Positions 1 through 64,000 of a DNA stretch of 64,000 bases are shown here, piece after piece. Numbering within the stretch: the stretch's first letter is position 1; every line of letters starts with the position of its first letter. The DNA comes from Paramacrobiotus metropolitanus (Eukaryota > Tardigrada > Eutardigrada > Parachela > Macrobiotidae). Both the position numbers and the translations under genes were made by a program. The notes under the pieces were generated by a model. It was not told the origin of the DNA and ran no database searches. It was given only the letters and a program-made list of their open reading frames with translations. The stretch is from positions 518,839-582,838 of the forward strand of contig NW_026570315.1 of NCBI RefSeq assembly GCF_019649055.1. The letters are read 5' to 3'.

Positions 1-2
1 AA

Positions 3-446
3 CAGATCAGGGCCGAACCTCCGTCCTATAAAACTTCTATGGCACAGGAGTACTATCCGTCACGAGCCATACACGACATTCTGTGGAGCACGGACCCGGA
101 GAAGAAGGAGACAAACCCTTCCTACTTCGTGGGCGTAGTCACAACCGACCCAAACACCGGAATACCTCCACAACCGAACCCGATTCCGAGTCAACCCGAA
201 CCGGAACATAATACGTCGACCGCGCCACCACATGTGCCAACGTCGAACGTGCCGACTACAACAGTAGCGGCCGGGGCATACACCAGCACCTCGTTTTCGA
301 CGCGTACAACAACATACGCGCCGATACCCACCGCATCCCACCCGGACAACAGTGACGGGGGATTCCCCTTTAACCGCCAACCAGGTCGGTTTATGGGACG
401 AACAGAACCACGCCCGAACTCCACCTCCGCAACAGTACGGATATGA
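3..446 (+). pseudogene. C-terminal end of coiled-coil ORF1 (copy A, partial)
   Basis: The frame is open from the window edge to a stop at 444-446, so the ATG at 39 is internal and not necessarily a start. The residues around the edge (AEPPSYKT) match EQPPSYRT near 52400 in copy B, where the same region ends a long coiled-coil protein. The segment is Pro/Thr/Ser-rich and disordered, with a PEPEHNTST stretch that matches PEPERNTST in copy B. It overlaps the start of the Gag reading frame at 352, in a different frame. The function is unknown; it is the upstream neighbour of Gag in both copies. No catalytic motif is visible. Confidence 0.6.
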
Positions 447-2618
447 GGAACCGGTCTACCAACCGGCAGGCTATGCCGACCACCAAGGTCGAATACCCTT
501 GGCGAACCCACCGCCCGCCCTGGAAGCACAACCAGTTGCACCAGCGGCTGCCCCAGCGCCACCCCAAAACCCAGCGGGATTGGACCCTGTCCATGTGGCC
601 ATGGTACGAGCAATGGCTCGCGGACGTCGGCAACCTATGCCAGACTTCGACGGTGATTACACTAAGCTCAACGAGTGGCTTAAGCAAATCCGTCAACTGC
701 ACCTACAGGCCCAGGAATGGTACGAAACGGACCAAACCTTTATGGCCGATCTCGTGGCCAAACTAAAAGGCCAGGCAGAAGAGTTTCATCGTCTAACAAA
801 AGTCGATGAACCCTATGGCGGATGGCCAGTCACCATATGGCTGAACAAGTTCGAAGCACGGTTTACGGACAAAAAAGGGAAATTAAAACCGTTAAACGGA
901 TGGCCAAACGAACGTTCCGTTTCGGACAAGAGACGCCGGAACAGTACTACGACGCCATGATGTACATGAAGTCCCAAGTCCGAACAATCACCGACAACGT
1001 CGCACTCTACGATCTGAAGGAAATATCCATGAACCCAAACTGAGGGAAGCTCTGGATATCAGGATGCCGGCAACTTTAACCGAGTTCGGTGACTTCCTCA
1101 GCGACTTTGTCAGCGGCGAGGAGATGTGCGAGGTACGGAAAGAAATACGTGACAACGACTACGTCCGAGTACGGGCAACAACGTCAGTACCGACTCAAAC
1201 CCCACCACCTCAAACCCCGCAGCAGACCGCGTACTAGCCGCATGTGATGCCGGGATACCAAACTCCATCGGCACAGTTCGGACAACTGATTCCGGCGGCA
1301 ATACCACCCGTGCAACAAGCACCCGTCTAGCAACCGACCTGGGCCGGAACGGTGGCGAACTCGAACTTGCCCCCACCTATAGCGGCAGCCCCACTTAACA
1401 ACTACGGAGGCGCTGGTTATGGCTCGGGAGGCAACCAAAACAACGGAAGTTTTAGTTACAACCAGAACCCCAACCAGGATACTCCGCATACGGTCAGGCT
1501 ACCACACAGGGATACGGCGGCGGAAGTTATGGTCGCGGAAGAGGACGCGGCTTCGGAAATCGCGGCCGTGGCAACTTCGCCAACCGCGGCGGAGGCGGAA
1601 GCCCACAAGGCAACCGACCTCCCCAAGCACAACAGAGTGCTCGACAGCGCTAACATACGTCGACAAGATGGAGGCGGCGTTCTTCCAATGGACGAAGGAC
1701 AAGACCTCCTCATGCAGACATTGCATGTTCAATAATCACGACGGAGCGCGCTGTGGATATGCTGGCAACCGACCAGCAGATAACCCGAATCTGTGGTGGT
1801 ACAACGACTGGTACCAACGATATACGACGGATGGCCCAATTGGATCGGTCAACCCGAACTACGCACACATCGTACCACCACCGTGGCCTCGCCAACAACA
1901 GGGCAGAGGCTCGGGCGGTTCCGGGAACGGAAACCGGTCGCCCGGCGGAGGAAACGGCGGAAACCGCAGGAACAGCGGCGGGAGCCAACAAGGGTCCCCG
2001 GGGTATCGAGAACCGCTACCGTCGCGTCAGTTTTTGGACTTGACGCCGCCTAACAATGGGCCGGCTCGGAGAAACTCCCCGGGAAACGTCCAAGGTCGAA
2101 TGAGCACCGGTGACTCATTCGACCTCCAACATCCCACCGAACCACAGGACAAGGATAACCCGACTAATCAACCGCATTTCTCACGGAACGACCCGACCTT
2201 CACCCGGATACAGAACCGGATAATATCAGTCCTAAACGCACTAGGACTGAATGAGTACAGGACGGAAGATCAATTTCTTACGGCGCTGTCAGCCCCCACA
2301 AAGGAGGCCGAAGCCGGTCGAACCATGGCGGCGGAACTCGGTATATTCGTCAACAACGGCGAAATCGAGATCCGATTCGGAACGCAAGAATTGCCCGACC
2401 CAATCGACCCACCGCATCAACTTGGCGCTGGAACGTCGGAAGTCAGAACGCAGCGATTGCCCGGATCGGCCGACCCAGTACCTCTGGTACGGGAACGACG
2501 GAGGTCGGAACGCAAGAATGGCCCGACCTACGCGGAGCTAACATTGCATCCGCGCCGCCAGCCGCGGAAAGTGACGCTGAGCGGACCGGCCATAGAACTT
2601 GGACTGGATTGCCGGTGA
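352..2618 (+). pseudogene. gag: Gag polyprotein, copy A (frameshifted)
   Basis: Structural capsid/nucleocapsid protein of the retroelement, expected to pack element RNA in cytoplasmic particles. Residues coded at about 640-1040 align with the capsid of copy B (PDFDGDYTKLNEWLKQIRQL against PKFNGDGAKVEGWITKIRRI), the usual Ty3 Gag pattern. A Gly/Asn/Arg-rich linker follows, then a canonical CCHC zinc knuckle, C-X2-C-X4-H-X4-C, at 1713-1754 (CRHCMFNNHDGARC). The reading frame changes near 900, near 1040 and again before 1419, and in-frame TAG codons lie near 1236 and 1328, so no intact product is possible from this copy. From 2101 the same frame continues into the segment that in copy B has its own ATG (55129), with near-identical DNA around the start. 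Confidence 0.8.
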
Positions 2619-2650
2619 GTAGAACCTCAACCGAGCCGCAAGGACGAGGC

Positions 2651-3933
2651 CAAAGACGCGGAGGACCGGGACACCGATTTGCGCACTGGGGTAACAGAAA
2701 CTACCCCAATGTATCATCCGTATCCGGAACGGATAGATACGCTGCAACTTTAGCAGCCATCGACCTCACCGAAGAACTGGGAGGATTCGAGGAATGGGAA
2801 ACCGTCTCATTGGAGGTACAAGTTCCTGTCTAGCCTCGGCCGGAGGAAACAGGCTTCTTCCAACCCCAGCCACGAACAGTAACTGGCTCTCGAACGTTCC
2901 AAAACATCGACTACATGTTGTCGACCGTGAGACCGATGGACGTCTCCATGGAAGAACGGATATTAGAGCAAGCACGACGGTTTGAAACAACCGATGCACC
3001 GAAGGACGGAGTAGCTAACCGACCTGAAGTACGGAAAGTAGTTACAGCCGAAGTGGAACTACTAACCGACCACGGACCAGTGTCATTGATCCCCGTCAAA
3101 CCGACAGTACGGGAAGTTACCTTCGAAAAAGCAACCCACAAGCAACCAAAAACGGTCAGAGCCTGGACGCATGCAATCCAGATCGGACCCACGCCCACAA
3201 CAGCGATGATCGACACTGGAGCGGAACTTCGCTGATCGAGAAACGATTTTGCGAGAGGAACGGCCTGACGATGCAACCTCTCGGACACTACACCAAAATA
3301 CTGGGTGTGGGCGGACAAAACGCCTTCGTAGTGTCTCACTTCTGTACAGCACCTGTAACAATGCAGGGCTTTACCAGCCATCACACTTTCCACGTCCAGC
3401 CAACCGACGCGGACGTCCCTGTGTTACTTGGATGCGACTACCTGCATTCCAAGTTCACATTTATTCTAACACCGATTCCAACTCCGGAACAACCAGAAGG
3501 AACGGTAGCGCAGTCTATCCCGATACCAGAGGCATCGAAAACGGTAGGAAACGAGGCTCGGATTAGTCGGCTTGATCACCCGTCGAACTCCACACGTAAC
3601 ATCTGCCGCGATTGCCGGGATACAAATCGCATCCTCCTGGAGGAACTAGCACTCCACAACGTAATAGAACATTACCAGGGACGGATACGCAACGGTACAT
3701 TACGACCGGCAAAGCGGATACTAAAGTCTATCCCGACACCAGAGGCATCCGCCACGGAAGCGGATGCTCTGGACCAGAACTTGAAGGAGATACAACAGAA
3801 ATATCGAACTTGGTTTACGGGAGTCCAGCACTTTCTCGACCGACGGACGTCAGAGTTAGTGGCTACTCTACGACAGAACGGAGCGACGACACCCGACCAG
3901 ATCCGAAAAGCAAAGAATGCGAACCAGTCATAG
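2651..3933 (+). pseudogene. pol: Aspartic protease region, copy A (frameshifted)
   Basis: Retropepsin that would cleave the Gag-Pol precursor. The catalytic triad DTG is coded at 3212-3220 (AMIDTGAE), and a frameshift follows within about 20 bases, so the rest of the fold (VLLGCDYLHSKF, about 3418-3453) is in another frame. The upstream region (GFEEWETVSLEVQVP) aligns with copy B (EYFEDWEAVPLEAQVP). The segment after the protease contains a CRDCRDTNR motif near 3600 and a repeated IP(I/T)PEAS peptide, also in copy B (56765-56810). The lesions make the enzyme dead. Assignment to retropepsin is secure from DTGA plus the LLGCDYL element. Confidence 0.8.
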
Positions 3934-4004
3934 CCTTGGAACAAACCATTGAGGAAGAAGCCGACGAGTAGGAGGAAGATAGATTCCCTATCCACCGCCA
4001 GTAC

Positions 4005-6600
4005 ATGGAATACAAACTTCCAGTACCAGGGGCTTTGGAAGTATGCTGCCAAGAACTGGCTAGAGCACTTTTCTCCTACCTGCAACGCATACAGCAGTAC
4101 GGAGCGACCGGAACAACGGCATTTTGGCAACGGTATGGCGAAAATACTTCCATAACTCGGAATACACCCAACCCGTTACCACCGGTGGACGAACACTACC
4201 CTACCGGAGTAAAATTCATAACGAGTCCACCTCGACCAAAAGAGGATACACAACTGGATGAAACGGACAGACCGTACCGATGTGCTATCTTCAAGGATAA
4301 CATCGACGGAGTGATACGGGCGATACAGACCCGCCATAGCGTAACTTTGCTGGACGGCAGACCGTCGTCACCGGCACCTCCGCAACCAGACCGGAAGGAA
4401 GACTGTTTTCGGAAGACTCAACCGACAGTCATCCGATGGCTGAGCAACACGAGCTCACTGCCAACCGACCTCGAGAATCAGGACGGAGCGAGTCGACCGA
4501 CCCAACCGATGGGCATAGTCGAACCGTTCAACATGATGTCGGACGACCAGAAAATGGAAGAAGCACGAGTCAACACGACCCAAGTAGAGGGAAACGACGC
4601 GGAATCCCAGGAGGAGCGACGGAGAATCATCGACTCCATGAACTTCGGAAAAAATCTAACCGACGAGCAACTCGCCATACTGAAGGCAGCTGCATGGGAT
4701 TACCGGACCGTCTTTCCGACCTCGAAGAAACCATACGGAGACGTCAAGGGCGTAACGCATGTCATAGACGTCCAAGGAGCCCAGCCGATTAAGATGAACC
4801 CCACCAGAACAAGCTGGAAAGGACGGGAATTCATCCAAAAACACGTGCAGGAGATGCTCGAACAAGGAGTCATCGAACCCTCATCGGCAGCATGGAGCTT
4901 CCCTGTCGTCTTAGCCGCGAAACGGAATGGAGATGGCACAGTGGGAACTCGTTTCTGTATCAACTACATAAAGTTGAATTCAGTGACGAAGAAAAATAAC
5001 TACCCACTACCGAACCCGGACGAACTACTAGACCGGTGCGCCGGAATGGAGTACTACGGCAAAGTAGACTGTCAGTCCGGCTTTTGGCAAATCCCAATGG
5101 ATGAAGCCTCAAAGAATTACACCACCTTCGTAACACCGGAGCGAAAGTACAGATTCAACCGTATGCCATTTGGAGTCTGCAACGGACCAGCAACCTTCCA
5201 GATGCATATGGACAAAATAACGGCATCAGCCCGGAAGACAGTTGTCTTTACTTACATTGACGACGTCATCTTCTTCGGCAAAACTTTCGAAGACTTCGTC
5301 GAGGCTTTCCGAGCAACCATCGAATGCCTCAGGGATGCCGGATTTACGGTCAAACCCTCGAAATGTGAGGTCGGAACGAACAGACTGCTGTTTCCAGGAC
5401 ATCTCCTAAGTAAGAACGGAATCCAGACCGACGACGAAAAGGTAGCAGCCATAGCCGAACAGAGCTGTCCGAGGACGGAACGCCAACTGAGGTCGTTCTT
5501 GGGACTGGCTAACCATTAAAGAAAATTCAACCGAGGATACGCTCAGAAAACTTCGAAAATGTTTGAGCTCCTACGGAAGGATAAAAACATTAAGCTCGAT
5601 TGGACGGAAGCCCACACGGCTGAGTTCAACGACATCAAGAAAGCGCTAACAGAGCGCCCGTACTGGCGAAGTTCGACCCGACAAAAGAGACCGTCATTGA
5701 ATGTGACGCAAGCGGAGCCGGACTCGGCGCGGTGCTCTCACAAGACAGTCACCCAATCGCCTACGCCAGCAGAGACTTACACGGACCGGAACTCAACTAC
5801 GGAGTAACCGAATGAGAATGTTTGGCCGTGGCATGGGCGGTGCAGAAGTTCAAACACTATATCGACCACGGACCATTCACCGTACGAACGGATCAACGAG
5901 CATTGCAGAATCTGCTCCGATGCGAGTCGAACCGACCTGGCATCAATCCTCGACTAACACGTTGGGCACTGGCTTTACAAGGACGGGACATAACCATCCA
6001 ATACAAGCCAGGAGTATTCTGTGACAATGCAGATGCTTTGTCAAGATGGCCACTTGAACGTAGTGACGACAAAGATCAACACGGAGAGTTGGACCAAGTC
6101 CCCAACTTCGAGGACTTTAAGGACGAAATAAAGACTTGTAACATTCGGACCATCGGACGTCTGAAGGACAACGCACGGAAGAAGAAACGGAAAGACGAGG
6201 GGGAACCACCAGAAATTCCACCGCCACCGCCTCTTCCTGGATGCAACGTCATTTCCGACTGGCATGACTTAAGTACTACAGAACTACGGGTCATAAACAT
6301 ACCAGCACCGGAGACACCGGAACCGATCATTCAGACCGTCAACCCGACGGAGGAGTCGGACCACAACGACCCTAACGGTGAAACATTACCACCGCCAGCG
6401 AGACCGAACGAAGAACTTCGGAAAGCACAGCTGCGAGACCCGCGACTGCGCAAAATTATTGACGAGCTGGAGAATCCAGAAAAACTCTACCACAAGTCGA
6501 AACATCTGGAACACTACCAGATGGCCCAGGGAGTCTTATACAGACTCAAGACGATTAACCTGAAGTTGGAACGATGCTTCGTCGTAACGCTATTCATGCG
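4005..6600 (+). pseudogene. pol: Reverse transcriptase-RNase H, copy A (stops and frameshift)
   Basis: Copies element RNA to DNA. RT is open from 4005 to a TAA at 5517-5519. The palm residues are present: first Asp in GKVDCQSGFWQI (near 5070) and the YIDD box at 5253-5264. The TAA replaces a Tyr codon of copy B (GLANYYRKF against GLANH*RKF). RNase H continues in shifted frames: ECDASGAGLGAVLSQ near 5700, a TGA in place of Trp just before ECLAVAWAVQKF near 5816, then RTDQRALQNL and DNADALSRW. Compared with copy B, about 1.4 kb of acidic linker (about 57.4-58.9 kb in B) is missing between protease and RT, fused at PTQPMGIVEPFN. The enzyme from this copy cannot be functional. Confidence 0.85.
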
Positions 6601-7556
6601 GAACAACAGTATCCGATCACTTCACGACGGAAAAACCGGAAACCATTTCGGACGGGAGAAAACGATCGATGCGGTGAAGCTACGTTACTTCTGGGAAAGG
6701 ATGACGTCGGACATCATCGAGTACATCGACAAATGCCGACAGTGCATTATGGCAAACAAGCCCCGATGTCCACCACCGGTAAACTCCAGAAAATGGAGGT
6801 CGGTGAAGCATGGTATAGCATTTACGCGGACTTTAAAGGCCCCCTACCTCGGACGGAGACGAGGGGATACCAGTATATCGCAGTGGTAACAGACCAGCTG
6901 CCGAAGTTCACCATAGCCCAGGCAACTAAAACCAACACCGCACGAGAATTTGTAAAATTCTTCGTGGAAGACGTCCTGCTCAGGTACGGAATGCCGACCT
7001 TCATCCACTCGGAAAGAGGGACCCACTTTATTGCGAAAACATTCGCCAAGGTCGCACGGATCCTCGGCATCCAACACACGCTTGGAACTGCCTACCATCC
7101 GGAAGGACAAGGACAGGTCGAACGGCAAATGCAGACGATATGGGACGGTATACGGAAGTTCTGCGACGTGAAAGACGGATACCGTTGGCATAGAGCCTTA
7201 CCATACGCCGTCTGCGGGATGAACCGAGCAGTCCATGCCTCGACTCACCGTTCTATATGCTCTATGGGCGAGAAATGCCCATGCCACAGGACATAGTGGC
7301 CGGAACTAATACACCGGAAACCTTTACGACAAAGAACATTACATCCGGCGTATCAAGGAACGACTTTAACGATCACACGAGATCGCCCGCATCAACATCG
7401 ATGACGCTTTCGAGCAGAATGCCGAACATTACAACAAGAAGAAGTCGACACCGACCTTCAAACCGAGGGACAAAGTAACGGTGGAATTTCCAACCAAGGA
7501 TCCCAGGATGGAACGCTACGACGGAGTCTGGACGGTCATTAACTATGTTGGCCCAA
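6601..7556 (+). pseudogene. pol: Integrase, copy A, part before the cox3 insertion
   Basis: DDE integrase that would insert element cDNA in the chromosome. The N-terminal zinc module (HDGKTGNHFGREKT ... CRQC) is at about 6620-6745. The core then continues in a different frame (YADFKGPLPRTETRGYQYIAVV, from about 6825). The second catalytic acid is altered: copy B has HTDQGSHF, this copy has HSERGTHF, so Asp is replaced by Glu. The third acid is kept in GQGQVERQM near 7115. Another frame break occurs near 7230-7260, and the C-terminal part (LYGREMPMPQDIVAGTN) is fragmentary. At about 7556 the alignment to copy B stops inside the GPY/F-like region, where a mitochondrial fragment lies, and resumes at about 7860. 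Confidence 0.85.
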
Positions 7557-7850
7557 ATATTTCATTAGTTTCTTTATTTGTTAAGTTAATTAAGGTATGG
7601 TGAGTTCAAGTAACGGTAACTCCTCTTCTGAATAAAATGGCTGTGTTTAAAGAGGTACATTAAAGGGATTAATGGCTATAATATGTAAGGGGGGTCATTG
7701 ATTGTGTAATTCTATATTCGGCGCTAGTCTCCTGTGGAAGAATGTTCAAAAAAATCTTGCAAAAAATAAAATTTCTGATGTAATAAATAGTAACATTCCT
7801 AATCGTAGTCCTCTAATTACTGTAGTTGAGTGAAATCCTTGAATTGATCC
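7557..7850 (-). pseudogene. cox3: NUMT: fragment of mitochondrial cytochrome c oxidase subunit III
   Basis: Read on the minus strand with the invertebrate mitochondrial code, this AT-rich block gives a clear COX3 core: QGFHSTTV, GLRLGMLLFITSEILFFAS, FFWTFFHSSLAPN, then INPFNVPL, LNTAI and SGVTVTWTHHTL. Trp in FFW, NQW and VTW is TGA, and Ser in FAS and HSS is AGA/AGG, so a nuclear code would break it. Two single-base frameshifts (at the run of G near 7688-7694 and near 7645) show it is a dead nuclear copy. It interrupts the integrase C-terminus of copy A; the flanks rejoin collinearly with copy B (NYVGPN ... VAVDRVKHY). It most likely arose as filler DNA during break repair. The code use excludes vertebrate mitochondria. 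Confidence 0.92.
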
Positions 7851-8639
7851 GTCCTCCTTTGCTGCGAGGACGGACGTGAAGACACGGTAGCCGTCGACCG
7901 GGTAAAACATTACCGAGCCGAGACAAGTCGACCGGTAACTCGGTCATCCGGCCCAGTAGCCGACCACACAAAGGGGAAGGTAACTGTTACGCCGAAGAGA
8001 AAACCAGAAGAAACCGTCGAGAAATCATCGGATCCGACCAACATCGCGGATAAAACCGAGCCGACGGCAAAGAAGAAACGAGGTCGACCTCGGAAGAAAC
8101 CACCGACCGACTTCAAAACCCCAGCACTGCAAGAACTGCAGAAGCAAGACGTCATAGCTAGTGAACCAGCACCGACACCGGAAAAATCAACCGAAGACGC
8201 GGTTCAACCGGCTATCCAGCCTACGGACGAAATCAAGAAATCGGAAAAACCGGCTAGGAAAAAGAGGACGGTTAAACCAACCGACTCGTCGGCGTCGACC
8301 ACAGAAGTCGAGACGACCGACCAGGAGGTCGAACCGACCAAGCTGAAACGGAAATATACGAAGAGGATGGTTAAAACGACCGACCCGGCGGCACCAACCA
8401 CAGAGGTTACGGTAGCCGACCAGGCAGTCGAACCGCCTAAACGGAAGTACGGAACGGCCAAGAAGCCGAAGCAGACAGCACAACAGATGCTGGAGGAAAC
8501 TGAAGTCACTGAAGATGAAGCTCATAAGGAAATCCTAGAGAGAATCTCAGAAGGACGAGCTGATTCGGAGAAACCGACCAAACCAGTCAAACCAAAGTCA
8601 CCTAAAACATCAGTCACAACAGAACTGACTCAGTCATAG
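7851..8639 (+). CDS. pol: Integrase C-terminus with AT-hook, Lys/Pro-rich tail (copy A)
   Basis: From about 7861 the frame is open without a stop to TAG at 8637-8639. It starts with the end of integrase (EDTVAVDRVKHY, matching VVAVDRCKHH in copy B) and runs into a basic tail of about 240 residues. The tail carries a canonical AT-hook core, KKKRGRPRKK, at 8070-8099, followed by PPTDFKTPALQELQKQ. Two diverged repeats of about 36 residues come next (KRTVKPTD...TTEVETTDQEVEP and KRMVKTTD...TTEVTVADQAVEP). The same AT-hook peptide occurs in copy B at about 62341-62375. In Ty3 chromoviruses a C-terminal chromodomain targets integration; an AT-hook tail could play that part by binding the minor groove of AT-rich DNA. 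The function is inferred; the motif and the open frame are seen. Confidence 0.75.
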   Translation, partial: VLLCCEDGREDTVAVDRVKHYRAETSRPVTRSSGPVADHTKGKVTVTPKRKPEETVEKSSDPTNIADKTEPTAKKKRGRPRKKPPTDFKTPALQELQKQDVIASEPAPTPEKSTEDAVQPAIQPTDEIKKSEKPARKKRTVKPTDSSASTTEVETTDQEVEPTKLKRKYTKRMVKTTDPAAPTTEVTVADQAVEPPKRKYGTAKKPKQTAQQMLEETEVTEDEAHKEILERISEGRADSEKPTKPVKPKSPKTSVTTELTQS

Positions 8640-8813
8640 GGCCATAGGCGCAACTTAACATAGGTTATAGGTAGCTTAACAATAACTAGGCATAGATGGA
8701 CCTTTGGTGTCGAAATTGGAACCTCTTCAGTTGACCGGAACATCTTCAGTTGAACGTACGGGAATTAGTAGAATTCTAACGCGCCGTATTTCCTCTTCTT
8801 AACAGTAACAACA
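8640..8813 (+). promoter_or_regulatory. Conserved intergenic block ending in a likely 3' splice site (copy A)
   Basis: A non-coding block between the Pol tail and the next ORF. The stretch 8697-8755 (GGACCTTTGGTGTCG ... CTCTTCAGTTG ... TCTTCAGTTGAAC) is strongly conserved at 62903-62960 in copy B. It is followed by TTCTAAC (8774-8780, branch-point-like), a pyrimidine tract (8789-8800) and an AG at 8804-8805, eight bases before the ATG of the next ORF. Copy B keeps the same order. This is the layout of a 3' splice acceptor, so the downstream ORF may be expressed from a spliced RNA. Preceding TATAGG/CATAGG words recur in the other intergenic block at 23.7 kb. Confidence 0.55.
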
Positions 8814-8976
8814 ATGTCAGACCGACGTCGTAATGACCCACCTTCAGGCAGATCTAGCAGCGGACGTAGCGGATCTAGCCATAGATCGCACCCGTATCCG
8901 ACACATCACCGCTCGATCTCGCGATCGGATAACTCGCGATCGGCCACACAGACGCCGGCGCAGCAGGTAGAAAACC
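8814..8976 (+). CDS. Small Ser/Arg-rich protein, N-terminal part (copy A)
   Basis: ATG at 8814 directly follows the likely splice acceptor. The protein begins MSDRRRNDPPSGRSSSGR and is Ser/Arg/His-rich, resembling nucleic-acid-binding basic tails rather than any enzyme. Copy B starts with MSDRRRDLSSSGSNSSRR at 63024, so start and N-terminus are conserved. In copy A the frame is cut at 8977 by a MITE. The element sequence resumes at about 9448 (AGLTVGSGRG, matching AGLTVGSRMV in copy B), so the original product was longer and probably ran into the Pro-rich ORF at 9599. The role is unknown. Confidence 0.55.
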
Positions 8977-9447
8977 CTACTTCGCTTACTGCCTTATATG
9001 GGCTCCCCTTATGTTACTCTCCCTTATCTGGGCTCCCGAGCAATATGAGCAACCCTCTACATCGGCGGTTACGTTATTACTCACAGTTTTGCAGCTGTTA
9101 TCAGTGTATGATTGAATGAAAATTTAGATTTGTGTATACTTATTTCGCCAGTACTTTTGTAGCATTGAGTTTGTATCAATGTTTGTGGCATTTTTTAGTT
9201 TGTTCATTGGCAAATCCGGTTGAAATTAATGAAAAATATATATAGATAATATAATTATATAAATATAATTCGGATGTGAAATTTCGGAATTCTTTGGTGT
9301 GCTCACTTGTAAATCCGGTTGAAAGAACTAGAAATGGGTTCTGCTATAAATCCGATAAATAATTTGAAGGGTATTGCTCACTAGCCGGGAGCCCAGATAA
9401 GGGAGAGTAATATAAGGGGAGCTCATATAAGGCAGTAAGCGAAGTAG
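8977..9447. mobile_element. MITE with about 75-bp terminal inverted repeats
   Basis: The left end CTACTTCGCTTACTGCC (8977) and the right end GGCAGTAAGCGAAGTAG (to 9447) are perfect complements, and the complementarity continues with a few mismatches over about 75 bp on each side (8977-9052 and 9374-9447). The 320-bp middle is very AT-rich with no coding capacity. It interrupts copy A: the flanking element sequence is contiguous in copy B near 63165-63190. I cannot define a target duplication with confidence. No transposase is encoded, so it is non-autonomous; superfamily not assigned. Confidence 0.75.
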
Positions 9448-10887
9448 CGCTAATGTAATAGCTAATGTATTAGCAGGTCTAACGGTCGGGTCCGGACGCG
9501 GCACACAATTCCGACCAATACCACCACAAATCCTACCACCAAACACAGTAGTCGACGACACCGGCTGCTTATGGAATCTCACTACGACGACGAGTCAGAT
9601 GACTCCAGTAACGGCGACAGACCCACATGGTCAACCGTACCGCTGGCCGGTTCCGATGACATCGGTCGGACCGACCTATCCAGCGCCGACAATGGCAACT
9701 GGAATGCCGAATATACTCGGACCAGTTTACCCGGCACCCACAATGGTGCCAGGGTTGGTGAACGTAACCGGACCACCTTAAACGACGCCCACAACGGCGC
9801 CGGTCAGAACGACATTCGTGGGACCCCCGTTACCATACGGACCATTACCGTTACCACCCAGAATGATGTCACCGACCAGACTGGCATCAATCAGTATAAT
9901 TGGCCCGGACGGCACTATATCGCCACCATGGCCGATGTTAGTGTCAACAGTACCCGGACCGTTTTCACCGCCGATTTCGCGAACGCAACTCGGATACCCG
10001 AGACAACCGACTCTTTGGGGAAACCCGACGTTGGCGCCATATCTGACGAACCCGTTAAACCAGTACGGAAGTTTGGCAGGAGGGCAGCCCACACAGGGTG
10101 TAACACCGACGACGGCTACACAGGCCGTATCGTCAATGCCTCCACCGCCAGTACCGCCACCGGTAACTTTGCCGGCAAGCGGCCAATCAAGAATGGAAAC
10201 GCCGCGCGATCTGCGTCGTCAAGTGGAAATCGCCCGATCCCAAATCAAAAATTTAGAGGAATCACTGAAGGCGACCACAGCGTTAAACCCCGACCACTCC
10301 GACTACCGATTCGCCTTATTACGGCAAATCGGCGAGTTGCAAGTTTTCATGAATGACAACAACAACCTAATCCGGATCCACAAAGGCACAGCAGCTCAAC
10401 CGACGGCTGCTCCCCAAGGAACTACGTCGACACCGACCACACAGGCCGGTACGTCGACACCCGCGCAACCGGATTCAACTCCGACGACCTCCGCTGCCCT
10501 AGAAACGACCAGCCGAGCGCCGTCATTAGCAATTGGAAAATTGCGAGTCCAACGGGAGGATGCCCTTAGACAAGTGGCAGAATACGATCGACAAACGAAC
10601 GACCTCCCACGAACAGTCGAAAACTACGGCCATGAGATGAGACGACTTAGCCGACAAGAAAAGTACCACAGAACCACTGCGGCTGACTTGGAGGCGAAGA
10701 TAAATACGAGGAGCAACGCCTCGTAAGACCGGGAACATCGATGACGACCACACAGGCCGTCATCGACGAGGAAACGAGACTCGCCCGGTTGGAGGATTTG
10801 AGAGGGATGCGCAACGATGCGCTGGAGACCATAGAACGGCTACAACAGCGTCTGACCAATCTCCTACCCAGTGATCAGTTCTTCTCT
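9448..10887 (+). pseudogene. Pro-rich region and first helical module of a long repeat ORF (copy A)
   Basis: One frame runs from about 9599 to 10726 with a single TAA at 9779-9781. The N-terminal 250 residues are Pro/Gly/Thr-rich (PVPMTSVGPTYPAPTM, LPYGPLPLPPRMM). They are followed by charged heptad-like helices (ETPRDLRRQVEIARSQIKNLEESLK and KLRVQREDALRQVAEYDRQ). After 10726 the frame shifts and continues (TTTQAVIDEETRLARLED) to the LINE insertion at 10888, after which it resumes at 14893. The module repeats in the downstream segment, where near-identical TTTQAV plus helix units recur. No family recognised; a structural or scaffolding role is a guess. Confidence 0.6.
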
Positions 10888-10948
10888 TCAAGACAACTTC
10901 AAGATACCTACTTGTAACTTTTGAGTCCCAGAATGGGTTTTATTTCAT

Positions 10949-11191
10949 ATGTCGTCCCAGAATATTAACAATTTCATCTGCGACTTATGCGGAAAAGTTT
11001 GTGTATCTGCGCATGGGATCGGAAAGCACCGTGACAGTGGAAAATGCAGGCAAGCCCAAGCCAAAAACTTGCGCAGCGAACCCGCCATCCCCGCCGCGCA
11101 CAGCCAAACAGTCCCCCGAGATGAAAAGCTAGTGGACAGATTAGTCCATTACATCAAGACACTTTCCCACTTGTTTCCGAATTGGCTGTAA
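10949..11191 (+). pseudogene. LINE N-terminal zinc-finger region
   Basis: ATG at 10949 starts an 80-residue frame with a single zinc finger, CDLCGKVCVSAHGIGKHRDSG followed by KC, about 12 residues in. N-terminal C2H2/CCHC fingers are typical of R2-clade and related site-selective LINEs, where they contact target DNA. The frame then stops; the expected linker to RT is interrupted by about 0.9 kb of foreign sequence. Confidence in the LINE link comes from position and orientation, not from a recognised continuous ORF. Confidence 0.55.
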
Positions 11192-11271
11192 AGATCAAAG
11201 TCCATTGAGATAAGCGCAGCAGCTGGGATTGGCGATATGAAGTATGACACAGATACAACTTCCAAAACGTT

Positions 11272-11317
11272 ATGCCGAAATGAAAAGCAAGTCCCGAGCT
11301 GCTTTTCATTTCGGCAT
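11272..11317. repeat. Perfect 18-bp stem inverted repeat
   Basis: ATGCCGAAATGAAAAGC (11272-11288) with the next A pairs exactly with TGCTTTTCATTTCGGCAT (11300-11317) around a 10-base loop. It lies in the foreign segment inside the LINE. It could be the fused or internal terminus of a DNA transposon, or a transcribed hairpin. Confidence 0.7.
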
Positions 11318-11526
11318 TGCACTCTCGCATCAGTGTCAGCACGTTTTACATGAATGAGCGCAACCAGATTAACTTCATGGTGTGTTGGTTTTCAAAATAG
11401 ACCAGTTTAATAAACTGTGGAATACTATTGACAAAGAAATTAACTGACCCTTGTTTTTACAAAATTTGATTTTGTCATATACTGTGATACTGTTGATGGC
11501 CAAAAAAATTAATCCACCGGTGCGAG

Positions 11527-11991
11527 CTATAATGCCATCAGGCATTCTTGTCGGAATCTGTCATCGTCCAGGCGGGGCAAAATAAGTCGAAGGAAATTAG
11601 TACTTTTCGGCACCGTTAAACGGGGATTTAAATAACGAGTAACGTGCAGGTAACCTCGAATCATTAAAAGAAGAGACTCATCTTCTTCCTGTCTACGTGC
11701 AGACAAATGCAGCAGTAACTCTTGTTCATCTAGTAAAAATCGCAGTGATGAATTTGTTCTCGAGGAATTTAATAAAATTAGCTTTTCAACAAGTTCTATT
11801 GCTAATTTTCTTTTACTTTTGCGCGGGGCCATATTAATAATATTACAGACACGGTTATCGCTATAAGTCCAAACTGTACAGATGCACACTGGATTTCCTC
11901 TGAAAAATATGCAAGCAAAAGATAAAGTGCACTTCTCTTCGCGCCAAAACATATGGCGGTGTTTTGATGTAGCATTCATTGCTGTCTTCAT
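11527..11991 (-). pseudogene. Possible PIF/Harbinger-like transposase N-terminal fragment
   Basis: A minus-strand frame of 154 residues. From MAPRKSKRKLAIELVEKL onward it has the character of the leading region of some PIF/Harbinger transposases, ending RLTVPKSTNFLRLILPRLDDD and FRQECLM, the pattern that usually precedes the helical and DDE parts. The frame then ends and no DDE core is visible nearby. It sits antisense inside the LINE, so it was probably brought in by a later transposon insertion. The call rests on pattern memory only; an unrelated ORF is possible. Confidence 0.35.
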
Positions 11992-12225
11992 GCCAGTTCA
12001 CCTGTTATCACGCTAATGGCTGTTTTTTTATGCGTCACTTGCTTTCGATGGACTTCGATCTTTACAACTGAATCGGTAACAAGTGGGAAGGTGTCTTGAT
12101 GTAATGGGCTATTATCACGTTTAAGGCAGACTAACCCCATCCTCCCACATGTCCCCGTAGGCGCCAGGGATGCGTGTGCAGATGCCTTCGCTGAACTGCT
12201 ATTCGCATGCTGCAGTAAAAATGAT

Positions 12226-13433
12226 ATGGGCGCATGGAGCGATTTGATCCTCTTTGCACCGAGTATTCTGACAGCTCCTCCCACGAAATCAAGCAAAGGC
12301 CCGTCGCTCGCCACATCGGTCAAAAGGAACTTGACGGGAAAATCGACGGACATCGTTCCTCCACAGAAGAATAAGCAGCAGAAACCCAAAGCAGCAGCAG
12401 CTGTCAAGGCGAAGTTGGTGAACGCCAAACTTGAATGTGGATCGATCGGGCGAGCGATGAACATCCTCGTGTCGCCCCACTAAATGATGAAGTCATCGCG
12501 ATTTTGAAAGAGAAACATCCAGGTCGACCCGTTGACCTGGATGATACGGTGCGCACCGTCGAAGTGGTTCCTCCTAATGTTACTCATAGAGAACTATTAT
12601 TGGCTGTGGAGTCGTTTGATTCAGGTACCTGTCCAGGCCCGGACGGACTACGAGCGGATCACTTAAAAGATTTGTTGTTTACCAAGGGCGAAACCCGCAG
12701 GAAGTTGTTAGAAGCCCTGGTGAAGTTTGCGGACCATGTTTTAAATCGGGAAATTCCAGCGGAAGCACGGGAAATTTTCTTCGGGGCTAACTTGTTCAAT
12801 ATTATGAAGCCCAGTGGAGGCATCCGCCCAACTGCCTCCGGATGCACTTTACGCCGTCTGATTGCAAAAATCGTGTGCTTTCGGCTTACGGATGAAATGG
12901 AGAATTTTTTCCGACCAGTTCAGTTTGGATTCGGCACCAAGAAAGGAGCAGAAATAGTCGTTCACACTGCCAGAGAGTTTTTGCAAACGTCGTCCACGAC
13001 GCCGCGGGCATTTTTGAAGTTTGATTTTACTAACGCGTTCAACACAGTCCGCCGAGACAAACTGTTGGAAAAAGTCTTCGAGCGGATACCCGCATATTAC
13101 AATTTTGTTTTTTCAGCTTACGGACAAGCCACAACTTTGTTCTGTGTTTCCCCCAGTAGTGGTGTAACCATACCGTTTATTAGTGGTGTGCAGCAGGGCG
13201 ATCCCTGCGCACCTATGTATTATGGCTTGTTGACGCAGGATGTCTCCTCACAAAGCGAGGCCGAGATAAACCTCTGGTACCTGGATAACGGTGTCTCTGC
13301 TGGCGATCCGGAAGCGGTAAGAGACACCTTGGTGAACACTCAAGGAGCAGCCGCCACGGTGGGCTTACAGTTGAACACGGCAAAGTGTGAACTGTACGTG
13401 GACGGCGGAACCCTGAAGAACGCCAGAACGTAG
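12226..13433 (+). pseudogene. LINE reverse transcriptase domain (YLDN, inactive)
   Basis: The linker before RT (KAKLVNAKLECGSIGRAMNIL, 12226-12480) and the RT frame (from about 12435) are in different frames. RT motifs are clear: GTCPGPDGLRADHLKDL, FLKFDFTNAFNTVRRDKLL with the first catalytic Asp, SGVQQGDPCAPMYY, and the box at about 13277-13288. That box reads WYLDNG instead of YLDDG, so the second metal-binding Asp is lost (GAT AAC). The frame stops at 13433, where a shift leads into the thumb region. With the YLDN change this copy cannot reverse transcribe. Confidence 0.88.
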
Positions 13434-13639
13434 TCCAGTCTTTCTTAAACGTAGCACCGGACATTCGCCTGTCAAAACCGGAGGAACTGGAACTGCTGGG
13501 CTCACCGCTGTTGAACGAAGCTGTTGCGGGCGCGTTATTAAGGAAGGTCGGTCAAGCACAAGTGCTTGCCGACCAGCTGGGTATATTGCCTTAACATCAG
13601 GCGCTGTTTTTACTTAAGAACTGCCTGTCGCTGCCGAAA

Positions 13640-14797
13640 TTGTTGTATCTTCTTAGAACATCACCGTGTTGGCAATTCCCTGATGAGCTGAAGAAATTTG
13701 ATGACGTCATCCGTGTGAAAGCTGAACACCTGACCAACGTAGCAATGTCCAGCTCAGTATGGGAGCAAGCCTCTTTACCTACGAAATTTGGTGGCCTGGG
13801 GCTGATTAACGCAGCGGATGTCGCGCTAGCTGCCTACGCCTCATCTGTACATGGTTCCACAGGAATGGTATGCAGCATCACTGGCAACGCAACCATACAA
13901 GACAGGTGTAATCAGCTAACAGAAGCGTGGACAAATCGTTTTTCCATGGAACCCCCGCGCACGGAAACCCGCTGTTTCCAGTCGGTCTGGACAGCACTGC
14001 AGCATACCCAGACAGCGACCCGCATGATGGATAACGCCGACGTACTTACCTCTGCTCGCCTGTTGGCTGCATCCTCACCGGAGTCACATGCATGGTTATC
14101 TGCTTTACCGGTTTCAATATTCGGCAATTTACTGGAAGACGCACACTTGCGCATTGCCGTTGCGCGACGGTTGGGAGCTCCAGTTTGCGAGATGCATGTC
14201 TGCCGGTGCGGTAGTATTGTAGACAGTCTAGGACACCATGGGCTGGTATGCAAGTTAGCGAAAGGAAGACACGGTGTCCACGCAGTCTTGAATGAAGCGA
14301 CCAAACGGGCTTTGAGTTCGGCAAAAGTGCCATCGTCACTCGAGCCGGCGGGCTTGGATAGAGGCGATGGAAAGCGGCCCGACGGTGTGACAGCTTTTCC
14401 CTGGAAAAACTGAAAGCCGCTGGTGTGGGATGTAACCGTGGCGGACACATTTGCGCAAACGTACATCGCACAGACGTCCAGAGTGCCGGGTAGTGCAGCG
14501 GAAATACGGGAAAATCGGAAGTTAGAAAAATATAACGGGCTGGCAGACCGTTACATCGTTCAGCCGCTGGCGTTCGAAACTACAGGTACATTTGGACCCC
14601 TGACGAAGAAGTTTTTCAAAGAGCTGTCGAGAAAGATCATCGACAGTACAGGCAACCCCCGCTCAGGAGAGTTTTTACGCCAAAGAATTGGTATTGAGAT
14701 TCAGAGAGGAAATGCAGTTTCTGTTCTCGGTACATTTAGCGACATGGTAGAGAAGGAAGGTGTTTACTTTGCCTTTCATTTGGCGGAACGGAAATGA
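13640..14797 (+). pseudogene. LINE C-terminal zinc knuckle and restriction-like endonuclease
   Basis: Frame 13640-14797 is open apart from a TGA at 14411-14413. It contains the knuckle MHVCRCG ... HHGLVC followed by GRHGVHAVLNEATKRAL, then the endonuclease pattern GDGKRPDGVTAFPW, stop, KPLVWDVTVADT. The RPD ... D/E pair is the active-site arrangement of restriction-like endonucleases in R2-type LINEs, which nick the target for target-primed reverse transcription. The C-terminus (EFLRQRIGIEIQRGNAVSVLGT) is the usual end of this invertebrate family. Dead because of the stop and the upstream shift. Confidence 0.85.
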
Positions 14798-14892
14798 TGT
14801 TATGACTCTTTTTTTGTTAACTGATACTCTTGTAATACATTTCCCAGCACGAAGCGCTAATAAAAACACTACCATTAAGCAAAAAAAAAAAT

Positions 14893-17037
14893 TTCTTCTC
14901 TCAACGGATGAGGTTCTTAACTGAACAAATTCAGACATGGAACGACTACGTCCTGGAAAAGGAGAACGAGATCCATGCAGCGGAAACATAAGTAGCTCAA
15001 CCGACAGCTACCCCGCAAGAAAACACGTCGACAACGACCACACAAGTCGGCACGTCGACTTCTTCTCTCCCTGGAACAATCCAGCCGACCTCGGTTGGTC
15101 TACAGACGACCATCCGAGTACCGTCGGTGGAGATAGGGAGACTCCGACTACAATTAGAGCAATCTCGGAGACAGGCTGCCCATTACAACAAAGCCGCAGC
15201 TAAACTCCCACCTTCGACCCACGACTACGCCTACAAACGGTGGGATTCGGAAGAACAGGTCCGAAGATCGAACGCGAGAATAACCGAGCAGGAACGCCAA
15301 ATCCGAACCCTGGAAGCGGCACAAGCTCAACCGGGAACGTCAGTGACGACCACACAGGCCGTCATCCACGAAGAAGTGCGACTCGCCCGGCTCGAAAACA
15401 CTAAGAGCACGAGTGACGATACGTATGACGCAATACGTAGGCACCAACAGCGACTGACCCAACTCGTACCGGGACATCCGGACTACCAATATACGGTAGA
15501 GACGATACGTCGGCTAACCGACCACGCTATGTCAAAGGACAACGAAGTCCGAGCGACGGAATTGGAGGCAACCCAACCAGCGGCGGCTCCCGACGTCGAA
15601 ATGGACCCGAACCAACAGGTTCCGCAGGAAGTCCTAGGAGGACCACCTCTCACAGTACAAGAGATGGCACACCTCCTTCGAGTGGCTAACACTATGGCTA
15701 CTCGGATTCAGGCGCGTTTGGATGACACACCACGCGGAACGGTCGAATCTCGCACACTCGAGACCGACCAACTGGAACTTAACGCCATTATCGGACGCTT
15801 ACCGAAATCTCCTCAGGAAATATCGACGGAACAATTGCCGTTACGAACTTTACGGAGGGAACTCGACAAACTTCGACAGCTGATGGGCAAACATCCCCAG
15901 TTCGTCCAGAACTTGGAAGCAGCCGAACGACGGTCGAACAACGTGAAACCGCCTTCAACGATAGAATTGCAGGCTGTTGTCGCCGAGGGGAACCTCGCTT
16001 TAGACCGGTGGACAGGAGCGCATGTCAACAGAGACACCGCGTTAGCAAATGCGGGACGCAACAACAGCATGAAGCGAAGCATCCGCATTGTCCAAATACT
16101 AACCGCAAGATGCGAACCGGCCACCGACGATGTGGCCCAACGGATCATCAACCACGTCGAAACAATTCGACAACTGATCCGGAGTGACCCACCTGGTAAC
16201 GAACAACAAGTTCCGTCTTACCCCGTTATGGCACTCCGAGCCAGGGAAGACCCCCAGGCCACAGAAGTCTGGAGAACTATTCTCGACGGGAAGCGGACAC
16301 TCATGGGAATCTATGAGAACGTCACCGAGACGACGGTATTCGAAGCCTTACCGAAGACCAACACTCTGGTAACGGACATACAGTTAGCAGAGGGCTTCGT
16401 AAGGGACGGTATACCTACGACAGAACTAGGCAGAAACCGGTTTGATGCCGTCATGGGCCATATGAAACAGTTCATCCTTACGGAGAAAGGTCCGACCTCG
16501 AGCGAACCGACGACGACCACACTGGCCGTCACGGCAACTCCGGAACGACTCCGGAGACTCGAAGGTTTGAGACGAAGAAAGAGTGGAATAATTATTCAGT
16601 CCAACAGAATCCGAGAACGGATGAGGATTCTCCCAACAAGCGGAGCAAACCACCCTCAGGAATTTCAAGTCCTGCTGAATCAGTACAAAGAACTGTACGA
16701 CCAGCATAATGAACTGGACACCCAAATCCGAACGGAGGAACAGGCACTCCAGGCCATAACCGCCCCACCGCAATTAACGACCACACAGGTCGTAGCGGAG
16801 GCGGCCGACGAAGGCATTAGAACATTTATTAATGCCAAAGTCGCACTTCGGGAGGCAGAAGGAATTCTGAAACAGATTCGCGAAAGCTCAGCGAAGGGCC
16901 TCGAACCAAACGCCCGGGAGAAACTCTCCGAACTTTCGACCCATACCAAATTGGTCCAGGACCTGATCCAACACGGACCGCCGATGACGGAAAACCACAG
17001 GCGCCTAATACAACCAGGGTGTCGACCTGTTGGTTAA
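14893..17037 (+). CDS. Long alpha-helical repeat protein, middle part (copy A)
   Basis: Copy A resumes after the LINE. The frame has a TAA at 14988-14990 and is then open to 17037, with no needed ATG since it continues the upstream ORF. The protein is a chain of charged helices (RLRLQLEQSRRQAAHYNKAA, EEQVRRSNARITEQERQIRTL). The units are introduced by a recurrent short peptide: TTTQAV (15345), TTTLAV (16513) and TTTQVV (16777). Each is coded by a hairpin-forming DNA word, ACGACC-ACACA-GGYCGT. Coiled-coil or spectrin-like packing is plausible from the pattern. I recognise no family, and no partner for this region lies in the visible part of copy B. Confidence 0.6.
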
Positions 17038-18673
17038 CTCCAACAGAGAGCAACGAAGCCTCTTGGCGGCGGAACCGACGACGAGCTATACCAGATTCCC
17101 GCCGATATCTTCACCGCCACCGGCTGTGTCACCAACGACACAGATGAAAAGGGACCGCCGACATAAGATGGAAACCACGATCTCCGACGGACGAGATCTA
17201 CTAGACGACCTCCAGCGGAAATATATCGACATAACCCCAGTCGATATAGTCAGCGTAAAAGAGGCCCGGCAGAAGATGGATCACTTGGCAGACTACCTAA
17301 GGCAAGCCGACCACCTTATCAACAAAGATAAGCCGACCGAAGCCGACGAACGGCAACTTAGGTCGACCATCGAGAGGATTACAGAAATCCTCGACGCCGA
17401 ACCGAAGTACAATAGGATTCCGACGCCACCACCACCTCGAAGACCGACACCGACTACAACAGCGGTGATGACCCTGGTACACTCGACGCCGATGACAAAC
17501 CTACTCGGCAACATCGAAGTAATTTACCAGGCCGGTCAGGACTTAGCAGAAATCTTCCACCACAGACTCGCCCAGAATCTACCTCAACAGGAGGCATGTC
17601 AACTAGCACGTATCGATCGAGCTCTACGGAACCACCTGGACTGGGCCGACACACTTAGCTCATGGGGAATTCCAGATGCCGGTCCGAATCAAAATCGACT
17701 TGCCGAAGCTCTCCAGTCGTTAATCGACCACATCCGACAGCACTTGGCGGCGCCGACAGAAGCACCGTCCAAGCCGGTCACTCCAGAAGACGAGGAACTG
17801 ACCCCAACTGACTCACCAGGAGCGGACGTCGAACTCCCACTAGTCGAAGCTGCGGCCGACCAACAAGAGGACGACCTCGAAGCAGTGGAAGACCAATACC
17901 GACAAGCGGTAGAGGTTATGGAAACCCTCAACAAACAACTCCGAGAATTGGATCCCAATAAGCCTTTTGAGAGACGGCTACGTGAAGCGCTGGAACAACA
18001 GCATGTCATTTGCTCTCGACGGGTCCAGGACCTGTGGAAGATACTTGAGGCGAACCCGCAAAGGGCTCAACCGAAGCCGACTCAACCGAAGCCGACCTCT
18101 ACGGGATAACTTATTCAACCTACACCCGCGGAACGACGGAAAACTCTTTATCAGATCTTGGCACGGGCGAAGCAGATTGCAGCCGGCTTGGAACGTCAGA
18201 TAGCCGACATGAGCGACACCGACCCGACCATGATCAATGTAAGGTTGGCATTAAGCGACCAGCTCAGGATTTCCCAAATGCACGTCCATGACTTGGAAGC
18301 GGAAATCGACACCCAAAGACGACAAAGTCTTCGGGACGTCCAAGCAGAAAGAGCACGACTCGCAGCTATTAACAGTCAGCCGATGTCAACAGCCGCGCCA
18401 GCCAAGCCGACACCAACAGTACTGCCGACTCAGACGAAACCGACCTCGCCGAAACCAGCGGACATTGGCGACCGACCCATGTCCCCGGCTACAGAGGCGG
18501 TGATCATGGCAGCAATTCCGGACACAGGAAGCTTGCCGTTTAGCGCGCCGTCGTCAACGATTAAGCTAATGAACCAGGTCGAGCAATTCATCACAGAGAT
18601 GAGAGCTCGCCGAAACTTCTGCGAAACCGGCAGCCAATTGGCCAATGAACTGGACCGTGACATTCTGGCTTGA
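17030..18673 (+). pseudogene. Continuation of the helical repeat protein (two frames)
   Basis: Two open segments, 17030-18109 and 18158-18673, follow the previous one with frame changes and no convincing start codons, so they read as parts of one decayed ORF. The first has helices (DLQRKYIDITPVDIVSVKEAR, QYRQAVEVMETLNKQLRELD), a Pro-rich spacer PPPPRRPTPTTTAVMTLV that again contains TTTAV, and an acidic patch. The second has ARAKQIAAGLERQIADM and a Pro/Thr linker. The segment may instead use programmed frameshifts, or contain assembly errors. No enzyme motif is visible. Confidence 0.5.
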
Positions 18674-20512
18674 GGAAGCAACGCTAAACACTTACGTCAA
18701 ATGTACCATGCAGATGCCCCCAAAACGGCTAGCATTAGGCGACACATAGACTCCATCACATCTTGGTTGGAAACGCAGGTCAGAAATTATGAGGACGACA
18801 AAGAGAGGTCGGCGACGACTAGTCAGGTACCACAAAGGGCCACAGTTACTAGTCAAGCGTCACGAATCAGAGAAGTCTAGTCGACACGAACCCCGACTGC
18901 CGACTTCGTCCGACCTCCACTTCCTCCGGCACAACAACAGGCCGACCTTGACCCAGCCACGTTGGAACGGATAAACTGAAATCTGAAGTCGGCCGATGAA
19001 GTCATAGCCGAACTCCGACGGATAATGGATGTAACTGACCAACAGAGTCCTCGTTACCTGCAGATCGACATCAACCTAGGACACATGGAAAACAACGCCA
19101 AGGAGGTCCGGTTCATTTTACGACCGACGACAGTACAGTCAGCAAACAACCGTGAGAGGTTGCAGATCTTAACGGCCAAAATCGAGTCGTTCGTGGAGGA
19201 CTTCCATAGACGGAAAAAAGCCGAAGAACAACGACGTAAGGTGTAACATCCGCCCTCGGCGAAGAAAGCAAAGGTGCAACAGTCACCAAAGAAGTCGACC
19301 AACATGGCGGAAACAACTCCACCAGTCGACCAGGACGACCCTGTGGATAATGCACCGTTACCAGCGCTCGAACACGAAGTCGACGCGATGGACACATCGG
19401 AACCGGATAACGGCCAACCGAAGCCACTCGTCCGACCAGCAACTTTACCTGTAAGAGAGCCGAAGACCAGTGAAAACATTGAAGAACGCGGTCCACGACG
19501 ACGCCTCTTCTCACCTGCACCGGTCAGAACGAAGGAACAACTCCTCGAAAGGTCGGCTCCCATATTACCACCTGCCGAAGAAAGGGAAAGCCGACCACAA
19601 AGGTCGACTCCCTCGGATATAGAACTATTCACTCCCAGCATCCACCAGAGACTGGTGAGAAAAGCTACATCCCTGGACCTGCAACGGATTCTTTACGAAG
19701 CTCAACTGAAGGGAGGAATCTGGAAGCAGAGCATGTCCGAAGACGAGCAGACAGAACTTGCTCAACGGATTTACGCCACCATCCAGGAAAGGGACACCTT
19801 ACGACGGCTGATGATACTGAGGTGCGGAAAGCAGGAGTTACGACAGCTCCCGCTCGACGCGGCTATCATAAAGCCGGTTTAACAGCTCCGCCGACCTCGC
19901 ATCAACCCGGCTGCCTATACCTTGGAGGTGCCACCCCAACCTGGACAGGACGTCACTGACAAAATTCCGATGAAAATGTCGGATAGCAGTGACGAATCCG
20001 ACCAGGGATACCAGAAAGGTTTACGAATCGAAGACGACCCGACCTACGACGATGACCTGACATGGCAGGACGCGCGGCTACAAGACGCACGCACAATCTG
20101 GGGTCGGTCGTCAGTATCCAGAACGGAAACGTCGACTCCACGAAGGAGCCGATCACCGGTGAAACAGACTTCGCCGAACCGGGCAGCATCCCAACCAGTA
20201 CGGATGCCGAGTCAACCTTCGACGGAACAACCACGCAGGTTTACGCCCAGGAATACTCCGACTAAACCGAAGAAAACGCCGGAGGAGATGGACATAACGT
20301 CTCCATCGAAGGCTAAGACCGGAACCGAAGTCGGAACGGTACAACAAGAGACCGAACCAACCTCTGTTCGCTCCGGCCCCGAATTCACTATTGATGAAAC
20401 TCGGACAAACGAGCCGGCAACAGAACCGGTCAGATCCAGTAAGAAGAAGGAAAGACCTCCACAGGACTTCTCACGCGAGTTCCACAACGATTTAGCCCTA
20501 CGGTACGTCTAA
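18674..20512 (+). pseudogene. Broken helical and disordered coding region
   Basis: Short open frames at 19025-19246, 19274-19882 and 19922-20512 in several phases, all with codon use and Pro/Thr/Glu-rich composition like their neighbours. 19274-19882 is acidic and Pro-rich, then helical (SIHQRLVRKATSLDLQRILYEAQ). 19922-20512 is a disordered Ser/Pro/Thr/Arg-rich chain (TSTPRRSRSPVKQTSP, RRFTPRNTPTKPKKTPEEM). No domain recognised. Stops at 18671-18673 and frame changes every few hundred bases suggest a decayed single ORF, as elsewhere in copy A. Confidence 0.45.
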
Positions 20513-20584
20513 GACCTAACTCGGTCGGAACAGGATGTTAGCGTTGACATCGCATTCCCAGAAGACAGGGATCTATGACACGCG

Positions 20585-22286
20585 TTGAGAACCCGCCGAG
20601 CCAACTTAACCGGACATACTGACGATGTCCGCCGAGAACATGACCGACTAACTGAAAGGATGGCAGAAGTCATGAAACGGATGGGAGAACGTTATCGGGA
20701 GGAAAAGAGCCAGCCGAAGGCACTACATGATGCCACTCCGGCTCGACAACCGGTCACCGCTCCGACCCCCAAGCCGACTGCAAGACGTCAAAACAACTTG
20801 TCGTCAAACCTTCCGTTCCGTATCCTTCCTAGGGAACCTTCCGTACAGATCGACGATGACTCACTGCTTAACTCGCAGGTCATCCACTCGGCCAACTCGG
20901 CTAAGTTGTCACGGAGGGAAAAGAAGAAGGCCAACAAGGAAGCCAAAAGGAAGCGGCCAAACAGCCCGCCAAACCCGAAACGGAAAGAAACTATTGAAAT
21001 CGGACACCAAGGAATCGACCAAACAGAAGTCGGATTCTTCGGTGAAGACGCCGAAACCCAACCCGGCCAAACGACATAAGTCTTCCGACGACCTGGATGT
21101 CTCCGATGCCGGCCCACAAAGGACTGAGCGGAAGGTTAAAGCTAATGAAAAATACGACACCGAAGCAGCTGAACGTCGATTCCAAGACCTGATGAAGCAG
21201 GCCGGCACGAAGCCGACCAAAGCCACGGCTGAACGACCACAGACGTCTAGGTCGGAAGAGCCGTCAGAACCTCAGCCGTCGACATTTAAGCAAAAGTCCG
21301 ATGAAGAATCCGACCAGATCTCGGACATCGAAGGAAAGGATTCAATCTCCGACCATGGAGACGGTGACCCATACGAGGGATTTAAGGGGAATCTGAAGAA
21401 AATCTTTAGACATGCACCGGACACTGACGAATCACAGTGGCCGGCCCCCGACGACGTACGTGAACGACTTCCCGACCGACAAGAGGAGGAGGATACCGAA
21501 ATTGTACTTCGTACTGCACGGGTACACGTGGAAGTGGCCCGTAGCATCAAAAATGCCAAAGACAATGGCACGGACATTTACCAGTCCTTGGTGCGCGACC
21601 TCCTGACCAACATCCAAGCCAACGGCGCCACATGGCTAACACATCAACTTATGATGGCATTCGTGGCGTGGACTCTGGACTTCGGATTAGCGGTAGCCGT
21701 GCACCGACAATGGGGACGAATGGGTGAGCTGCTTCCACCAGACGTTATCAAGGCTCTTGAAAGCACCTCTGGAAAGAACTCCGACGACATACCGACGAGA
21801 ATCGTACGGTGTATCGGATACATCAGGGTTCCCCGGGGATCGAAATTGGTCCAAATCGCCCGTGTATACAACGTGATGTTCATGAACGGCGAGGGGAACA
21901 TCGACAACATCATCAACGACATAATCACCGAAGAGATCGCGTCGATGGTCGAAGAAAACACCCTCCAGACAACCAACGCGGAACGCGACCTACCCGTTCG
22001 GTACACGGTACCAGGAGTCATACCGGAACTACAACGACGTGAGTTCAAATTACGGATGCTCTACGTCAATAAGGATAAACCACCGGCGGGTACGGAGATG
22101 ATCGTCGAAGAATATAACGAAACGGACGAACAACCGTCCGGCGCGGCAGCCGAAATGCTGCACATCGCTAGATCGGCCGGGCAATCGTCCAGAAGCGGAT
22201 CCAGGCTCGCCCCCGACCTCGGGCACCTTTCGAGCCGAACACGTACATCAACACGGCGATGGCCCCACAAGGACGAGCAAGTGTGA
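20585..22286 (+). CDS. Lys/Glu-rich protein with a C-terminal globular domain (frameshift near 20970)
   Basis: The first frame (20585-21079) starts in a helix (DDVRREHDRLTERMAEVMKRM) and a basic Lys-rich stretch (SRREKKKANKEAKRKRP). At about 20970 the likely coding frame moves to the one open until 22286. That part has a basic/acidic linker (KPNPAKRHKSSDDLDVSD). It ends in about 200 residues of globular character with mixed hydrophobic helices (YQSLVRDLLTNIQANGATWL, IPTRIVRCIGYIRVPRGSKL, NIINDIITEEIASMVEEN). I do not recognise the fold. It overlaps the next ORF by 28 bases in a different frame, which suggests coupled translation of adjacent cistrons. Confidence 0.55.
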
Positions 22287-23715
22287 CCAAACCAGGTCGG
22301 AGCACGAAAGGACGGTTTAAACCGAAGGACACACAGTCACTTCCGCCGACCTCGCCGATGGAAACTTCACCGGCTCCGGAAGACAAGACTCAGCGAAAGA
22401 GTCAGCCGAAGACGACAAAGTCTAAGAAGAAGCCGGTGAAAAAGGACGAATCAAACACATCCGAATCCGAAGACGACGATGAGGATGATGAAGACTTCCA
22501 GACACCTGGAAGTGGATCCGGAAAGGACGATGACGACGATGAAAACGGTAAACCACCACCGCCACCGCCTTCGGCGCCCCAACAGCAGAGTGAACCCGAA
22601 ATATCCGACAAACAGGATAAGTCATCGGCCGACGGTAACAATGCCGACGAGCCGAAGCAAGAGGATAGTGGCGACGTTTACGTCCCCCGTTTTTATGGTC
22701 AACGAATACCAGTAACTCCCGACCCCGAACCGGATCGACTCCTAACGGAATGGGATGAAGACACCAGGGAGGAACTACCAAACGACATTCCCCCATTGGC
22801 CAACGTACGCGTAAAATATACGGGTATGATGCGCGCCCAACAGCCGAAACCCTCCGTCTCGGAATACGACCCCGGATGGATGTACACGTTCGCGGCTCTG
22901 AAGGCTCTTGCGACCCGGGGACCAAAGTTCGCCACATCAAGGATCGCCTTTAAACTCCTCCAACATTGGAAGGTGAACGAAGGCGAGTGGCGACAACTGA
23001 GCTACAATAACGTCAAACGGTACTGCGAACTCGGGTACCAGCGCGGAAAAATCATCCGGACACACACCAGCAATAAGAGGATGTACTTCGAATTTCCAGC
23101 GGACAAACTGGATCCGGCCCCGACACATATGAAGGATGGGTACACGCCATCGAAGCGTGTATGGAAATGACCTGGCATCCGGACGGAATAACGCGCGGTG
23201 AACTGATGCACCAACTACTGGCGCGATTCGACTTCGCGCGATTGGCGAAGAAACCTCAGCTGTCGGACCCGAAATACAAGCCGAAGAAAGACCCTAGGAA
23301 TAAGGGATACGACCTGGCCGATGAGTTGGAATGGGTCTTCGAAAAGGGATTCTTCCAAAGCGTTTCGCCTCCAACACGGATGACATCCAGGGCGGCCAGC
23401 GGTTCGTGGCTTGTAATCCGTCGACACACCGACATGGACATTTGCCAAAGGAACGACCGGCCACGGAGCAACAGAATGAGTCGACCGACTCTCTCCAGGT
23501 GGACCGGCCGGAACCAACCGACCCACCAACTCGGGAATGAGGGACGCGGAACGCGCCGGAGGGGTCGCAGAACCGACTACCCCCACAAAACACCACAAAG
23601 GTGTCAATACAGAAGTCGACCTATCTCATCAGACAAAACAAAGGCGCCTTGTACCAGCTCGCTAACCGACCGTAGAAATTATACCTGGCCCGACCGTAGT
23701 AATTACAGGGCGTAA
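22259..23715 (+). pseudogene. Acidic protein with tandem winged-helix-like domains (copy A, frameshifted)
   Basis: ATG at 22259 starts a basic N-terminus, an Asp/Glu tract (SEDDDEDDEDF, KDDDDDEN) and a Pro-rich stretch. Next comes a winged-helix-like domain at about residues 200-280 (YTFAALKALATRGPKFATSR ... VKRYCELGYQRGKIIRTHTS ... MYFEFP). A one-base shift near 23130 moves into a second such domain (EMTWHPDGITRGELMHQLLAR ... LEWVFEKGFF). A further shift occurs near 23360. Copy C has the same two domains in a single frame at 32748-33341. Winged helices usually bind DNA or RNA, so a chromatin or packaging role is possible. Both the domain call and the role are inferred from the helix-strand pattern. 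Confidence 0.6.
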
Positions 23716-23779
23716 AATTATAGGACTAATTATATAGAACGCATCCGACAAGTGGATTGCTCAATCTTTGTTTTAACAG
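23641..23779 (+). promoter_or_regulatory. Intergenic block with likely 3' splice site (copy A)
   Basis: Non-coding, with TATAGG-like words (TTACAGGGCGTAAAATTATAGG). It ends CAATCTTTGTTTTAACAG with AG at 23778-23779 and a pyrimidine tract just before. Copy C has the same arrangement at 33342-33486 (CATAGGGCGTAATTATCATAGG ... TTTCATTTCTGTTAACACAG), followed four bases later by an ATG. The two copies therefore share an acceptor-like site before the same ORF. Confidence 0.5.
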
Positions 23780-25567
23780 CCTCGGACGGAAGCATACACC
23801 AGAGACTGCCAACGGTGCAGCGAGAATTCGACGCCGCGGGGCAACAGACTCCCGTGCGCGCAGTGCATTATTTCCTTCACGAATGACCGAACTCCGGACA
23901 CAGGGAGGCAGACATACGCCTTGGCCCAAGCCCTCTATTTAAACGTCGTCGCTGGAAACCTCAGCGCATACAGACAGTTGGCTGGCCGAGAGAACCTCGT
24001 CAACCAGTTGCGGGCGTACGAACAAGATAATTTGGCCGTCATCCAACGTCAACGAACCAATGACGAAGGCTGGAAAGGCACTCGACCTCCGGTGCTAACT
24101 GCCCGACTCTTCGAGTGGCGCCAGCAACAGGATCTGGTGCGACAACAGGAAAAGAAGAAGAAGCTTAAAGAAGTCAACGAGAAAATCGCCAAAATGGAAG
24201 TTTACCCACCACCGACCCGTCATGAACCAGAAATAACAGTTCGGTTACCGGCACCCACACAGGGTCGCTCGGAACCAGAACAGCTGGTCAAGGAGATACG
24301 GGAAGTTTTCGTCGGAGACCCACACCGAACACTTCAGAACGTTGAAATGAAGATGATGATGAACATGCCGGATGGAACCCGACAGTTGGTTACCTTCACT
24401 CCGGCTACAGCAGAACAGTTGACGGCAATCCCACAAAGGGCTACGCCGGTAATTACGCAAGCTCAACCAGTTGTGTCCCAGCAGATCCCACAACCCGGAC
24501 CATCGGCGCAACCAATGGCGCCGCCGCCGTCGACGACTCAACAGCAGCGCCGACCGGCTAGAAATCTGGTTGGACACGACCTCCGACATCGAACTGGCCA
24601 CGATGCTCGACGCAGAATCGAGGAACAGCGGGCCATTATCAGAGGAGCTGGAAAAGAACCGACCAGACCTCCACCCGGCAAACGAACCGGAGCCGAAGAA
24701 GTCGGCATTGGACTGGTCGTCGACTCAACTAGCAAGTCGAAACGAAACTTTATCCCGCCAGAACCACAGCCGGACGCCGACATGGTGGAACCGGTAGCGC
24801 AACCCGAAACTCAACCTGACCAAATGGATGTGGACATAGCCGACCAGATGGCAAATCTCCCACAAGTGGAGGTGCCGGCTCGAGAAGACCCTCGTTACGA
24901 TGCCGCCCGCCAACAGGGAATCGAAATCGCCATGCCACACCCGAACGAACGGGCGAACTACATCATGAACACCATGGAGTATGAGGAACGACATCGCCCA
25001 CAGGTTTGGCGTATGGTCGAAAACTTACGACAGTTCCTCGTCCGATCCGGCTACCAGACGCTGATGGAACGACATCAATGGTTGCCGACCTTCAACATGA
25101 CTTCCCACACCAACCCGAATATGGAACATCCATATGACAGAGCGAACGCCTTGCCGTCAACGACCGACCCGGCCTTGCTGAATATACCGTTGCACAGTCC
25201 AGACGGACCACGATTAAGTCAGCTCGGCCCACGTGAATACCAATACGACGAGTTGGAAAGCGTAGCCCAGTTCGTCATTACCGACGCACACCCGGCTTTT
25301 GTCATCACGGCGGCTCGGGCAGCTCTGGACTTGCTGCAGTTTCTTCCACAGGAGGAGATCGCACTGGAACAGAACAGTACGGCAGCGGTACTACGCTACC
25401 TTTTTGCAGCACGACTCGGAAATTACCACTGCCACTTCACGTTATGCGGACTTTACCGGAATCAGAGGATCCCACCAGCGCTAGAAAACTATTGTAGCCC
25501 AACTTGGCTCGCCGATGAGAAGCATCATCCTCGCCGTCTGGTTAAGGGATCTCCTCTTCGCACATGA
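23780..25567 (+). CDS. CxxC protein with conserved C-terminal domain (copy A)
   Basis: The frame is open directly after the likely splice acceptor and has no upstream ATG, as expected if the start lies in a spliced leader exon. It begins with a zinc-ribbon-like pair, CQRC and CAQC, 14 residues apart (23811-23868). Then follow a conserved segment ALYLNVVAGNLSAYRQL (copy C: CFYLEVVKGNFDAYWHM), a Lys-rich helix, and a long Pro/Gln-rich linker. The C-terminal domain of about 190 residues matches copy C closely (YIMNTMEYEERHRPQVWRMV, AQFVITDAHPAFVITAARAA, LRYLFAARLG). No known family recognised. Conservation over two divergent copies argues that the product mattered to the element. Confidence 0.6.
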   Translation, partial: PRTEAYTRDCQRCSENSTPRGNRLPCAQCIISFTNDRTPDTGRQTYALAQALYLNVVAGNLSAYRQLAGRENLVNQLRAYEQDNLAVIQRQRTNDEGWKGTRPPVLTARLFEWRQQQDLVRQQEKKKKLKEVNEKIAKMEVYPPPTRHEPEITVRLPAPTQGRSEPEQLVKEIREVFVGDPHRTLQNVEMKMMMNMPDGTRQLVTFTPATAEQLTAIPQRATPVITQAQPVVSQQIPQPGPSAQPMAPPPSTTQQQRRPARNLVGHDLRHRTGHDARRRIEEQRAIIRGAGKEPTRPPPGKRTGAEEVGIGLVVDSTSKSKRNFIPPEPQPDADMVEPVAQPETQPDQMDVDIADQMANLPQVEVPAREDPRYDAARQQGIEIAMPHPNERANYIMNTMEYEERHRPQVWRMVENLRQFLVRSGYQTLMERHQWLPTFNMTSHTNPNMEHPYDRANALPSTTDPALLNIPLHSPDGPRLSQLGPREYQYDELESVAQFVITDAHPAFVITAARAALDLLQFLPQEEIALEQNSTAAVLRYLFAARLGNYHCHFTLCGLYRNQRIPPALENYCSPTWLADEKHHPRRLVKGSPLRT

Positions 25568-25702
25568 ACGACACGCCGGACGATACGCCATCCGAACTCA
25601 AGAACAAATCGACACGCACGACGACGCACCTCGATTTGTGAGCTGATATCGTACAGAGAAGCTCTTTCCGGCCGGATTTACTTCGCCCCCTACGAGGAAG
25701 GG

Positions 25703-25954
25703 ATGTCGGATGACGTGGCACCGGGCGCACGACCCTCAGCCTGGAAGCTGCGAAAACAGGTAGCCAAGGTGAAGAAGTCCCAAGCGGAACATCCGGGCCA
25801 GGAAACCAAAGAAGATACCGCGTCCCAGCGAAGTGCCTCTGGAAGCTGCAAACCAAAGGAGTCAACCTTACGACCTCATCACCGACCAAAACCCGACGAT
25901 GACGAAGAAGACTACTTCGGCGGCGAACCGCCGGTCGACGTGAATCTGGGATAA
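25703..25954 (+). CDS. Small charged ORF at the 3' end of the coding region (copy A)
   Basis: ATG at 25703, 83 residues, basic then acidic (KLRKQVAKVKKSQAEHPGQ, DDDEEDYFGGEPP). It follows the CxxC protein and may be its displaced C-terminus; copy C has a basic frame in the same place (35107-35419, NGRKRRRPTATRRGRR). It may be a separate small protein or the end of the previous one after a frameshift. No family recognised. Confidence 0.35.
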   Translation: MSDDVAPGARPSAWKLRKQVAKVKKSQAEHPGQETKEDTASQRSASGSCKPKESTLRPHHRPKPDDDEEDYFGGEPPVDVNLG

Positions 25955-28480
25955 GGACAGGTTTCCACAAAGGAAACCTAGTCCTTAGTCGTAATACCCT
26001 AAAAGGACATTGAGCCGAGAAACGGCACGGTCGAGAAACGACCTGGCTGATAAACAGCACCGTCGATAAACGACATGTAACCCGGAACGCACATTTCTCT
26101 TACGTTTTTCCCATAGATGCACCATGAACGTAACAGACGTCGACCACGAACATGCCACTATAGCCGACCACAAAGGTCGGCCGGATTCTTCGGTTTGACC
26201 CGGAAACGAGTGGTCAGACCTGGGTATTTTGGTTCTTTCACCGTACCGGTACGTCACCCGAGGAATCCCCTGGATAGAACTGGGCAACCGACCTCAGTTC
26301 CCCAGCCTGACATGAGCAGACCGCGGAAATCACATCTGCTAACATAGCATATCGTGAACCACATCTGCTACGGTTGGAGCCAACAGACGCCCCGACCAGT
26401 TAACAAGGCTAACCGTGGAAACCACTTACAACCGTCTGTTACATGGTGAGCATGAAGATTACTCCGACCAACCGACTCTGGAGTGAAGACCGAGAGGATT
26501 ACGCTAACATGGCGCGGAACACGTCGCTGCGCGTTCAGCGCCATGTTTGCCTGGCACCCGGTGCCGACTCGAAAACCGAGTAGCCGACCAGTAACCCCCG
26601 TCACCGAAGACAGTCGGACACCTCATTTGGATAAGTCGACCACAAAGGTCGACTGTGTCCAGCGAACAAATGGATTCCCAATGCCAGAACGACAGCAGAT
26701 CGTGTCAACTACGACTGACTACCTTAACCGACCACACAGGTCGGCGAAGCACGACATCATACTTGGATGGAATAGCAGGGACAACGAAACGACTGACGAC
26801 TTGTCGACCAACCAAACAACGGGAAGCATAAAATCACCAGCCAGGATCTGCTATATTAGCCGCCGACCACAAAGGTCGTACACGCTACAGGTAGATGGAA
26901 AGACCGCAGACCGCAGTAATAACGATCGCCACCGTATAAAAAGTCGTAACGGATTCTCCGTTGAACCCAGACCTACAGACTTTGTACCTGGCATCCAACC
27001 GACGTCTCCCCCGTAGGATATCGGAACTAACCGATTCACCGGTGACCACGACTACGCGCGTCTCGAACGTGCTGCAATTCCCTGAAGAAGAACAGCGACG
27101 GTGATTTGGCTACCGGTGTACCAACGACTCCGCCGCGACCTGCTTCCCCATGACTTAAATGGAACATCCTAGGCAGACCGTACTAGTGGCTACGATCTGC
27201 ACCCCCTAACGAGTCCGTGACGGAGGACAACTGCCCGCAACAGTACCGGCCAGCTGTTCTGCGTCATCGGCAAGGAACGAATCCCCCTGCGGACAAGAGT
27301 CGTCTTACCCCAACAGAAGTGGCTAGGTGTCTCTAGTTCGCGACGAAAAAACGGCAAAGTGGATCTCAGACGACCTCAGGATCCTTGCATGTGCATGAAG
27401 ATGGTATTTAAACCAAAGAGCTTGTTTTGTGAGCTAGGACCACAAAGGCCCTTTTTCACCACAAGCGTGCATGATTGCCTGATGAAGTACGAATTACTCG
27501 GCCAACAGACGCCATGGCAACCCGATAAGGACGTCGGAACTCGATTCCGTCCAGCTTGGATCCAACCCAGTGATCATATCAATCTCAGGCCGACCAGATA
27601 ACCGCTTACCAGCGGAAGCCGATGGCCGACCTCCAACCTTCAACACGGATAACCGATTGAGGTCGGATATGCATAGTGACCGACAACAGGTCGGCTAAAG
27701 TCGCCTGCATGAAAGAAGAGGTCGGAAAAAGGAACGTGAACATCACCGGTCACCTTGGTCGACCACCGAGGAACAAAAATTTCCGACCATCCGCCTTACA
27801 TCATAGTAATCGACCAACCGTTGGATAACATTATGACCGACCACAGGTCGGCTCGGCATAACGAGATGCCGACCAAGAAGATAGCGGATGGAAATACTAC
27901 TCCTAGCCACGAAGGTAGTATGAGGTAGTAGTCAGCCGCCCATTTCCACCGCGGGAACACGAAATTTCCGACCGGACCTTCGAGCCAGTTCGTCTCGGAT
28001 GAACCCATAACTAGGCTCGTGGTAGCAGATTGAACGGTTTTTAACCGACCACTTTTGAACGGAACTGCCGTACTCAGCAACCACACAGGTTGCACGATAT
28101 GAGTATCAATTTTTCCGACCTGACTTATGGAATTCGGAACTTAGCCGGATTTCCATGCCGCCGGTCGACTTACCGGTAGGCCGACCTTGGCCAACCGACC
28201 TCGGTCTAACTCCTCCACACAGAGAGGATGCCTCGGCATTCGTAACTACGACAGTGCCTCTCCTTTCGCAACGGACGGATGCGAGTCGGAAGTAAGTGTT
28301 TCACCGTGCTTACCCGACTTAGGTGAATTTTACCGGTCATGACGGATAACCCGAGAACCGACGCCTCGGATCCAGTCTACCGGACAACATTGGAAAGGAG
28401 ACCCCGTGGACTCGACGCCCCCGTGGAAGTCATCCTAGTCGGAATAAAGCCCCGGACAGATTTTGCATTTTTCTAGTATT
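25955..28480 (+). other. Long 3' non-coding region with an array of micro-hairpins (copy A)
   Basis: No credible coding frame. The region holds at least eight hairpins built on one plan, stem-ACACA/ACAAA-stem: 26163-26181, 26634-26654, 26728-26744, 26864-26878, 27437-27451, 27837-27851 (loop ACA), 27680-27694 (loop AACAG) and 28079-28095. The last has a different stem, GCAACC/GGTTGC, so complementarity rather than sequence is kept. The region ends at TCCTAGTCGGAATAAAGCC (28432-28450), matching CCTAGTCGGAACAAGCC in copy C (36480-36496). It looks like the 3' untranslated part of the element RNA. Confidence 0.6.
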
Positions 28481-30424
28481 TCTTTTCCTAACAAACGGAA
28501 TTGTATTTTTCTAGTTAGATCTCTTTAATAGATCTGCTTTGTTTAAAACAGGAAAACCGGTTACTAGAACGGATGGGACTACAGTTTTGAAAATTGGCAG
28601 TCTAGGACAGAAAAATTCTGTTAAGAGAAAAACAATTTTTTCAAGATTTTAGCGACCATAGGTCAAGCAGGAGATGACCATGTCGGACTAACACGCATGG
28701 TAACCATGTTGCACCGACATGTTTTCCATTACCGTTTACAACAGCTGATAGAAAAATCGTGTTGAACATGCCAATAGCTCAAACGTTAGATTTTAACGAG
28801 CACTTTAACAAAGATGCACTGTAATGGTCATCAAAATGACCAGTGGTCAAGGAAAGCTAAAACACGCAATAAACACTAATATGCACTAGCACATAGGTAA
28901 GTACTACTTTAATGTACGCAACAGTTGGTCACTTCTGCTCCACGTTTTGGACAATCGGTCATCGGCTTTATTGTGGATCATAAATCGAGTGACATATATT
29001 CATATACAATGAAAGTGATACTATATCCGGTTTGTGCAACTGAATGGTAGCGTGGAGGTAAAGCGCATAAAACAAGGCTGACGTGATCACTGCCTTTGAT
29101 CGACCGGTGGCCAGTTCAAAGACATTGTACAATACAAGACTACAAGTGACCAATTGTTGAAAAAAGCGAAGTAACGCACTGATCCGCACAAGGGTTAGTA
29201 ATATTGTGCCAAAAAAAGCCGGTTACTGTACCGAAGAACGACTTTTAATTTTTAGACATTAATTTTTAAAAATTTGTGAGTGCTTTGTCTCAGACGGCAC
29301 CGCTGCTAAATACTCTGTAGTTTGGCGTTACCTATACTCAGAAACGCATTGTGAATACCCCCTTCCGTTGTATTCACCGTTTTGCACACACCGATGCTAA
29401 AGGTTACGAGCGCCCATGTAGCGGAAGGTCCGAATGGCGTGTTTGATGCAAGAGCAGACGTTTAATAACAAGGTATCTATGCGAATTGGTAACTTTAATA
29501 GTTGGTACCTCATTACTGTAGCTGAAGTTGCTGAACTCACTGGTCAGCCGGAATTCACAATGGATATACGAATTAGACTACGAGAATGGATTAGCCATGT
29601 TGCCGTATACCATCGGTATAAGCCTATAAGGAAAAGATCGCTTTCAAAGCACACTTACCATGCATGAGATGCACTGACCTATCTTCTGAGCTTTATCGTG
29701 GCTTTAGTGCTATTCAAAGAAGTCATTTCAAAACTTCTTTGTATTAATTCACATTGATTGTAGAAGCGTGTAGTCAAAAATTTCATTGTTTTGGATTTCC
29801 GGTCAGTGTTGACCGGTGGTCACTTTGCTGACCACTACGCTCACGTCAGTTAATACAGCTTTTTATGAGCTTTCTTTTGGTTGCTCATGGTACCGTGTAC
29901 GATAATTCTTCTAATTGATATGAATTTTTAAAGAAAATTAACTAATTAGTACCATGCCCAACCGTGTCACAACCGACATGGCATTTTTAAATGACCAGGG
30001 CTGACCAGTGGGCGCTTATTCTCTGAACTTCGCTTTAGTTCTTTATAAGGCTTAGGGATTACTTCTCTTGTAATTTTTTTGGTAATTATCTGATGTGGCG
30101 GTGGCTGTAGAGGCAAGAAGGACCTCCGGGAGCCCAGTTTCGTCAGTTTTGACCATGTTTGGTCACCCGCCGGACCTTCTGGGCAAGGTCCAGCTCACGA
30201 TTATATATTTTGAACTGTAGCCCAACATCACTTCTTTGAAATAAAACTAATAAAAGCAACCTATGACCATAACAACGGACAGCAGAAAAGAAGTCCTCAA
30301 CCATGTCGGTCTAACACGCATAGTGTGGAACGGGTTAACCCTTTGCTCACTGGAATTGTGATTAAACTTTATTGCATATTTTTCTTTCGCGTTGCATAAG
30401 ACTTCATTTTATTACATTTTCTTT
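28481..30424. other. AT-rich non-coding stretch with GACC-type palindromes
   Basis: No gene seen. Contains short palindromes such as TGACCAGTGGTCA (28839), GACCATAGGTC (28654) and TGACCGGTGGTCA (29809), and a direct repeat of about 25 bp (CCATGTCGG[A/T]CTAACACGCAT) at about 28679 and 30302. It may belong to the 3' end of copy A or be an unrelated insertion between the 3' UTR and the LTR-like segment; copy C has only about 200 bp in this place. Confidence 0.4.
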
Positions 30425-31150
30425 TACAATGTTCTCCGATGCCAACCGAAGCAAGAAGCCAGCCAACAGACGCATTACCGGTCCAACGAAACGCCCAAGC
30501 GAACTCTAGATTTTCGGCCGTGAGCTGCTTGCCTCTCACGGGTCTGGAAGGAAAAGATGGGACGGTCAACCGGACACCGGACTCCCACGGCCAGAGGACG
30601 CGTACCGGCGACCCTAGAAGGGTCCAACCGGGGAGTTGTGCGATACACTGGTGCGGTACCGAGTCGGAGCATCCTTCGCAGGAGCTCGGATTCCCGCCCA
30701 GAGGCATATCAGGCGTACGAGCCTGTGCGTGGTGCTACGCCCAAGAGTGGCGTATTTGCACTCACTTACATGCCGTATTCGCCTCTCTCGTGTACGTACG
30801 TGTGCTGCTGCACTGCACTCATCCACTGAAGTGGATATACCGCGTGCGTACACACTGAGCACACTTGCTCTCTCGTCCCTCTATCGCCGTATGACTCAGC
30901 GTTTATACGCTCGCGTTGGATAGAGTCCAGTCTGCGCTCAGCATCACACAGCACACAGCTGATATGGCCGCATCACGCACGTGGTTGCCGCCAGCGTCAT
31001 TCACGTTGGGACACGCTCACGGACGCATCTAGCAACCGTTTCTAGATTCAGCCATACTGGCTTTCTTCTTTTCTTCCTGCTATTACGCAGTGTTATCAGC
31101 CCTTTATTTGTCAATAAAGACATCCTGTGAGCTCCTCGTGCTTGCCTGTT
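30425..31150 (+). repeat. LTR-like segment of copy A (boundaries approximate)
   Basis: Matches copy C's LTR-like segment (36700-37300): GATTTCGGCCG, CGGGTCTGGA, GCAGGAGCTC.GATTCCCGC and CAGAGGCAT occur in the same order. It also shares GTACGAGCCTG.GCGTGGTGCTACGCC with 30717 and 47692, and ends with an AATAAA signal at 31113-31118 followed by a GT-rich stretch. Hairpin words such as GACCCTAGAAGGGTC (30612) are present. The exact ends are not resolved, because the 5' partner is off the window. Confidence 0.5.
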
Positions 31151-31164
31151 ACAAATTTTTAAAA

Positions 31165-31534
31165 TTAAAATTTCATTGCCGTAAATCCCTGTTACTCGAT
31201 AAACCGCATCGGCAAAAGTCTGAATACGTTCGGCATATAACCAAGGCTTGTTGAGATTTTCCGGTAGATGTCCGCGCATAGCATATAAAAAATCAAGGAC
31301 GCGATGGTAAATTCAGGATAACTGCGACATGTCGCGTCCCAGAAAATCAACGTTATCCACCCAGCGGTTGGGATATGCAAGTCGACAGAGTAACACGGCA
31401 AGAGCATGAACACCAGAAAGCTTTGTGCCATTAGAAGAATAAATCACATCCGGAATTCTTAAAACTCTTTTTAAGCGAACCAGATCCTCGTAACAGTGAA
31501 AGCGAAATTTCGCTCTGAATTTTTTCTGTACCAT
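31165..31534 (-). pseudogene. PIF/Harbinger transposase fragment
   Basis: The minus-strand frame reads KFRFHCYEDLVRLKRVLRIP, NGTKLSGVHALAVLLCRLAYP, NRWVDNVDFLGRDMSQLS, one TGA, then IYHRVLDFLYAMRGHL and WLYAERIQTFADAVYRVTG. This is the helical region that precedes the DDE core in PIF/Harbinger transposases. The core is absent, because the frame runs out into LTR-like sequence at about 31160, and the 5' side ends at a MITE. So it is a truncated relic antisense between copies A and C. Confidence 0.7.
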
Positions 31535-31538
31535 ATTA

Positions 31539-31680
31539 CTGTAGCCGCGCGATGAGTTTGCACCACAGAGTCTGGTATACGGGAATCATCGCACACGCTG
31601 CAGCACACTCTGCCTAGCGTATGCAGGGGGTAGACTGCGGCCGGGTCTGATAGTGGTGCAAACTCATCGCGCGGCTACAG
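31539..31680. mobile_element. 142-bp MITE with 28-bp perfect terminal inverted repeats
   Basis: CTGTAGCCGCGCGATGAGTT (31539) continues to 28 bases that are exactly complementary to 31653-31680. The element is flanked by TA on both sides (31537-31538 and 31681-31682), which fits a Tc1/mariner-type target duplication. The 86-bp middle has no coding capacity. The perfect TIRs suggest a fairly recent insertion into the Harbinger relic. Confidence 0.85.
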
Positions 31681-32141
31681 TATGCAAATCTAAATCAAAT
31701 CGAGCATAAATCTTGTTATCCCGATCGTGTTCGTCATTAGCGATGACAATCAGAAGTATAATGGCCAAGCACTTTTTCAATACACTTGGCCGCCTAGACT
31801 TGCACTTTTTAAAAGAGAACGTCATTTTGAAATCTTACCACAGGAAATCAACTCAAACTGCAAGCCAGAAAAATACATATATGCCAAGTAACTATACTTG
31901 GTGGATTTGCTTTGCCTATACATGCCCTTTGTCTGCCCCTTCTGTGCTCGCCTTCCCGCGTGAAATTTTCGCAAAGCGAAACAGGCAGACATCCCTTAAG
32001 AGCGCAGGGCAGTGTGCCTCTGAGTCGGGTGCCTTTGAGTCGGAGCATCGGTCGAGTGCTTATCGCAAATACGGTACTGTGTCATTGCCTGACGCAGCTG
32101 GCCGGTCCCGGCCTCCTTCAGCGGCCCCATCAGCCTCTTCC

Positions 32142-33341
32142 ATGAAAAGTCGAAAGACTATGACCAAGACAGGGCGCGGCAAGAAATCGCCAACCCCGCC
32201 ACCCGACGACTCGGATTCTGAGGACTCTAGACCAGAGGACTCAAATTCAGAAGAAGATGAAGAAGGAGAGGACCAAGAGGACCAAGAAATGGCATCCCAG
32301 AAATCCGACTCAGAAGACTCTGATGACGATGACCAGAGCCCTGGCAAAATGACCATAAATGCCCCACCGGACCATAGCATGGAAATCCCTCTAGGCGATG
32401 AAAATCAGGCACCTACCGGTTACCAGAGCATGGAGGACCAGAGCGAAACACAAAGTGTTCAACAGGGGTACCAGGGTGGCGCAGAAGTCGCAGAACCCAG
32501 TGAACGGAGTGCGACACCGCTTGACTTGGTCGTCCAACATGTGAGGGACACATTCTCCCCTGAATCGGACTCACGCGAAATGCGCCACACTTTACCGGAC
32601 CCATGCCCAGCCAGGCCACGCATTGGTTATGTCTCGCCACCGCGATCGACAGTGGCCAGGAAGTGGCCGGGCGGAGATCCATCCAAAAAGATGAAAATCT
32701 CCAGCACTGACAAATAATGGGCATACGTCAAGGCCGCCCTACAGGCGTTGTCCCGATCGGGTACAACTTACGTCACAGGGGATTTGGCCTACCAGTTCAT
32801 CGAAAAATGGAATGGCCCATGGCTATCCAAGTCCAAAGTGAGGCAGCATGTCCAGATGGCATACAATGAAGGAGTCATCTTGCGAACTCACACGCCCAAC
32901 GGCGATATCTTCTACACGTTCCCACCGGAAAGACGTGATGCGGCCCCTCAAGGATATTGGGAGTGGCGCAACGCCATTTTCACTGTGCTGACCACCACAC
33001 AGCACCCCCTCGGCCTCACACGCGGAGAAATCGCCAACCAACTGCTGGGCCATTGCCTGTTGTACTACATTGCGCACCACCCGCAGCTGATTGATGGAAC
33101 GGAATACGCCTCGGGCGACGGCCGGGACATAGGCCTATTCCCCATCTTTGAAGACGTCAGATACGTCGTCAAGAAAATGCTGCGTGAACGTTGGCTCGTA
33201 CAAACCGTTGATGAGCCAGAGTCCCAGCAGCGCTACCAAAAGCGACAAGACCCACCAGACCGTTATGGCCATCCTCTAGCAGATGTCCCCACTTTGGCTT
33301 CCACCAAAAAGAAGCAGAAGCGGAAGTCATACCACCAGTGA
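32142..33341 (+). pseudogene. Acidic winged-helix-like protein (copy C, one in-frame stop)
   Basis: ATG at 32142 gives a basic start (MKSRKTMTKTGRGKKSP) and then a strongly acidic tract (DDSDSEDSRPEDSNSEEDEEG). A TAA at 32715-32717 follows, and the same frame then stays open to 33341. That part holds two winged-helix-like domains (VKAALQALSRSGTTYVTGDL ... GVILRTHTPNGDIFYTFP; FTVLTTTQHPLGLTRGEIAN ... VVKKMLRERWLVQTV) and a basic tail (STKKKQKRKSYHQ). Copy A has the same layout at 22259-23600. The intact spacing around the stop suggests a point mutation. DNA or RNA binding is inferred from the domain pattern only. Confidence 0.65.
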
Positions 33342-33489
33342 CCCGGCATAGAAGTTGCATAGGGCATAGGGGGGACGGGTTGTAAAAATTATAGGGACGT
33401 AATATCATAGGGCGTAATTATCATAGGGACCAGTCTTAGAAGTGGACTTCACCAGCATTCTGCATGTTTCATTTCTGTTAACACAGAGA
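33342..33489 (+). promoter_or_regulatory. Intergenic block with likely 3' splice site (copy C)
   Basis: Carries repeated CATAGGG/TATAGGG words (33358, 33367, 33391, 33408, 33423), then a pyrimidine-rich stretch TGTTTCATTTCTGTTAACACAG with AG at 33485-33486, four bases before ATG at 33490. The partner block in copy A is 23641-23779. Confidence 0.5.
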
Positions 33490-35419
33490 ATGGGACTTAC
33501 CCCGCAGCAGAAATACGAAGCGAAATGCGCGGACTGCAAACGGAACAGTTTGGAGTTGTCCGGCCGGAGGGAAAACTCTCGACGGGAGTACTTTCCCAGC
33601 GCATACCACTTGCGACCCGGTTTCCGTGACGAAAGTGAACGAGCCTATTGCTTCTACCTAGAAGTGGTGAAAGGCAACTTCGACGCGTACTGGCACATGA
33701 CCAACCGAGACGGACGCCACCTGATCCCCCTACTGAGGGATCATGAACAGATAGAGATCCACGATCTATACACGCAGCGTAGCGGCGACAGACTCCCCGG
33801 CTGGAGCAGCATGGGCACACAACCGCCAACTCTCAGCCAAACGGCGTTAGAGAAGAAGGCAGAACGCGATTATCAACGTAACAGTCGGTCCCGTAACACG
33901 GGCTCTGACCATTCATCAGGGCGCGGTCAAACGGCCGTCCAGAAAACCCACGCCCAGTACCACCAGCGCCGGCAATCTCCAGGCCCTCAGCCCGACGGGC
34001 ATGAGGTGTCAACTTCGGCGACAGACGACCAGTTCATAACCGCCGTGAACAAACAGATGGTGGACCGGGTGGCCAAACAGCTAATGGAAGGAGGACTGTT
34101 GGATGCCTTAAAAAGCCAGTATGACCCGGTACGCACTCAACAGTACGCGCCCGCGCCACCGGCACCGCTACCGCGGCAGCCAGACGACTTGCGCCACTAT
34201 ATCAACGATCGACACCAGGACCAAACCGGCCACCAGGATCGTGGCCGTCCCCAGGAGCGCCCGCCACAGACGCGGACTCCGCCCGTAAAACGGAACGAGG
34301 ACAAAAGCATGGTTGTCTCTCGCACCAACAAGAGGCCCGAGCGAACCGTTAGCTCAGTGGTTTAGAACATTAGCATCCATGTCCCAATGGACACGGATCC
34401 CGCACCACCGTCATCGGACCCACCGGCTTGATCTGACGCTGGCACCAGTACGACAGACTTCGACCCATATAAATACGCCGCAGACCAAGGCGTCAACATC
34501 CGGCCACGTCCCCATCGGGAGGTGACGGATTACATCATGCAAGCCATTCCATACCCACGGACTAAATGGGTCCAGATCGACGCCATTATTCAGGACCTGC
34601 AGAACTTTGTCAGGTCGTCCGGACTCGAACGGCAGTTCCAGCGAAAGGACTGGCCCCACACTTTCAACATGGCCGAACATATCGCAAATCGTGAGGGCTA
34701 CCCGATTGTCCGTGGTAATGCACTATCGTGCGCCACGGATATCAACCTGTTGGGTGAGCCCATTACACGTCCGGACTGGAATGACCTGTGCGAACTGCAC
34801 ATCCGTGATGACCAATTGGACCTTGCCAAGTATCTGGCTCAGTTCGTCCTACCGGACGCCAACGCCAGTTTCCTGGTCACAGCAGCGCGAGCCGCTATGG
34901 GCATCCCGCCCAGACCGGAAAACTACGAAGAGGCCCCAACGGGGACCTATAATTACACATGGAACGGGACGGTCATCCGCATCTTCGCGGCCAGACTTGG
35001 CCACGTGCGAACCCATTGGGAACTGGAAGTTGCCTACCGGCAGGAGAAAATCATCCCCCAGCTCCTTACCCAATGTGGCCCTGCTCGGAAATCAGATTCA
35101 TGAGATCGAAGCAGGAGTCAAGATCAAGAGCGCACTGAATACCTTCAGGAGTCGTGCCAAGGATTATTGTTATAGCCAGTCGAAGGATCATGACGACGCA
35201 GCGGAGTCGTTCGTTAACCGAACGGCCACGCGGAAACATCCAACGAAGTTTCGCACTCAGCGCTCGGCAGCATCGTCTTCGCAGAACCAGTCACCGGCCG
35301 GCCAACACAGCCAAGAAGTCCAACCAGCCAGCGCCGTTACAACCGAACAGGAGTTGGCACTGAATGGAAGAAAGCGTCGTCGACCCACTGCAACCAGGAG
35401 GGGCCGACGGGCGCCATGA
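33490..35419 (+). pseudogene. CxxC protein homologue (copy C)
   Basis: ATG at 33490 gives MGLTPQQKYEAKCADCKRNS; the first CxxC is kept but the second pair of copy A is missing. The segment FYLEVVKGNFDAYWHM aligns with copy A. A Gln/Pro-rich linker leads to a stop at 34363-34365. The conserved C-terminal domain follows in another frame, open at 34522-35103 (LDLAKYLAQFVLPDANASFL, VIRIFAARLGHVRTHWELEV). A basic C-terminal stretch follows to 35419 in a further frame. No known family. Two independent copies give this protein more weight than its broken frames suggest. Confidence 0.55.
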
Positions 35420-36660
35420 CCAAGGACAGAGGCAAAACCAAAGAACTCACCGCCCAGAGGCCAAATGAAAATCCTCCTAGTCAGCAGACCGGATACTCCG
35501 TGGTAAACGCCCACCGGCGCCCACAACTTAATTTTCTGGAGTTGGGCCAGGCCAACCTGATTTTTTCGTCAGAAGCCACTAATTTTTGTTAAAGCCACGG
35601 TCTCAGAGAAATTTGAATATCTGACATGGTAACTATCTCATGGCCCACGGCCAGTGAGACGGTCCAGATTCAACGAATCTTCAACTTTGGCCCGCCAATT
35701 ACCTTGGCGCGCAATCGTGGCCCGCCATCCACCATGGACCGTCGAAAAAATGACTAAGTCCATATTGGCCCGCCAAACTACGCGGCCCGCCCAAAATCGA
35801 CTAAGTCCACATCCGAGCGCCAAAGCCTGTTATACAGGACTCCCACTCCCGCGACAACCAGAAGCAAGGCCCCGTCGATACAGAAGCCCCGTATCCGGCC
35901 CAAGGCATGCCAGAGACAGAGTTTGGACCGCCCCAACGGGTTTGGTCCATCACACCACTCCGGTTATTGGACTTGGAAGATTTTTGGCCCGGGACGCATG
36001 ACCCAACTGGGGTGCACTCGAACTTAGAAATTTTTGGCCCGAGGCGCATGACCAAACCGGCTTGCAGGCCCAAACCAGTTAAAGACAGACCACCCAGACG
36101 GGATCGGTCCATTGCATCATTTTGGATTACAGGATCAAAACTCCTGTCCTGAGGCATCACCCATAAGCCTTAGCGGACCGCCCAACCGGGTTCGGTCCAT
36201 TCCACTACAGGAGCACCACTCCTGCCCAGAGGTCTTATTCATAAACCTTCTTACGGATCACCCAACTGGGATTGGTCCACCATACCAGGAAGGGGACAAA
36301 CTGTCCTTGCGAAAGCAACATTGCCTTCCATACTCCGCACAGCTGAATAACTTCACTGGACACTGTGGACATCTCTTGGAACCGTCGCCCCAGATCCACA
36401 AGACCAGGCCAATCCTATCGGACCGTTGACTAGGACGCGTGTGACTAGGACCCGCGTGGACAGAATCTGCATGTGGAAAGCCTAGTCGGAACAAGCCATT
36501 TTGTCTAGTTTTTTAACCACACCTGGTTTTTCTAGACTTATTAACCAAAGAAACTGTTGTTTTTATTTAGCCGTTAACCAAAGGAATTGGCTTTCGGCTC
36601 TAACTATGATCTTACTTTACTTTAATTCTCAATTGGAATTGTGATCTTTTTATTCCGATG
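35420..36660 (+). other. 3' non-coding region with four spaced double-stem hairpins (copy C)
   Basis: No coding frame. Four similar hairpins lie at 35925-35948, about 36087-36109, 36175-36198 and 36255-36278. Each has an outer GGWCC/GGTCC arm and an inner CCC/GGG arm with an AAC-type loop, and each is followed by a CCA(T/C) word. The last three are 70-90 bases apart. The end of the region (CCTAGTCGGAACAAGCC at 36480) matches copy A. Confidence 0.55.
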
Positions 36661-36699
36661 TTTCACATGAGCCCTATAAACTTTTTTTTTTACTTCACC

Positions 36700-37300
36700 G
36701 ACCAAAGAAGCCTCACCAACACCACACTGGACCCTCCAGCACACAAAGTGCCCTCCAGATTTCGGCCGTTCGGTGCAAGCACCGCGGGTCTGGAGACAGC
36801 GGCCCTACCGGGCAAGAGACAAAGCGGCATCCGGCCCTACCGGGTATCGGATCCTGGCACCCTACCGGGTTGGCCAAGGGCAGAGTCGGAAGGTGCTCGC
36901 AGGAGCTCCCACTCCCGCTCAGAGGCATGTCAGAGACCGCTCACTCGAGGCGGTAGACACCTCCTGTGGCTTGCTCTGTCGCCCGCACGCATATAGCCAC
37001 GCCATTCGTGCCGCTCATATAAGCTGATAACGTCAGCGTATACTTTGTTACGCTGACCAATCAGCGTTCGCTATGCACTTTTGGAGGTGTGGCCCAGCGC
37101 TCACGAGCGATGCCATGCTTTGCGGTACCAGCTGGGATCCAGCTGCAGCATTCCGCGGCATTACGTTGATTTTCACCGAGCTCGCTAGCAGCCACTTTTC
37201 ACCACAGCTTTTCCGCATTTGTTTTCTGTTGGTTTTTGTTGGTTGCTTTATTGTTATCACAATAAAGGAGATATCTTGATCCCATTTTCGCTCCCTGCTT
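36700..37300 (+). repeat. LTR-like segment of copy C (boundaries approximate)
   Basis: Shows LTR signals in order: a TATA-like CATATAAG (37016), a CCAATCAGCGTTCG box (37057) shared with the solo LTR at 41.5 kb and with copy B's LTR (ATCAGCGTTCG), and AATAAA at 37261-37266. Upstream it carries three CCCTACCGGG hairpin words (36804, 36835, 36860). The ends are not resolved. Confidence 0.5.
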
Positions 37301-38226
37301 CTTTGTCATATCTGACAAAGAAAAAATTCAATTAAGTTTAATAGTTTAATAGTTTCATCTCGGTAGCAGGTAACCCAATAACCTGCTGTGTTTTGCATAC
37401 ACAGCATGGGAATTTAAACCTGGCCGAACACAACACACGCTCATTACCAAATCCGCTACAGAAGGCATATGATACAACACAGCTCAGAATTGCAAGCATT
37501 ATTAGACTCATGCACTGGCACACTAGACAATGGCTAAGCATTGACATAAACGTGTATAAACACGCAGACTAGACGCTATAGACAACAAGATCCGTATCGT
37601 TCGGCCGTATCCGTAGTTGAATGAGGAATGGAGCGCGGGTGCTTTATCCTGATGCGACGAGCGAGTTGAACCCTGGAGGATCCGTTTATGCCCAGTCGCC
37701 GAAGAAACGTACACGCCACTCAGTAAGGTCAGCGCTGATGCCGACTAACCACGTCGCACACAGCCTTGCGGGCCATGCACTCGCAGCCTGAACTCAGAGT
37801 GGTCACCCATCCAAATCCAAACCGCGCTCGATGCAGGCTATCTTTCAAAATCCGAAGATCTATCCGTTTAGCTACACTGAGTGTGGCAAATTTTTTGTGA
37901 GCTTGTGCTGACCATAGGTCAGCAGTGGTGACTATGTCGTTTGCCAACGCCAATGCCCATGGACGGCCTACAGCATAAAAATGATTAATGTTGTAATAAT
38001 TAGGCGAACAGAAATTACGTAAAAGCAATAACTGCATTAAATAGCACAGAAAAACTACTTTAAAACAGGGGCATAGAAGTGGTAAAAAAATTGACCACTG
38101 GTCAGCAAAAAATTAAAATTTACCAAAACGCGCTTGTATGAATTTTCATAACTACTACATGTTAAAAAACACAAAAACAAGCAAAGCTAACAATATTCTT
38201 TCTCAAAACTTTCATTACGCTCCCAT

Positions 38227-38395
38227 ATGGCACTTTGCGTAGCACTCTTTAAGCATTTCATCACTGCAATTGCTGCACTTCTGGCACGTCAAGCGGCATT
38301 TCTTGCATGGTCCGCGCATGCACTTTTTTGGTTGCGGCCGCAGGCCCGCAACTGCCAGTATCGGAAAAGCGGCGTGGATGGTTCAGCTGTAGTGG
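38227..38395 (-). other. Cysteine-rich peptide frame, unidentified
   Basis: On the minus strand a 55-residue frame between stops carries KKCMRGPCKKCRLTCQKCSN followed by C, then MLKECYAKC before its stop at the low-coordinate end. The CxxC spacing looks like a metal-binding tail such as those at the C-terminus of some transposases. There is no start codon and no neighbour to support it; it could be a relic exon or chance. Confidence 0.25.
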
Positions 38396-40225
38396 TGACT
38401 GGCGCCAAATCACACACGCCAGCCCATTTTCGAATGCGTTACCGGCCGGGACTGCACAAGCTGCCGGCCGCAAAGGTCGAAATCGCCAATGGGCTCGTAA
38501 CAGTTTGCAATCGTTGTAATTTGCGATCGCTCAAGCTGGTCAAAACTTAAAATTTGCCGGTTTTTTAAAGCCTCGCGGCGCAATCGCTCGCTTGCACAAG
38601 CGACACATCAGAATTGTAGGTAGAAACGCGGCAGAGTGTAGTGTTGTGCAGCCACTTGACAGTGTGTCCTTGAACATTTTGTTATTCGGAAATGTTAACT
38701 TTTAAAGCAATGTTTGCTTCGTTGTGAACCGCCCAGGGTGTTTGTCAAAAAAGCGTTTTATGCCAGATTGCGACAACGGGAACCGCGTGACGCATGTTTT
38801 GCAGCCAAACCGGCGGTAACTTGATCCACTTGCATAATAAAGATTAGCTGTCGAAATTGCACCCGCCCGTGTATTCGCAACCCTTCATGGGCAATGGTGT
38901 TGGCAGACGACCCAAGTTTTTGACGGACTGTGGTCGTCTACGGTTCAAGTTGAAGAACCCATATGAGATATTTTCGATGAATAAAGCGCTATCAATTGAA
39001 CCTCGTTGATTTTTCTCCGGTTTATTTGTTCATCTGCTAATTAATTAATTAGCACACCTACGATAGCTTAATAATTTCGAAATTAGTGATTTTTGCGCAC
39101 CTGTTGTTCTTAATTGACTTGAGACACAAGTTCAGATTATGTTTTTAACGCTGCTTTCAAGGTCCCTTGTTTTGCTTATTACATTAAGTGATAGCTATAA
39201 CTGTAGCCGATCGATGGGGAAAAAAATCAAAACACCTTGTCGTTTCCAGACACCAATGCCCGTCAACGGGTTAAGGAGGTTCAATATAATTCCCTTATTA
39301 TGCCGTCACTTTCTTGTTGCTACAAGACTTGCTTATCCTTTAGCTGCTTTACTGCGAAATCCCATATACGGCTCAGAAACAGGGAAAATCTACTAACAGA
39401 TTCCCGACAGTCTAGAAAACGTCGAGACGATCTCGCTCGATGAGCGCAGTAACGTAATAGAGAGACAAACCGAGGACGGTCATGCAGGCAAGAAATGATA
39501 AAAGAAACTTAGACACCTGCAGTGGCAGCTAACCCGTGAGCTCAAAAAGGGCAGGCTACAGCGCACTGTGTTTCGGGCAACAAAATTTTGTGTTCTAATG
39601 AGCACTCTCGGAAAATCATGCAGCGATTCAACTCAAAAATCCTAAACTGACACTGCAAAAGCGAAGCGTAAAGGCTGATGCAACTTCATTCAATAAATAG
39701 TGATATTGAGACTGAGAGTTTAGAGTTATCACTAACAAGAACCACGCAACACTCTCGAAAACATTGAGACGATTGCGTTTAAAAAAGGGAGAAGGTCGAA
39801 CAAGATTAACAAACCGGTAAAGGTCATGAAAGCATGAAACACACAGACGTCGAAAAGTGGTTACAGGAAATCAGGAGACCAGCGAAAGCTGGAAACTGGA
39901 AAGGGACAGGCTATAACGCGGCCGGAAAACTTCGTGCTGCTCACGCAAAATGCGCGGATCAGATCACCGACACAAGAATCGATACATTAATTTTCAAGCT
40001 TATACTTACAAAAACGAAGCGTAAAAATCGATTAATCTTCATTTAAAAAAATGTCCTATCAATTTTATTAACAATTTATGCGGATTTCGAATTTGTGCCT
40101 GGGATCATGGCTCCTTGGCACCTACGCCGTTTGACATTTCTTAAAAAAAAGCTAAGTTTAAGCGGCCGAAATAACTAAGGCCTTAGAGAACCATGGAAGA
40201 GAATCGCTCAACCACTGAAAATTAT

Positions 40226-40279
40226 TTCTGAAGTTGTTGTATGCTTCGTAAGTTCTTCGTAAGTACAACAACTTCAGAA
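40226..40279. repeat. Perfect 16-bp stem inverted repeat
   Basis: TTCTGAAGTTGTTGTA (40226-40241) is exactly complementary to 40264-40279 around a 22-base loop. The loop also contains the direct pair TTCGTAAGTTC/TTCGTAAGT. It lies just outside the 3' end of the minus-strand gypsy element and may be a small hairpin transposon end or a transcribed hairpin. Confidence 0.7.
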
Positions 40280-40534
40280 GTAACTACAATCGTAAGCATT
40301 GGTGCGTTGATACAAATGCAGCGGTTTATCAAATACGCGGTGAAGAACCAGTATTACGTTACCTGAAAGTTTAAACCATTCACGCTGCGCTCCGGTCTAC
40401 CAATGCACGCAGTAGTGCATTTTTCTAGTGGTAATTTTTATTCTGTCGCCTTGAAAAAACTCATTTTGATGTGCAAAATGTTAGTCGGTCTTACTTTTAC
40501 GGGGAAATGTTTTTCGAATTTGGATAAGCTCCTG

Positions 40535-40975
40535 TCAGAGCTGCCAACTCGTGACGGCTAGCGCCTCTCGTGGCTTGCTCTGTGACTTTGGCATGCTGAT
40601 CAAAATTTGGTTTATGTGGGTCCACGTTGGCTTGCCGTGCATCGTTCGCGCCCGGATGTACCTAATCCAGAGCTGTGCGCATTCGGCGCTTGAGGAACAG
40701 CTCATCTGGCGCACTTCCGGCGGTGGCTTGCGAAGTCGTGCACTACCTGGAGAATTCCGCAATTCGACGTCTATGTTGGTGTTACCTTCCGCCAAAATCT
40801 TAGCCATGGCGTCTTCAAACGTGCCTACAAATCGCTCCCCCTGCCCGTTGGACTGCGGGTGTTCAGGGGCTATGCGCGGATGCTCAATGTCGTTGGCTTA
40901 GCAGTAGTCTGCAAACTCGGCACTAGTAAACTGCGGCCCGTTATCTATTATCAGCTGTTTCGGGTATCCATAGCG
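40535..40975 (-). pseudogene. pol: Integrase C-terminal half of the minus-strand gypsy element
   Basis: On the minus strand from 40975 downward: CGRYGYPKQLIIDNGPQFTS, AEFADYC, a stop, then IEHPRIAPEHPQSNGQGERF and VGTFEDAMAKI. These include the second catalytic Asp (IIDNGPQF) and the third acid (GQGERFVGTF) of a DDE integrase. The preceding half lies at 44016-44296, on the other side of the 3.0-kb insertion, whose target duplication falls exactly at the break (VLERLCGG before, CGRYGYP after). Confidence 0.85.
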
Positions 40976-41333
40976 GCCACACAAAGCCAGGGTCAAAAAG
41001 AGGGAGGGAAAATGAAAGGGAGGGATTTCCATTGGTCGAAAAGAAGAAGGGAAATTCAAAGGGAGGGATTTTCATTGGTCAAAAGAGGAGGGAAAACTAA
41101 AGGAAGGGATTTTGAGTAGTCGAAGAGAGGAAGGGAAATTGTTTAACCCAGAAAGGAGGGAAAATGTTTGTCAAAAAAAGAAAGGAATTTTCTAGGTCAA
41201 AACAAAAAAAAAACAAGTTTCGAGTTGGGAAACTTGAAATGTTCGAAAAAGTTGTAACATGAATTTTGGCAATTGCACGCAACGGTTCACACACTGTAGT
41301 TAAATGATCAGATCAAGTTAAAACTTTGCTAGT

Positions 41334-41704
41334 ATCAGCAGCACAACACAGAGGGCTCACGATAGTGAGTGATGAGACTTTATTGTGAAAGCGAATAAAG
41401 CAAAGGCGTCTGGCGAGATGTGGCTCATGCAAGAGCGAAAACGTGACTAAACAGGAAAATGAGCGGCTCTTTGAGCCGTAACATAGAAAATGCCTATCTG
41501 CGGCACTGGGCAAATCCAACACGAGCAAACGAACGCTGATTGGCCGAGACGTAAAGCCGTAGGCGTGGCAAGGCGTAGCTTAGCCTGAGTCGAGGCCGAT
41601 ACGGCGTACGATAGCGAGTGCGACTCCGTATGTGAGTCAGCACACCGGAAGCAGTGCTTTCGCTGGCTGCCATCTCGTAGGCTGCCATGGCGACCGGCCT
41701 GACA
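41334..41704 (-). repeat. Solo LTR (371 bp) of the giant-element family, with 5-bp target duplication
   Basis: Read on the minus strand it begins TGTCAGGCCGGTCGCCATGG and matches the 5' LTR of copy B, which begins TGTTGGGCCAGTCGCTATGG, along its length: GCAGCCTACGAG, GGTGTGCTGACTCACAT, CGGCCTCGACTCAGGC, CGTGTTGGAT.TGCCCAGTGCCGCA, ACAATAAAG and ACTATCGTGAGCC. It contains a CCAATCAGCGTTCG box and AATAAA. CTAGT flanks both sides (41329-41333 and 41705-41709), which fixes the ends: TGT ... GAT. It inserted into the 3.0-kb TIR element, then recombined to a solo LTR. Confidence 0.88.
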
Positions 41705-41709
41705 CTAGT

Positions 41710-43890
41710 CTGTGAGTGTTGAAGTACTGACTGCTCTTCAATGCAGTTATTCTTCTGGTGTGCGTTAATCCTCACTTAAATAAACCCGTTTCTACAAATT
41801 CGGCATTACAATGAATTACGATATTAGGCACCTGACAGCAGATTAAAGCGCTAGCTAAAACCGATTTTCTTCCTGGAAATAAAACAGATTTTCTAGTCAG
41901 AAAAGGCATTTTAGCTCCCTGCTTTCGGCAGAAACAATTGCCAGTTAACCATCCACTCCAACACTGGTTAGTAGCATTTAAACGGGTACTGTAAGTTTGC
42001 AATGCCGTCAGAGAATAACGGAGTAATGCGCACAGTTACAATGATTCACAACTGGTGCTTCTTAAAGCAAACAAATTAATATTTCTAATATGGTACGGCC
42101 GCAGCGTTGCTCTACCCAGACTTTACTTGAACCTTGAAAGACTAAGTATTAGAGCTGGATGTAGTTAATTATCCTGATAACTTACAGTATGCTAGCTGTC
42201 GCCTGCCGGTAATTGTAATAATCATTATTAGGAAGGATTACACTAGTCAACCCAGATTTAGTGGTGCACTACGGTAGGAATGTCGCGTTCGACGGAAAAA
42301 TCAAGTTTTATCACTCAAGTTTCGCCGCGCGCAATGAAACAATACATGGAATCTACAGCCGCTACGGCGCGATTACCTATTTGAATCCTGATAAGAAGCT
42401 TTTTTTCGCATCAGTAACGCACTTACGCGTACGTGCACGCCAGCAGTAATTATAACTTATGGTAAGCGGTGCATGTTAAAAAGCAATAATGTGCGCAACA
42501 CCTTTCGAAGGTTAATAATTAATAAGCACGCAGTATTAAATGGAGTACCGGCATTGTACGGAATATACAGTATACCGTACAATGAAGTACGCAGTCTTAT
42601 CGTTGAACTTCTGGCTAACATGCTAAGAGCAGGAAGAAAATACATGTAATTTGCGTTTTGTGCATAATTATACGATACTTTTAATCGATCTTTTTCGCAT
42701 TCTTGACACTTTTACAATGCGGATTTGCGTGCCGGACACCAGAGATATGACATCCTTGCACTGTTCAACATTTAAAAACCTGATAATTTCTTATTAATCT
42801 CGTCTATACAAGCTTAATTGCATAAAATAACAATTATTCCGTTTTTATATATAGAAAATATATGATTTTCTTGACAATTGTTGACAATTGTCATTTTTCA
42901 AGAACTGACATAATTTTGACAATTGTTATCTCAAACATAAGAAATTGGGGAATGCTGTGTCTCTGGTGTCCAGAATGCGAATCGATATTGTTACAGTGTC
43001 CGGAACAAAAACGTCAAAATACCAATTTTGTAGTCAATTAACAGTCGTATAAAAAACCTAAATACTTGATAGAATAATAAAAAAAAGCCTATCTTCAAGG
43101 TACACGTACGGTCTCAGCGTACGGTATATGCAATGCGAGCAAGAAAGGAAGTTACGGGTTTAGGGTGTGCGTTCTAGCGAAGACAGCGAAAACCGGTTTG
43201 TACAGCTCGTACGCGCACAGACAGCCACACTCATACGTGTGTAAGTGAATGCGAGCGGATTAACCCACTCGCACACACATGTGCCGCTCGATCGATACAG
43301 CAAGGCAGCATTCAGCTTGCGCTTTTTGGCACTGGAATCCGCTGTCTTCGGTCTGCTTATAGTCACAACAGAGAGGCTGCATTAATCAACCAGCCTCAGC
43401 GGGCAAAAAAGGCTGTTCGCTGGCTTTTTAACATACACCGTAGCGTCCTCATTTAGTCAGATTGTACCGCACGTACAAACAAATTGCGCTATCAGTTGAT
43501 GCATGGCTTTATATGGATATCAGCAGCATACACTAATTAATTAATACATGACCTTTCTAAAATTAAGAAAAAAACTTATGTGCGCCAATGATACTTTTGT
43601 TTTGGTGATCATAACTTAATTATCGAAATGTTCCATTCTTTGATAAGCGGCGTTTATTTGTAGCCAATTTTTCTGTAAATAAATTCCTTTAATTTACAGA
43701 AAAATAAAAGAATAAGCTCCACTTAATCTCTTATTATAAAGAAAGGATGTAAGAACTGAAGAATGGTGGTACGAATATGTTTACTGTAAACAAACAAACA
43801 CCATTTTTCCAATGCTGGTGCCGGGATTCCTGTTACACTTGTTTTCGAACACTTGACAACGCAAAGACTCGTCTTCTCGTTTTGGCCAAG
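41710..43890. other. AT-rich interior of the TIR element
   Basis: No transposase or other supported gene is visible. Short open frames at 42261-42449 and 42477-42649 (the latter reads AVLNGVPALYGIYSIPYNEV in the plus sense) have a protein-like look but no start, no motif and no partner. Contains the small MITE at 42722-42980. Confidence 0.35.
42722..42980. repeat. Probable small MITE with GGACACCAGAGAYA inverted ends
   Basis: GGACACCAGAGATA (42735-42748) is complementary to TGTCTCTGGTGTCC (42958-42971) with one mismatch, and weaker complementarity extends outward. The middle is AT-rich with palindromic TTGACAATTGTC words (42873-42895, 42917-42927). The target duplication is not clear. It lies inside the 3.0-kb TIR element. 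Confidence 0.5.
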
Positions 43891-44015
43891 CAAATTCCCT
43901 CCCTCTTTTTGACCAATGAAAATTCCTCCCTTCAGTTTCCCCTCCCTCTTTTTGACCAGTGAAAATCCCTCCCTATCATTTTCCCTCCATCTTTTTGACC
44001 CTGGCCGCCACACAA

Positions 44016-44296
44016 TCGCTCCAGCACGGCAGTCACGTCGCCTGACTGCGTTAATGACTTCCGGCCAGCTCGAAAAGCTGTCCACAATCACGAGAAACAG
44101 CTCGTTGTGGAACGGGCCCGCGAAGTTCAAGTGCACGCGATGCCATGAAATTTCGGCGACTGGCCATTGCAGCAAGGGCACTTCCGGCGTTTCTTCGCAG
44201 CCATAATGTAAGCCAGCAGTTCTTCGCTAGTCGCCCGATGTCTGCGTCCAACACAGGCCACCAGAAATGACTTCTAGCCTCCGCCTTCATACGCAA
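44016..44296 (-). pseudogene. pol: Integrase zinc module and core start, minus-strand gypsy element
   Basis: Reads on the minus strand MRMKAEARSHFWWPVLDADIG, the end of the HHCC zinc module. Then in a shifted frame comes the start of the catalytic core (WHRVHLNFAGPFHNELFLVI followed by VDSFSSWPEV). The first catalytic Asp is replaced: Ty3 integrases have DFAGP, here NFAGP. The frame runs into the TIR insertion at 44015. Dead copy. Confidence 0.8.
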
Positions 44297-44349
44297 CTTG
44301 CCGGCATGTCTCGCGTGCAGGTGTTTTCAAGTGTTTCTCGTCTAGCGTT

Positions 44350-45190
44350 TCAACAACGCTGGCTCGAGGGACATCGGAATGACCGTCCTGCCACCCTATA
44401 CGACACATCCAGCAACCACGGACAGCTGAAGCAGCCGTTTGTGGTACGGTTGGCGGTTGAAGGTCCGACGCGGCTTTGTATGGCCATCCAGTGCACACCA
44501 GGTGACAGCACCGCGCGACATACGGTCTTAAGAAGTTCCCTGGCGACCTGCTTCGGTGTGGCGACCGGTGTCTCACGCAGCACTTCCATCTGGACAGCAA
44601 GGATGGCTTCATGCCTAGTCGTTGGCATCAAAGATGTCATTCGAGTGCAGCCTGTGAAGAGCAGTCTGCTGAGACCCTCCGTCTGTCCAAAGTTGTCTGT
44701 GAACCGGTATTCGAACGTGACGTTTAGGCCATGAGGGCGATAGCCCCCCGCTGGAGCCGGTTGGCAGATACCGCATGAGTTCCCGTTTCCCGGTCAGACA
44801 CGGTGACCAACGGCTTAGGGTCAGTCAGGAGCATGAACTCTCGGCCTGCAAGGTGCTGGTCAAACATCTTGACACCGAAGACCACTGCCAACGCCTCCTT
44901 CTCAATCTGGGGGTACCGTTTTTCAGTCTGCGCATCAGCGTCTTAGATGCATGGGCAATGGGCTGGTCGCCGCCCGGTCAGCGGTGGCTAATAACAGTTC
45001 CGATCCCGTAATGAAACGCATCCGTTGCGAGGATTAACGGTTTCGCAGGAACGTGATGCAACAGCATTGTGGTCTGTGCCAGCTTTGCCTTCAGGCTGCG
45101 GAAGGCACCATCAGATTCACCTCACCATTCCCTCTTGACGTAGACTTTCAGCAGGGCGTTAAGACAGTACGTCTTCGTCGCCAGCTGGTG
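44350..45190 (-). pseudogene. pol: RNase H region, minus-strand gypsy element
   Basis: On the minus strand from about 45190: LKAKLAQTTMLLHHVPAKPL followed by ILATDAFHYGIGTV. This is the start of the gypsy RNase H domain, with TDA as the first catalytic residue, then QPIAHASKTL in a shifted frame. Further parts (44350-44640) are strongly eroded. The segment is separated from RT by unrelated sequence at about 45190-45540. Confidence 0.7.
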
Positions 45191-45542
45191 ACGGAGAGAT
45201 CATTACGATAGGAATAAGTACCGTAATAATCTGTCAAACCGACCTACCCAGCGCCAGAGTAGGAGCAGATAATCTCAATGTGGCATAACTAAGCATACGA
45301 ATCTGCGCAAACGAGAAACTGCATCTCCGACGTTAAATTTATTTATAAACTTCGATCGCTGCCAGACTCGGAACGACAAAACTGACGATTCCAAAGTACT
45401 GCAACTCACGGGCTTATGTAGATACGACGCATCCGATTAGAAAAGCCAAAAGTAGAAACAAAAACAAAAGACAAAGTGCCAGAAAGTGCAAATATATCCT
45501 TAAAGTACGAGTACTGATAGGAAATCTTACTATAAAAAGCTG

Positions 45543-46745
45543 CTACTGTACACGATATTCCGTCACTGGTGAATGAACTTGCCGTAATATTTGATCATTC
45601 CCAGGAAAGATCACACATGGGCGACGCCCACCGGTGCTCGCATCTCCATGAACCGGTGCTGGCATCTCCATGATCGCGCGAATATTCGTTTCGGAAACGT
45701 GGCGACCGTTTCTGTCAACCACGAATTCCAAGTATTTTACCGACAGCGGGCGGAAGTGGCGCTTATGCTGTTTCAGGGTGAATCCTTGTCGGTTCTTTCG
45801 TTCGAATACTTCGGCCAGACTTGTAAAGTGCTCCCGTCGTGTTCGGCCTGTGATTAGTATGTCGTCCATGTACACAGCGAGGTACGGGATGCCATTCAGC
45901 AGCTCTTCCATCGTCTGTTGAAAGATGTGTGGTGCTGCAGCCACTCCGAATGGCAGTCGGGTGTAGCGATACAATCCGCGATGCAAGTTAACTCACGGCT
46001 CGGTTTATCCAGCGGCACCTGATGATATGCATCGGAAAGGTCAATCGTGGTGAATTCCTCACCGCTGATGAATATGTCGAATAGCTCGTCCGGCAAGGGT
46101 AGTGGATAGCGTTTCCCATCCAATTCATCTTTGATCCTGGTGCTTAGGTCCGCACATATCCACGCTGCTCTCGCAACACTGCGATTGGCATTGACCATGC
46201 CGATCGTTCAATCGTTCCGGGACGGCCATTCTCTCGAGGCGCTCAATGTTTTTCTCAACGGGTTTTCGTAGCGCAAAGAGCACGATGCTTGTCTTACAGT
46301 ACTTTGGCACTGCATCCGGTTTCAGGTGCAGATGCGCCTTGAAAGTTCGGCAGCACCCAAGTTCTTCCGGAAAGCGATTCTTGTTCTGTTTCAGTATGGA
46401 TTCTAGTGACGTTTCTTCTGGCACTTGACCAATCGCCGGTTCAGACATCTGGTGATGTTGGAGGTTGAGCGGGGTACTCCAGTCCCTTTCCACCACATTC
46501 GCGCCGTCCCCAACCACAATCAGTTCTATCAACCGTTTTTCACTGCAGCCATCGCTTTTAACTCCCACGTAGTGAGCTCCAAGGACGGGGATTTCGTGTC
46601 CTGAGAAGCTGCGCAGCTTCTGGTCGCAAGAGAGCAGACCCGGTCGTTTCAGTTCGATCCACATCCTTCTGGAGCAAATCATCTTCGCTGATCCTGTGTC
46701 AAGATCAAATGCAACTGACCGTCGGCAGACCGTTAGATTCACCAT
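45543..46745 (-). pseudogene. pol: Retropepsin and reverse transcriptase, minus-strand gypsy element
   Basis: 46745 down to 46125 holds the protease (VAFDLDTGSAKMI with DTGS) and the linker to RT (NRFPEELGCCRTFKAHLHLK). RT then continues in other frames. 46198-45896 carries YPLPLPDELFDIFISGEEFT and TIDLSDAYHQVPLD with the first catalytic Asp. 45986-45543 carries YTRLPFGVAAAPHIFQQTME and the intact YMDDILITG box. At least two frame changes separate these pieces, so no working enzyme remains. Confidence 0.88.
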
Positions 46746-46839
46746 GATGGGATCCTTTTCTCCAGTGGTGGCGCTCAGCTGGTCTATACGGCTTCCGCTC
46801 TGCTACTGCGTCGCTAGGTTCCCTTTCGCGTTGCCGCAC

Positions 46840-46905
46840 CAGACTTGCAAACTTTCGGAATATGGCCGTTCTTACCGCATTTCCGGCATGACTGATTGCG
46901 AAATT
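46840..46905 (-). pseudogene. gag: Gag zinc knuckle of the minus-strand gypsy element
   Basis: On the minus strand this codes CRKCGKNGHIPKVC, a canonical C-X2-C-X4-H-X4-C nucleocapsid knuckle, just upstream of the retropepsin. The rest of Gag further upstream is too decayed to follow beyond about 47090. Confidence 0.75.
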
Positions 46906-47329
46906 TGCAGTGCGCTTGATCTGGTTTTCCACTTTATCCCGCCGCATCGGGATCAGGCATTTGTCTTCCGTGGGCTCGGCTCTCTCGCAGCATTGCCTTT
47001 CCCTGCTTTCCGAATGACCATTACCATGGGGATGTCATCCTCCAAGTTATTGCTCAACTTTGCTTGCTCCTATCTCGTTTAAAACTCTCTAGCGAGCTGC
47101 AATGTTTCATCAAACAACCTGAGTTCTTGGGACATCTGGTGTCTTCTCGTCGTATCACTGTGCACTCCCGCAACAAACACATCGTTTAACTGATCCTCCA
47201 GGAGCCCTCCCGAGAGCTTACAGGTTATTAGAAAACTGTACGAGCGACTGGCTGGCTAGCGGGCGAGTGCGAAAGAATTTAAACAATTAGATAGTTTGAT
47301 AGGTCACCTTGATGTAGATATCGTCGTAC

Positions 47330-47830
47330 GTACGTGTGCTGCTGCACTTCACTCTCTGCTTCTGCTCGTATAAAGCCTGCGTACAAACTGAGCCATTTTT
47401 CGATTCGCGATAAGATGCCGGCCGGTGCTCATACTCTATATGACTGGACCCAGGGACACTCTGACCTGCGCCTGCTAGCGATGTTCGCACCCGTCGCTTT
47501 GCAAAAAGTTCAAGATCAGACCAAGGGGAGGTATAGGGCTGACCAAATTCAGCCTTCTCCTCTGTCGCCTCCATTGTTTTACTTCTCGCATGAGCAGGAC
47601 GACTACCGCACTTCTTTTTGTCACCTTTGTGAGTCCGGCCCGTACCTGCGTTAACTGGTCATTTATTAGAGCGCAGTATCAGCCGTACGAGCCTGCGCGT
47701 GGTGCTACGCCGTACTTGGCGTACTTGCACTCACACGCATGCCGTGTTCGCCACGTGTGCTGCCGCATTGCACTCCCTGCTAAAGCCGATATTCCGCGTG
47801 CGCGTGCAGCCGGCAAGAATGTTAACATGT
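47330..47830 (+). repeat. LTR-like fragment related to copy A's LTR segment
   Basis: GTACGAGCCTGCGCGTGGTGCTACGCC (from 47692) matches 30717 onward. CGTACGTACGTGTGCTGCTGCAC (from about 47331) matches 30792 onward, followed in both by a CACTC.ATC/CTG ... GCGTACA.ACTGAGC stretch. A second diverged version, GTGTGCTGCCGCATTGCACTCC, lies at 47756. So this is a fragment with an internal duplication, with no coding DNA of the element attached. Confidence 0.5.
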
Positions 47831-48470
47831 TCACGGTTCACGGTGTGAGCATATTTGACGGGCGAAAATGCTTGTGAGCACTTTCGACGGGCGAAAATGC
47901 TAACGAATATTACCATGCAGGTTGTATGTAGATTTTCCTGAACAATGACTGAGAAACCGGTTTTAAGAAAGGACGGTAAAGATGAGTTTCCGTTGCTGAA
48001 AAAAAAAATTCGCTGAAATGACAGTTAAGACTTTCGCGCACGACGAAACACTTTTCTGCATTGCTTTTAGTCAGGCAGTACCCAACTGATTTGTTTGCCT
48101 ACACAAGGTTAAAAAACTAGGTCCATCACAAATTTTTCCAAAAAATCAGTTTAAACAATATCGGTAAAATTTAAGGAAATACGACGAAACATGTTTCAAT
48201 TCAGAATCATCTCTGTACATACTTATCACTCGCGGTAAAATCGCAAGAAGACAAAGTTTTCTGTTTTCAACACACAACCAACAGTTTAATTTTATTATTA
48301 CCCTATACAGTAATTTCCATTTGCTGTGTTTGAGCATGCGGATGTTGTGCGTACGGATGGTTTTGAGACTAGTATGTACTGCATATGATTTGGTTGTAGC
48401 ATAATTTTATCACGGGTGCAGATAACCCTCCGTACACCGGCAATGTTTTAAGGACACAGCATGGGAATTT
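47831..48470. other. AT-rich DNA, nothing recognised
   Basis: No gene or repeat end supported. The last 17 bases before the copy B LTR, ACACAGCATGGGAATTT (48454-48470), also occur at 37400-37416, so the LTR may have landed in a dispersed repeat. Confidence 0.3.
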
Positions 48471-48897
48471 TGTTGGGCCAGTCGCTATGGCAGCCTACGA
48501 GTAGGCAGCCAGCGACAGTCCCGCTTCCGGTGTGCTGACTCACATCGAGTCGCACTCGCTGTCGAGCGCTAGATCGGCCTCGACTCAGGCAGCTTTCCGC
48601 CCAACCTTTCGTCTCGGCCAATCGCCGGCCTCGATGTAGGCGGAGCCACGCCTCCTTTCCTCATCTCGGCCTATCAGCGTTCGTTCGCTCGTGTTGGATC
48701 TGCCCAGTGCCGCATTAGGCTTTTTCCCATGTTATGGCTCGATGTGCCATTCATTTTCATTCACTAGCTGACATTCGGTGATTTTCATTCTACAGCTCAC
48801 ATCGAGCCTTTGTGTTTGGGTTTTCTGTACTTTATTGCTATCACAATAAAGCCTTCTCTCACTATCGTGAGCCTTTGTTCGCCAGCTGTCACATGAT
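48471..48897 (+). repeat. 5' LTR of copy B
   Basis: Matches the solo LTR (41334-41704, minus), whose ends are fixed by a target duplication. The alignment gives TGTTGGGCC as start and ...ACATGAT as end, so the LTR ends in GAT rather than the usual CA. It contains a CTATCAGCGTTCG element where the solo LTR has CCAATCAGCGTTCG, and AATAAA at 48845-48850 followed by CTATCGTGAGCC. A clear tRNA primer-binding site after 48897 was not recognised. Confidence 0.75.
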
Positions 48898-50116
48898 AGC
48901 ATATCGTTGAGTTTTTCCTTCGACGGACCCTTTGAGACCACGGTGTAGAATTACATCCGTAACGGCCGACGTGAAGACAGGGGAGAACCAACGGTTCCTA
49001 TCCCCATCTGATCGCCGCCAGCCAGAACGGTCTGGTCTCTTCTCTCTCTCTTGCGGGCAGAAAGCCTCGGCGGACCCTCTTCCTTGCGCGTGGACGGAAC
49101 GTTCCTCGCGGAGACAACCCTCGGACGGACTTTGCCCGGGTTGATTGGCGGTTCCCGCGGATCCCCGGACAGAACGTACGGCACGGACCCTCGCGGACCC
49201 TCTCAGCCTCATCAATCGGGGTCGCCTTTGCCTTAAGTGGCACCCGCAACTATAACAGCGCGGATTCACCGGATCACCAGGCGGATTCACTCGGATTTAC
49301 CCGGTAAAAAGGGTCGATTGACCCTCGGTAAACCGTGTAGAGCCTCATAAGACCCGATATAGCCGGGCATTTTTCATTTTCACCGGACCAAAAGTAATTT
49401 GGCCGGCTAAAACTTATTTTCACCCGGATAAAACGGGCTTAAAACATCTTTTTACGGGTTAAAATAGGGTTAGCCAGCCTTACTAGGCCGGACCCTCGAG
49501 CCTCGGTGTAGACCCTCTGAGCCTCGGCTAACGACCTTTCTGAACCTTCTAAAAATTAAGGGAATAACTTTCCCCCGGCTAAATTAATTTTTGGCCGGCT
49601 AGAAAATTTTTCCTGAATTTTTCTTGATTTTTCCGAATTTTTCCATCTCGGAAATTAATTAATTCAAAAATTTAAATAATTGTGACGTCACGACGGCCGA
49701 TTTACCATACTAAAATCTGACCAATCAGGATAACGGGGAGATTCCCTATGTTATAAGTCCGTAGTGAGTCACTGTTTTTTGGAATTTTGCACGCGGCGCG
49801 CAGAATCGTGACGTAGGCAGTAATCTGCAAGACCACTTAACGGTGTGTGACGTCATAGCGGTCAGTGCTGTAGTATAGGACGTACGTAAGCTGTACCCTG
49901 TATTGACAACAGTACTGAGTTGCAAGTAGTACAAGCACACCCACACCATCACCCCACACCCCACCGGACCTCTGCCCCCCCACCGGACCCTCGGACCTTC
50001 AACAGGCAAAAAGCCTCATCAACTTCGGACAAGTCCCCAATAGGGATAGTCTGACTTCTTGGCTGAAGGGTCAACCCGGAGGCTACTTCAAGGCTCCAAT
50101 AGAGCCACCACCGAAG
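48898..50116 (+). promoter_or_regulatory. Leader of copy B with CRE, CCAAT and TATA-like elements and a possible splice donor
   Basis: No ORF. The middle contains TGACGTCA twice (49683 and 49848), CCAATCAGG (49721), TTATAAG (49751) and a weak initiator TCACTG, a promoter-like cluster downstream of the LTR. CGTACGTAAGC at 49881 carries GTAAG, a possible 5' splice site that could pair with the acceptor at 63010. Hairpins: GGGTCGATTGACCC (49310), AGGC-A5-GCCT (50004-50016), TCCC-CAATA-GGGA (50034-50046) and GGCTC-CAATA-GAGCC (50092-50106), the last ending 11 bases before the ORF1 ATG. Confidence 0.45.
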
Positions 50117-52820
50117 ATGTCCGGTCGAGAGAACCCGTATGAACGGAAGTTCGACCAAGGCTACGCCCGACGAGACAACGCAGGCGGGTACACCTTCCGC
50201 CATGCCGGCCCGGGTAGTGAGCCTCACTCGTCGGATTCCAACCGATCGAGTAAGTCCGGCAAGTCGAACCAGTCGACCAAGTCGGCCAAGGAGAAGCGGG
50301 ATGCGCGGATCCTGGCGAACGACTTCACTCAATCGCCGGAGGATAGCTTCGAGGACGCCCACGACCGGACGTTCCTCGAGCTACCACAGGCTGAACCGGA
50401 GGTTCTGCACGGCCCAATAGGTCGAGATGCAAACTCCGAGCCTGCGGCTGGACTTGTGCACCCAATAGGTGCCTCGCCAGTCTTCTTTCCGGCCATCACC
50501 CCGGACCATGGAGCCTCGAGCCCGGCGCTAAGTAGCTCCGAGGTGTCACCAGACATGGGTGACCCTGTGCATGCCCCAACAGGGCGGCATGGCTGGACCA
50601 AAGTCGAGGCAAGGCCAGATGAGCCCGAGCCAAGTGAAGGGTACGGTATCACCGACGCCGGGGGTGACCCACAAGGCGGGTTCACCGACTAAGTCCCCAC
50701 CGACCCTGGCTCAAAGCCCCAAACCAACGGGCAACAACCCAAAATCTTCGGACAACAGCCGGAAATCGACGTCGCCGGACCCGAAGCGACCCTCGGGGAC
50801 TCCGAAGGCGACCACACCGGACCCGAGGACCCTCACCGGGACTCCAACTCGGACTTCGAACTTATCGAAGCCGACCTCGGGGACTTCAAAATCTTCAACG
50901 GGAAGGTTGCAGTCGGCTGGAACCTCGAACACCGAGGCTCGAGCCTCGGACACCGAGGCTCGGACCCCCAACACCGGGGTCCGGACTCCGACCCAACAGG
51001 TTGGAACACCCAAGACCCGACCGGCAACCCCCATTTCCTCGGCCAGGAAAGCCGTTTCTCCGGTCAAATTCCGGATTTCGTCGGTTGCAACCTCCACGGG
51101 CGAGGTTGAGGGTTCGGTTACCGAGGTTAACTTAACCTCGGCTGGCGGACCGTCATCCCCGAAACCCAAAACCCCCGGCAGTGAACCCACGCCAACCCGA
51201 GCCAGCCGGATCGAAGCCTTACAGGCCGATCGGAAGTCGAAATCGGCTTCACCGAAGGTTGCAAAACCAACCTCGGACCTTCCGGCCACACCACCGATGT
51301 TTGAACCCTCGAACCTCGGGGCTGATAAGACTCCATCACCGACCGACGATGTCTTCGACGCAACCGCGTTACCCAATAAGGTGACCGAGCGTCCGGACAG
51401 TAGAAAAGGCTTCAGGTTTCCGTCACCGAAGCAATATCCAGGCTCACACATTGGAGCCTCGGACTACACACCTCGGCGGTACCTAACCAAGACCCCACCG
51501 GAGAAGATCGACAACCCACAGGTCCTCCGTCAACGGATATACGAGCTGCAAAACCAGCTCTTGGCCGGACAAAACATCGTCGAATCGACGGAGAACGTCT
51601 TGTCCCAGACGGTAGCATCGCACAAGCAGGAGCGCAAGAGGCTCACTGACGAACTCGAACGTGCGAACACCGTCATCGATGACCTTAACCAGGAGATCGA
51701 ACGGTTAGAGGCCCAGTTACAAGTAACTGAGGAGCCCTGCCGTCATGAACAAGCCGAAGTCACTAGACTCCAGGACATGCTGGAGCAGTCTCGGGCCGAA
51801 GTGGCCACCCTGCGCCAAGACTTGGAGCAGCGGTTACAGGCCCTCGGCTACTCCGAGGCTGGCTCGGCGGAACTCCACAAGATGTTCGACCGAGTGGACG
51901 AGTATCGCGAGGAGAACCACCACCTTAAGCAGGGCATTATCGGCCTGGAGGGAGAGATCGACGAGCTCAACTCGGAACTCGACTTCCTCCGGACGGCCTA
52001 CGCGAACCTCCGGGAGAACCAGAACGACCCGGAGGGTATAGCCGTAGACCTTCGGCTATGCCAGGCTCAACTTGGCCAGCAGATCCTTGCCCTCACCACC
52101 CATCTCCAGAACGAGACAGCCCGGTTCGAACAGGCTCGTACCGAGAACCTCGCAGTCATCGAGGCTCAACGAGCCCGGATCACACAGCTTGAGTCCGAGA
52201 AGACCCAGTGGGAAATGGACAAGGACCGTCTCCTGAAGTACCAACAGGAGCTCTACAACTTCGGCATCGACCTATCTAACCGGTACAACGACCTTGGTGA
52301 CAAGTACAACCAGATGTACCAGGAACGAGAAAACCTGGGCATCGAGGTCGCATGCTTGAAGGAAGAGAAGACATATCTCGAGGACTCCATGACGGAGCAA
52401 CCCCCATCCTACCGGACTACCCAAGAGCAGGATAAATGTCAACAGATTGATGACTACCTGCGCCGAGACAATCCCCTGCTGAACCCAACAGGTCAAACGG
52501 GGGCTCTCGAGAGTCAGATTTACCAGGTCGGAATGCTTAGGGCTGAACCATCGGTGGGACCCGCACCGAGGGCGCCGGCGGTACCGTCAGCCCCGGAGCC
52601 GGAGCGAAACACTTCGACGGCCACTCCCAACGCACCGACCCAGTCAACTACCACAACGACTACGGCCTACGGAGGAACATCCACAACGACGATGTTCTCA
52701 ACCGGAACAAGGCCTGTAGTATCGACTTCAACCGGACAGGACGACCCCCGAGCCTCGAACCTCCGAGGCTCGGACCCCGAAGCTTGGACCCCCGAGGCTC
52801 GAACCTCCGAGCCCCGGTAA
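50117..52820 (+). CDS. ORF1: disordered then coiled-coil protein upstream of Gag (copy B, frame change)
   Basis: ATG at 50117 gives MSGRENPYERKFDQGYARRD and a Ser/Lys/Pro-rich disordered chain that stops at 50692. The overlapping frame from 50559 to 52820 continues as Ser/Pro/Thr-rich repeats (TEARASDTEARTPNTG). It then becomes about 300 residues of heptad-rich coiled coil (VLRQRIYELQNQLLAGQNIV, ERLEAQLQVTEEP, RITQLESEKTQWEMDKDRLL) and ends in a Pro/Thr tail. A +1 shift would join both. It could be programmed frameshifting, a mutation or an assembly error. No retroelement family that I know has this protein before Gag; a particle scaffold or RNA chaperone is conceivable. Confidence 0.65.
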
Positions 52821-53081
52821 ACGGATCTGGCATGGGACTCCGACCGCCGACAAACGCTTCGGCGGGAGCCTCACAGCCTAATTCGGGGAATTCCAACCGG
52901 GACCGACAACGTTCGGGTTCCCAGAACACGTACCCGCCGAGGATCGAAGTTCAACCTGTATCGGCAGGGCAGCGCAATTGGGCTGACCCGGTACGCCCCG
53001 GATATCCGGATAACGCACCACAGCAGCCTCGGCCAGACAACCGTGACCCAATAGGTCTGGTTGGCCCCGGCGCTGTTGGCA

Positions 53082-55142
53082 ATGGACCCTTGTCAGCCTC
53101 GGCAAGGCAATATGGACCCAATAGGTCCGGTGCCCCAGGCCGACCAATATGTGGTTATACCACCGGGGATGTGGCTTGACCACAACAGAGTCCTTCAGAG
53201 GATGCCTGGGTATGTGGCACCAAACCCGCCACCGAACCAGGGGTATGGAGCGCAGAATCCTCCGCCCGGACCTGGACAGCCCCAGCCGGCACCCCCTGGT
53301 AACCCATACCCCCAACCCCAACCACAGCCGTACCCACCTCAACCCGCCCCGGCTGCGCAGAACCAGCAAGCGGCCTACCCAGTGGCCTGGAACCCTCCGG
53401 TAGCCCAACAGGCGATGCCGGCGGTCCAACACCGTCAGACCCCACCACCCGATGAGCAAGACATTGCTCAAGCCCGACAGGAAGGCTATGAAGAAGGCCG
53501 GCGCCGATACGAAGAGCGGAACAACCGGATCTTGGCCCGGAAGAATCGGGCAGAGTTGCCGAAGTTCAACGGCGACGGGGCCAAGGTGGAGGGCTGGATC
53601 ACAAAGATCCGGCGAATCTATCGCTCGGAGGCTGACGGCGTCGCAATGACGGATGTCGCCTTTATGACGGAGCTAGAGGGCGCCCTTACTGGACAAGCCC
53701 TGGAATGGTACCAGAACCAGTCAACTCTGGAACCTGAAGAAAATGGATGGACCGTCGACTACTGGCTGCAGCAATTTGCGGCCCGGTTCATGGACCCGGA
53801 CAAGCAGGTCGCGGCAGTCGCGGACATCACCACCAGGAAGTACATGCTGGGGCAAGAGACCCCCGAGCAGTACTATGACGCCATCATAAACCTCAAACAA
53901 CGAGGCAACCTCACCGACGATTTGGCGGTCTTCTACCTGCGGACGAACGTCACGGAGCCAATCCGTCGGGCAGCCCTGGACGTCCGAATGCCGAAGACGA
54001 CGCGTGAGTTCCGGGACTATGTACGGGACTTCACCCGGGGCAAGCCGATGTATCAGGTAGTTAAAGGTGGCAATTCCACCAACTACATCACCGTCAGGAC
54101 GGCGACTCCCGTTCCTGTGACCCAACCGGCTCCCGGATACATCCAACCCAACTCGCCAGGTTACCAGAACGTGCAAGCGGGGCTCCACCGACAGAGCCCT
54201 CCGGCGACACCACCCCCTCAGGCCCGTGGTCAAATCGAACAGACTTGGGCGGCAATGGCGGCGATGAACCTGAATGGAGCCCCAACAGGGACCATGGTCA
54301 CGCCGCCAGCCTATGGAAATAGCGGCCAACCGAGTCAGCCTCGGAGCCCCGGCTACGGCCAATCACAGAGCCAGGGTTACCTGGCTATGGCCAGCCCCAA
54401 CAGGGCTACAGCCAGCCTCGGAGCTCCTGGCTACGGCCAGCCCCAACAGGGCTACGGCCAGAACTCCGGCTACGGCCAACCTCAGAACCAGGGGTATGGC
54501 TTCGGAGGCGGATATGGACGCGGTGGAGCCTCACAATATGGTGGCTCCGGCGGAAGACGTGGCGGCGGGAATCGCGGCCGCGGAAACTTCGGCAACCGCG
54601 CGGGTGGAGGCGGACAGCCCCAGAACGTGCAGCGGCAGCCTCGGACACCACAGCAGGAGGCTCGCCAGCAGGCAACCTACGTCGATCGGATGGAAGCCAA
54701 GTTCTTCCAGTGGACCCAGGATGGAATATTTTCCTGTGGTCACTGCCTATGGGGCAACCACAACCAAGCGAGTTGTGGCTATGCCAACCTCCGGCTGGAA
54801 GACAATCCAAACCGGAGATGGTACCTGGACTGGAGGTACCGGTACGATAACGGATGGCCATTAGGCTCGGCGAATCAGAACTACCCGAACATCGTACCAC
54901 CCCCACGCCCCCGTCAGCAGAATGCCGGCGGATTCGGCGGCCAAGGCAGCCCGGCCAGGGAAACGGAGGGAACCCCCAGAATGGTGGTCGACCCCCATTG
55001 GCAACCCCGCCACCAGCCCAACGGCCGCAACTGCCGCCGTCCCCGGCCCCCAATAGGGGCCCGGGCGGATACCAACCGGCAGTTGGCGGGCCTGTCCCGG
55101 GTACATCCCAGGGAAACGCCTAAGGTCGATGAGCTCCGGTGA
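53082..55142 (+). CDS. gag: Gag polyprotein (copy B)
   Basis: Structural particle protein. I choose ATG 53082 (MDPCQPRQGNMDPIGPVP) because the frame is closed by a stop at 52818; an overlapping frame, 52784-53179, may join ORF1 to Gag. About 120 residues of Pro/Gln-rich matrix-like sequence precede the capsid (ELPKFNGDGAKVEGWITKIR, LTGQALEWYQNQ, WLQQFAARFMDPD, LGQETPEQYYDAI). Then follows a low-complexity Gly/Tyr/Gln region with GYGQPQ repeats and an RGG-like patch (54300-54640), then a CCHC knuckle CGHCLWGNHNQASC at 54735-54776. The stop at 55140-55142 overlaps the next ATG (55129) in a different frame. Intact over its whole length. Confidence 0.85.
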   Translation: MDPCQPRQGNMDPIGPVPQADQYVVIPPGMWLDHNRVLQRMPGYVAPNPPPNQGYGAQNPPPGPGQPQPAPPGNPYPQPQPQPYPPQPAPAAQNQQAAYPVAWNPPVAQQAMPAVQHRQTPPPDEQDIAQARQEGYEEGRRRYEERNNRILARKNRAELPKFNGDGAKVEGWITKIRRIYRSEADGVAMTDVAFMTELEGALTGQALEWYQNQSTLEPEENGWTVDYWLQQFAARFMDPDKQVAAVADITTRKYMLGQETPEQYYDAIINLKQRGNLTDDLAVFYLRTNVTEPIRRAALDVRMPKTTREFRDYVRDFTRGKPMYQVVKGGNSTNYITVRTATPVPVTQPAPGYIQPNSPGYQNVQAGLHRQSPPATPPPQARGQIEQTWAAMAAMNLNGAPTGTMVTPPAYGNSGQPSQPRSPGYGQSQSQGYLAMASPNRATASLGAPGYGQPQQGYGQNSGYGQPQNQGYGFGGGYGRGGASQYGGSGGRRGGGNRGRGNFGNRAGGGGQPQNVQRQPRTPQQEARQQATYVDRMEAKFFQWTQDGIFSCGHCLWGNHNQASCGYANLRLEDNPNRRWYLDWRYRYDNGWPLGSANQNYPNIVPPPRPRQQNAGGFGGQGSPARETEGTPRMVVDPHWQPRHQPNGRNCRRPRPPIGARADTNRQLAGLSRVHPRETPKVDELR

Positions 55143-55560
55143 CTCATTCGACCTCTGTCATCCGACGGAACCACCGGATAAGGATAACCCTACTAACCGG
55201 AATAACCCTTCGGACACAACTCGGAACCTCAACGAGGATTTAGCCTCCGCAACGGTCAGCGAGTCCGCTAGAATCTTAGCGGCGGGGACGGCAGCCCAAC
55301 TAGGCGCCGAACATCCCCGGTTCGGATACTCGGAGAATCGACCCGAACCTCGCCACGCCGAAAATGCGGCTCCCGGACCAGAACAGGTACCTGGGAGGAT
55401 CGGCCAAGGAACTTGGATCCGATCGGCAGCCGGGACACAGAACGTGCCCGGACCCCAGGCCCAGAAGGTGAAGCCGGGGATGTCGGCCGGAGAAACCGGA
55501 CCCGACCAGCCGGGACGAGAAATGTCACTAGGCTGCCCGGACGGCTCGGTGCCCAATTAG
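55129..55560 (+). CDS. Small ORF overlapping the end of Gag (copy B)
   Basis: ATG at 55129 lies 14 bases inside the end of gag, +1 frame. The start MSSGDSFDLCHPTEPPDKDN is conserved in copy A (MSTGDSFDLQHPTEPQDKDN at 2101), at DNA level too. The rest is Glu/Pro/Gly-rich without motifs. In copy A the same segment is in frame with Gag, so it is either the leading part of Pro-Pol reached by frameshift or a re-initiated small protein. Function unknown. Confidence 0.6.
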   Translation: MSSGDSFDLCHPTEPPDKDNPTNRNNPSDTTRNLNEDLASATVSESARILAAGTAAQLGAEHPRFGYSENRPEPRHAENAAPGPEQVPGRIGQGTWIRSAAGTQNVPGPQAQKVKPGMSAGETGPDQPGREMSLGCPDGSVPN

Positions 55561-55650
55561 GCATTACGAGCCACGGGCTAAGCGGAGAATCGGGACGCCG
55601 ACCCGCAACCTCGCAGGACGTCAGAATGACGCCTGAACCGTCCTTGGTAG

Positions 55651-56613
55651 GCCAACCAGGTAGACGGCCGGAGGTTTCCGACCGACGAAGTAACGGAGTA
55701 CTTCGAAGACTGGGAAGCAGTACCTTTGGAGGCACAGGTACCCGCCTACTGTCTGCAGCAGGAAGCGGACCTCTTCCAGCGACAACCGGCACGAACTGTA
55801 ACCGGATCGCGCACGTTCTTCAACATGCATTATAACCTCTCAACCCTACGAGAAGGTCAACCATCCATGGAAGAACGGATAGCAAGCCGGATATACCCGG
55901 TGGAAACCGCCGAATCGTTAATGGACGGAGTAGCTAACCGTCCGGAGGCGAGTCACTCGGTTATGGAAGTTCCATCCGGGCTACCAGGCTTACAAGCCCC
56001 GGCAGAACGACTAAGTCCACACCGACCCTCGGAGGTCAACCCACAAGACGGAGTAGACCTACCGAGGCGGGACAGAATCTCATCACCGCCGCGCGTAGAC
56101 ACCAATAGTGTCCCCGGCGGATCAACGACAACCCTAATTCCGGTCGAAGTGACCATCCGAGAAGTAACGATTCAACCGTTACAGTCCACCGAACGACCGA
56201 AGGTGGTCCGGGCATGGACACATGAAGTTCAAATTGGACCGGTAACAACCACGGCCATGTTGGACACCGGAGCCGAAACATCCCTAATAGAGGAGCGTTT
56301 CTGCCGGGCCAACAATCTTAAACTCGAATCCCTGGGGTACTTCACCAAAATACGCGGTGTTGGCGGACAAATCGCCTTCATGGTGACCCATTGCTGTACC
56401 GTACCGGTAACCTTGCAAGGATTCACCAGTCCCCATACCTTCCACGTCCAACCCAACGACTCGGACGTTCCTGTACTTCTTGGATGCGACTACTTGCATT
56501 CCAAGTTTGTTTTCATCCGGGCGCCAACGACCCCCAACGAGGGTCAGCGGAACCCATCTTCGGGTGTAGTAGCCTATCCCGATACCAGAGGCATCGGGCA
56601 CGGCAGCGAATGA
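55651..56613 (+). CDS. pol: Aspartic protease ORF (copy B)
   Basis: The frame is open from a stop at 55648-55650 to TGA 56611-56613. The first ATG (55828) lies after conserved residues (EYFEDWEAVPLEAQVP), so entry by frameshift from the overlapping frame 55413-55835 is more likely than initiation. The retropepsin core is intact: AMLDTGAETSLIEERF (DTG at 56263-56271), the flap-like RGVGGQIAF, and VPVLLGCDYLHSKF. It should process Gag and Pol. After the domain a PDTRGIG.G peptide ends the frame; the same DNA word recurs at 56780. Confidence 0.85.
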   Translation, partial: ANQVDGRRFPTDEVTEYFEDWEAVPLEAQVPAYCLQQEADLFQRQPARTVTGSRTFFNMHYNLSTLREGQPSMEERIASRIYPVETAESLMDGVANRPEASHSVMEVPSGLPGLQAPAERLSPHRPSEVNPQDGVDLPRRDRISSPPRVDTNSVPGGSTTTLIPVEVTIREVTIQPLQSTERPKVVRAWTHEVQIGPVTTTAMLDTGAETSLIEERFCRANNLKLESLGYFTKIRGVGGQIAFMVTHCCTVPVTLQGFTSPHTFHVQPNDSDVPVLLGCDYLHSKFVFIRAPTTPNEGQRNPSSGVVAYPDTRGIGHGSE

Positions 56614-56641
56614 GGCTCGGATAAGTCGGCTTGATCACCCG

Positions 56642-57295
56642 ATGAACCCCGGACCCCCGGTCTGCCCGCAATGCTCGGACACCGAACGAAGCCTCGTAAC
56701 GGAGCTGCAGATCCATAACGCCATCGAACAATACTTGGCGAAAGTACGGACGACCCGATTGGAACCAGTCCGAGGGATACTAAAGTCTATCCCGATACCA
56801 GAGGCATCGGCCTCTGGTATACTTAACCAAAGGTACCGAACCTGGTTTTCCGGCATTCGACACCTCCTTGAAACCCGGACGGTCGGCATAAGACTCGCAC
56901 TTGATCGAGTCGGTGCAAGGACGGATGATCAGATCCGAGCCGCAAGGGAGGAATGCCAGGAGGTAATCAACCTAACCGAAGCCCTAGAAGAGGAAATCAT
57001 CGAATGGGAAGAAGAGCGGATCGTACTCCACGCACAATTTGTGGAACATCAGCTCCCCATACCGGCGCTACTGGAGATCCAGTCCCATGAACTGGGCCGA
57101 CGCCTGATGTGGCACTTCCGGGACCCTTACCACTTCGGTACCCTGGATACTGCCTCCTTTTGGAGTCGATACGGCGAAGACACCCGCATAACTAGGGTCG
57201 TGCCGGACTCCGAACCTCCGATCGAGCCTTGTAACTGGCACCAGGCCAAGAAAGTAATAGCTGAGGCTGTGCACCCACAAAACGGGGCCGCCTAG
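56642..57295 (+). CDS. Linker ORF between protease and acidic region (copy B)
   Basis: ATG at 56642 gives MNPGPPVCPQCSDTERSLVT with one CxxC pair, then a helical, acidic protein of 217 residues (VINLTEALEEEIIEWEEERI). Copy A has the same protein in pieces (3590-4180, CRDCRDTNRILLEELALHNV; FWQRYGENTSITR against FWSRYGEDTRITR). It carries the peptide KSIPIPEASA that recurs at the end of the protease ORF. No family recognised. Ty3 elements lack a separate ORF here, so it is part of this lineage's enlarged Pol. Confidence 0.55.
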   Translation: MNPGPPVCPQCSDTERSLVTELQIHNAIEQYLAKVRTTRLEPVRGILKSIPIPEASASGILNQRYRTWFSGIRHLLETRTVGIRLALDRVGARTDDQIRAAREECQEVINLTEALEEEIIEWEEERIVLHAQFVEHQLPIPALLEIQSHELGRRLMWHFRDPYHFGTLDTASFWSRYGEDTRITRVVPDSEPPIEPCNWHQAKKVIAEAVHPQNGAA

Positions 57296-57330
57296 CTAAT
57301 ACACGGGCACAAGCCCCGGATCAAGAATAT

Positions 57331-58299
57331 ATGGCCCTGGAATGCCCGATCTGCCACGAAAACAATGGAGCGATCGTCCAAGCCCTCAGAACTCGGAACG
57401 AAGAAGTCTGGGAGCATGGTAGGCCACCATCCCCCGGACCTCCTGAACCGGGAAGGTGGGAAGGACCGACTCAGCAGACCCCAATTAGGGTTACTGACGG
57501 TCTATTTGGACCATCCGCCGGAACAGCGGAGGAAGGCGAAGCCGACGAATTTGGAGATTGGGACTCGGAAGCCTCGGATGTACAGAGCACAAGTGACTCA
57601 CCGGACACTGACTCCGATAATGAGCCATCCGACCCTTCAGACAACAACTCATCGGATACTTCCGATGACGACGACGATAATGATATCGGCTTCGACCCTT
57701 CGGTTCAATGGGTAGGAATCGATACACCCCCGGACGAACCCCCAAAAGGTGGATCGTCCGGCAACGAACCTTCAAAGGAAGCCCAGCAACCCCAGAACGG
57801 AGGCTCGGGCCAACAACGGGCTGAGTTAACCGCAATTACGGTTTCTCACCCGGCTGACAGCCCAGTAACCTCGGCTACGTCTAGCGATACGGGCCTGGAA
57901 CAGGACCCTAACACCTCCGAAGCTGAATCCTCGGAAGCCAGCCCCACGTACGACGTCCGTGCGGCGGGACAACGGGTATCTCAGACCGACGACGAACAGA
58001 TTGCCCAACAGGCGACATTCGTCGGAGGTAACCCGGCTGAACCCGACAAAAATACAAGTCCAGACGGAGCCTCGGCTAAACCGAAGGCAGCCTCGGTACG
58101 ACAGACTAAGTCCGAGAAGACCGTCTATAACCCATGGAAACGGGTACGGAGGCCGAAGCCAATAGCTACAGGCCCAACCGTCAATCGTCTTCAGCTCCAT
58201 ACCGAGGATAAGGACGAAGACCGACAGCCCGTGTTCGTTGAGAACAAGTGTACCTTTACCACCCTTCTCAACTTGTGCCGTACTGGTGCGAACCCTTAA
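57331..58299 (+). CDS. Acidic disordered ORF between protease and RT (copy B)
   Basis: ATG at 57331 gives MALECPICHENNGAIVQALR (one CxxC pair; copy A RCAIFKDNIDGVIRAIQ aligns). A long Asp/Ser-rich tract follows (SDTSDDDDDNDIGFDPS) and then a Pro/Ser-rich region ending in a basic patch (NPWKRVRRPKPIATGP). The last 60 bases overlap the RT frame in +1. Most of this ORF is absent from copy A, where the sequence jumps from about 57.4 kb to 58.86 kb equivalents. It may be a spacer or chaperone-like region; no enzyme is visible. Confidence 0.55.
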   Translation: MALECPICHENNGAIVQALRTRNEEVWEHGRPPSPGPPEPGRWEGPTQQTPIRVTDGLFGPSAGTAEEGEADEFGDWDSEASDVQSTSDSPDTDSDNEPSDPSDNNSSDTSDDDDDNDIGFDPSVQWVGIDTPPDEPPKGGSSGNEPSKEAQQPQNGGSGQQRAELTAITVSHPADSPVTSATSSDTGLEQDPNTSEAESSEASPTYDVRAAGQRVSQTDDEQIAQQATFVGGNPAEPDKNTSPDGASAKPKAASVRQTKSEKTVYNPWKRVRRPKPIATGPTVNRLQLHTEDKDEDRQPVFVENKCTFTTLLNLCRTGANP

Positions 58300-58303
58300 G
58301 AGC

Positions 58304-61300
58304 ATGGCCCCTCACCGGGAGATCCATTTCGAATCTTTCCGGCGGAAGCACTCCGGAGTTCGGCCGATCGAAGACACCATTGAGATCCGACCAACTTGCG
58401 ATACCGCATGGATCAAGATCCAGAACGCGACCGAGTACAACCAGGTACTCCGAAGGGGTGCGAAGATCGGATACATGCACTACAGCGACACTTACGGGTT
58501 CGAACCCGACAATGAAGGGATTGAATGGGAAATCCCGATGGGAGTAGCCCGGGTCTCACAACATGGAGACCGGCCATACAGCTTACCGAGGACGACACAA
58601 TATGACGCCACTACGGTAAGGACCCAACAGAAGGTCCAGCTACTACCCAGGGCTATCGTCGAAGTTACGGTAACCCTCGACATAGAAGTCGACCCCGCTA
58701 AGAACAAGTACCTGATGTACCTCGGCTCGGAAGAAGCCTTAGCGGAAGGTATCGAGATGAAGGATGGTCCGACCCCACATGACGGGAAGAAGTTCACCAT
58801 CCTCGTGGCCAACCACACTAATAAGGACATAACCATCCGGAAAGGAACCCCAATGGGTCGAGTCGAGCCGTACGAACATATGACGGACGACCAAAAGGCC
58901 CGGGTCCGACTTACCCAAGAAGGTGACGAAGACCCGGCAACCGTTGAAGAACAAAAGAAAGCCATCAACTCCATGAAGCTCGGCGAAAACTTAACCGATG
59001 AGCAGCGACAAGTTCTACGGGACATCGCGTGGGAGTATCGGCTTGTCTTTCCAACCTCAAACGACCCTACGGTGACGTCAAGGAGTCACCCACGTCATCG
59101 ACGTCCAAGGTGCAAAGCCTATAAAGATGAACCCAACTAGAACTAGTTGGAAGGGTCGTGAATTCATCTCCAAACACGTCCAAGAGATGCTGGACCAAGG
59201 AGTGATCGAACCCTCCGACGCAGCATGGAGCTTCCCGTGGTCTTGGCAGCCAAGAAAACCCGGACGGCTCCTGTCGGAACCAGGTTCTGCATCAACTACA
59301 TTAAGTTGAATGCAGTAACCAAGAAGAACAACTACCCTCTTCCGAACCCGGACGAACTACTGGACAAGTGCGCCGGGATGGAATATTACGGCAAGGTAGA
59401 TTGCCAATCCGGTTTTTGGCAGATCCCAATGGACGAAGCCTCGAAGGACATGACAACCTTCGTTACGCCAGAAGGCATGTACAGGTTTAACCGGATGCCG
59501 TTCGGAGTCTGTAACGGACCCGCAACCTTCCAGATGCATGTCGATAAGATAACTGCAAAAGCCCGCAAGAAAGGTGTTTTTGCGTACATCGATGACATCA
59601 TCTTCTTCGGCCGGACCTTCGAAGAATTCAAGGAAGCCTTCCGAGCCACCCTGGACTGCCTACTTGAGGCCGGGTTCACTATCAAACCCTCGAAGTGCGA
59701 GGTTGGAACGGATAAGTTACCCTTCCTCGGACATGTCCTCAGCAAAGCCGGAGTCCAGACCGACGACGAAAAGGTAGCGGCTATTGCGCAACACCAACCC
59801 CCGCGAACAGAACGCCAATTGCGGTCGTTCCTCGGGTTGGCCAACTACTACCGGAAGTTCATTCGCAACTATGCCCAACGGACATCGAAGATGTATGAAC
59901 TCCTGCGGAAGACTAACTCCATCCGGACAGATTGGACGGACGACCATACAGCGGAGTTCAACGGCATCAAAGAGGCTCTAACCACAGCCCCGGTACTCGC
60001 AAAGTTCGACCCGACCAAGAAGACGGTAATCGAATGCGATGCCAGTGGAGCCGGACTTGGCGCGGTGTTGTCACAAGAAGACCACCCCGTAGCATTTGCC
60101 AGCCGAGTTCTCCATGGAGCCGAGAAGAACTACGGAGTCACCGAATGGGAATGCCTAGCCGTAGTTTGGGCCGTCCAGAAGTTTAAACACTTCATTGACC
60201 ACGGACCCTTCACCGTCAGAACGGATCACCGAGCCTTACAGAACCTGATGCGCTGTGAGTCCAATAGACCCGGCATCAACCCCCGGTTAACACGGTGGGC
60301 TTTGGCTCTGCAAGGCAAGGACATCACCATCGAGTACAAACCTGGAGTTTTCTGCGACAATGCGGATGCCCTGTCTCGGTGGCCCCTTGAACGACCCGAC
60401 GATAATGATCCCCATGAAGAATTGGACCAGGTACCCAACTTTGAGGACTTCAAAGATGAGATCAAAATAAGGTCTCTCCGGGTACAAAGACATGAAATCA
60501 AGGAAAAGAGCCGAAGACATCCGGACCTCATACTCGAGCCCGGAGGCTGGACGGACGAGGCTAAAATAAGGTCTCTCCGAGTGGCAGCTGAATGGAGGCA
60601 GACCACAAATATGCGTCGCCCCGTTCCAAAAGCAACTCCGCTGCCCGGATGTAAGGTCATCTCGGACTGGAACGACCTGTCCACCCCATATGTACGGGTA
60701 ATCAACGTAGTCGTACCGGACGACCCGGGCTCACAAGGCGAGTCGAGGGTCGGAACCGCAAAGGTACGGACTACCGAGGTTAATGGACCGGAGGCTCCGG
60801 GTTCACAAGGCGAACCCGAGGACGAAGAAGAAAAGCCGATGGAGTCCAACAAGGAGTTACGCAGACTGCAACTCCGGGACCCTCACCTCCGGAAGAAGAT
60901 CGATGAGCTGGAAAACCAGGACCAGCTCGACCATAAATCCCCATTGCTGGAACATTACCAGATGAGCGGAGGCCTATTGTACCGGCTGACCACTCACAAC
61001 ACCAAGTTGGAACGACGGTTCGTGGTCCCGCTCTTCATGCAAAAAGGCATCATCCGAGCACTTCACGACGGAAAGACCGGTAACCACTTCGGCCGCGTGA
61101 AGACATTGGAGACAGCGAAGCTTTGGTACTACTGGGACCGGATGCTATCCGATGTCCACGACTACGTGGATAACTGCCCCCGGTGTACCTTGGTGAACAA
61201 GCCTCGGACCAAACCACCCGGTAAACTCCAGAAGATGGAGGTCGGTGAACCATGGTTCCGAATCTACGCGGACTTTAAAGGACCCCTACCTCGGACTTAG
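58304..61300 (+). CDS. pol: Reverse transcriptase-RNase H and integrase zinc module (copy B)
   Basis: ATG 58304 opens the pre-RT domain usual in Ty3 Pol (VTLDIEVDPAKNKYLMYLGS, KDITIRKGTPMGRVEPYE). Three single-base deletions between about 59065 and 59240 shift and then restore the frame. The rest is intact. RT has KVDCQSGFWQIPMDE and YIDDIIFFG (YIDD at 59585-59596). RNase H has ECDASGAGLGAVLSQ, EWECLAVVWAVQKF, RTDHRALQNL and DNADALSRW. A linker with two KIRSLRV repeats precedes the integrase HHCC module (HDGKTGNHFGRVKT ... CPRCTLVNK). TAG at 61298-61300 interrupts just after YADFKGPLPRT, where copy A has a sense codon. Confidence 0.9.
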
Positions 61301-62176
61301 TCAAAAGGCTACCAGTACATCGCGGTCGTTACCGACCAGTTCACCAAGTTCACCATAGCCCGAGCGACCAAGACTAACTCGGCAAAGGAGTTCGAAAAGT
61401 TCTTCGTGGAGGATGTCGTTCTAAAATACGGCATGCCGACCCACCTTCACACCGACCAAGGATCCCACTTCACGGCTAAGACCTTCGCCAAAGTGGCCAG
61501 GATCTTCGGGATCGAGCATACCTTCGGAACAGCCTACCACCCAGAGGGTCAAGGCCAAGTCGAACGTTCCATGCAGACGATCTGGGATGGAATTCGGAAG
61601 GAATGCAACGCCAAGGATGGTCACCGGTGGCACCGGAACCTGCCGTACGTAGTATGCGGAATTAACCGAGCCAATCATGCAACCACCGGGTTCTCACCCT
61701 ACTACATGCTGTACGGACGTGAGATGACCATACCCCAGGACGTCATCACCGGAACCAACGCACCGGAACACTACACCGACAAGGAACAATACATCAGAAG
61801 GATGAAGGAACGGCTCCAGAGGGCTCACGACATCGCGAAGACGAACATCGACGAAGCCTTCGAGAAAGCAGCCGAACTCTATAACAAGAAGAAATCCGTA
61901 CCGGACTTCCAGAAGAGAGACCTCGTCCTGGTAGAGTATCCCAATAAGGATCCTACCAGGAAGGAACGGTACGATGGAGTATGGACGGTACTCAACTATA
62001 AAGGACCCAACAACCTTTGGCTCCGCAACGTCGAAACCGGGAAGGAAGATGTTGTCGCCGTGGATAGATGCAAACATCATCCAAGCAACAAGCGTCGGCG
62101 GATCACCCGATCTTACGGCCAGAAGAAAGCTGAGGTAACCCTGGTAACAACCTTGCAACGGTGCCGTACCCCATGA
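61301..62176 (+). CDS. pol: Integrase catalytic core and C-terminal domain (copy B)
   Basis: Same frame as RT, after the single TAG. DDE acids: Asp in YADF (61271-61273, before the stop), Asp in HTDQGSHF (61454-61456) and Glu in GQGQVERSM (61562-61564). FSPYYMLYGREMTIPQ and the C-terminal KRDLVLVEYPNKDP ... ERYDGVWTVLNYKGPNNLWL (GPY/F-like) follow, then VVAVDRCKHHPSNKRRRITR. It ends at 62176 after a frame change. If the TAG is read through or is an error, RT to integrase is one polyprotein. Confidence 0.9.
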   Translation, partial: SKGYQYIAVVTDQFTKFTIARATKTNSAKEFEKFFVEDVVLKYGMPTHLHTDQGSHFTAKTFAKVARIFGIEHTFGTAYHPEGQGQVERSMQTIWDGIRKECNAKDGHRWHRNLPYVVCGINRANHATTGFSPYYMLYGREMTIPQDVITGTNAPEHYTDKEQYIRRMKERLQRAHDIAKTNIDEAFEKAAELYNKKKSVPDFQKRDLVLVEYPNKDPTRKERYDGVWTVLNYKGPNNLWLRNVETGKEDVVAVDRCKHHPSNKRRRITRSYGQKKAEVTLVTTLQRCRTP

Positions 62177-62849
62177 GGGTCAGCCTGCTCGCAATACCCG
62201 GCCCGAAAGGCTAACTCCAGCCGAAGAGAAGCCGAAGGAACCGGCCAAGGAGTTCTCAGAAACTGGACTTAACGTCGGTTCAGGACCCCAATAAGGGTCC
62301 GTCCGACAAACCAAGTCCAGAGGAACCCCCAAACTAAAAGGAGAAACGTGGCCGACCGAGGAAGAAGCCTCCGTCGGACTTCGAGACACCAGCCCTGCAG
62401 GAATTGCAGAAGCAGGCTGTGATAGAGGATGAACCTGAGGCTGTCCTGAGAAAGTCCCATGACTTAGCCGGATCATCCGAGGCTACCCTGAGAAGTCGGT
62501 GGACTTAGCCGCGAAAACCTGAGGCTACCTTAACCAAGCCTAAGGAGCCTAAGGCACCGAAGGAGAAGCCGGTAAAAGCGAAGAAACCGGTGAAGAAGCG
62601 ACCTGACACACCGGTCCTGCAACTTCAACCGATAAGACGGTTGAACCCCGGCTCCGGAAGCGGAAGTATGGGACGGTCAAGAAGCCTAAGTTAACGGCTC
62701 AGGAGGTACTCGAAGAAGCTCAAGTGGCCGAAGACGAAGCACACAAGGATATCCTCGACAGGATTGCTGAAGGACGGGCAGAACCGGTCAAATCGACCAA
62801 ACCCACAAAGAAGCCCAAAACACCAAAACCCACCACACCACAAACATAG
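62177..62849 (+). pseudogene. pol: AT-hook, Lys/Pro-rich integrase tail (copy B, frameshifted)
   Basis: In shifted frames the segment carries EKRGRPRKKPPSDFETPALQ followed by ELQKQAVIEDEPE, the same AT-hook block as copy A (KKKRGRPRKKPPTDFKTPAL). A Lys-rich stretch (KEKPVKAKKPVKKRPDTPVL) and the conserved end EDEAHKDILDRIAEGRAEP (copy A: EDEAHKEILERISEGRADS) follow, then TAG at 62847-62849. A GGACCC-CAATAA-GGGTCC hairpin lies at 62283-62300. The decay is by small indels only. Confidence 0.65.
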
Positions 62850-63023
62850 GGCCATAGTTAACCTAGAATAAGTCAGGGCTTAGCTAGGACATAGTTAAGA
62901 ATGGACCTTTGGTGTCGGAATGGGACCTCTTCAGTTGTGCATGGAATCTTCAGTTGAACTTATTTGGCCTTATCAGAATGCTAACGAGCCGTATCTCCTT
63001 TATCCCAATAGCCTCTCATAACG
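62850..63023 (+). promoter_or_regulatory. Conserved intergenic block ending in a likely 3' splice site (copy B)
   Basis: 62903-62960 (GGACCTTTGGTGTCGGAAT ... CTCTTCAGTTG ... TCTTCAGTTGAAC) matches copy A 8697-8755 far better than surrounding DNA. Then GCTAACG (62980-62986, branch-point-like), a pyrimidine-rich TCTCCTTTATCCC and AG at 63010-63011, 12 bases before ATG 63024. See the copy A block at 8640-8813. Confidence 0.55.
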
Positions 63024-64000
63024 ATGTCTGACCGACGACGAGACCTCTCATCGAGCGGATCGAACAGCAGCCGACGCGACAACCGACGATCTCAGCCGTA
63101 CCCTGCACGACCGATCGGGCTCGAGCTGAAACGCGTTCGGCCACCCAAACCCCAATCCCACAGGTAACAAATCATGCGAACGTAGCGGCAGATTCTTTGG
63201 CAGGTTTAACGGTCGGGTCACGGATGGTCACTCAACCCTGGACGATCCCCTCCAGACCTTGCCACCGGGCACTATGCTCGACGAAACTGGACTTTCGGTG
63301 AATGTGAGCGCGGCCACCGGTCAGAACGTACCGGCAGTACCGATCGACCCAATAGGTCAGATCCGCCCGCCACTTCTACCGGGACCATTCATCCCCGACC
63401 AGTCATGCCACCGACGCTACCATACATCCTGATTACGGTAACGAGCATCCAGCCGGCCCCAATAGGGCCGCTGATGACTCAAGCTGGATGAATCCTATGC
63501 CGAACCAAATGTTCGCCATGTTCACCCAATGGTGCAACCAGATGGGTATGAACCAGCCACAAGGCGGCGGGTCAACCTCTGATGGGATACCCCATAGTTA
63601 CTGGACCCACCCAGCTTCCGCAGCAGCCGACTTTTACCGGCGGCGCCACGACAGGACGGCACAAATATGCCTCCGGTGGTATCAGCGACGGCTCGGCCGA
63701 ACGTCAACGGACACCGTTCACTCGATACTACGAGGACGGAACGAAGGCCTTTTCGTTCCATATGCTGAAAAGACCGAAGCCTCCGACATCATCGGCGGAG
63801 GCAGCCCGGCTCAACCGACAGCGGAACCTCGACGGCTGGACCTTCCACAGCCAGACTTCGGCAACCGCAATTACGGTTGAACTGATTCACGCATCTTCGG
63901 CTGGATCGCGAAGGCAGATCCGACCTCGGAAGAACTCACACTGGGTCTTATGGAAGCTGAGAGTGAATGGACTCTCGTCCAGCGCAAGATAGAAGCTCTC
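63024..64000 (+). CDS. Ser/Arg-rich ORF and start of the accessory region (copy B, runs off window)
   Basis: ATG 63024 gives MSDRRRDLSSSGSNSSRRDN, as in copy A. A frame change near 63110 leads to SATQTPIPQVTNHANVAADS followed by LAGLTVGS, which aligns with copy A on both sides of its MITE. Further on, frames change (63488-63880 and 63582-63992), with Met/Gln/Gly-rich and then charged sequence; the true frame is uncertain. Hairpins GACC-CAATA-GGTC (63346-63358) and CGGCCC-CAATA-GGGCCG (63454-63470) lie here. The rest of the gene is outside the window. Confidence 0.5.

Follow-up and report, generated by a model that had tools for sequence, protein, structure and literature searches.

The element that closes the analysed stretch of Paramacrobiotus metropolitanus DNA (64,000 nucleotides, referred to as the window) is a member of a giant Ty3/gypsy clade of this tardigrade, and it carries small hairpins in which the loop is shared and the stem sequence is free, while compensatory changes help to preserve the pairing. 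These shared-loop hairpins, whose loop differs between sister subfamilies, probably let an element protein recognise its own genetic material. The element (copy B) is cut on its 3' side, where contig end and window end coincide, and its 5' limit is approximate. Its features are listed below; L048 is a relative 78% identical to B.

49150..64000, plus strand: copy B, giant Ty3/gypsy element, loop class CAAYA/CAAYWA, with protease (PR), reverse transcriptase (RT), RNase H and integrase (IN) by Pfam
50034..50585, plus strand: 5' hairpin cluster, after which come the hairpins at 50988 and 51368
50034, plus strand: TCCC-CAATA-GGGA
50092, plus strand: GGCTC-CAATA-GAGCC
50458, plus strand: GCACC-CAATA-GGTGC
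50573, plus strand: GCCC-CAACA-GGGC
53045..53057, plus strand: GACC-CAATA-GGTC
53114..53128, plus strand: GGACC-CAATA-GGTCC
53490..54959, plus strand: Gag region
53490-54089, plus strand: capsid-like stretch
54393..54453, plus strand: two AGCCC-CAACA-GGGCT in a GYGQPQQ coding repeat
54681-54959, plus strand: conserved Gag module with one CCHC knuckle, CGHCLWGNHNQASC
55045..55061, plus strand: GGCCCC-CAATA-GGGGCC
55550, plus strand: TGCC-CAATTA-GGCA (55550..57843 group)
55726..62176, plus strand: protease, RT, RNase H and integrase in several frames (Pfam)
56098, plus strand: GACAC-CAATA-GTGTC, broken in L048
57478, plus strand: ACCC-CAATTA-GGGT
57828, plus strand: AACCG-CAATTA-CGGTT, with loop CAAATA in L048
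61938, plus strand: ATCC-CAATAA-GGAT (61938..63879 group)
62283, plus strand: GGACCC-CAATAA-GGGTCC
63346, plus strand: GACC-CAATA-GGTC
63454, plus strand: CGGCCC-CAATA-GGGCCG
63862, plus strand: CAACCG-CAATTA-CGGTTG

All 16 hairpins named in the initial annotation were present at their positions, and its count of about 20 agrees with the 18 perfect hairpins (stem of at least 4 bp) found in 49200-64000 plus the two, at 50988 and 51368, with one G.T pair apiece. The loops it gave (CAATA, CAACA or CAATAA) hold in general but not at 57478, where the loop is CAATTA; the loop class was therefore set as CAAYA or CAAYWA. Perfect stems of at least 4, 5 and 6 bp were observed at 14, 9 and 3 of the 51 CAAYA sites of B, compared to means of 0.175, 0.045 and 0.01 in 200 dinucleotide shuffles of B, none of which reached the observed counts. 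No hairpin was found at the 7 CAAYA sites on the minus strand of B, nor any CAAYA hairpin on either strand of the window outside B. Synonymous-codon shuffling of seven B ORFs gave a mean of 0.34 hairpins against the 9 observed, and in two relatives 31 and 25 hairpins compared with means of 1.3 and 2.1; in each case 0 of 300 shuffles reached the observed number. As hairpins are lost under codon and dinucleotide shuffling alike, composition and protein both fail as an explanation, and the shuffle test that had been proposed (dinucleotides, or codons with the protein kept) thus turned out in favour of the hairpins. Perfect long stems with any loop exceeded shuffles approximately 2-3-fold everywhere, including a stretch outside the giant elements; shuffles alone therefore overstate the effect, and loops were compared with other loops within the same element. 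For CAAYA/CAAYWA in B, a stem of at least 5 bp was present at 11 of 76 sites, 73 times the rate of B's other loops (Fisher p = 3e-17, p-values being too small because related copies are non-independent). The hairpins at 54393 and 54439 sit in one short coding repeat and cannot be counted as independent. The three coding phases held 2, 4 and 3 of 9 hairpins in B, while in the C69 copy the 31 ORF hairpins were biased, 19, 5 and 7 of them starting in phases 0, 1 and 2.

The subfamily-specific loops, and two more loop-bearing elements in the same window, had been overlooked in the initial annotation:

1..31156, plus strand: second giant element (copy A), with ACANA as its loop class; its 5' end lies beyond the window
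16777..28093, plus strand: ACANA hairpins of copy A
16777, 17374, 18588, 19592, 23590, 25959, 26163, 26634, 26728, 26864 and 28077, plus strand: ACANA hairpins, stem of at least 5 bp
4263, 8396 and 24253, plus strand: 4-bp ACANA hairpins of copy A
32200..37317, plus strand: third element, 3' part, loop class YAMC
36923-37317, plus strand: LTR-like end of the third element

Copy A has two interruptions, one at approximately 10.9-15 kb, where the intervening DNA has a different reverse transcriptase, and one at approximately 28.5-30.3 kb; its large ORF spans about 8.8 to 10.9 kb. The third element holds 13 YAMC hairpins (stem of at least 4 bp) in 32634-36870.

Coding-strand loops were CAAYA/CAAYWA in B, ACANA in copy A and its relatives, and YAMC in the element at window 32-37 kb and its relatives. 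The loop-by-subfamily table was nearly diagonal, with a weaker enrichment for YAMC (17 to 24-fold); CAAYA was taken from the initial annotation, whereas the definitions of CAAYWA, ACANA and YAMC came from elements also included in the table. Less dependent checks came from L048 and, for ACANA, from C69 after discovery in copy A of the window, L046, L047 and C51 being closer relatives (89-97%). Across the three subfamilies the hairpins are numerous and lie in 5', coding and 3' regions. Loop-tagged hairpins were absent from three further Ty3/gypsy elements in this genome (RT identity to B of 67% for L054 and 35-38% for L053 and L055). Control DNA, including 16 kb of arbitrary genome stretches, gave 0 such hairpins; of these controls, window 9.4-14.9 kb contains approximately 1.5 kb belonging to copy A. 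Against the giant elements compared, a single 34-base match occurs in window 37.3-49 kb and none in the two arbitrary stretches.

The stems had initially been described as covarying on the basis of a comparison of different sites, which does not hold as stated; comparison of orthologous sites, usable for 36 of 73 sites, did reveal covariation. Stems diverged at a flank-like rate (16.9% per-site differences, compared to 18.6% in flanks) with pairing retained, and compensatory changes accounted for 32 of 127 changed pairs, compared to 62 of 710 in control hairpins. The claim that structure is maintained is supported by this excess and by the failure of the shuffles, and the suggested compensation test also turned out in its favour, with compensation above controls, although there was uncompensated loss at some sites. 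Stepwise compensations by single pairs were seen, and differences between orthologous stems were mostly single pairs or single bases rather than rewritten arms, which speaks against the flank-copying process that had also been suggested. Formal pair counts gave covariation at copy A sites 26163 and 28077, the evidence at one of them being weaker, as 9 of 17 had a broken outer pair. In the pentaloops, positions 1 and 2 each differed in 3 of 67 segments, and positions 3 and 5 in 10 and 11 of 67, close to the flank rate; conservation was not clear in tetraloop segments (n=8). One group of copies departs from the ACANA class at site 25959, where its loop reads CACATT or CACACT.

Among individual B sites, the hairpin at 53114 has 24 exact copies genome-wide (reversed control, 0) and reads CCGGGCC-CAATA-GGCCCGG in L048, a double change. 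In the same relative, the second hairpin of 54393..54453 is AACCC-CAACA-GGGTT and that at 55045 is GGCTCC-CAGTA-GGAGTC. The 53045 hairpin is identical in at least 6 copies (L003, L004, L005, L006, L007 and L047), has one G.T pair in L001 and is gone in L002. The 61938 hairpin, the sole site of 61938..63879 compared with orthologous copies, is absent from two distant elements.

The predicted pairing probability was 0.90, compared to 0.57 in equal-length control hairpins, whose stems are also less rich in G+C, and it was similar on the two strands (sense 0.90, antisense 0.86). Among one-mismatch stems, G.U was not preferred over A.C (8 versus 14; control 81 versus 136), and the wobble excess expected under sense-RNA selection was absent in three versions of the test. 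The usual mark of sense-RNA selection is therefore missing, and this weighs against any simple reading of the hairpins as RNA.

Protease, RT, RNase H and integrase occur in Ty3 order, with PF00077/PF13975, PF00078, PF17917 and PF17921 above cut-off and PF00665 slightly under its cut-off. A 398-bp LTR pair (99.75% identical, approximately 24.7 kb apart) was found in C27; none was found for B, which the end of the contig truncates, or in the 30 kb examined for C69. Of 10 sources scanned, 8 had the CCHC motif and two loci stopped short of its position. Its variants, CGHC/CPHC..WGNHNQASC, CRHCMFNNHD..RC and CNHCLWGNHPTEGC, group according to loop class. The capsid-like part of Gag gave weak DUF4939 matches and a low-confidence helical model (pLDDT 61), a second model of the Gag region also being of low confidence (pLDDT 65). 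For Gag and for a 717-aa ORF, only P. metropolitanus proteins were matched among the approximately 8000 candidates scored for each. A host gene model fuses the start of the large ORF with the 717-aa ORF, which suggests a splice joining a 5' exon with a remote 3' exon. In a PDB search (E up to 1), two ORFs had 0 matches and a third had one weak match (E 0.88).

Since loops differ by subfamily and all three subfamilies share one host, the reader is most likely element-encoded. Such a protein would read the loop as presented on a paired stem, and the leading candidate is the nucleocapsid module of Gag, because its CCHC knuckle varies in step with the three loop classes, although three classes are too few to show co-evolution and other element proteins also differ. 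Many weak sites along a genomic RNA of 25-30 kb could allow Gag to coat its own RNA, to pick it out from that of co-resident relatives and to package it. We consider it an even call that the dispersed hairpins are candidate sites bound by an element protein, likeliest the Gag nucleocapsid, for selective packaging; shuffle enrichment, the near-diagonal table, compensation, loop conservation, pairing probability and knuckle sorting are consistent with this. More tentatively, each sister family may have a private loop code, with dozens of hairpins spread over the full length of the genome and read by its own Gag only, sorting self from non-self RNA, with loop size and sequence switchable and stems drifting.

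It is rather unlikely that another element protein reads the hairpins in the nucleus, in the manner of Rev or of CERV of Cer1, and exports or protects the very long unspliced RNA. Export elements are usually localised structures rather than dozens of sites, and no Pfam RNA-binding domain was recognised in the element ORFs, which argues against such a reader; the long orphan ORFs without Pfam matches, the host gene model joining the two ORFs, and the reported dependence of Cer1 unspliced RNA export on CERV (PMC10309623) argue for it. That a host RNA-binding protein or pathway recognises the loops, the elements exploiting or evading it, is unlikely, given three loops in three related elements within one host and the absence of hairpins from the other Ty3/gypsy elements and the arbitrary stretches. 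A constant loop on a free stem is nevertheless typical of cellular stem-loop readers.

In favour of a mutational process in reverse transcription, in which snap-back copying or the perfecting of imperfect palindromes would generate and mend the hairpins and the loop would be the turning place of the enzyme, are the perfect Watson-Crick stems, the equal tolerance of A.C and G.T mismatches (as DNA predicts) and the differences between the reverse transcriptases of the subfamilies. We regard it as improbable, since single-pair substitutions outnumber changes that rewrite a whole arm, two loop positions vary less than the flanks do, and folding is more reliable than in the equal-length controls (with the G+C difference noted above). 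An origin by chance, or from base composition, codon usage or repeats in the protein, could draw on the two B hairpins inside a coding repeat and on the general any-loop excess; given both kinds of shuffle, the loop-by-subfamily table and controls at 0, this is extremely improbable, and it was rejected on the synonymous-codon result in three elements.

Retroviral psi stem-loops of the GGNG type have a G-rich loop bound by NC. Unlike these, CAAYA/CAAYWA, ACANA and YAMC are not G-rich, the sole possible G being the N of ACANA. The shared loop and free stem resemble the packaging signals dispersed along ssRNA virus genomes (satellite tobacco necrosis virus, STNV; also MS2 and the RGAG loops of HBV), a model reviewed in PMC6281560, with Gag as the putative loop reader in the tardigrade elements. 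STNV coat protein assembly is described as preferring a loop motif and being indifferent to stem sequence, which favours the packaging reading, STNV-1 having approximately 30 stem-loops along its genome with an AXXA motif in loops of 4-6 bases (PMC3593212). Unlike STNV, the tardigrade carrier is a giant LTR retrotransposon clade, the stems are perfect and covarying, and the loops of sister subfamilies differ.

The single CCHC knuckle of the putative Gag and the PR-RT-RNase H-IN order are as in Ty3/gypsy elements (Metaviridae). In yeast, the one-finger Gag NC of Ty3 is reported as required for genomic RNA packaging, which favours the packaging reading, while cis sequences are reported at the RNA ends and nt 429-4979 as dispensable in trans, which counts against it (PMC4974528); the tardigrade hairpins, in contrast, lie along the whole element. 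In size (over 20 kb) and extra ORFs the elements resemble the gypsy-like Burro of planarians, described as having huge extra ORFs and being over 20 kb (PMC6431247); unlike in Burro, MATH, BIR, ankyrin and BCL2 were absent from six C69 ORFs (E up to 0.05), and the excerpted text of PMC6431247 does not mention dispersed hairpins. Cer1 of C. elegans is likewise an LTR element with an extra protein, its own CERV, a likeness of description and not of sequence, and the excerpted text of PMC10309623 does not mention repeated RNA hairpins. A search of open-licence literature on retroelement hairpins, by titles and abstract openings, gave nothing alike among the matches listed.

Dispersed packaging signals in RNA genomes are disputed, with in vitro work on STNV for them (PMC3593212) and in vivo work on STNV-1, where support was reported as lacking, against (PMC6475782); the latter also counts against the packaging reading. 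The tardigrade evidence is evolutionary and internally controlled, comprising three related elements in one animal with three loops and covarying free stems, set against three Ty3/gypsy elements of that animal that lack such hairpins, and three loops in co-resident relatives amount to a natural swap experiment for dispersed recognition. If true, selective packaging would show how co-resident retroelements avoid packaging one another.

Searches of the window found 0 tRNA genes, and 0 Rfam matches above gathering score in the window and in L040-L045. A stretch of the B leader was never present twice per element among the matches listed, and had at least 41 matches in the best 40 of 224 candidates.

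All 16 hairpins named in the initial annotation, which described a fixed CAATA-like loop closed by stems of different sequence throughout copy B (a giant Ty3/gypsy element), were found at their positions. On the plus strand of window 50000-64000, 14 of the 51 CAAYA sites were flanked by a perfect stem of at least 4 base pairs, nine by at least 5 and three by at least 6; the suspected excess over chance was borne out, with dinucleotide shuffles (n=200) giving means of 0.175, 0.045 and 0.01 respectively and none reaching the observed counts. Copy B contained 18 perfect hairpins when six-base CAAYWA loops were included, and two further hairpins (50988 and 51368) contain a G.T pair. No CAAYA hairpin was present on the minus strand of window 50000-64000 (0/7) or in the remainder of the window. 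Perfect stems of at least 6 with loops of 3-8 bases were approximately 2-3 times as frequent as in dinucleotide shuffles across the whole window, outside the giant elements as well.

A search of all loops identified a second enriched loop in copy A, in the same window, and a further one shared by window 32-37 kb and the giant-element copy on contig C27. The elements of the window concerned are:

Window 1-31156: copy A, second giant element, loop class ACANA
Window 32200-37317: third element, loop class YAMC
Window ~49150-64000, plus strand: copy B, loop class CAAYA/CAAYWA

Each giant-element subfamily has its own loop class, as seen when the loops were counted in these elements, in the copies on contigs C27, C51 and C69 and in further fetched genome pieces (L046, L047 and L048, the last a relative 78% identical to copy B).

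Sites with a stem of at least 5 over total sites of each motif (loop class; element; sites)
CAAYA/CAAYWA; copy B; 11/76
CAAYA/CAAYWA; L047; 6/38
CAAYA/CAAYWA; L048; 6/50
ACANA; copy A; 11/151
ACANA; C69; 25/231
ACANA; L046; 4/64
YAMC; C27; 16/636
YAMC; C51; 11/450
YAMC; window 32.2-37.3 kb; 4/116

The 18 off-diagonal cells of the loop-by-element comparison held 0 (11 cells) or 1 (seven cells), and minus-strand counts were 0 throughout except for YAMC in copy B (2/169). Relative to other loops in the same element, enrichment was 41- to 100-fold for CAAYA/CAAYWA and ACANA and 17- to 24-fold for YAMC. The controls (window 9.4-14.9 kb, which contains ~1.5 kb of copy A, window 37.3-49 kb and two arbitrary genome stretches) gave 0 for all motifs. 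The Ty3/gypsy elements L053, L055 and L054 (RT identity to copy B of 38%, 35% and 67%) also gave 0 for the three motifs and had no enriched loop of their own; the trait is thus missing even in a moderately close relative, L054, within its 10 kb. This relative without an enriched loop (C1:850501-860500) could mark the origin or the loss of the trait.

Synonymous codons were permuted inside each ORF, preserving protein and codon usage, and the hairpins in ORFs again exceeded expectation (C69, 31 vs a mean of 1.3; copy B, 9 vs 0.34; C27, 25 vs 2.1), the observed count being reached by 0/300 shuffles in each of the three. The protein sequence is therefore not the source of the hairpins. The loop motif itself was also in excess over synonymous shuffles (178 vs 150, 55 vs 37 and 461 vs 384). 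In the C69 copy (L040-L042), 38 hairpins with a stem of at least 4 were counted across 30 kb; six cluster inside 1.1 kb close to the 5' end, and the following 3.9 kb, making up most of gag, has none. Among its 31 ORF hairpins 19 begin in codon phase 0, the motif itself being even across phases. In several ACANA hairpins of this copy a purine-purine mismatch closes the loop, which then spans seven bases (e.g. AACAGAA) on a perfect stem.

The expectation that stems at orthologous sites are maintained by compensation held in that compensatory changes were found above controls; a few sites were gapped, and some were lost outright (e.g. 56098 in L048). In the pooled set (65-88% local identity) orthologs were usable at 36/73 sites (77 segments, 60 gapped matches dropped), and in the control set at 169/361 sites (380 segments, 92 gapped matches dropped). 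Compensatory changes made up 32/127 changed pairs in motif hairpins vs 62/710 in control hairpins (odds ratio 3.5; P values of this test are too small because copies share ancestry), and 32/132 vs 45/409 without identity limits. For window 26163, where 13 sequences (11 of them distinct) were compared, pairing is present in 97.4% of cells, both-side changes occur at two pairs and the covariation score was 0.306 vs 0.207 shuffled (reached by 0/500), while two of five measures were not above shuffles (both-side-changed pairs, 156/500; further pair types, 500/500). At window 28077 (17 sequences) the score was 0.179 vs 0.114 shuffled (3/500 reach it); slid versions scored 0.145 and 0.152, and the outermost pair is broken in 9/17. 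Two pairs are exchanged between copy groups at window 25959 (GATCGAGTTCC-CACATT-GGAACTCGATC vs GATCAGGTTCC-CACATT-GGAACCTGATC), where the loop CACATT is not of the ACANA class. Both stem sides differ between copy B and L048 at 53114, 54439 and 55045, and C27 and C51 differ in a closing pair, which is C-G where the loop is TACC and T-A where it is CACC. Most ortholog stem changes involve one pair or a single base each rather than a rewritten arm.

In the pentaloops (CAAYA and ACANA pooled, 67 segments) positions 1-5 showed 3, 3, 10, 25 and 11 differences (4%, 4%, 15%, 37% and 16%), compared with 16.9% per site in stems and 18.6% in flanks; conservation is clear at positions 1 and 2, position 4 varies freely, and positions 3 and 5 are near the flank rate. 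Tetraloops, with 8 segments only, showed 2, 1, 3 and 1 differences by position.

Mean pairing probability in a 145-base context was 0.90 for 69 motif hairpins vs 0.57 for 330 control hairpins, a gap present within every stem-length class, with motif stems richer in G+C (0.62-0.68 vs 0.51-0.54). Values for the antisense strand were almost equal (0.86 motif, 0.53 control). Selection on the sense RNA would be expected to tolerate G.U above A.C, and no G.U preference was observed in one-mismatch stems (G.U 8, A.C 14; control 81, 136), in ortholog mismatches (27, 44; control 137, 222) or at the first broken pair (16, 43; control 74, 157). This result speaks against simple selection on sense RNA. 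Copies decaying by transitions may account for it, as may a reader requiring Watson-Crick stems, or the cDNA may be the working molecule.

Since the loop is subfamily-specific inside one host, the element itself probably encodes the putative hairpin reader. A conserved module of Gag contains a single CCHC knuckle, and the knuckle variants follow the division into loop classes (CGHCLWGNHNQASC/CPHCMWGNHNQASC; CRHCMFNNHDGARC/CRHCMFNNHDESRC; CNHCLWGNHPTEGC). Packaging in Ty3 depends critically on the NC finger (PMC4974528). From this we infer that Gag binds along the RNA, putatively in a multivalent manner, which would serve RNA selection and packaging. The main rival to this reading is that a different element-encoded protein exports the RNA via the hairpins. 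Among known systems, the dispersed packaging signals found in small RNA viruses come closest. STNV coat protein favours AXXA in loops of 4-6 bases, stem sequence is immaterial to assembly and the genome holds up to ~30 AXXA-type sites (PMC3593212); for STNV-1, an in vivo role of such signals was not supported (PMC6475782). The tardigrade hairpins would behave like dispersed packaging signals and are candidate members of that class. No LTR retrotransposon with such a dispersed hairpin system was found among the listed titles and abstract openings of open-licence papers on retroelement hairpins.

Protease, RT, RNase H and integrase domains were detected in copy B. The window is C95:518839-582838 of the 169.8-Mb genome and its end is the contig end, so copy B is cut. 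The host is the tardigrade Paramacrobiotus metropolitanus: one ORF of the elements has 98% identity to LOC129596996 of this species, and among candidates scored, Gag matches were in P. metropolitanus only. For RT, 104 of the 1694 candidates were scored, with identities of 80-100%. The C27 relative has 398-bp LTRs, 99.75% identical and ~24.7 kb apart (L043:1096-1492 and L045:5381-5778), which suggests recent insertion of the giant element. The C69 relative appears, from its matches to copies B and A, to occupy nearly all of the 30 kb fetched. Two ORFs lie 3' of its integrase, one of ~3300 codons spanning two fetched pieces (L041:3698 to L042:3594) and one of 717 codons (L042:4004-6157), and neither matched Pfam. 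A host gene model, P0121, links the start of the former to the latter, suggesting splicing across about 10 kb. An RT ORF of a different kind (RVT_1) lies at window 12435-13433, inside a stretch interrupting copy A, and a 206-aa ORF on the minus strand (window 46125-46745) has a translation resembling, by eye, a retroelement protease region. The giant-element coding strand shows strong A>T skew, mostly +0.2 to +0.35 (window 1-28000 and 50000-64000), and skew is near 0 in much of window 36-50 kb.
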